From a virus, in IMG/VR virus record IMGVR_UViG_3300030333_006346, positions 1 through 23,122 of that record: a DNA stretch of 23,122 nucleotides. One strand, written 5' to 3'. Numbering within the stretch: position 1 is the stretch's first letter; the number at the start of each line of letters is the position of its first letter. The notes beneath the pieces are model-generated. The model made no database searches, was not told the DNA's origin, and was given only the letters and a program-made list of their open reading frames with translations. Below are positions 1 to 23,122 of the stretch, one piece after another. Both the position numbers and the translations under genes were made by a program.

Positions 1-171
1 TTTCATGTATGCGTCGTGGTAGTCGGACTCGGCGATCAAGATGTTCCCGTCTGCTTCGTATCCGGCAAGATCGTACTCATTGCGAATGAGTTCGTATTGC
101 TCAACCAGGCTGTCGACGTCAGTACAGAGATCGATAGAGAGAAGAAAGGTAGCGAGTTTGGAGTAGACCAT
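1..171 (-). CDS. Hypothetical small phage protein, C-terminus beyond the left edge
   Basis: This leftward reading frame starts at 171 and stays open for 57 codons to the window edge, so the end of the protein is missing. The visible part begins MVYSKLATFLLSIDLCTDVD and is acidic and rich in Tyr, Asp and Glu. The start is supported by an ideal ribosome binding site, GGAGG, five bases upstream of the ATG. The 14-nt start context TAGGAGGCCACATG is identical to that of the next leftward gene (196-465). I do not recognise the family. The compact spacing suggests the same operon as that neighbour, probably part of an early or accessory leftward cluster. Confidence 0.7.
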   Translation of the reverse strand, partial: MVYSKLATFLLSIDLCTDVDSLVEQYELIRNEYDLAGYEADGNILIAESDYHDAYMK

Positions 172-195
172 GTGGCCTCCTATGTTGGTTAGGGT

Positions 196-465
196 TTAGC
201 GGGTGATCGCAGAGATCTGCGCGTCGATAAGTTCGATGATTGCGACGTACACGTTGCGCTTAGCGTCGTGCAACCTGCGGGCTTCGGGTGCCTCAAGGAA
301 GACCGAATCTTCAGGGAGGTATTCGTCGAAGCTTACGAGGTCAGTAACGACTGCGTCACGGAAAGCGTACAGGGTTTCTTCGGCTTCGACGCCGGGTGCG
401 ATGGTAAGGTCGTCGACGGAGTCAATGACCATGCGGATAGAACGAGAGAAGAAGTAGCGAAGCAT
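196..465 (-). CDS. Hypothetical 89-residue acidic phage protein
   Basis: This is a complete leftward gene with an ATG at 465 preceded by TAGGAGGCCAC, the same start context as the gene ending at the left edge. The protein begins MLRYFFSRSIRMVIDSVDDL. Its acidic middle (residues 25-60) is followed by a probably helical C-terminus. There are no cysteine motifs, signal peptide or membrane span. It ends in TAA at 196-198, and only 24 bases separate it from the downstream start at 171, so the two genes are probably cotranscribed. The family is not recognised. The overlapping rightward frames at 203-457 and 268-477 lack good ribosome binding sites and are shadows. Confidence 0.72.
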   Translation of the reverse strand: MLRYFFSRSIRMVIDSVDDLTIAPGVEAEETLYAFRDAVVTDLVSFDEYLPEDSVFLEAPEARRLHDAKRNVYVAIIELIDAQISAITR

Positions 466-507
466 GTGGCCTCCTAAGTGGTTGATATTGTGAAGGATTT
501 CACAGAA

Positions 508-537
508 TGCTCATCGGACAGCGAAGCCCGATGAGCG
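508..537. repeat. Inverted repeat (9-bp stem) between two leftward genes
   Basis: GCTCATCGG at 509-517 pairs perfectly with CCGATGAGC at 528-536 around a 10-nt loop. Neither strand has a T-run after the stem, so a classical intrinsic terminator is not supported. It lies between the leftward genes 548-754 and 196-465. It may be an RNA processing or stability hairpin, or a protein-binding dyad. Confidence 0.55.
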
Positions 538-547
538 TGCAGTGGAA

Positions 548-754
548 TCATCCAAGCTTCTGAGCCCGCCTACGAAGTTCGTATTCAGTAAAAGAGAGAA
601 GGTTGAGACACAGCACCCGGTTGTCTGCAACGTCGAAGAGATCACCCTGCTTCGGGTGAGCCGGAGCCGTCTCTGCCTTTGGCTCGGGCGGGTCAGCTTG
701 CTGGCCGTCCATGGGCCGAAGTTGTCGAAGGTAAGCGTCTTTCATTGAACTCAT
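548..754 (-). CDS. Hypothetical 68-residue phage protein
   Basis: This leftward gene is placed at the ATG at 754, because AGAGGA lies nine bases upstream. An in-frame ATG two codons earlier, at 760, sits too close to that site. The product begins MSSMKDAYLRQLRPMDGQQA, has a Pro/Ala/Glu-rich linker (residues about 17-36) and a C-terminal part ending in a basic RRRAQKLG tail. The frame can be extended upstream to 841, but that part has no ribosome binding site and crosses the palindrome at 819-841. No family is recognised. It is the first gene of the leftward cluster, just downstream of the divergent junction, so the promoter of the cluster should lie between 761 and about 1000. Confidence 0.5.
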   Translation of the reverse strand: MSSMKDAYLRQLRPMDGQQADPPEPKAETAPAHPKQGDLFDVADNRVLCLNLLSFTEYELRRRAQKLG

Positions 755-818
755 CGTCATCCATCCTCTACACACAACACACCCAACACTAGAAGGCTGG
801 GTGCGTAAGGTTCGTTGA

Positions 819-841
819 GTGACCGGGACCGTCCCGATCAC
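819..841. repeat. 23-bp imperfect palindrome (possible operator)
   Basis: GTGACCGGGAC (819-829) and GTCCCGATCAC (831-841) form an inverted repeat with ten of eleven positions complementary around a single central base. It lies about 65 bases upstream of the leftward gene starting at 754. Size and symmetry fit the site of a dimeric DNA-binding protein, but no such interaction is shown. As RNA it would be a tight hairpin in the leader of the leftward transcript. Confidence 0.5.
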
Positions 842-911
842 GAGAATGCAGACGCATAGGGCGCAGATAGACGCAAGGTTCTTGAGTCGAGCGATAGCGA
901 GAGTAGGTGGG

Positions 912-937
912 TCCGGAAATTGCGCGCAATTTTTGGA
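912..937. repeat. Perfect 16-bp palindrome in a longer dyad
   Basis: AAATTGCGCGCAATTT at 917-932 is a perfect palindrome. The flanks extend the symmetry with two G-T positions and then TCC/GGA, giving 13 pairable positions per arm. It lies inside the gene-free junction. Such a dyad could be a binding site for a regulator or initiator. Confidence 0.6.
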
Positions 938-1037
938 AACCCGAAAGGGCCTTGTGGCTAGCCAGAACTATGCGACAAATGGAAGTGGTCTGGTCGGGCC
1001 TGGGCACGGCGAACCTGGAGCGCACGGACTTCGACAA

Positions 1038-1114
1038 CCCGCCACCAAGCTTGTCTCCCCCCCGCCGGAAAAAGTTGGAGAGAGGTTTGTCTGTGGAAGC
1101 CGGCCCGCCACCAA
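1038..1114. repeat. Direct repeat CCCGCCACCAA, two copies
   Basis: The 11-mer CCCGCCACCAA occurs at 1038-1048 and at 1104-1114, 66 bases apart, in the gene-free junction. A CGCCGGA motif also occurs twice nearby (1072-1078 and 1147-1153). These may be iterated protein-binding sites. The number of copies is small and chance is not excluded. Confidence 0.45.
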
Positions 1115-1126
1115 CGTGAAACGTTG
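1112..1126. repeat. Short hairpin CAACGT-GAA-ACGTTG
   Basis: A perfect 6-bp stem with a 3-nt loop directly overlaps the second copy of the 11-nt direct repeat. No T-run follows it. Its function is unknown. Confidence 0.45.
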
Positions 1127-1171
1127 TACTTGGATTAAGTTAGTCTCGCCGGATGTTGCCTACGAATGCCG

Positions 1172-1195
1172 AGGGGGGTGGGGGCATACCCCCCT
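1172..1195. terminator. G-run/C-run hairpin, possible terminator or attenuator
   Basis: AGGGGGGT (1172-1179) pairs perfectly with ACCCCCCT (1188-1195) around an 8-nt loop. An alternative register pairs GGGGG with CCCCC around a CATA tetraloop. The hairpin is very stable but has no clear T-run on either strand. It stands about 130 bases before the rightward gene at 1329 and could insulate the divergent clusters or control the leader. Confidence 0.4.
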
Positions 1196-1328
1196 TCAAT
1201 CCTCCATGGTACCTTGTTTGGCAAGCCGTTTTCCGACCGGACACATTTTCCAAAACACCTTACCGCAGTGGTATTACCGCCTTGCTACGGTTAGCCCCCC
1301 GTGGTAGGTTGATTCCCTGGAGGCACAT

Positions 1329-1895
1329 GTGCAGACAATCGAAGTACCGATAGACGACCAAATCCTTGCGAAACTGGACGAACTGGTCCCTGTTGTAAGC
1401 GACTCTGAGGCCGTTCGTGAACTTGGCATAACGGTTACCCGCGAAACGGTTGCTCGTTTGGCGCTAGTTCGGGGTCTCAGGGACTCAAATCTCGCGCCAC
1501 CCCCTCCGGGGGCTCCCGCCAAGGTGAGCGCTACCCCTACGCAACCCTCAAAAGCCTCTACAGATTCTGTCGAGCCCACTCCTGTCGAGGCCGTCGAGAC
1601 GCCTGAACTCGACAATTCTGGAATGATTCGAGTTCCTGAGGGTTGGCACTTATGGGGTAAGAGCGAGCGGATTCCTGATGTTCACATTGATATTCATTCT
1701 TACTATGTTGGTCAGGGTTGGCGTCGTTATTGGGGTCGTTCGGGCGACGAAACTATGGTCTTTTATTGGTCTCCCGATCCTTCGCTTCAAAGCGTAGATG
1801 CGTATAACGGTAAAGATGTTTCGGGTAAGACGATTAAAGTCCAAACAACTCCGTACGGACCAGGTCACATCATTCCACATAATTGGGGTGTATAA
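1329..1895 (+). CDS. Ribbon-helix-helix-like protein with a Trp/Tyr/His-rich C-terminal domain
   Basis: The start is GTG at 1329, with GGAGG five bases upstream. An ATG two bases earlier is in another frame and stops after a few codons. Of 188 residues, 1-50 resemble a ribbon-helix-helix DNA-binding fold. A short strand (TIEVPIDD) is followed by helix QILAKLDELV, a second helix near 37-50 and VRGL. A Pro/Ala/Thr-rich linker spans about 53-95. The C-terminal domain (99-188) is rich in Trp, Tyr and His and is not recognised. It ends in TAATG overlap with the next gene, so the two are translationally coupled. As the first rightward gene beside the hairpin-rich junction it may be a regulator. That is inference, and the fold call is by eye. 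Confidence 0.8.
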   Translation: MQTIEVPIDDQILAKLDELVPVVSDSEAVRELGITVTRETVARLALVRGLRDSNLAPPPPGAPAKVSATPTQPSKASTDSVEPTPVEAVETPELDNSGMIRVPEGWHLWGKSERIPDVHIDIHSYYVGQGWRRYWGRSGDETMVFYWSPDPSLQSVDAYNGKDVSGKTIKVQTTPYGPGHIIPHNWGV

Positions 1896-2284
1896 TGAGT
1901 ATCGAGATTTCAACGCCCGCAGACATTGTTTCGACTTTAGAGGAGTTGAATCCAGAAGCACTCATGTATGATGGTTTCGATGAAGCGCTTGTTGGTATTA
2001 TCGCAAGGTGCTCCACAGAGCCGTTGGCTTTGTACGATCGAGCAAAATGCATTCAATTGCTGGTAGATAAGGGTCTGACCTGGGAGCAGGCGGAAGAATA
2101 TTTCTGTTACAACGTGGAAGGTTGTTGGGCGGGGCCCCACACACCCTTTATCGCTTCATTTAACCTTGATCCGGTGGGTATTCGTTTCCCTGTCGAGGAC
2201 TTTGACCCTATTGAAAACAAAGAGGGCGCAGCAGAATTTTTTATCGGTAAGTATGTCACCCCAGAAGCGGGGTCTGAGGAGTAG
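1895..2284 (+). CDS. Small phage protein of a type common in phages (unknown function)
   Basis: The ATG at 1895 overlaps the upstream TAA (TAATG), which is preferred over an in-frame TTG at 1883; GGGGTG is the likely ribosome binding site. The 129-residue product contains MYDGFDEALVGI, LALYDRAKCIQLLVDKGLTW, EQAEEYF and AGPHTPFI. This series closely resembles small phage proteins that I recall with a pattern of 'hDGhdeAhhGI ... YD..K.I..L ... EA.E.F..Nh.Gah.G..TP'. Their function is unknown to me. The C-terminal 30 residues are an acidic tail. A small GC hairpin (2258-2273) sits at the 3' end of the gene. Confidence 0.88.
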   Translation: MSIEISTPADIVSTLEELNPEALMYDGFDEALVGIIARCSTEPLALYDRAKCIQLLVDKGLTWEQAEEYFCYNVEGCWAGPHTPFIASFNLDPVGIRFPVEDFDPIENKEGAAEFFIGKYVTPEAGSEE

Positions 2285-2299
2285 TTTCGTCTTCTGCGC

Positions 2300-2328
2300 T
2301 TGTGAATACTTTATCAGCAGGGTAGTGT
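2300..2328 (+). promoter_or_regulatory. Weak candidate promoter before the TerS candidate
   Basis: TTGTGA (2300-2305) and TAGTGT (2323-2328) are separated by 17 bases and resemble -35 and -10 boxes. If they are real, transcription would start almost on the ATG at 2335, which would give a nearly leaderless mRNA. This is therefore a low-confidence call; read-through from 1329 is the simpler model. Confidence 0.2.
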
Positions 2329-2334
2329 GGGGGT

Positions 2335-2874
2335 ATGGAAGACGAATCAGAACGCCCTGAACCGACTTTACCGCCCCCGGAAGGACTACAATTGGTCCCT
2401 CGAACGGTGGTTCCTGCGGGTGAGTCCGAAGTTGTGGCTATGTTGGCGGAGCAGACCCGGTTTGACGGTAACGATGAGTTAAAATCGGCTGCAAAAAGCC
2501 TCCTTGGCGCCGGGTATACCGTGGCTACCACGGCCCGTAGGCTCGGAATTCGGCCAACTACGGTTTGGTCGTGGTCAAAAGAGCCCGAATTCATAGATGC
2601 GATTCAGGATGGGGCCGAAAGACGCCAAAAAGTGCTTGGTGAGGGGCTGCAAGAGGCCGCAGAAGCGGCATTGAGCGCTCTTTTAGAGGTGGCTACGGAC
2701 GTTGGGGCCCAGCCCAGGGACAGAGTCAAGGCATCAGAGGCTATATTGGACAGATGTGGGATAACTCCGCAGTCTGAGTCCACTGAAACCCGCGTAGGTG
2801 TTACAGTAGACGTGGATTTCGACGAACGATTGGCCCGAATCGTAGCTGGTAGCGCAATATCGGGCTCAAAATAG
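2335..2874 (+). CDS. terS: Probable terminase small subunit (HTH DNA-binding protein)
   Basis: The 179-residue protein has a disordered acidic/Pro-rich N-terminus (1-45). A helix-turn-helix follows (about 51-83), with GAGYTVATTARRLGIRPTTV and then WSWSKEPEF. After it come helices (85-142) in the register expected for an oligomerisation region, including RVKASEAILDRCGI. This arrangement is typical of small terminase subunits of the phBC6A51-like HTH type. TerS recognises the packaging site and delivers DNA to TerL. The start has only a G-rich stretch (GGGGGT) directly before the ATG, a poor ribosome binding site. It lies on the opposite strand and about 10 kb from the large subunit, an unusual separation. 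A phage transcription regulator is the main alternative. Confidence 0.7.
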   Translation: MEDESERPEPTLPPPEGLQLVPRTVVPAGESEVVAMLAEQTRFDGNDELKSAAKSLLGAGYTVATTARRLGIRPTTVWSWSKEPEFIDAIQDGAERRQKVLGEGLQEAAEAALSALLEVATDVGAQPRDRVKASEAILDRCGITPQSESTETRVGVTVDVDFDERLARIVAGSAISGSK

Positions 2875-2892
2875 CTAATATAAGGAAGAATC

Positions 2893-3183
2893 ATGCACTC
2901 ATCTGGACCAAAACTAATGATTATTGCGAAAAAGGAAACAATGGGTGAATCATGTCCTAGTTACGATGGTGATTCTTTTCTTGAGGCGAAGAAAAAGATG
3001 ATTCACGCAGATCCAGAGCCTGATATGGACCATATGGAAGAAATGCGGCATATCGCTGGAAAGCTTCACGAATGTGCCGACAGATTGCAGGAAATGTCGG
3101 GTGAATCCATGGATGAGACGGAAGAATCTAAAGATTCTAAAGAATCTAAAGATGATTCGTACGGTGATCCTGTAGAGGCCTGA
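2893..3183 (+). CDS. Hypothetical acidic protein with a Ser-Lys/Asp repeat tail
   Basis: The ATG at 2893 follows AAGGAAG by four bases. An in-frame ATG at 2941, also preceded by AAGGAA, is a possible shorter start. The 96-residue product is rich in Met, His, Asp and Glu (MIHADPEPDMDHMEEMRHIA), has one helical stretch near 50-72 and ends in an ESK-DSK-ESK-DDS tail. That tail is encoded by a 9-nt tandem repeat at 3124-3150. The family is not recognised. It is the last gene of the rightward group and ends five bases before the terminator hairpin. Confidence 0.72.
   Translation: MHSSGPKLMIIAKKETMGESCPSYDGDSFLEAKKKMIHADPEPDMDHMEEMRHIAGKLHECADRLQEMSGESMDETEESKDSKESKDDSYGDPVEA
3124..3150. repeat. 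9-nt tandem repeat within a coding region
   Basis: Three units, GAATCTAAA, GATTCTAAA and GAATCTAAA, follow each other and encode ESK-DSK-ESK. The units differ by one base. Such short repeats can change copy number by slippage. Confidence 0.8.
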
Positions 3184-3226
3184 CAAAACGCCCGATCAGT
3201 GGAGAGGTACTGACCGGGCGTAAAAT
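3184..3226. terminator. Terminator hairpin, likely bidirectional
   Basis: ACGCCCGATCAGT (3188-3200) pairs with ACTGACCGGGCGT (3209-3221) around an 8-nt loop, with one mismatch in 13 positions. Read leftward, the stem is followed by TTTTGTCA, a good tail for ending the leftward gene 3309-3680. Read rightward it is followed by TAAAATTTG, a weaker tail. It separates the convergent genes 2893-3183 and 3309-3680. Confidence 0.7.
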
Positions 3227-3308
3227 TTGTCGGACTGACCTTGGCGGTCTCGTCAAGGGTAACGCTTACTTATGTAGTGTGTCAACTATCATAGAGGTAC
3301 TATATAGT

Positions 3309-3680
3309 TCATTGGGGTTCATTCAAGTTTAGTTTTTTTAGATTTGTTATTCTAAAGCTATCATCAATTCCCTGCTGTTCTTGTAGCTGATTACACGCCT
3401 CAGCCGTCAATTTGAAGTACTCTTCTGTAGTCATCGAGTCGGGAACTCCGAATTCGATTCGACAAATTACGGGTCTTGTTTCATATATCCCGCACCCCGT
3501 GCATGAGTCGCCGTTATCTTTTGTCGTCGAGACTTTATGTCCACACGATCCATCTTCATTGATAGGAAAGTTGAATCCTAAGTCAGTTTCGTATAATTTA
3601 GCGGTTTCAACCAACTGACCGATATTCGCGCAGCATGCGCCGCATCTTGTACAGGGAAATTTTTCAGCGGAGTTAAACAT
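3309..3680 (-). CDS. YkgJ-type Cys-cluster (zinc/iron-chelating) protein
   Basis: The 123-residue protein has the signature of the YkgJ/UPF0153 family. A CTRCGACC cluster (Cys10, 13, 16, 17) is followed by Cys46, Cys60, Cys63 and the motif Y-E-T-R-P-V-I-C with Cys73. Family members are proposed to bind zinc or iron-sulfur clusters; no precise reaction is established. The start at 3680 is preceded by AAAGG, which lies inside the divergent FmdB-like gene whose ATG is at 3682. It is a single leftward gene among rightward ones and ends before the terminator at 3184-3226. No membrane segment is visible. The domain call is firm, but the role in the phage is unknown. Confidence 0.88.
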   Translation of the reverse strand: MFNSAEKFPCTRCGACCANIGQLVETAKLYETDLGFNFPINEDGSCGHKVSTTKDNGDSCTGCGIYETRPVICRIEFGVPDSMTTEEYFKLTAEACNQLQEQQGIDDSFRITNLKKLNLNEPQ

Positions 3681-3681
3681 T

Positions 3682-3870
3682 ATGCCTTTATATGTATTTG
3701 AATGTAACGCTTGTGGGCGTGTTGCGGAAGTGCTTCAAAAGTTTGGGGACAAGTGGCCTGATTGTGCGAAATGCACTAAGCAAATGAACAAGAAGGTTGC
3801 GTTGACGAGTTTTGCGTTGAAGGGTGATGGTTGGGCGAAAGATAACTACGGCCTTAAAAATACAGGTTAG
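3682..3870 (+). CDS. FmdB-like small zinc-ribbon protein
   Basis: The 62-residue protein starts MPLYVFECNACGR and has two CxxC pairs (Cys8/11 and Cys28/31) followed by SFALKGDGW and a short tail. That is the layout of FmdB-type 'putative regulatory' zinc ribbons, which in phages are small proteins of unknown role. The ribosome binding site GGAG (3670-3673) lies within the divergent neighbour, eight bases before the ATG. The start codons of the two genes are separated by one base. It probably shares a rightward transcript with 3907-6455. Confidence 0.88.
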   Translation: MPLYVFECNACGRVAEVLQKFGDKWPDCAKCTKQMNKKVALTSFALKGDGWAKDNYGLKNTG

Positions 3871-3906
3871 TTATGTTATTCTTGGTTTCTGTGGAGAATC
3901 GTTGTC

Positions 3907-4143
3907 ATGTTCAAAAACATACGTGCAGGTCAGTTTAAAGTAGTCACTCCCTGGGGCAAGTACCAAAAAGGTAAGCGTCGGGCGAAGAAGAAAAAGAAAG
4001 CGGGTACCCTTTACGCGGACCAAGACTTTAGTGGGAGCCCAACGTCGACACCGGTTGACATGTTTAATCAGCCCGCACCCACTCCCTCGACACTTCGAAG
4101 TCTGCGTCAGCGACGTAAGTCTTTTAAGCGGGATATCATATAG
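3907..4143 (+). CDS. Hypothetical small basic protein
   Basis: The product has 78 residues and is strongly basic, with KGKRRAKKKKKAG at 22-34 and a second basic patch at the C-terminus (RSLRQRRKSFKRD). A Pro/Thr/Ser-rich linker lies between them. The ATG at 3907 follows GGAGAA at about 10 bases, and the stop precedes the next ATG by only two bases. Such composition suggests binding of DNA or RNA, or of acidic virion partners. No fold is recognised. Confidence 0.7.
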   Translation: MFKNIRAGQFKVVTPWGKYQKGKRRAKKKKKAGTLYADQDFSGSPTSTPVDMFNQPAPTPSTLRSLRQRRKSFKRDII

Positions 4144-4145
4144 TC

Positions 4146-6455
4146 ATGGCTGACATGTCTGAATACGACCAGTTAATGCGTGAGAAGCGTGAAGGTACTT
4201 CAGCGCAATTTCCGCCTCCCGATTACACCAAGCCGTCGTTTTCGATGTTGCCGCCGGAACTTCAACCAAGCGGAGAAGACCCTTTGGCAGGGCTCGGTTT
4301 TGGGGAACTTACTCCTGAGCAGGAAGAGCGTCTAAAGGAAGAAAAGGATCTCGCGTCTGATATAGATCAGATTGGGTACGCGCAAAGGATTCAAGATCGG
4401 GGTGAGCAGCTAAGCTACGCTGGCTTAGCACCAACACTTTCAGGTCAGGTAACTGGTTTTTTTGGTGATCTTCTGTACGCTGGTGGAGCCGGCGCTCGTG
4501 CCCTGATGGGCCAAGAGGGTGCAGGAACTGAAGCTGCCATGGGCGTTGCTGCGGCTGCTTTGCCTTTGATACCAATTGGTTTGCTCGCAAAGTCTGCGAA
4601 AGTATTGGGTAAGTATCCTGAGTCTAAAACAACCAAGGAAACGAGAGACCTGTACCGTAAGTATCAAGATCGTGTCGAGGCTGGTGAGATTACTGGGGAG
4701 CAGGCAGCAAAAGAATTGGCGCCTAAAATGGAGGAGGCGGCCAAATATTTGGTTTCGACGAATAAACCTGTTCGAAAGAATCCCTATTCTGATTGGATTC
4801 CTGAAGATGCTCTTCAAACGCTTCAGGCATATCCCGACACGAAAGCTGCAAATCTTGCCCGTTCGGTCATGCGTCAGCATGTGAATATGGTGAAGATGGG
4901 TAAGATGACTCGTGAGCAGGCGAAGAAAAGTCTTGCGGCTCCAATGAAGTCATACGCAGAGCATGCGGAGCGTCAGGCTGGTGATGTAATGGCCCAGGCG
5001 CGTAGCAAGGCTGCATACGCGACACGCTCCAAGAAAAAGGGTAAAGTTTCCGACGACCCTCGCGCATCGTTTGAGGGCGAGGATCGGGCACTGAAAGCCC
5101 AAGAAAAAAAGGCGGCACAGGAGACTACTGAGGCTCAGCCGAGAGAGTGGGAGAAGACTTATTATTCTCGTGATGCCGAAGGAAAAGTTACTGGTGCTCG
5201 AAAGCTTCGTCCTGGTGCTCGGTTAGATTTAGAGAATCGTAGATCAGAGTGGCGTAGGCTGCCCGCTAAAGTGCGTGCGGAGACTCCTGAACCGAAACTT
5301 ACAGATGCTGACTATTATGACGTTGGTACGGCTCCTAAGCCTTATTTGGAGGGTGCTCGCGGGCAACCTGCTGAACCAAAAAGAGGACCTGAGTACGCGC
5401 ACCAGAAAAAGATTCGTGAGTACGACGAGGCTCAAAAACAAAGATCCCAGCTTGCCGAAGCCTCTTTTGATCCTTTGACTTCAGCGATTCAGCGTGCGGG
5501 CTATGCAACGGAGGATCGTGCTGCCGAGGCCGCGAGGAGGGCTTCTCGCCGTGCTGCGATTAGGGGTGAGCCTAATTGGAACGACAGTGAACTTGCGTTT
5601 ATTCGCGCTCAAGAGAATGTCAGTCCGAATCTTCCGCAGAACGAGGCTCAAGTTAAAGAGTTTCTGTTGGATCTACGCGAAAACAATAAGCGTGTTGTTC
5701 TTAACGATGAAGGTGGATTTGAGATTTTGGACGAGGCTTCTCTACTTAAGGCAGAGGACATGCCTGAAGTTGATCCAGACTTTTTGAAGTCTTTGAAGCA
5801 GGGTAAGCGTGAAGCGAGTGGTCCTGTTCGTAAGGGGCGCAAGCCGAAGCCAACGGAAAAAGTAGATCGTGAAGCTTTGCGTGCCCGTCGTCGTGCTCAG
5901 ATAGCTGAGTCAAAACCAAAAGATGCAAGACCTGCGATGCAGAGGATTCGTGATTTGGAGGAATCTCCTGGTTTCGATCTGGACGCGCAAGAGGCATTTG
6001 AGCGTGAGGTTCGGGAAGAGCAAGCCGCTGCTCGAGGTGGTTTTGTTGGTGACGAGGCCGACTATCTTGATCAGGTTGAAGCCGCGAAGGATCAAGCGAG
6101 TAGGGATCGTCAGTTGCTCGAAGATGAAATGTTTGAGCAGGCTAAGCGCGATTCTTACCCGACAATGTCTGAGCGTGAGGTCTTGGAGAACCTGGACGAA
6201 GTGAAGCGCACATTTAAGGACGATCCTGATGCGATGAAAGAAATTGCTCGCATCGAGCGCGAAGCCCGACGAGGTGACTTATCAGATTTAGACGCAGTAA
6301 AAGCTGAATTTTCTATCGAAGATATGGATACGTTTAAGCAAATTCGTCGAGTTGAGCGAGACGCTGCTAAGCAATCAGCTTTGAGTAAGGAAGAGTATTT
6401 ATACGAAAACCTACCAGCTAAAGTATTAGACGCTCTGGCGAAAAGAATTGAGTAA
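4146..6455 (+). CDS. Large charged, partly repetitive protein; possible internal virion/ejection protein
   Basis: The 769-residue protein has a Pro-rich acidic N-terminus and a Gly/Ala-rich hydrophobic stretch (about 100-152), including GVAAAALPLIPIGLLAKSAK. The remainder is mostly charged, helical Lys/Arg/Glu-rich sequence. Two internal duplications are visible. Residues 175-202 match 247-274 (EITGEQAAKELAPKM versus KMTREQAKKSLAAPM), and two C-terminal units near 686-709 and 718-742 share an F..(D/E)D..(A/T)(M/F)K.I.R.ER(E/D)A pattern. I recognise no family. A long helical protein with one membrane-like segment beside structural genes would fit an internal or ejected virion protein, but this is inference. 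It starts two bases after the previous stop with a weak site (GCGGGAT). Several shadow frames overlap it. Confidence 0.85.
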   Translation: MADMSEYDQLMREKREGTSAQFPPPDYTKPSFSMLPPELQPSGEDPLAGLGFGELTPEQEERLKEEKDLASDIDQIGYAQRIQDRGEQLSYAGLAPTLSGQVTGFFGDLLYAGGAGARALMGQEGAGTEAAMGVAAAALPLIPIGLLAKSAKVLGKYPESKTTKETRDLYRKYQDRVEAGEITGEQAAKELAPKMEEAAKYLVSTNKPVRKNPYSDWIPEDALQTLQAYPDTKAANLARSVMRQHVNMVKMGKMTREQAKKSLAAPMKSYAEHAERQAGDVMAQARSKAAYATRSKKKGKVSDDPRASFEGEDRALKAQEKKAAQETTEAQPREWEKTYYSRDAEGKVTGARKLRPGARLDLENRRSEWRRLPAKVRAETPEPKLTDADYYDVGTAPKPYLEGARGQPAEPKRGPEYAHQKKIREYDEAQKQRSQLAEASFDPLTSAIQRAGYATEDRAAEAARRASRRAAIRGEPNWNDSELAFIRAQENVSPNLPQNEAQVKEFLLDLRENNKRVVLNDEGGFEILDEASLLKAEDMPEVDPDFLKSLKQGKREASGPVRKGRKPKPTEKVDREALRARRRAQIAESKPKDARPAMQRIRDLEESPGFDLDAQEAFEREVREEQAAARGGFVGDEADYLDQVEAAKDQASRDRQLLEDEMFEQAKRDSYPTMSEREVLENLDEVKRTFKDDPDAMKEIARIEREARRGDLSDLDAVKAEFSIEDMDTFKQIRRVERDAAKQSALSKEEYLYENLPAKVLDALAKRIE

Positions 6456-6473
6456 GTTCAGTCATTGAAAAAG

Positions 6474-6482
6474 TGTTATAGT
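6474..6482 (+). promoter_or_regulatory. Candidate extended -10 promoter
   Basis: TGTTATAGT fits an extended -10 element (TGn followed by TATAGT), with no good -35 box at 16-18 bases. A start near 6489 would give a 65-nt leader carrying the two hairpins before the decoration-like gene at 6554. The position, in a 98-base gap between genes, supports a separate transcription unit. Confidence 0.35.
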
Positions 6483-6509
6483 AGTGTCACGCGATTTTGC
6501 GTATTGAAA

Positions 6510-6541
6510 TCCCCTTGAGGGACTGAAACCCCCACGAGGGG
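6510..6541 (+). promoter_or_regulatory. Tandem leader hairpins before the decoration-like gene
   Basis: Two short hairpins follow each other. The first is TCCC-CTTGA-GGGA (6510-6522); the second is CCCC-ACGA-GGGG (6530-6541). The second ends three bases before the ribosome binding site GGAG (6544-6547). They could stabilise the mRNA or gate translation. Confidence 0.45.
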
Positions 6542-6553
6542 CTGGAGAATAAA

Positions 6554-7393
6554 ATGGCTGGTGCAAGATTTAAGCAGACTCAAATTTATCCTGGTGTAAC
6601 CAAGCATCGCTCAAACGCGGTAAAGGTTTACTGTGATGGTGCTGTTGCCGCTAACGATATTATTTCTGTTACCGGTGTACAGGGCGACTTTTTGAAGGTT
6701 TCCAAGGCTGATGGTGACGGGGCGGCTACTCTGAATGAAGGCTTGCTATACGTTGCCGACTACGCGGCTGCAGACGGAGACTACACCCCTGTCGCACTGC
6801 CTTGGAAGCTTGTCGAGAGCGTGGACACTTCAGGCTCTACAATTGGCGCACCTGTTTTCTTGTCTGATACGCCGGGTTCATTCAGTTTGACCCCTGGAAC
6901 TATGGCGACGAAGGTTGGTACGGTCTTGTCTGTTCATGCGTCTACGGGGCAAATCTTGCTTTCGCCTCAAGCCTTTGCTGCTGCTGACGGTATCGCTTAC
7001 GCCGATTCCACATCAGTGGTTCAAGGTTCGGCCCACGACACTGACTTTGAGATCACACAACCTGCGGGAACGTTTCTCACTGACTTGGGTCTCGTTGTCA
7101 CCACAGCGATTGCAGGGTCTTCCGGTACCATTAACATTTCAGCGGGTACCGCTGCCGGTGGGGCTCAAATTTGTGTCGCTGCGGCTCTAATGAGTTCGAA
7201 CACGGCAGTAGACATTGGCTCGGTGCATAGTGTTGCTTCTGGTGCTACAGGCGAGGGTGACGCTGCGCTGACATTTAAGGCAGAATCACCTCTGTACTCA
7301 GCGACTGCTCGTACGATTCACATCCGTCATGCTGCAACCGCTCAAGTTACCGCTGGTGTTGTTCGTCCGTACATTAAGTATCAGTACGCATAA
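6554..7393 (+). CDS. Capsid decoration-like protein (DUF2190-like N-terminal domain)
   Basis: The ATG at 6554 follows GGAG by six bases. The 279-residue product is almost all beta-type, Ala/Gly/Thr/Val-rich. Residues 1-145 carry the pattern of head decoration proteins of DUF2190 type: VYCDGAVAANDIISV, then LNEGLLYVADYAAADGDYTPV, then VGTVLSV and GQILLSP. Residues 146-279 form a second beta-rich domain that I do not recognise, ending VRPYIKYQYA. It has its own candidate promoter, leader hairpins and a strong terminator, so it is probably transcribed alone and abundantly. A role in coating the capsid, or as a head fibre, is inferred. It lies in a different unit from the major capsid gene and a second decoration-like gene. 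Confidence 0.78.
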   Translation: MAGARFKQTQIYPGVTKHRSNAVKVYCDGAVAANDIISVTGVQGDFLKVSKADGDGAATLNEGLLYVADYAAADGDYTPVALPWKLVESVDTSGSTIGAPVFLSDTPGSFSLTPGTMATKVGTVLSVHASTGQILLSPQAFAAADGIAYADSTSVVQGSAHDTDFEITQPAGTFLTDLGLVVTTAIAGSSGTINISAGTAAGGAQICVAAALMSSNTAVDIGSVHSVASGATGEGDAALTFKAESPLYSATARTIHIRHAATAQVTAGVVRPYIKYQYA

Positions 7394-7410
7394 GATAATT
7401 AGACAAAGAA

Positions 7411-7446
7411 AAGCCCCCGGTAGCTTAGGCCATCGGGGGTTTTTTA
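7411..7446. terminator. Strong bidirectional intrinsic terminator
   Basis: CCCCCG (7414-7419) pairs with CGGGGG (7434-7439), with wobble and A-T pairs extending the stem to 7411-7442. Rightward, TTTTTT follows (7440-7445). Leftward, the stem is followed by CTTTTCTTTG. It ends both the rightward decoration-like gene and the long leftward operon, which converge here. Confidence 0.88.
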
Positions 7447-8382
7447 TTATGCGTTGCGAATGAGTTCAGCTTCTCGCTGTCCCGCTTTTTTGAGCGCCAT
7501 CATCATTTCTTCAAACGTCTGTGGGTTGCCGCCCTCTGTTGCAGCAGCAGCATCCGGCTTCATATTCATAAGCTTCATGCCTTCGGGCACGGGCTCTGGT
7601 TCAGGTGTCGGTTCTGGCTCTGGCTCTGGCTCTGGTTGAGGCATAAGGGCCCGAGTCATTGCGAGTGACTGATCTATATCGAACCCGCTTTTCCAAGCCT
7701 TTAGGAAGTTCTCGAAAGCCTCGTCATTTTCGTAGACGTCTGAGGCATGAGTTGTGAGGTATTCCTCGACATTGTCTACCTCACGCTCCGTAATTGCGGC
7801 CTCGAATGATTGTATTTTATTTTGTACTTCCAGATGCTGCTTAATCGCCTCATCCCTGGCCTGGACAGCCTTTTCGAGTTCTTCCCCAAAGCTGGACTTA
7901 ATTTTTTCGTGCTCTGCCTCGGCACGCTCTCTCAACGCTTCGAGTGCTGACTTGTGAGCGACTTTAAGGCTTTCGATCTCTTTTTGTTTCTCGACCATTG
8001 GGTCCACGTCACCGTGGAGCCACTGCATCACCTTTTGCTCTTGTTCTCGTGCCCTGGATAGCGTTCGCTCGGCCTCTCGTCTTTGAGTTGAGAGTTCGTC
8101 GAATTTCTTTTGGTATCCCCGAGCCCAATTTTGGTACTTGGTTTCGAATCCTCGAAGCATCGAACCCTGCATATTTTCGCTGAGTTCGTTGAACCATTGT
8201 TCTTGGCGAAGGCTTTCAAGTTCGCCATTCCAATCGAATACTTCTGGCGCTGGTTCAGAAACATCTTCCACAGGCGCAGCTTCATCCGCTTCGCCAGAAA
8301 CCTCTGCTGTTTCTGCAGCCTCGGACGTTTCGGCAACCTCAGTCTGCTCACCTTCAACGGCTTCGCTATCTTCTTCCCACAT
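7447..8382 (-). CDS. Probable capsid scaffolding protein
   Basis: The 311-residue protein has an extremely acidic N-terminus (1-50) and a long coiled-coil region (about 88-200, for example SLKVAHKSALEALRERAEAE). A helical segment (201-245), a Pro-Glu repeat linker (249-268) and a C-terminal helix (288-311) follow. Scaffolds commonly combine a long helical middle with a short C-terminal helix that binds the shell, and this gene is last in the portal operon. Scaffold proteins guide shell assembly and then leave. The start at 8382 follows the previous stop by one base and uses GAGGG within the preceding gene. There is no visible protease, so maturation cleavage cannot be judged. A tail or internal protein is the alternative. 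Confidence 0.68.
   Translation of the reverse strand: MWEEDSEAVEGEQTEVAETSEAAETAEVSGEADEAAPVEDVSEPAPEVFDWNGELESLRQEQWFNELSENMQGSMLRGFETKYQNWARGYQKKFDELSTQRREAERTLSRAREQEQKVMQWLHGDVDPMVEKQKEIESLKVAHKSALEALRERAEAEHEKIKSSFGEELEKAVQARDEAIKQHLEVQNKIQSFEAAITEREVDNVEEYLTTHASDVYENDEAFENFLKAWKSGFDIDQSLAMTRALMPQPEPEPEPEPTPEPEPVPEGMKLMNMKPDAAAATEGGNPQTFEEMMMALKKAGQREAELIRNA
7591..7640. repeat. GGCTCT-type microsatellite encoding a Pro-Glu repeat
   Basis: Imperfect hexamers of the GGCTCT/GGTTCT type run through this stretch of the plus strand. On the minus strand they encode the Pro-Glu linker (residues about 249-268) of the scaffold-like protein. Slippage could vary the linker length. Confidence 0.75.
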
Positions 8383-8383
8383 A

Positions 8384-8860
8384 CTACATACCCTCTGGCG
8401 GCATCATTTCACCCGGAGGCATCCCCTCTGGCCCTGCGGGTGGCATTCCTCCTGCAGGTGGTCCGCCCATAGCACCGCCTTCACCACGGGCTGCGACCAT
8501 TTCAAGCTGCATAAGGATATCAAAATCTGATGCGATCATGTCTGAAAGTTCTTGTGGTGTCTTACCAGCAAGGTTTGGGATTTGTTGTGCCGCATCATAA
8601 AGAGTTTGTGCTCGTTCTTCGGTGGCGCCCAACGTTTCCATCAACGGTGAGAGGTCGACACCCTCAGTAGCTTCCGCTTCCGCAGCTTCCCCCTCTTGCT
8701 CTTCCATAGCGCCCTCTTCAGCCATTTCAGCACCCTCAGCGGCTTCTGGCGGCGCTTCGGCGCCCACCCCGGCCTCTGCATCGGCAGCGTCAAGCAGTTG
8801 CTTTAGCGCGTCTCTTTGTGCGGCGTCTTCTTCTGGGGACATTGGTTGTTCTGCAGCCAT
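8384..8860 (-). CDS. Hypothetical acidic Ala/Glu-rich protein with a Gly/Pro/Met-rich tail
   Basis: The 158-residue product has an acidic Ala/Glu-rich region (8-70), then a compact helical part (DLSPLMETLGATEERAQTLY and LAGKTPQELSDMIASDFDIL, about 69-118). A Gly/Pro/Met tail of some 30 residues follows. The ATG at 8860 follows AGGATAG at five bases. Its stop is one base from the scaffold-like gene, suggesting coupled translation. The acidic character fits a partner of the scaffold or portal. No family is recognised. Confidence 0.78.
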   Translation of the reverse strand: MAAEQPMSPEEDAAQRDALKQLLDAADAEAGVGAEAPPEAAEGAEMAEEGAMEEQEGEAAEAEATEGVDLSPLMETLGATEERAQTLYDAAQQIPNLAGKTPQELSDMIASDFDILMQLEMVAARGEGGAMGGPPAGGMPPAGPEGMPPGEMMPPEGM

Positions 8861-8878
8861 GGTACTATCCTATTGCAT

Positions 8879-8896
8879 ACTGGTAAGATTACCAGT
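8879..8896. repeat. Near-perfect hairpin in an intercistronic gap
   Basis: ACTGGTAA (8879-8886) and TTACCAGT (8889-8896) are perfectly complementary, with only two bases between them. The site lies in the 43-base gap between the 84-residue gene and the acidic 158-residue gene. It is the longest gap in an otherwise overlapping operon. No T-run follows on the transcribed strand, so it is more likely a processing or stability element, or an operator, than a terminator. Confidence 0.6.
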
Positions 8897-8903
8897 GGGG
8901 TTA

Positions 8904-9158
8904 TTAATTTTGTTCCCGGTATTCCTGAAATAGATCAGGCCTCATTAGTTCGAAAGCAGAATTGATCCCGATCGAACGAATAAATTTATTCGGCACACTA
9001 AGTTGCTCTCCAGTTGTCCGATCTTGAACAACTTTTGCGTCTCTGATTGTATCGTCTTTTACTTCCCGGAGAGACCTGTTTTTTTGTCCTGCGATATGGT
9101 GGGCGTACTCAACGAGTTCGATATCTGATAACAGGCTTTTTTGGCTTGGGTCAGGCAT
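8904..9158 (-). CDS. Hypothetical 84-residue protein
   Basis: The ATG at 9158 overlaps the preceding stop (TGATG), with AGGAA seven bases upstream. A GTG one codon earlier is possible. The protein begins MPDPSQKSLLSDIELVEYAH, is mostly helical and charged, and ends MRPDLFQEYREQN. There are no cysteines, signal peptide or membrane segment. It is translationally coupled to the zinc-ribbon gene. The family is not recognised. Confidence 0.78.
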   Translation of the reverse strand: MPDPSQKSLLSDIELVEYAHHIAGQKNRSLREVKDDTIRDAKVVQDRTTGEQLSVPNKFIRSIGINSAFELMRPDLFQEYREQN

Positions 9159-9619
9159 CACTTATTTCCTGCAAGTTGCGCTGGACTTTTTGTCGGCTTT
9201 CGACCTTCGGCGGTAAGTCTTTTATTGTGCGTTGAAATTTCTTTCATCATTCGATCGTCGAGACCCTTTGATTTTTTTCGTTTCCAACTGTTGTGTTTCA
9301 TGGTCTCGAGTCGATCTGCTTTTTCGGCTGCGTTTTCGCCTTGGATATTGACTCGTTTACCGGGGAAGCGCTCTTCGATTGTTTTGATACAGCGGTCGTA
9401 GTCTTCTTTGGTTTCGGCTTTGCCGAGTACGCCAAAGTCGACTGCGGCGAATGATCCTGGTCCCTGACCATGGATGGCGCATGTGAAGCCTTTGAAACTC
9501 ATCTTGCGCTCGCTACCGCACTCTGGGCAGTCGGGTGGTCCCTCTGAGGTACGGTAGAACACTTCGTACTCAAAGAAGTCACAGCCGGTACATTCGATAT
9601 TGTTTGTTCTAAAACTCAT
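9158..9619 (-). CDS. Zinc-ribbon protein (FmdB-like N-terminus) with a basic C-terminus
   Basis: Residues 10-34 hold two CxxC pairs (Cys10/13 and Cys31/34: ECTGCDFFE and DCPECGSERKMSF). Spacing and hydrophobic pattern resemble FmdB-type ribbons. A Cys47/His50 pair is also present. The rest of the 153 residues is basic and helical, with WKRKKSKGLDDRMMKEIS and a Lys/Pro tail. The ATG at 9619 overlaps the stop of the previous gene (TAATG). It is the second zinc-ribbon protein of the window, here inside the portal operon. Binding to nucleic acid or to a capsid/portal partner is possible but not shown. Confidence 0.82.
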   Translation of the reverse strand: MSFRTNNIECTGCDFFEYEVFYRTSEGPPDCPECGSERKMSFKGFTCAIHGQGPGSFAAVDFGVLGKAETKEDYDRCIKTIEERFPGKRVNIQGENAAEKADRLETMKHNSWKRKKSKGLDDRMMKEISTHNKRLTAEGRKPTKSPAQLAGNK

Positions 9620-10245
9620 TAATCTTTGACGTCCTCATACTCTTCGAACATTCGCTCCCATTCATCGGCCGCCTCTTGTGCTTTACGAACCTTTTCGGGG
9701 TCGGCATAGAAGTCTTGTCTGGCTTTTGCTTTTTTGGCCGATTCCTGGAGGAAATTTATGTAGTCTTGTTCGGCTTCTGCCTGTGTCATTTTTTGCCCCT
9801 CGAACATTCCCGTACCTTCCATACGTTGAGTTATTTCGTCTTCTATTTGATCGGGGTCTACGTCTCCGTGGATTTTTGGGTCCAAACCGTATTTCTCACG
9901 CAATTCACCTCCCACGTCACCGTAAAATTTATCTTCTGGACCTACGGTATATTTTTCGTCCGCAGCCTGAAAGAACTTCTCGACGGCATCTTTACCGGCG
10001 TCACCGGTGTCATCTTCCATCGGCGGAAAAAATGATGGTCGTGGCTTGTCGATCTTTGCTGCGTGCTCGTCTTGTGCTTGTCGCTTTAGACTGTCGAGTT
10101 TTGTGGCGATATCAGGTTTTTGACGTTGTTGGATAGCCAAGTCATACTTAAGCTTTTGAGATTTCGTTTTGACCCCCGCTGGGCGTTGGATTGTTCCAGT
10201 ACCTTCGGGCCCACCAGTCAACTTGTATGTCTTTTTGTCACTCAT
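9619..10245 (-). CDS. Hypothetical 208-residue charged protein
   Basis: The product is charged throughout and probably mixed helix and disorder. The N-terminus (MSDKKTYKLTGGPEG) is Lys/Gly-rich, the middle holds acidic and aromatic stretches, and the C-terminus is helical (AKKAKARQDFYADPEKVRKA). Its ATG at 10245 sits in an ATGA overlap with the 60-residue gene before it. It is downstream of the portal gene. There is no cysteine motif or membrane segment, and the family is not recognised. A role in head completion or assembly is inferred only from position. Confidence 0.8.
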   Translation of the reverse strand: MSDKKTYKLTGGPEGTGTIQRPAGVKTKSQKLKYDLAIQQRQKPDIATKLDSLKRQAQDEHAAKIDKPRPSFFPPMEDDTGDAGKDAVEKFFQAADEKYTVGPEDKFYGDVGGELREKYGLDPKIHGDVDPDQIEDEITQRMEGTGMFEGQKMTQAEAEQDYINFLQESAKKAKARQDFYADPEKVRKAQEAADEWERMFEEYEDVKD

Positions 10246-10424
10246 TTCTTTTTCTTCCCGAAGGGCACGGTGAGTTTAACGCCTGCTTTTTGCTTTGGAA
10301 TGTTAGCTGACAAAGTAAGGGATGCGTTTCCAATAGGGATTCGAACACCTTGTTTGGTGATGTACTGTCGGATTGATTCTCTTTTTGCGCCTGGTGTGTA
10401 ACTTTTTTTCTTTTCGTCACTCAT
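10242..10424 (-). CDS. Hypothetical 60-residue basic protein
   Basis: The gene starts in a TAATG overlap with the portal stop. Its GGAGAAG ribbosome site lies in the last codons of the portal gene, and its own TGA overlaps the next ATG. The product is basic, with probable beta strands (GVRIPIGNASLTLSANI) and a Lys-rich end. Its N-terminus (MSDEKKKSYTPG) resembles that of the following gene (MSDKKTYKLTGG). The tight coupling on both sides supports a real gene despite its length. Confidence 0.75.
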   Translation of the reverse strand: MSDEKKKSYTPGAKRESIRQYITKQGVRIPIGNASLTLSANIPKQKAGVKLTVPFGKKKK

Positions 10425-12208
10425 TATGCTTCTCCTTCACGGACGGGAGCCCCGCCCCCTGGTACGGCTTCTTCCGGACTCGGTAGATTTATTCCCGCCT
10501 GCTCTGCGATAGATTGTCGCATTTTTGCTGCTTCCTCGGGAGGCAACTGTTCCATCATTTGTTGCAGTTGGGCGACCTGCTGTGCTTGCAGATAAGCTTC
10601 TCCGCCAGCAGCACCACCGAGACTTGATTGTGCCTGCATTTGGGCCATTTGACCTTGTTGTACCATTGCTTCCTGCTCCATCGCCTCGAGTTCTGCTTCG
10701 GGAATAATAATTCGACGCGACAGGCCCATTCCTGAAATCACCTCTTCTGTGAGTCTTCTGATGTCGACATTTGGGTTTTCTGCGAGGAATGGAATCAACT
10801 GGAGCAAACTCTCAAGCATGATGCTTGGGTTTTTTCTGATTGGGTTGTATGACACCATTTCGAAGTCAACTTGGATGTCTCTCAAGTCTTTGTGCGCCAA
10901 TTCGGCCCAACGCCGATCACCCGCAATACGAACAAGGCGAGGCTCGCGCATATACTTCTTACTGAGGTAAAAGACTTTTCTCGCCACGTCTTCGATGGCG
11001 TCATTAAGGTGTCCCTCTCTGGTGGCGAGCCTGGTTCGCATTTGTGCGTCGATGATCGCCATTTCCGTGGCGGTTCTAGCACCCACAACCTGTCCTCGGG
11101 CGGCTTCAGCAAGTGCTGAAATAAAAGCAGCATCGTCTTCCTGGCGGGCGACAAATTCTTGGACGCCAGCGGGGTTTTGCGGTTGAGGCATTTCGTAGAA
11201 TAGCGTAGCGAGAGTTCTTAATGTTTCGCTATTTGACGGGTTAATTCCGATAAATGACCCGACACTTGCTTCGACGGCTTTATTTAGGTCTTCTTCTGTA
11301 ATTCGACCGGAATCGTACAGGATTCTCGGGATCTGCAGGTATGTGATCTGCTTCATGTGGGTAAGCAGATCATTGATGGTTTCTTGTTGTTTAAGAACAA
11401 GTTGAACTTCACTGAGGCCCAGACAATCGATACCTGACTGGTTCAGGCTAAACATTGAGTACGGAATGTAATCAATCTTATCTTCGAATACTACAGCGTC
11501 AGCTTGTTTTACGTAGTGTTGTATCAGTCCGCGTTCGCGATCATAGTATTCATAGATAGTCACCCACTTGAAGGCATCGCGAACTTGTTGTGTGTCGCTT
11601 TGTTGGTTTTTATCCATTAACCATTTTGGGTAGCGGTCAGGCGTTACATCCGTCACCAAATCAGCTTTATATAGCCCCGAGCGTACACGGTCTTTGAATT
11701 CTTCGAACGAGATAACTGTTGCTTCAATCCAGTAGCGAATGTCATCTGGATCTCTTGCGGTGAGGTCAAAGAACAAAGATGATGGGTTTACGGCACGAAC
11801 GATTGGCATGTCTCGTTCTGCGTCCCACCCGGTTTTAAAGATTCCTCGTTTGCAGAGAACTGCGTCGATTAGCGCTGTGGAGGCTTTTCGACGGAACTTG
11901 TTTGTCCGTAAAATATACTCAAGCAGCCCTGTGACCGAAGGTGCGGATTCTTGTGAGTTTGGTGTTCTCGCAATTGCGGCAACTGTTGGGTTTGGCCCCA
12001 ACAGTGCACTTACGGCTGTGTCTGCGATAGCGTAGATAAGGTTCTTTGAGCAGAGATATGCATCCATTCTCGATGAACCGAGATCGCTGTCAGACGAGGA
12101 GAAAAACTCACCTCGATAAAATCTACGCGCTTTATCGAATTGTGTTTTTTCTGATCGCTTGTAAAAGTCTAAGTGTCGATCTATTAGTTTCGATAGCTTG
12201 GATGACAT
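10424..12208 (-). CDS. Portal protein
   Basis: The 594-residue product has the length and character of a podovirus/P22-like portal, the dodecameric ring through which DNA enters. It starts with a charged helical region (IDRHLDFYKRSEKTQFDKAR). Features expected of portals follow: KRGIFKTGWDAERDMPIVRA, then NPSSLFFDLTARDPDDIRYW, then WVTIYEYYDRERG, and a long helical stem (LSEVQLVLKQQETINDLLTH). The C-terminal 110 residues are rich in Gln, Met, Ala and Glu and may form the barrel. The start at 12208 uses AGGTG, which overlaps the previous stop. Position after TerL and before the scaffold is the usual order. Family choice is by pattern only. Confidence 0.88.
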   Translation of the reverse strand: MSSKLSKLIDRHLDFYKRSEKTQFDKARRFYRGEFFSSSDSDLGSSRMDAYLCSKNLIYAIADTAVSALLGPNPTVAAIARTPNSQESAPSVTGLLEYILRTNKFRRKASTALIDAVLCKRGIFKTGWDAERDMPIVRAVNPSSLFFDLTARDPDDIRYWIEATVISFEEFKDRVRSGLYKADLVTDVTPDRYPKWLMDKNQQSDTQQVRDAFKWVTIYEYYDRERGLIQHYVKQADAVVFEDKIDYIPYSMFSLNQSGIDCLGLSEVQLVLKQQETINDLLTHMKQITYLQIPRILYDSGRITEEDLNKAVEASVGSFIGINPSNSETLRTLATLFYEMPQPQNPAGVQEFVARQEDDAAFISALAEAARGQVVGARTATEMAIIDAQMRTRLATREGHLNDAIEDVARKVFYLSKKYMREPRLVRIAGDRRWAELAHKDLRDIQVDFEMVSYNPIRKNPSIMLESLLQLIPFLAENPNVDIRRLTEEVISGMGLSRRIIIPEAELEAMEQEAMVQQGQMAQMQAQSSLGGAAGGEAYLQAQQVAQLQQMMEQLPPEEAAKMRQSIAEQAGINLPSPEEAVPGGGAPVREGEA

Positions 12209-12216
12209 GCTCGCAC

Positions 12217-12498
12217 CTATGAGTACTGCTTATTAATCACAGTGTTTTGATCCATTGCAGCGATACTATCGATTGCTTTTTGGGCACTTCGTGTGTCTTC
12301 TGCTCGAGCAAGCTTCTTTGCGCCGTGAATCAGATCGAAGATGTTTGATACGCCACCCGCCAGTTTAGACAATCCGGGAATGATGCCTGTTCGTTGAGGA
12401 CTAAGTTCGTGGGATCGATCTTTCACGCGAAACTCTGGGTTTCTTCCTGTGACTTCAGCCCACTTTTCGTCTGTCATTTCGTCAAGATTTTGCGCCAT
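12217..12498 (-). CDS. Hypothetical 93-residue protein between TerL and portal
   Basis: The ATG at 12498 has GGAG eight bases upstream, and that site overlaps the last codons and stop of the preceding gene. The protein starts MAQNLDEMTDEKWAEVTGRN, is charged at the N-terminus and amphipathic in the middle (IIPGLSKLAGGVSNIFDLIH), and ends in a helical stretch. No membrane span is convincing. The family is not recognised. Its position between large terminase and portal suggests a small head or packaging protein. Confidence 0.78.
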   Translation of the reverse strand: MAQNLDEMTDEKWAEVTGRNPEFRVKDRSHELSPQRTGIIPGLSKLAGGVSNIFDLIHGAKKLARAEDTRSAQKAIDSIAAMDQNTVINKQYS

Positions 12499-12503
12499 GG
12501 TAG

Positions 12504-12767
12504 TTACTCCGTAATTTTTTCGACGTCGGCTTTCAATGATCCGTCGGGGTTGTATGAGGCTCGAATCAAAGCTGATTTATCCCAAAGCCCTTTGAACTTA
12601 GATAGTGCGTCACCTTCAAGGGCTTTTCCCGTGATGCTCGTAACACCTTTTGCTTTAGCTTCGTCTTGTGCCTTTGCTTCTGGCTTCGCGCTAGCAACGG
12701 GGTCATCTGTTGGAGGGGGCTTTGTGTTTGGCTTAAAAGTGCTTTTTTGTTCGTATGTGTTGGCCAT
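12504..12767 (-). CDS. Hypothetical 87-residue Lys/Ala/Pro-rich protein
   Basis: The ATG at 12767 follows GGAGTTAATC, in which the terminase stop (TAA) is embedded in the ribosome binding region. The N-terminal half is probably disordered and rich in Lys, Pro, Ala and Asp (PPPTDDPVASAKPEAKAQDE). The C-terminal half has a short hydrophobic pattern (LSKFKGLWDKSALIRASYNP). No family is recognised. The coupled arrangement is the best evidence that it is real. Confidence 0.75.
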   Translation of the reverse strand: MANTYEQKSTFKPNTKPPPTDDPVASAKPEAKAQDEAKAKGVTSITGKALEGDALSKFKGLWDKSALIRASYNPDGSLKADVEKITE

Positions 12768-12769
12768 GA

Positions 12770-14419
12770 TTAACTCCAGCTAAGTGACGCGGGTTTAAAA
12801 GGTGAAATTGCGTTTTGTTTTTTGTGACGCTTAATGTCGTCAAGCTGCCTGATTGTAACTTGTCCTGCAGTATATGTGTTTTCCGGCTCTTTTGCGGGTC
12901 GATGAAACGTTCGTTTTGAGAATATATCTGCTGCCATAACAGCAGTTCTCGCTCTATCAAAGTGGTGAAGTATGCCGTCTTCTCCGCGAACACGCTTCTT
13001 TTTAGATCCGTCATAGTTCAAAAGTTGATGTAGCGTTCCCCTGCTCTGGATGACGATATCTTTCTCTCGGAGCATTTGAACTAATCTAGCTTCTGACTCC
13101 TGAACCCGTTTTTGAGTTGCGTACCAGCCTGGGTGATTTCTGTCCGTCCACAAAAGATTTCGCGTCCCCTGGTCTTTTAGGATTGCGATACAGGCGGTTG
13201 CGTTAGACTCAACTGCGAGTAGTGCCTGATTGTACCTCGCTTGAATTGTTTTGAGTCTTTGTGCGAATCGGTCTGGCGTTTCTCGATCTTCCCAGAACGC
13301 AACCTCTTTCCAGTCAACGGCATCCCATACGGTGAGGGCAGACTTATCGCCTGTACTACCGAAACCTGCCGGGTCAGCAGTTATTAAATACTGTCTACCC
13401 GGCATTGGGTCTTCGAATTCGTGGCACCCCCAAGGCGACAATTCTGGGTCCGCCTTTGCTTTTGCCAGCCATGGCTTCAAGACTTCTGCGGGCATCACTG
13501 GGTTGGTTGTTCCCAGCCATCCATCGTAAGCGTCTGATGGGTATTTACATGAAAACAGTCTGGAATCGCCGACAAACTCTGTGTTTAACCCTCGTCTGCG
13601 AAACGCAAGATTGTATTTGTTCATCCCTAAGTGGCGCTTCATGTACTCCAACTCAGCCAGTGTTGGTTCGAAGTCCTCAACCATTTCTCGGCAGCTATCG
13701 TCTTCCCACCATTCAAGGAACAGCGGCGTAAACCTACTTGTCCCCTCCAGGGCTGACCTCCACATTTGCTCGTGATGTGAGCCTGCTCGACCTGGCGTTG
13801 ACTCGAGAATGACTTTGGCGTTGGGCCGCTTGTTTACAGTCGGGAAGATGTTGATGGCAGCTTTACGTTGCCACTGCGCTTCACCAAACTCTGTGATGAC
13901 GAGGCGGTCGATTGAGCGCCCGATCGCAGGTGACCGTCCCCCAGCCGTTAGAACTTTGATGCCGCCGCCATGTATGAACTGCATCTGTGTTGCTCCGGCC
14001 TTTCGACCTGGCGCAAGGGGCATCCGCACATCGGCGGGCAACCTGTTGTACGCAAATAGTATCCGTTCAAAGATGTCTTCTGCCGTGTCTTGACGTTCTG
14101 CAATAAGCAGTCCCTTGACGCCGCTGAGGTACATACAGTCTCGAAGCAGCAACATAACGGAAACAGTTGTTATCTTTGCCTGACGAAATTTGTTTACCAT
14201 GAGCCATCTGTTTTCGTCGTAGGCTTTCAACAGTTTTTTCTGCGTATGTGTAGGCTCCATGTAACCCGTAGACTCATCTTCTCTGACAATTTGACACATT
14301 GAGACAAATGCGTCGGGCGTGGCAAATAGAGCCCGAATTTTGCCCTGGTGTAAGCCAGGAGCCTCCGCAAACTCAGCACCACCAATTTCTTCTTTTTGTT
14401 TTTGTTTCGCATTAGCCAT
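12770..14419 (-). CDS. terL: Terminase large subunit
   Basis: The 549-residue ATPase-nuclease drives DNA packaging. Visible features in order are a Walker A-like NKFRQAKITT (76-85) and a Walker B region DRLVITEFGEAQW (171-183). LESTPG (205-210) fits motif III. An RNase H-like nuclease follows, with ITADPAGFGSTGDKSA (Asp349), LLAVESNATA (Glu404) and HHFDRARTAVMAADI (a late Asp, 488 or 498). The Walker A element deviates from GxxxxGKT, as in many terminases. In Walker B the usual Asp-Glu is Thr-Glu, resembling the 'SE.A.W'-type variants of some phage terminases. It is first in the leftward operon. The start at 14419 has no strong ribosome binding site. Confidence 0.93.
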   Translation of the reverse strand: MANAKQKQKEEIGGAEFAEAPGLHQGKIRALFATPDAFVSMCQIVREDESTGYMEPTHTQKKLLKAYDENRWLMVNKFRQAKITTVSVMLLLRDCMYLSGVKGLLIAERQDTAEDIFERILFAYNRLPADVRMPLAPGRKAGATQMQFIHGGGIKVLTAGGRSPAIGRSIDRLVITEFGEAQWQRKAAINIFPTVNKRPNAKVILESTPGRAGSHHEQMWRSALEGTSRFTPLFLEWWEDDSCREMVEDFEPTLAELEYMKRHLGMNKYNLAFRRRGLNTEFVGDSRLFSCKYPSDAYDGWLGTTNPVMPAEVLKPWLAKAKADPELSPWGCHEFEDPMPGRQYLITADPAGFGSTGDKSALTVWDAVDWKEVAFWEDRETPDRFAQRLKTIQARYNQALLAVESNATACIAILKDQGTRNLLWTDRNHPGWYATQKRVQESEARLVQMLREKDIVIQSRGTLHQLLNYDGSKKKRVRGEDGILHHFDRARTAVMAADIFSKRTFHRPAKEPENTYTAGQVTIRQLDDIKRHKKQNAISPFKPASLSWS

Positions 14420-14597
14420 GTCTTAACTTTATCACGGAAAAAGTTTTTGTTCGAAAGTGTTTGCACTTTTCTAAGTAATACTGTAAACCTAAAACACGCA
14501 CCTAATTTGCGGTTGGGTAGCCTATTAAGGTCCAGCGAAACGCACCAGGCAGGCGTGACCAGGCTTAAATTCTTCTAACACTCTATGTGAGAACAAA
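14420..14597. promoter_or_regulatory. Divergent promoter region between TerL and capsid operons
   Basis: This 178-base gap separates the leftward terminase start from the rightward capsid start and must contain promoters for both operons unless transcription enters from elsewhere. It holds the dyad AAAGTG-TTTG-CACTTT (14454-14469). It also holds a repeated ACCTAA (14487-14492 and 14500-14505) and the repeat CCAGGC around AGGCGTGA (14548-14567 region). Candidate -10-like TATTAC (leftward) and TACTGT (rightward) have no convincing -35 partners, so exact promoters are not called. Confidence 0.5.
14454..14469. repeat. Dyad AAAGTG-TTTG-CACTTT
   Basis: A perfect 6-bp inverted repeat with a 4-nt centre lies 35 bases upstream of the TerL start, in the divergent control region. 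It could be an operator for a dimeric regulator or a leader hairpin of the leftward mRNA. Confidence 0.5.
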
Positions 14598-15659
14598 ATG
14601 ACTATCAGTACTGAACTACTGAATACTACGTTCGCGGATCTTCGCGGACCTCTGGTAAATTCGTTTGTTCGCAGTAATGAACTGTTTGAGGCACTTAACT
14701 CGAAAGCACGTATGCCAATGGAAGGCGGAACTAAGATTGAACGTTCCTTTTCCGGTGGCGCTCCTGCTCGCGGTGTTGGTGTCTATGTCGGTGACGAACT
14801 GCTGAACATGACCCGTCGTCAACAAATTCGTAAGTTTGAGGTTGAGCCTCATCGTTTGGTAATGGCAATTAACATTCCCAAGCGTGAACTCGCCCAAAAC
14901 TCTGGTAAGTTGGCAATTATTCGTCTGATCGAGGAATATCCTCAGACTTCTATGGAAGCTGCAAAAGCTGACTTGAACAAGTTCCTGCTCACTGGTGTGA
15001 GTCGCGGCCTTGCTTTCAACACGTCAGAACTTTTGGGCTTTAACACCCTTAACGGTGTTCATACTTCTGGTATTGGAACTGGCGTAACTCACGGTCTTCT
15101 TGACTTCGTCGCTCCGACGTCTCAAAACCAGAAGGTCCAGAATGTCACTAAGGATAGTAGCTACTTCCACTTCAACCAGTACAACGATATTTCGTCCTGG
15201 AGTGCCGACGGTATGGCGCAGCTTCGTAAGACTTATCGTCAGTGTGCTCACTATGCTGGTGGAATTGGTAAGGGTCCAGACATGATTTTCATGGATGACG
15301 ACACCTACACTAACTTTGAAGATGCTCGAAGTGAAAACGTTCGCGTAACACTTGTTGATGACAAGATTGATAAGAGTAACACCTTGGGTCTTAACCTCGG
15401 TCTTGCTTCTGTTACCTCGTCTATCGATTTGGACCGCACAGATACCACTGCTTTTGGTTCTGGCGCTCCTGCCGACGGTGTTACTTACATGCTCAACACA
15501 GACTTTATCGAGTTCCCAATGCTTGAAGCCCCGAATGTATCGGAGTTCAAGGAGCGGGTTGGCGATCAAGACGTGGTGACTGCAATCTTCGCAATGCAAG
15601 GCAACCTGATCTGCACCAAGCTAGTGGCGCAGGGATGTGTGTCTGGCGGCGCGGTATAA
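14598..15659 (+). CDS. Major capsid protein (HK97-fold type)
   Basis: The 353-residue protein starts MTISTELLNTTFADLRGPLV. It shows the order expected of one family of phage major capsid proteins: an N-terminal helical part (NSFVRSNELFEALNSKARMP), then GGTKIERSFSGG, a YVGDELLNMTRRQQIRKFEV strand/E-loop-like region, and helices with REL and LNKFLLTGV. ADGMAQLRKTYRQCAHYAGG, followed by GPDMIFMDDDTYTNFED, is the usual spine/A-domain pair. The C-terminus has VVTAIFAMQGNLICTKLVAQ. Length is typical. The ribosome binding site is modest (GTGAGAAC). It begins the rightward operon, followed by a decoration-like gene. No N-terminal prohead protease delta domain is evident, so a separate scaffold is likely. 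Confidence 0.88.
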   Translation: MTISTELLNTTFADLRGPLVNSFVRSNELFEALNSKARMPMEGGTKIERSFSGGAPARGVGVYVGDELLNMTRRQQIRKFEVEPHRLVMAINIPKRELAQNSGKLAIIRLIEEYPQTSMEAAKADLNKFLLTGVSRGLAFNTSELLGFNTLNGVHTSGIGTGVTHGLLDFVAPTSQNQKVQNVTKDSSYFHFNQYNDISSWSADGMAQLRKTYRQCAHYAGGIGKGPDMIFMDDDTYTNFEDARSENVRVTLVDDKIDKSNTLGLNLGLASVTSSIDLDRTDTTAFGSGAPADGVTYMLNTDFIEFPMLEAPNVSEFKERVGDQDVVTAIFAMQGNLICTKLVAQGCVSGGAV

Positions 15660-15671
15660 AGGAGGTACATC

Positions 15672-16220
15672 ATGGCACAAGGAAATGAATTTGCTACTAG
15701 TGCTAATGTAGTTGACGGCGAGGCCGCTGGGGGCTGGTGGACGGAAACGTACACAACCGAGCAGTATCCTCTGGGCACCACTCGGATTCAGACTGACGTA
15801 CAAGCCGAATCTGGCGTTGCTATCACAGTAACCGACGCAACATGGAACAAGCTTACGGGAGACCGTGAGTGGGTGTTTGTTCAGGCCGCTGAAGAAGTAA
15901 CAGCAGGGAATCTCTGCGAGTGGGATGTCGCAAGCGCCTACTCGGTTGAGCCTGCTGATACTGACGGCTTGAATGCGGGCCTTGCCGCTGGTGTTGCTGA
16001 CAACACAATCGCAGCTTCAAGTTACGGTTGGATTGTCAAGCGCGGCACTTGTGTCGTCAAGGCTGGTGGAAGTGTTGTTGCCGGTAGCCCTCTGGCTGCT
16101 GACGGCACGGACGGTCAGGTTGATCAGGGTGGTACCAAGGGAGACACCGTTGGTTTTGCTCTTGAGGAAGACGGTGCTGTCGCTTCGGGTCATGCTCAAG
16201 CGTACATCAGCATTCCGTAG
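15672..16220 (+). CDS. Decoration-like/head-fibre protein (DUF2190-like)
   Basis: The ATG at 15672 follows GGAGG by six bases, the best ribosome site in this operon. The 182-residue product begins MAQGNEFATSANVVDGEAAG. It contains the decoration-type pattern DGLNAGLAAGVADNTIAASS, YGWIVKRGTC and VKAGGSVVAGSPLAADGTDG, then TVGFALEEDGAVASGHAQAY. It follows the major capsid gene by 12 bases, the usual place for a capsid decoration or stabilising protein. It is followed by a terminator-like hairpin. A second decoration-like protein (6554-7393) shares the general pattern but not obvious sequence identity. Confidence 0.8.
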   Translation: MAQGNEFATSANVVDGEAAGGWWTETYTTEQYPLGTTRIQTDVQAESGVAITVTDATWNKLTGDREWVFVQAAEEVTAGNLCEWDVASAYSVEPADTDGLNAGLAAGVADNTIAASSYGWIVKRGTCVVKAGGSVVAGSPLAADGTDGQVDQGGTKGDTVGFALEEDGAVASGHAQAYISIP

Positions 16221-16243
16221 CATCTGACTACGTGATACACTTA

Positions 16244-16281
16244 GGGGGCGTGGCTTTCGGGCTCCGCCCCCTTCGTCTTTT
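16244..16281 (+). terminator. Intrinsic terminator-like hairpin within the capsid/tail operon
   Basis: GGGGGCG (16244-16250) pairs perfectly with CGCCCCC (16265-16271) around a 14-nt loop, and TTCGTCTTTT follows. It stands between the abundant capsid genes and the tail genes, and ends just before the GGAGG of the next gene. Partial termination here would lower tail gene expression relative to capsid genes. Confidence 0.75.
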
Positions 16282-16290
16282 GGAGGTCCT

Positions 16291-18183
16291 GTGAATGTTT
16301 CTCTTGCTATGCTCCGCAAGCAACTTTATGCCATGCGCTCCTGGGACTCATCCGGTGAGACGCAAGATAATCGGATTCGAGACGCACTAAATGTTGCACT
16401 TGGCCGAATGGCTAATGACGTGCCTCAAGCGCTTATTCCTGATGAAGAGCACATCGTTTTGTATCCTGACGTTGTCAGCACTGATTCATCTGTCAAAGCA
16501 CAAGTGTTGTCGTTTGATAACGATAAGAGACTTCTTGAGTTTGTTGATACTGCGGGAACGGGAATCGCGAAAGCTGGAAGTCTAACTACTTGGCGCCCCA
16601 CGATTACTGGTGAGTGGGATGGCTTGATGCATATTGAGATTACTGATCAAAATGGTCAGGTTCATCGTCGCCAGTGTCTCGAGTGGTTCAAGAATACAGT
16701 TCTAACTGATCCCAATGACGCTAATTCGGGTGTTGATTCGTATGCCGTAACTCTTGATCGACCCTATATCGAACTTATTAAAATGACCAATCAGGGTGGC
16801 TCTGGCGCCCTCGATTTCCGCATTCACCAACCGGAATTTTTTGTGACCGATGATGTCATGGAGGTGATGGAGCCTGCGCGTGTGTTTGACGGAACCAGGC
16901 AACAGGTTTGGAAGATTGACAGTGCGGGAGCGGGCCGCCAGGACATGCGCGACTATGAAGGTAACTCCAAGGGTCGGCCTTACCGCTGTTGGCGAGGACG
17001 ACACTTCAAGCTTACTGCTCCGACAGAGCCTCCGACGGTATTAGAGGTTGACTACTATAAGAATGAAGAAGTTGTTGACGAGGAGCCAGAGAATCCTCCT
17101 GCCACCCCCAACTATATGGATTCATTTGCTAATTCAAGCACAAGTGGTTCTACGTCTGGATCGGCCGCATCGGCTTCAGACACTTCGGATATACCCGCAC
17201 CAGGACCCCTACCAAACGCTTACGCTTGGGCAAGCGACAAGGGCCTCCGTCGCGGTAAATGGGCTATTTGTTATACGTATGTTTGGGGTCGACGGGATGA
17301 AGATTGGCAGCAATCACCTCTGGTTACACCTGGCGGGGACATTGAGCAGGATAGTTCTTACGGTCTTACGTGGGCGTACAACAAAGACACTACGCCGACT
17401 ACCGGTGAGAACATTTATTCCGGCATTCATGACCCTCAGTTTGAGAGCGCTCCGTCACCAGTAACAATTTTTACTCAGAGACAAGACACATCTGATGCGT
17501 CTGCTTTGGTTATTTCGGCGACAAACATTGATTCAATGCTTGGGTTTGGGGACGATGCGTATAAGAGATACGGTCGATCTGGCATGAGAATTAGGTATTA
17601 TGTGGCTCACTTAGAGGCCAATTCGAACGATGTTGGTAGCTACAATGACGTTGAGACAAATCGCAGGTTTCATCTTCTTTGTGAGGTTGAGCCAACATAT
17701 GACATGCCCCTAAAACTCGAGGCAGCAGGTACGGAAATGCCTGATACTCTTTCGAGTGTTCCTGATGCGAAAGTTGGTGCGCGGTTCATTTGGACGGGCG
17801 CAGAACTTTATGACTATCATCGACCTTTGCGCCACAGTACGGGCTACTATGCGTGGAAAGTTTTTCCGCACCAGGATGCACGTTACGAGTTGGATTTTCG
17901 GGTTTCTCGACTACCGAAAAAATATATCGATGATTCTGATACGGCACCAATTCATCCTGAGGCTGTACCGACGTTGATTGAATTGGCGCTTTATTACATT
18001 AGTTTGGTGGATGGAAATGACCAGGTAAGTGCCCAGGCGCACCTTGTACGATATCAAGATTTAGTTCGCGTATTCCGTGACCGGTACGGTAATCCAGGAG
18101 GAATTGTCGAACCTGTTCCACTTTTAGGTTACTCTGGGAGGCACCGTTACGGTACGTTTGGATCAACACCACTAGATGATTAA
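16291..18183 (+). CDS. Adaptor-like head-tail connector with a large insertion
   Basis: The start is GTG at 16291, preceded by GGAGG four bases away; an ATG at 16295 is out of frame. The N-terminus (MLRKQLYAMRSW and RIRDALNVALGRMANDVPQAL, 7-48) and C-terminus (VPTLIELALYYISLVDGNDQ and later RYQDLVRVFRDRYG, about 559-601) resemble the helical ends of gp11/gp4-type adaptor proteins. Between them lies a beta-rich section of more than 450 residues. It includes a Ser/Thr/Gly linker (276-305) and an FN3-like segment (RGKWAICYTYVWGRRDEDWQ, 321-340). It follows a terminator-like hairpin and precedes a nozzle-like gene, which supports a role joining portal to tail. At 630 residues it is far longer than a standard adaptor. 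The assignment is moderate. Confidence 0.62.
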   Translation: MNVSLAMLRKQLYAMRSWDSSGETQDNRIRDALNVALGRMANDVPQALIPDEEHIVLYPDVVSTDSSVKAQVLSFDNDKRLLEFVDTAGTGIAKAGSLTTWRPTITGEWDGLMHIEITDQNGQVHRRQCLEWFKNTVLTDPNDANSGVDSYAVTLDRPYIELIKMTNQGGSGALDFRIHQPEFFVTDDVMEVMEPARVFDGTRQQVWKIDSAGAGRQDMRDYEGNSKGRPYRCWRGRHFKLTAPTEPPTVLEVDYYKNEEVVDEEPENPPATPNYMDSFANSSTSGSTSGSAASASDTSDIPAPGPLPNAYAWASDKGLRRGKWAICYTYVWGRRDEDWQQSPLVTPGGDIEQDSSYGLTWAYNKDTTPTTGENIYSGIHDPQFESAPSPVTIFTQRQDTSDASALVISATNIDSMLGFGDDAYKRYGRSGMRIRYYVAHLEANSNDVGSYNDVETNRRFHLLCEVEPTYDMPLKLEAAGTEMPDTLSSVPDAKVGARFIWTGAELYDYHRPLRHSTGYYAWKVFPHQDARYELDFRVSRLPKKYIDDSDTAPIHPEAVPTLIELALYYISLVDGNDQVSAQAHLVRYQDLVRVFRDRYGNPGGIVEPVPLLGYSGRHRYGTFGSTPLDD

Positions 18184-18192
18184 GAGGTATTT

Positions 18193-18693
18193 ATGTCACA
18201 GAAGTTTTATCCCACCCTTACCGCCATTCCTCGAGTACAGGTTGGCGACATCATGTTCCGCAAGACTATTATTCAACAGTATGAAGAAGCCATGGTGGTA
18301 AGTGTTTTGGGTAACACGAAAGATTCGTCTGCTTGGACTGCGACCTTGATGACAAAAAATGGCATTGAGTTTGTTACGGGTTGCGTTGAGCACCGGTCTG
18401 TCCACTGCTGGATGCCTTTGGGTTGGGAATATGATCGTGAGAATGTTGGTTGGGTTCCGCCACAAAGCATTTTGCGGAACGATGATGATGAGTCTCAAAT
18501 AGAAGATCCGGAAGAAGCCGAGCGCGTCTCTACCGCGCAGGTGTTTGATATTCCGGCACCGTGGACGGACGAGAAATATATGTCGTGGCGTTCTCGTGTA
18601 CTTAAGTCTCAGCCTACATTGCGAGGAACAGATAACATTTATGATAAGTTGTCTGCTGCGTGGAAGCAGAAAGAGTATGAGATTACACTCTAA
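18193..18693 (+). CDS. Hypothetical 166-residue protein in the tail operon
   Basis: The ATG at 18193 has AAGAGGT upstream in the short gap after the adaptor-like gene. The N-terminal 65 residues are beta-like (RVQVGDIMFRKTII and EEAMVVSVLGNTKDSSAW). An acidic stretch (RNDDDESQIEDPEEAER) and a helical C-terminus follow. The family is not recognised. It sits between the adaptor-like and nozzle-like genes, so a small tail or neck component is plausible. A long reverse frame over it (18196-18870) is a shadow. Confidence 0.82.
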   Translation: MSQKFYPTLTAIPRVQVGDIMFRKTIIQQYEEAMVVSVLGNTKDSSAWTATLMTKNGIEFVTGCVEHRSVHCWMPLGWEYDRENVGWVPPQSILRNDDDESQIEDPEEAERVSTAQVFDIPAPWTDEKYMSWRSRVLKSQPTLRGTDNIYDKLSAAWKQKEYEITL

Positions 18694-18706
18694 ATGAGGT
18701 GATTCT

Positions 18707-21172
18707 GTGGGTGGACCGACGGAGCAAAAAACCAACACTGTCTTTATACCTCCTGGGGAGGGTAGACAGACTTTTGCTCCGTCACCACTTGCGTGGCTTG
18801 TCGAGAACCTTGAACTTGGCGATGAAGGCGTTTTAGAGAGTATTGTTGGTCCGTCGATTCTACGTATCAAGTCTCAAATATTTGCCGAGGGCACTGACGG
18901 TACGTTTGAGGGACGTGAACTTAGTGTTGAAGACTCAGGTATGGGAACTGATCAGCATATAACCGGGAGTGACTTGTTTGGGGTCAAAACCGGAGTCCCG
19001 TTCAGCATTTTTTCTACCCGACTAGTTAATGGCACGATTAATGTACTACTGTATCGAATCGGCTCTCGACTGTATCGTTTTAGGGGTGGTCGAGATCAAG
19101 CAGATGAGGTTTTGCTTAGTAATTTAAGCGTCAACCCGTCCTCACCAAAGTTGGATCATTACACCGTTATCAACGATAAAATTATCTACACCAACGGTAA
19201 CGATCACCCAAAAGTGATTAGTTATGACGGCTCAGTTATTGACTTAGGGTTTTCTCGTCGAGCGTCTGTGCCTTCAGTTTCGTGCCCGAGTCAACCAGAT
19301 TATGACGAGGGGTCGAATTATTATCCTAATTCGCGCGGCTATTCATGGCAGGGCCGTATTGGAACTCCGGGAGACGAACTTGCGGGGCAAAAAGCATCCC
19401 TCTTGAAGGGTATGTGGTATTACTATTTTCAGTATGAGGATTATCACGGGAACTTATCTGAGTTTTCTGTTCCCAGCGATCCAGCAACGATCCATACAAA
19501 TCAAGCAGATCCCTTTTTTCCTGTCGGTACGCGAAAAGATGGTGAGGCTGTTAATCTTGTTGTGGGTAATGAGCCTCGATCTAGCGGCGGCCTTCCGCTT
19601 GGGACTGAAATTGATGACTTAACTCGACGCTTTTTGGTCAAGGCTGGGGGCGATCTTCCTAGCCATGCGGTGGCCACACGCATTTATCGAACAAAAGATA
19701 CGGTACACAAAGACTCAACGCCCAGACTTTTGGCTCGTGTTCCTGGCTCTAAACAATTTCATTATGACGACAACCAGTCTGATAGCGACCTGGGCTCGGA
19801 GTGGCGGGAGACAGTTTCTGTTCCTACGTTTAGTGTTTGCTGCTCTCATCAGGGCCGACTCATCATTGGCGGTATTCCGGGTGACTCTGGAATTGTTCGT
19901 CGCTCTCAACCAGGGTTTCCCGGCACCTTTGAAAAGGCAGACTACATTTACCCCGACAGCACTGGCGCTGAGGTGACGGCACTATATTCTCATAATGGCG
20001 CGTTATTTGCGTTCACAAGGAACTCGACCTATTTTATCGGAGACGATTTTTCTGTCCCCCAGCCGATCTCTACAACAGTTGGTTGCGTTTCTCCGAAGTC
20101 GATTCGATCATTTCGGGATGGTAGTCTTATTTGGCTAACCACAGATGGCTTCTATTCTTTGCGGCCCGATCGCACAGTAATGAAATTGAGCGATTCTATC
20201 GATAAAGTGGTTGACCAGGAACTTAACTCGAGTCAGTTTTTTCGTGCGAGCGCTGTGATTGATGAAGAATCGGGTGAGTATCGCTGTGCGGTCACCGCAA
20301 AGGGTGAGCACCGGAATACGATTATTTTGTGTTTCGACGGGACATATTGGCGTCGACAAACTCTAGGTATTCAAATTTCCGACCTTTGTTCTTCTGCCGA
20401 CGGCACAAAGGTCACTCTTGCTGTCGGATCTGATATGCGAGAACTAGACCGACTTGTGGCGGGGGCTACGTCGCCTGGTTCGGGTGTTACCGAGTCTTTA
20501 ACCACTGACCTGTCGCGTGTTTTTGTCTTGAATCGTCAATCAACGGATTATTTTGCCCCGCCACGCAGGGTTCGTTATCGCTCTGCTTGGTTACGTTCGA
20601 GCGAACTTGGCTTGGTTCCTACCAATGTTCGAAACCTATACATCGGTCTCTTGGATTCTTGGGTTGGGAATGCAACTGTTCGTTTGTATCGAAACGGTTC
20701 TTGGAATCCCGTAGCCGAAATGACCGACCTTTTTCTCTGCGGTCCTGATGATGACTCTATGATTGTATCTGATGTTGCTTCGAGAGCAGTAATTGGGGTG
20801 GCTAAGACGAGAAACCCGAGACTTTTTTGGCGTCAGATTCCAGTAGACATGCAAAATGCAAATTCGTGGGCGTTTGAAATTGATCTTGTAGGTGGGGTTG
20901 ATCCTCAAGTTAAACGTCAAGCTGATGGAACAGATATAACTAGTTCACGTCTGCTTGGTTCTTTGGAGGATGGTACTCTCCGAGACCGGAAAATTTTAGA
21001 CCGTATTTTTGATAACAATTCGGAAGCGAAAGATGATTATATTCGGAGTGTTGCCGCAAATCGTGATCGATGGGAACTAGGTCGACTACGAATTGCGGCT
21101 TTTGCGTTTGATACTAGTGTCGCGACTAAGGGTTCTCCTTTGGGTCGAGTGCCGAAGAGACAGGATAAATAA
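18707..21172 (+). CDS. Tail nozzle-like structural protein (gp12/gp10 type)
   Basis: The start is GTG at 18707, with GAGGTGA five bases before it. The 821-residue product is beta-rich. Near residues 425-505 it has a series reminiscent of podovirus nozzle proteins: SHNGALFAFTRNSTYFIGDD, VGCVSPKSIRSF, GSLIWLTTDGFYSL and SIDKVVDQELN. WRRQTLGIQISDLC follows. Repeated blade-like stretches (LYRFRGGRDQ and YTVINDKIIYTNGNDHPKVI) fit a propeller. An FN3-like KGMWYYYFQYEDYHGNLSEF occurs near residue 234. Together with the adaptor-like gene upstream this suggests the distal tube of a short tail. No enzyme motif is seen. Confidence 0.68.
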   Translation: MGGPTEQKTNTVFIPPGEGRQTFAPSPLAWLVENLELGDEGVLESIVGPSILRIKSQIFAEGTDGTFEGRELSVEDSGMGTDQHITGSDLFGVKTGVPFSIFSTRLVNGTINVLLYRIGSRLYRFRGGRDQADEVLLSNLSVNPSSPKLDHYTVINDKIIYTNGNDHPKVISYDGSVIDLGFSRRASVPSVSCPSQPDYDEGSNYYPNSRGYSWQGRIGTPGDELAGQKASLLKGMWYYYFQYEDYHGNLSEFSVPSDPATIHTNQADPFFPVGTRKDGEAVNLVVGNEPRSSGGLPLGTEIDDLTRRFLVKAGGDLPSHAVATRIYRTKDTVHKDSTPRLLARVPGSKQFHYDDNQSDSDLGSEWRETVSVPTFSVCCSHQGRLIIGGIPGDSGIVRRSQPGFPGTFEKADYIYPDSTGAEVTALYSHNGALFAFTRNSTYFIGDDFSVPQPISTTVGCVSPKSIRSFRDGSLIWLTTDGFYSLRPDRTVMKLSDSIDKVVDQELNSSQFFRASAVIDEESGEYRCAVTAKGEHRNTIILCFDGTYWRRQTLGIQISDLCSSADGTKVTLAVGSDMRELDRLVAGATSPGSGVTESLTTDLSRVFVLNRQSTDYFAPPRRVRYRSAWLRSSELGLVPTNVRNLYIGLLDSWVGNATVRLYRNGSWNPVAEMTDLFLCGPDDDSMIVSDVASRAVIGVAKTRNPRLFWRQIPVDMQNANSWAFEIDLVGGVDPQVKRQADGTDITSSRLLGSLEDGTLRDRKILDRIFDNNSEAKDDYIRSVAANRDRWELGRLRIAAFAFDTSVATKGSPLGRVPKRQDK

Positions 21173-23122
21173 TGCCTCATATTTTTCCCCGAAGGTTTTT
21201 GAGAACACGAGATATTCTTGATCCGAAAGGTTTTAATGATGATCTTCATCCTGTGTCAGATTTGCTGTCGGGTAGGCTGGATAAGACAAATTTTGACTCT
21301 GGTGCATTGAAGTCGAATCTTAGACCTCATCCAGACAGTTCTACGCCAACTTCTACGGGAGCGTCTGTTGCTGAGGGAGCCTACTTTAATGTCTATTCCG
21401 ATAGCGTGGAAAGCCGCTATCGCTTTTACTCATCAGGGATGGCTTACCGAGATCCACCAAACTTTGTTAAGCTTGACGGCGTAACTTTCCGTGACACTAC
21501 TATATCAGGCTCTAACCCCAACGCTAAGCCGTTTGTAGTTCCGAATCATGGTGGTTGGACGGCAGTTCAAAACGCGGATCTTTCAGCTTCTCAACAGCTA
21601 AATTTTACTACGGGTAAATCGAAAGTTTGGATATCTGCTTACGCCCAATACATTTGGCAGGGCTTCTACGAAGAAAAGCCGCCATGGATTCCGGCGCACC
21701 AAAGATTTAAGGGTCTCACGAAGCAAGGATTGGCTTTACCTGAAGTAGGGCAGACTTTTAGGAATTGTACCGTAGAAGAATCGCCAGCAGGCGAGCCGCC
21801 CGCGACGTCGGATAAAGAGAACACGCTCCTTCGAGAACGTGCGGTATTAAACAGAATTGGTCCGCGAAGGGAGTACGAATATGTTTCAAACGCCGAAACA
21901 GAGGTTTCGTCCGACGAGATTTTTACTTCTGAATGCGACTATGCGTTTCCTTTAAACGAATTTGGTTCGGCGACTGAGCGTAGGGTTCCGTCAATGATGG
22001 GCTGTCACCACATATCTAGAGGCGGCTGGCCTTGTCTGGTTCAGTTTGCTCTGCGGATTGACGGTAAGATTATTGAGGAGACGATCACTGGAAAGAATAT
22101 GCCTTTTGAGGAGTCGGCTCACGGTTTATCCGTAACAAATAGTCCTCGAAGGAGGCAGGATGACGAAGATGATGATGAAGAACTTACTAATCTGAAGAGT
22201 TTGATTCCAGGGTTTACTCATAAGGGCCTAGATTTTGGTCAGCGGTCTTTGTCGACTAGTTCTGCTTATGGTGACAGTGACCGCGCTCGCCCCGGTCAAA
22301 AGGTTCGTTCGTCTCGCGCAGTAGCTTATGGTCCTGAAGTGATGCCTGTTCGTCTAGGCGCGGTTGTTGATGTTGCTCCGGGGGAGCATAAAATTGAACT
22401 CGTTGTTCGGCGACTTCAACGTAAAAACAAAAAGTTTGGTCCTGGTGATTTTGTGGGTGTTTTCTCTCGCAGACTACTTGCGTTTGATTTGCCGATCAAA
22501 CCGCCTCGACAAGAATCGAATGATGTGTCTGTGGGATCGACTTTGTACAGTCAAAGTCCGTCAATTCCAGGCTTTAAAACAGAGACAAAGCTTAAAGACA
22601 AGAATGTCCTTAAACCAAGAGAGATATTAGCCGATCAAGTTAGTTCTATTCGATCGCGTTACATTGACGATAACGTTTTTTCGAATGAGTTTTTGCCGAG
22701 TAAAGTTAAGTACAGTCATTCAACTGCTATCAAGCCTGGATTCCAAAACCTAGATTACACGGGGGCTTATCGTACGGCTGGTGCGATAGTTGGAACGACT
22801 GCGATTTTTCCGGGGTTTAAAAATACGACGAAAATAGATCATGTTGTCTCTGAACGCACCGACGGCTGGCCTAACGTCGATAATCCAAATCCGTCTGCGG
22901 CTGATCACAATAACAATGTTGGTTGGTATCAACTGGCAGTGCCTCCAGGGGTGGATTCTGTAACAGACCTTAAAATCACACCCGACGAAACTGTTATTCG
23001 ACCAAATGAGAAAGTAATTCTTATGATGGACGTTGAGTTGTTGGGTATTGAACCAATCTACTCACCTGAAGCGCTAGCATTGCGGTCAATTGTCGACACT
23101 GTGGGTGAAGGTGGTGGTGAGG
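21172..23122 (+). CDS. Large structural protein, C-terminus beyond the right edge
   Basis: The ATG at 21172 overlaps the previous stop (TAATG), and the frame is open for 650 codons without a stop to the window end. The N-terminus carries RTRDILDPKGFNDDLHPVSD and LLSGRLDKTNF, a pattern common at the start of phage structural proteins. Residues about 286-312 (WPCLVQFALRIDGKIIEETI) and 390-437 (MPVRLGAVVDVAPGEHKIEL, then FVGVFSRRLLAFDL) fit a jelly-roll-like domain of tail or fibre proteins. An acidic insert (329-338) and four PGF motifs (346, 466, 522, 547) mark a long central insertion. It is likely a tail or appendage protein; the exact role is unknown. Confidence 0.8.
   Translation, partial: MPHIFPRRFLRTRDILDPKGFNDDLHPVSDLLSGRLDKTNFDSGALKSNLRPHPDSSTPTSTGASVAEGAYFNVYSDSVESRYRFYSSGMAYRDPPNFVKLDGVTFRDTTISGSNPNAKPFVVPNHGGWTAVQNADLSASQQLNFTTGKSKVWISAYAQYIWQGFYEEKPPWIPAHQRFKGLTKQGLALPEVGQTFRNCTVEESPAGEPPATSDKENTLLRERAVLNRIGPRREYEYVSNAETEVSSDEIFTSECDYAFPLNEFGSATERRVPSMMGCHHISRGGWPCLVQFALRIDGKIIEETITGKNMPFEESAHGLSVTNSPRRRQDDEDDDEELTNLKSLIPGFTHKGLDFGQRSLSTSSAYGDSDRARPGQKVRSSRAVAYGPEVMPVRLGAVVDVAPGEHKIELVVRRLQRKNKKFGPGDFVGVFSRRLLAFDLPIKPPRQESNDVSVGSTLYSQSPSIPGFKTETKLKDKNVLKPREILADQVSSIRSRYIDDNVFSNEFLPSKVKYSHSTAIKPGFQNLDYTGAYRTAGAIVGTTAIFPGFKNTTKIDHVVSERTDGWPNVDNPNPSAADHNNNVGWYQLAVPPGVDSVTDLKITPDETVIRPNEKVILMMDVELLGIEPIYSPEALALRSIVDTVGEGGGE

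Follow-up and report, generated by a model that had tools for sequence, protein, structure and literature searches.

In tailed phages, the genes for packaging and head formation are usually, though not obligatorily, co-oriented in the order TerS, TerL, portal, scaffold and major capsid protein (MCP). In phage P2 (NC_001895), however, the unit carrying TerL and the portal is divergent from the MCP unit, and a description of P2-like Burkholderia phages (PMC3091744) places two divergent promoters, with a DNA activator site, between these units in P2 and the Peduoviridae. The P2 scaffold (O) and TerS (M) genes both belong to the MCP unit. A second point of comparison is Bradyrhizobium phage ppBjS10J-1 (OP596615, a 44.6-kb record), which, together with related prophages, has TerL, portal, scaffold and MCP on one strand.

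The virus DNA analysed here, hereafter the window, is the whole stretch from position 1 to 23,122 of IMG/VR record IMGVR_UViG_3300030333_006346, which derives from an uncultured phage. On sequence evidence it holds a tailed-phage head and packaging module, with homologues of TerL, portal and MCP all present. A leftward unit (7447-14419, minus strand) comprises TerL, portal and scaffold, the MCP gene opens a rightward unit, and a further rightward unit carries the TerS candidate and a capsid-decoration protein gene. The first-pass annotation had described head and packaging genes split over three oppositely transcribed units, with portal and scaffold leftward and the MCP rightward; gene identities and strands bear this out, and the decoration gene adds to the split. 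The features are as follows.

2335-2874, plus strand: TerS candidate with an HTH and a helical domain (phrog_2538 'terminase small subunit', E 1.9e-8)
6554-7393, plus strand: capsid decoration or head-fibre protein (predicted structure against the PDB; alignment)
7405-7446, both strands: putative bidirectional intrinsic terminator between convergent units (sequence and folding)
7447-8382, minus strand: scaffold protein (family profile match; end position in the portal unit of relatives)
8384-9619, minus strand: three small conserved genes of the leftward unit, 8384-8860, 8904-9161 and 9158-9619 (tblastn matches at 59, 50 and 68 of 147 loci, respectively)
10424-12208, minus strand: portal protein, P22/T7-like (PF16510 P22_portal, 46.6 bits against a cut-off of 26.1; phrog_156, E 1.7e-21)
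12770-14419, minus strand: TerL (phrog_2, E 3.8e-22)
14461-14489, plus strand: promoter-like element of the MCP unit, TTGCAC, 17 nt, TAAACC (fixed spacing to the RNA)
14498-14555, plus strand: conserved structured RNA, presumed 5' end of the MCP transcript (covariation, model matches)
14598-15659, plus strand: MCP (protein alignment; phrog_9953, E 1.3e-22, the profile spanning residues 5-346 of 353)
15672-16220, plus strand: virion structural protein (phrog_29386, E 1.2e-7)
16291-23121, plus strand: conserved virion/tail genes of the MCP unit, 16291-18183, 18193-18693, 18707-21172 and 21172-end, the last cut by the window edge (synteny with relatives)

As in P2, the TerL-portal unit is transcribed away from the MCP, so that the order in the window is a variant of a known arrangement and not unique. 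The two differ in that the scaffold gene of this group lies in the TerL unit, TerS is 9-25 kb away instead of within the MCP unit, and a conserved RNA is found between TerL and MCP where P2 has its activator site. Furthermore, P2 proteins are not close to the TerL (best 40 rows), portal or MCP of the window in tblastn searches of the phages collection. Conversely, ppBjS10J-1 has a homologous MCP (26% identity, shared family phrog_9953) and, with its related prophages, a portal matching phrog_332, as that of the window does, and a scaffold family match, but it differs in strand arrangement, and the loci tested gave no match to the RNA.

The gene-order comparison that the first-pass annotation had proposed revealed the split order in every scored relative and co-orientation in phages with a distant MCP. 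TerL and MCP occupy different strands in all 141 scorable loci of 147 related loci, in 63/63 scorable among 74 additional loci, and in 127/127 distinct sequence pairs; the split, recurring in every scorable relative, is more than chance, and neither the window nor its scored relatives have the co-oriented order from TerS to MCP. In the canonical-order relatives, which are co-oriented phages and prophages whose MCPs share about 21-28% identity, the markers are on the MCP strand in all 140 loci that could be scored, out of 146 from viruses and phages. The same holds for 31/31 scorable of 34 bacterial-genome loci, where 17 of the 18 with all four markers read TerL-portal-scaffold-MCP, L378 being the exception. 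In the MCP tree, one order switch is needed (100/100), and a single very long branch separates the two gene orders. Intermediate relatives sought on this branch were not found, and the deepest members found (L439 group; MCP 48% identical to that of the window) already display both the inverted order and the RNA. Since all scored relatives have the same order, the inversion appears to be an old group trait.

Reversing 7447-14419 yields the order found in the phages with a homologous MCP. The earlier claim of a head module inverted between 7411 and 14420 was therefore right as to the canonical order restored by flipping and the placing of both ends; no sign of a recent or local event was seen. 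The best reading is an ancient inversion of the TerL-portal-scaffold block, kept group-wide: in the ancestor of the group, the block running from TerL and portal to scaffold would have been inverted relative to the MCP and tail genes, and then fixed.

Alternatively, a foreign TerL-portal-scaffold cassette might have replaced the original one and landed reversed, with no inversion in place. TerL and portal of the two order groups are remote homologues (HHalign probability 38% and 41%, E about 3e-4). In tblastn searches of the phages collection, the best 40 rows for the window TerL (T4-like, cyanophage and similar phages) are about 22-26% identical and include no close phage, the portal had no match, and the MCP had a single one, the Bradyrhizobium phage; a TerL profile search of bacterial genomes returned no relative. 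Such remoteness, together with the long MCP branch, leaves room for whole-module exchange. Yet TerL of both groups match phrog_2 and both portals match phrog_332. In addition, although a profile-library search with the scaffold protein gave no convincing match, its family profile corresponds to that of the genes located directly 5' of the MCP in canonical-order phages (HHalign probability 73%, E 3e-5, as against 0.3-1.6% for four mismatched profile pairings used as controls). Moreover, the flipped block gives the full canonical order, which an import need not do. We therefore regard import as a minority possibility, of roughly one chance in four, and infer that the change was an inversion.

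The block ends were inspected for recombination-site remnants near 7393-7446 and 14420-14597, as the first-pass annotation had suggested, and none was found: the longest exact inverted match is 8 nt, compared with a shuffled mean of 8.2. An active phase switch, flipping the segment between orientations, has nothing in its favour besides the orientation itself, and is rejected as extremely improbable given the lack of inverted repeats and the single orientation in all scored relatives (assembled contigs). Whichever strand is folded, the hairpin at 7405-7446 forms strong stems (-24.8 kcal/mol, z -4.5, and -18.0 kcal/mol, z -2.8), as expected of a bidirectional terminator placed between convergent genes. 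The junction at 14420-14597, previously viewed as a possible recombination remnant, instead appears to be a regulatory region serving two divergent units, in which a promoter-like element and the conserved RNA are embedded.

With regard to TerS, whose candidate had been placed about 10 kb away from TerL, the measured gap is 9.9 kb. Homologues are present in 15 of 25 long records, on the strand opposite TerL in all 15 with TerS found. TerS adjoins a primase-helicase gene in four of the five long maps and so has moved independently of the block; its separation is a second matter, apart from the block inversion. The product of 2335-2874 might instead be a transcription regulator, the true TerS lying elsewhere, unrecognised, as its HTH matches transposase and other DNA-binding families, all under Pfam cut-offs, and its structural matches to TerS are weak (the best PDB matches of a weak AF2 model, pLDDT 55, include Sf6 and NV1 TerS at E 0.26-0.8). 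However, its best match is to TerS, it is conserved, and the helix order in the low-confidence model is TerS-like. Next to TerL, 12217-12498 and 12504-12767 lack a TerS match, and gave tblastn matches at just 8 and 27 of 147 loci. A better TerS beside TerL, and a purely regulatory role for 2335-2874, had been named as the two findings that would undo the first-pass proposal; no TerS-like gene adjoins TerL, while TerS-family homology and helix layout render the regulator improbable.

The other gene of this unit codes for a protein of which residues ~20-142 are modelled well, and whose top 14 PDB matches are all phage capsid or head entries, including HFTV1 and phi29 (6qvk, the chain of which we take to be the phi29 head fibre). 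Its N-terminal domain, conserved in the alignment, shares the fold of the phi29 head fibre, HFTV1 and similar capsid decoration proteins, whereas its C-terminal domain is unlike theirs, differs among relatives and is exchanged between them.

The leftward and rightward units would begin back to back in the 178-bp region 14420-14597, the former now supplying packaging, portal and scaffold proteins and stopping at the bidirectional terminator, and the MCP leading a separate long unit. Of 59 non-redundant relatives, 56 have a TTG[AC] motif that starts 34-40 nt 5' of the RNA (7% in shuffles). The promoter-like element is weak against the plain sigma-70 consensus (mean 7.7; shuffles 7.3) and was not among the predictions of a consensus promoter scan. 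From its fixed distance, the MCP transcript would start at about 14496-14498, and the RNA apparently starts near +1. The first ~60 nt of the transcript would form a conserved hairpin interrupted by internal loops.

In a MAFFT alignment of 33 RNA sequences, 93.4% of cells pair, with 67 cells changed on both sides compared with 19.6 +/- 4.1 in shuffles (0/500 reach it), and pairing collapses once the partners are slid. Single-sequence folding is no better than shuffled (z -0.03 and 0.13). The sequence is strongly conserved, with near-invariant unpaired and bulge bases; a G-U pair that hardly varies, together with U-G cells, speaks for the plus strand. The covariance model has one match in the window (14485-14562), directly before the MCP; one copy is likewise present in each of five long records and in 11/11 further ones. 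It matches 60 of 62 related loci (not L140 and L302) and, in a set of 59, not L124; the core sequence is present in L140 and L124. Among loci picked by pattern, 38 of 41 match, the remaining three (L430, L436, L447) being taken as chance, and none of 88 canonical-order loci does. One of 200 bacterial genomes has a match at E <= 0.001, attributed to chance as it is antisense within a lytic transglycosylase gene, as was a 21-bit match (E 0.05) in one of two other bacterial genomes. Rfam 15 gave no match at gathering score in the window, only two weak minus-strand matches around the junction (E 1.9 and 8.4), and none in four related loci. In the part of the literature surveyed, no description of the RNA or of the phage group was found.

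The put RNA of phage HK022 is found close to the start of long phage transcripts, of which two carry it, and antiterminator RNAs of this type contact RNA polymerase and thereby suppress pausing and termination. According to PMC9378689, put acts in cis, as we propose for the junction RNA on the MCP transcript, but on early genes, whereas the junction RNA precedes the capsid gene; the two are likened by cis action and presumed location, with no relatedness of sequence or structure implied. The junction RNA would be an antiterminator or a stabilising leader of the capsid transcript. By analogy with put, we tentatively favour a role in helping RNA polymerase along the long rightward unit; as a second choice, the RNA would protect an abundant capsid message. 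A leader that stabilises the mRNA or serves as a ribosome standby site, with no antitermination, is a possibility that we hold at somewhat under one in three: the RNA seemingly begins at +1 and has a paired 5' end, 41-101 nt separate its 3' end from the last base of the MCP start codon across 167 leaders, and large MCP amounts are presumably needed, but the near-invariant unpaired and bulge bases suggest a binding partner over a plain 5' clamp.

Scaffold and capsid proteins, usually encoded on a single transcript, have to be produced in a workable ratio. As the two have long been kept on opposite transcripts here, the group must solve the ratio in another way, and an obvious candidate for this control is the conserved RNA with which the capsid message seems to begin. 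A switch sensing a ligand or a protein (a riboswitch, or an autoregulatory site for a capsid-assembly protein), coupling the amount of MCP to that of the scaffold, which is transcribed separately, would make sense in this respect and in view of the strong sequence conservation. It is nonetheless rather unlikely, since the RNA has no Rfam match and, by eye, the listed leaders share neither a terminator nor ribosome-site pairing 3' of it, and hence no evident expression platform.

Taken as a whole, the scheme of block inversion, divergent units and a folded RNA acting in cis at the start of the MCP transcript seems to us somewhat more probable than not. More speculatively, and against the odds, the RNA may represent a cis-acting phage element of a new class, born with the inversion, such that a +1 RNA and a new promoter replaced the lost position of the MCP, and the RNA alone lets RNA polymerase traverse the rightward arm (capsid, tail and replication genes) or else adjusts the supply of capsid to that of scaffold. 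The conserved RNA is the less expected part of the locus, the gene order itself being a variant of something known. Should its target be an assembly protein or the RNA polymerase of the host, these widespread uncultured phages would possess a control element of a new kind.

The window is a complete virus record of 23,122 bases, classed as linear but probably representing a fragment of a genome. Gene identities were checked with PHROGs and Pfam, which bore out the TerL, portal, MCP and candidate TerS assignments and strands of the first-pass annotation. The relevant features are listed below.

Features of the window relevant to head and packaging genes
2335-2874, plus strand: TerS candidate (PHROGs/Pfam)
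6554-7393, plus strand: decoration-type protein, N-terminal domain with a capsid-decoration fold (structure model)
7405-7446, both strands: hairpin, strong fold on each strand, between convergent genes
7447-8382, minus strand: scaffold, without named family (profile match to the family of genes preceding MCP in canonical-order relatives)
10424-12208, minus strand: portal (PHROGs/Pfam)
12770-14419, minus strand: TerL (PHROGs/Pfam)
14461, plus strand: promoter-like element, TTGCAC, 17 nt, TAAACC (window sequence)
14598-15659, plus strand: MCP (PHROGs/Pfam)

The scaffold family profile matched its canonical-order counterpart with an HHalign probability of 73% (E 3e-5), compared with 0.3-1.6% for mismatched profile pairings used as a control. 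Residues about 20-142 of the 6554-7393 protein are well modelled, and the top 14 PDB matches of the model, with E values from 2.6e-3, all come from phage capsids or heads. This N-terminal fold thus adds to the distribution of head genes over three units proposed earlier, which is upheld. In an alignment with relatives, the N-terminal ~140 residues are kept and the C-terminal domain comes in several distinct types, as if the tip of a decoration or head-fibre protein were exchanged among them. Elsewhere in the window, a small cysteine-rich protein (3309-3680, minus strand), with no PHROGs match below E 0.03, presumably resembles YkgJ-type metal-binding proteins, and two small zinc-ribbon-like proteins (3682-3870, plus; 9158-9619, minus) weakly match phrog_13665 (E 0.001 and 0.002, respectively).

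Scans of IMG/VR with TerL and MCP returned 66 and 80 loci, respectively. Both genes were found in 141 of the 147 loci L001-L147 (the window itself being L001), on opposite strands in 141/141, the six others having no MCP match. A wider TerL scan yielded 80 loci, 74 of them new, and the two genes were opposite in 63 of the 63 that could be scored. As loci share contigs, distinct TerL and MCP sequence pairs were also counted, with the same outcome (127/127). The L439 group of loci, whose MCP is 48% identical to that of the window, has the same inverted order, scored where the locus includes TerL. The split order is not peculiar to the window: TerL and MCP are opposite in every relative that could be scored.

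A TerS homologue was found in 15 of 25 long records (phrog_2538 itself in 13), and those lacking one may be fragments. It lies on the strand opposite TerL in 15/15, at 9.2-24.8 kb on the scaffold side; for four of them this requires treating the record as circular. TerS comes after the 1329/1883 gene pair in the window and record G012, and after a primase-helicase gene in G016, G008, G002 and apparently G025; in the last two, simple ORF calling gave overlapping frames, and the place of TerS is taken from the homologue search. Given this variable neighbourhood, TerS has moved independently of the TerL-to-scaffold block. The structure model of the TerS candidate is weak (mean pLDDT 55), its best PDB matches including Sf6 and NV1 TerS at E only 0.26-0.8. 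In record G016, a single protein (L404:17121-19892, minus strand) combines DNA polymerase A with a uracil-DNA-glycosylase-like domain at its N-terminus. The same record encodes a giant protein of 2,592 residues (L402:1649-9424, minus strand; 2,590-2,985 residues in four other long records). In the G016 giant protein, the one scanned, a phage tail lysozyme domain lies close to the N-terminus, and the rest of the body is nearly without matches.

More distant MCP relatives (~21-28% identical) occur in Bradyrhizobium phage ppBjS10J-1, other viral contigs and bacterial genomes. One or more of the markers TerL, portal and scaffold could be found in 140 of the 146 phage and viral loci and in 31 of the 34 bacterial ones, always on the MCP strand. 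Where bacterial loci carry all four markers, the order is TerL-portal-scaffold-MCP in 17/18, the exception being L378. From these comparisons, and also from established knowledge of tailed phages, the co-oriented order is probably the older one. In a tree of 36 MCPs, a single fully supported branch divides the two orders. Its length is great, and the TerL and portal proteins of one group resemble those of the other only remotely, as would fit the possible import of a reversed TerL-portal-scaffold module. However, reversing the block (7447-14419) gives back the complete canonical order, and for this reason one old inversion is preferred as the best reading. Inverted repeats are absent from the block ends, where the longest exact match is 8 nt (8.2 in shuffles); an old event would be expected to leave none. 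The inverted head module of the first-pass annotation thus stands as a probable old inversion, but as a trait of the whole group and without such repeats.

In phage P2, portal and TerL form one unit, and a second unit holds scaffold, MCP and TerS; the promoters of the two are divergent and flank an activator site. P2-like Burkholderia phages keep this layout (PMC3091744). Packaging is likewise decoupled from the capsid in the window, whereas the scaffold belongs to the opposite unit, TerS has a different location and the proteins show no close similarity. The layout is not P2-like; the gene order is real and conserved, and varies a theme that is already known.

The part that a specialist would not expect is a conserved RNA. 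Between TerL and MCP lie 178 bp, which contain a block conserved across the group (about 14498-14555, plus strand), for which a MAFFT alignment of 33 sequences gave a consensus hairpin with internal loops. Across its 17 pairs, 93.4% of cells are paired, both sides have changed in 10 pairs, and 67 cells are changed on both sides versus 19.6 +/- 4.1 in shuffles, a signal that collapses when partners are slid. With 58 model-aligned sequences, double-change cells show the same pattern (113 versus 35.5 +/- 7.2 in shuffles), but pairs with double changes are not above shuffles (10 versus 9.2). A near-invariant G-U pair and U-G cells fit the plus strand, i.e., the MCP direction. A single sequence folds no better than its own shuffles, and the case for a structured RNA rests on comparison of sequences.

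The RNA model matches once in the window, in each of five long records and in each of 11 further ones, and is found in 60/62 related loci (misses: L140, L302), 38/41 new loci from a pattern scan and 58/59 non-redundant sources (miss: L124). Of the 38 matching pattern loci, 35 have an MCP-family ORF that begins directly 3' of the RNA; L431 is truncated short of MCP, and L444 and L454 do have MCP adjoining the RNA, the simple downstream ORF listing having chosen an overlapping ORF. No match was obtained in 88 canonical-order loci (of 180) or in Rfam. The only one in 200 bacterial genomes, antisense within a transglycosylase gene, was taken as chance. On one branch (L116-L139 and relatives), the TerL-MCP gap is widened to 0.8-1.8 kb, with the RNA still adjoining MCP. 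The nearest functional parallel is HK022 put (PMC9378689), a likeness that implies no membership. A literature search found no description of the RNA in the parts of papers covered.

Among 59 non-redundant regions upstream of the RNA, 56 have a TTG[AC] that starts 34-40 nt before it, compared with 7% in shuffles. Given the established spacing of sigma-70 promoters, +1 then falls on the RNA's first bases. Because the plain consensus scores barely higher than shuffles (7.7 versus 7.3) and a generic promoter scan did not list the TTGCAC/TAAACC site, we can only infer that the MCP transcript starts there. Two units probably start back to back within 14420-14597, the leftward one comprising TerL, portal, small genes, scaffold and terminator, and the rightward one the RNA, MCP and virion genes, followed in the longer records by the giant protein and replication genes. 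So placed, the RNA could influence polymerase along all of the rightward arm, or else guard the capsid message, a reading that lies behind by a modest margin. Since the rightward arm is long and the near-invariant bases lie in loops and bulges, we propose, with a modest lead, that the RNA may serve antitermination.
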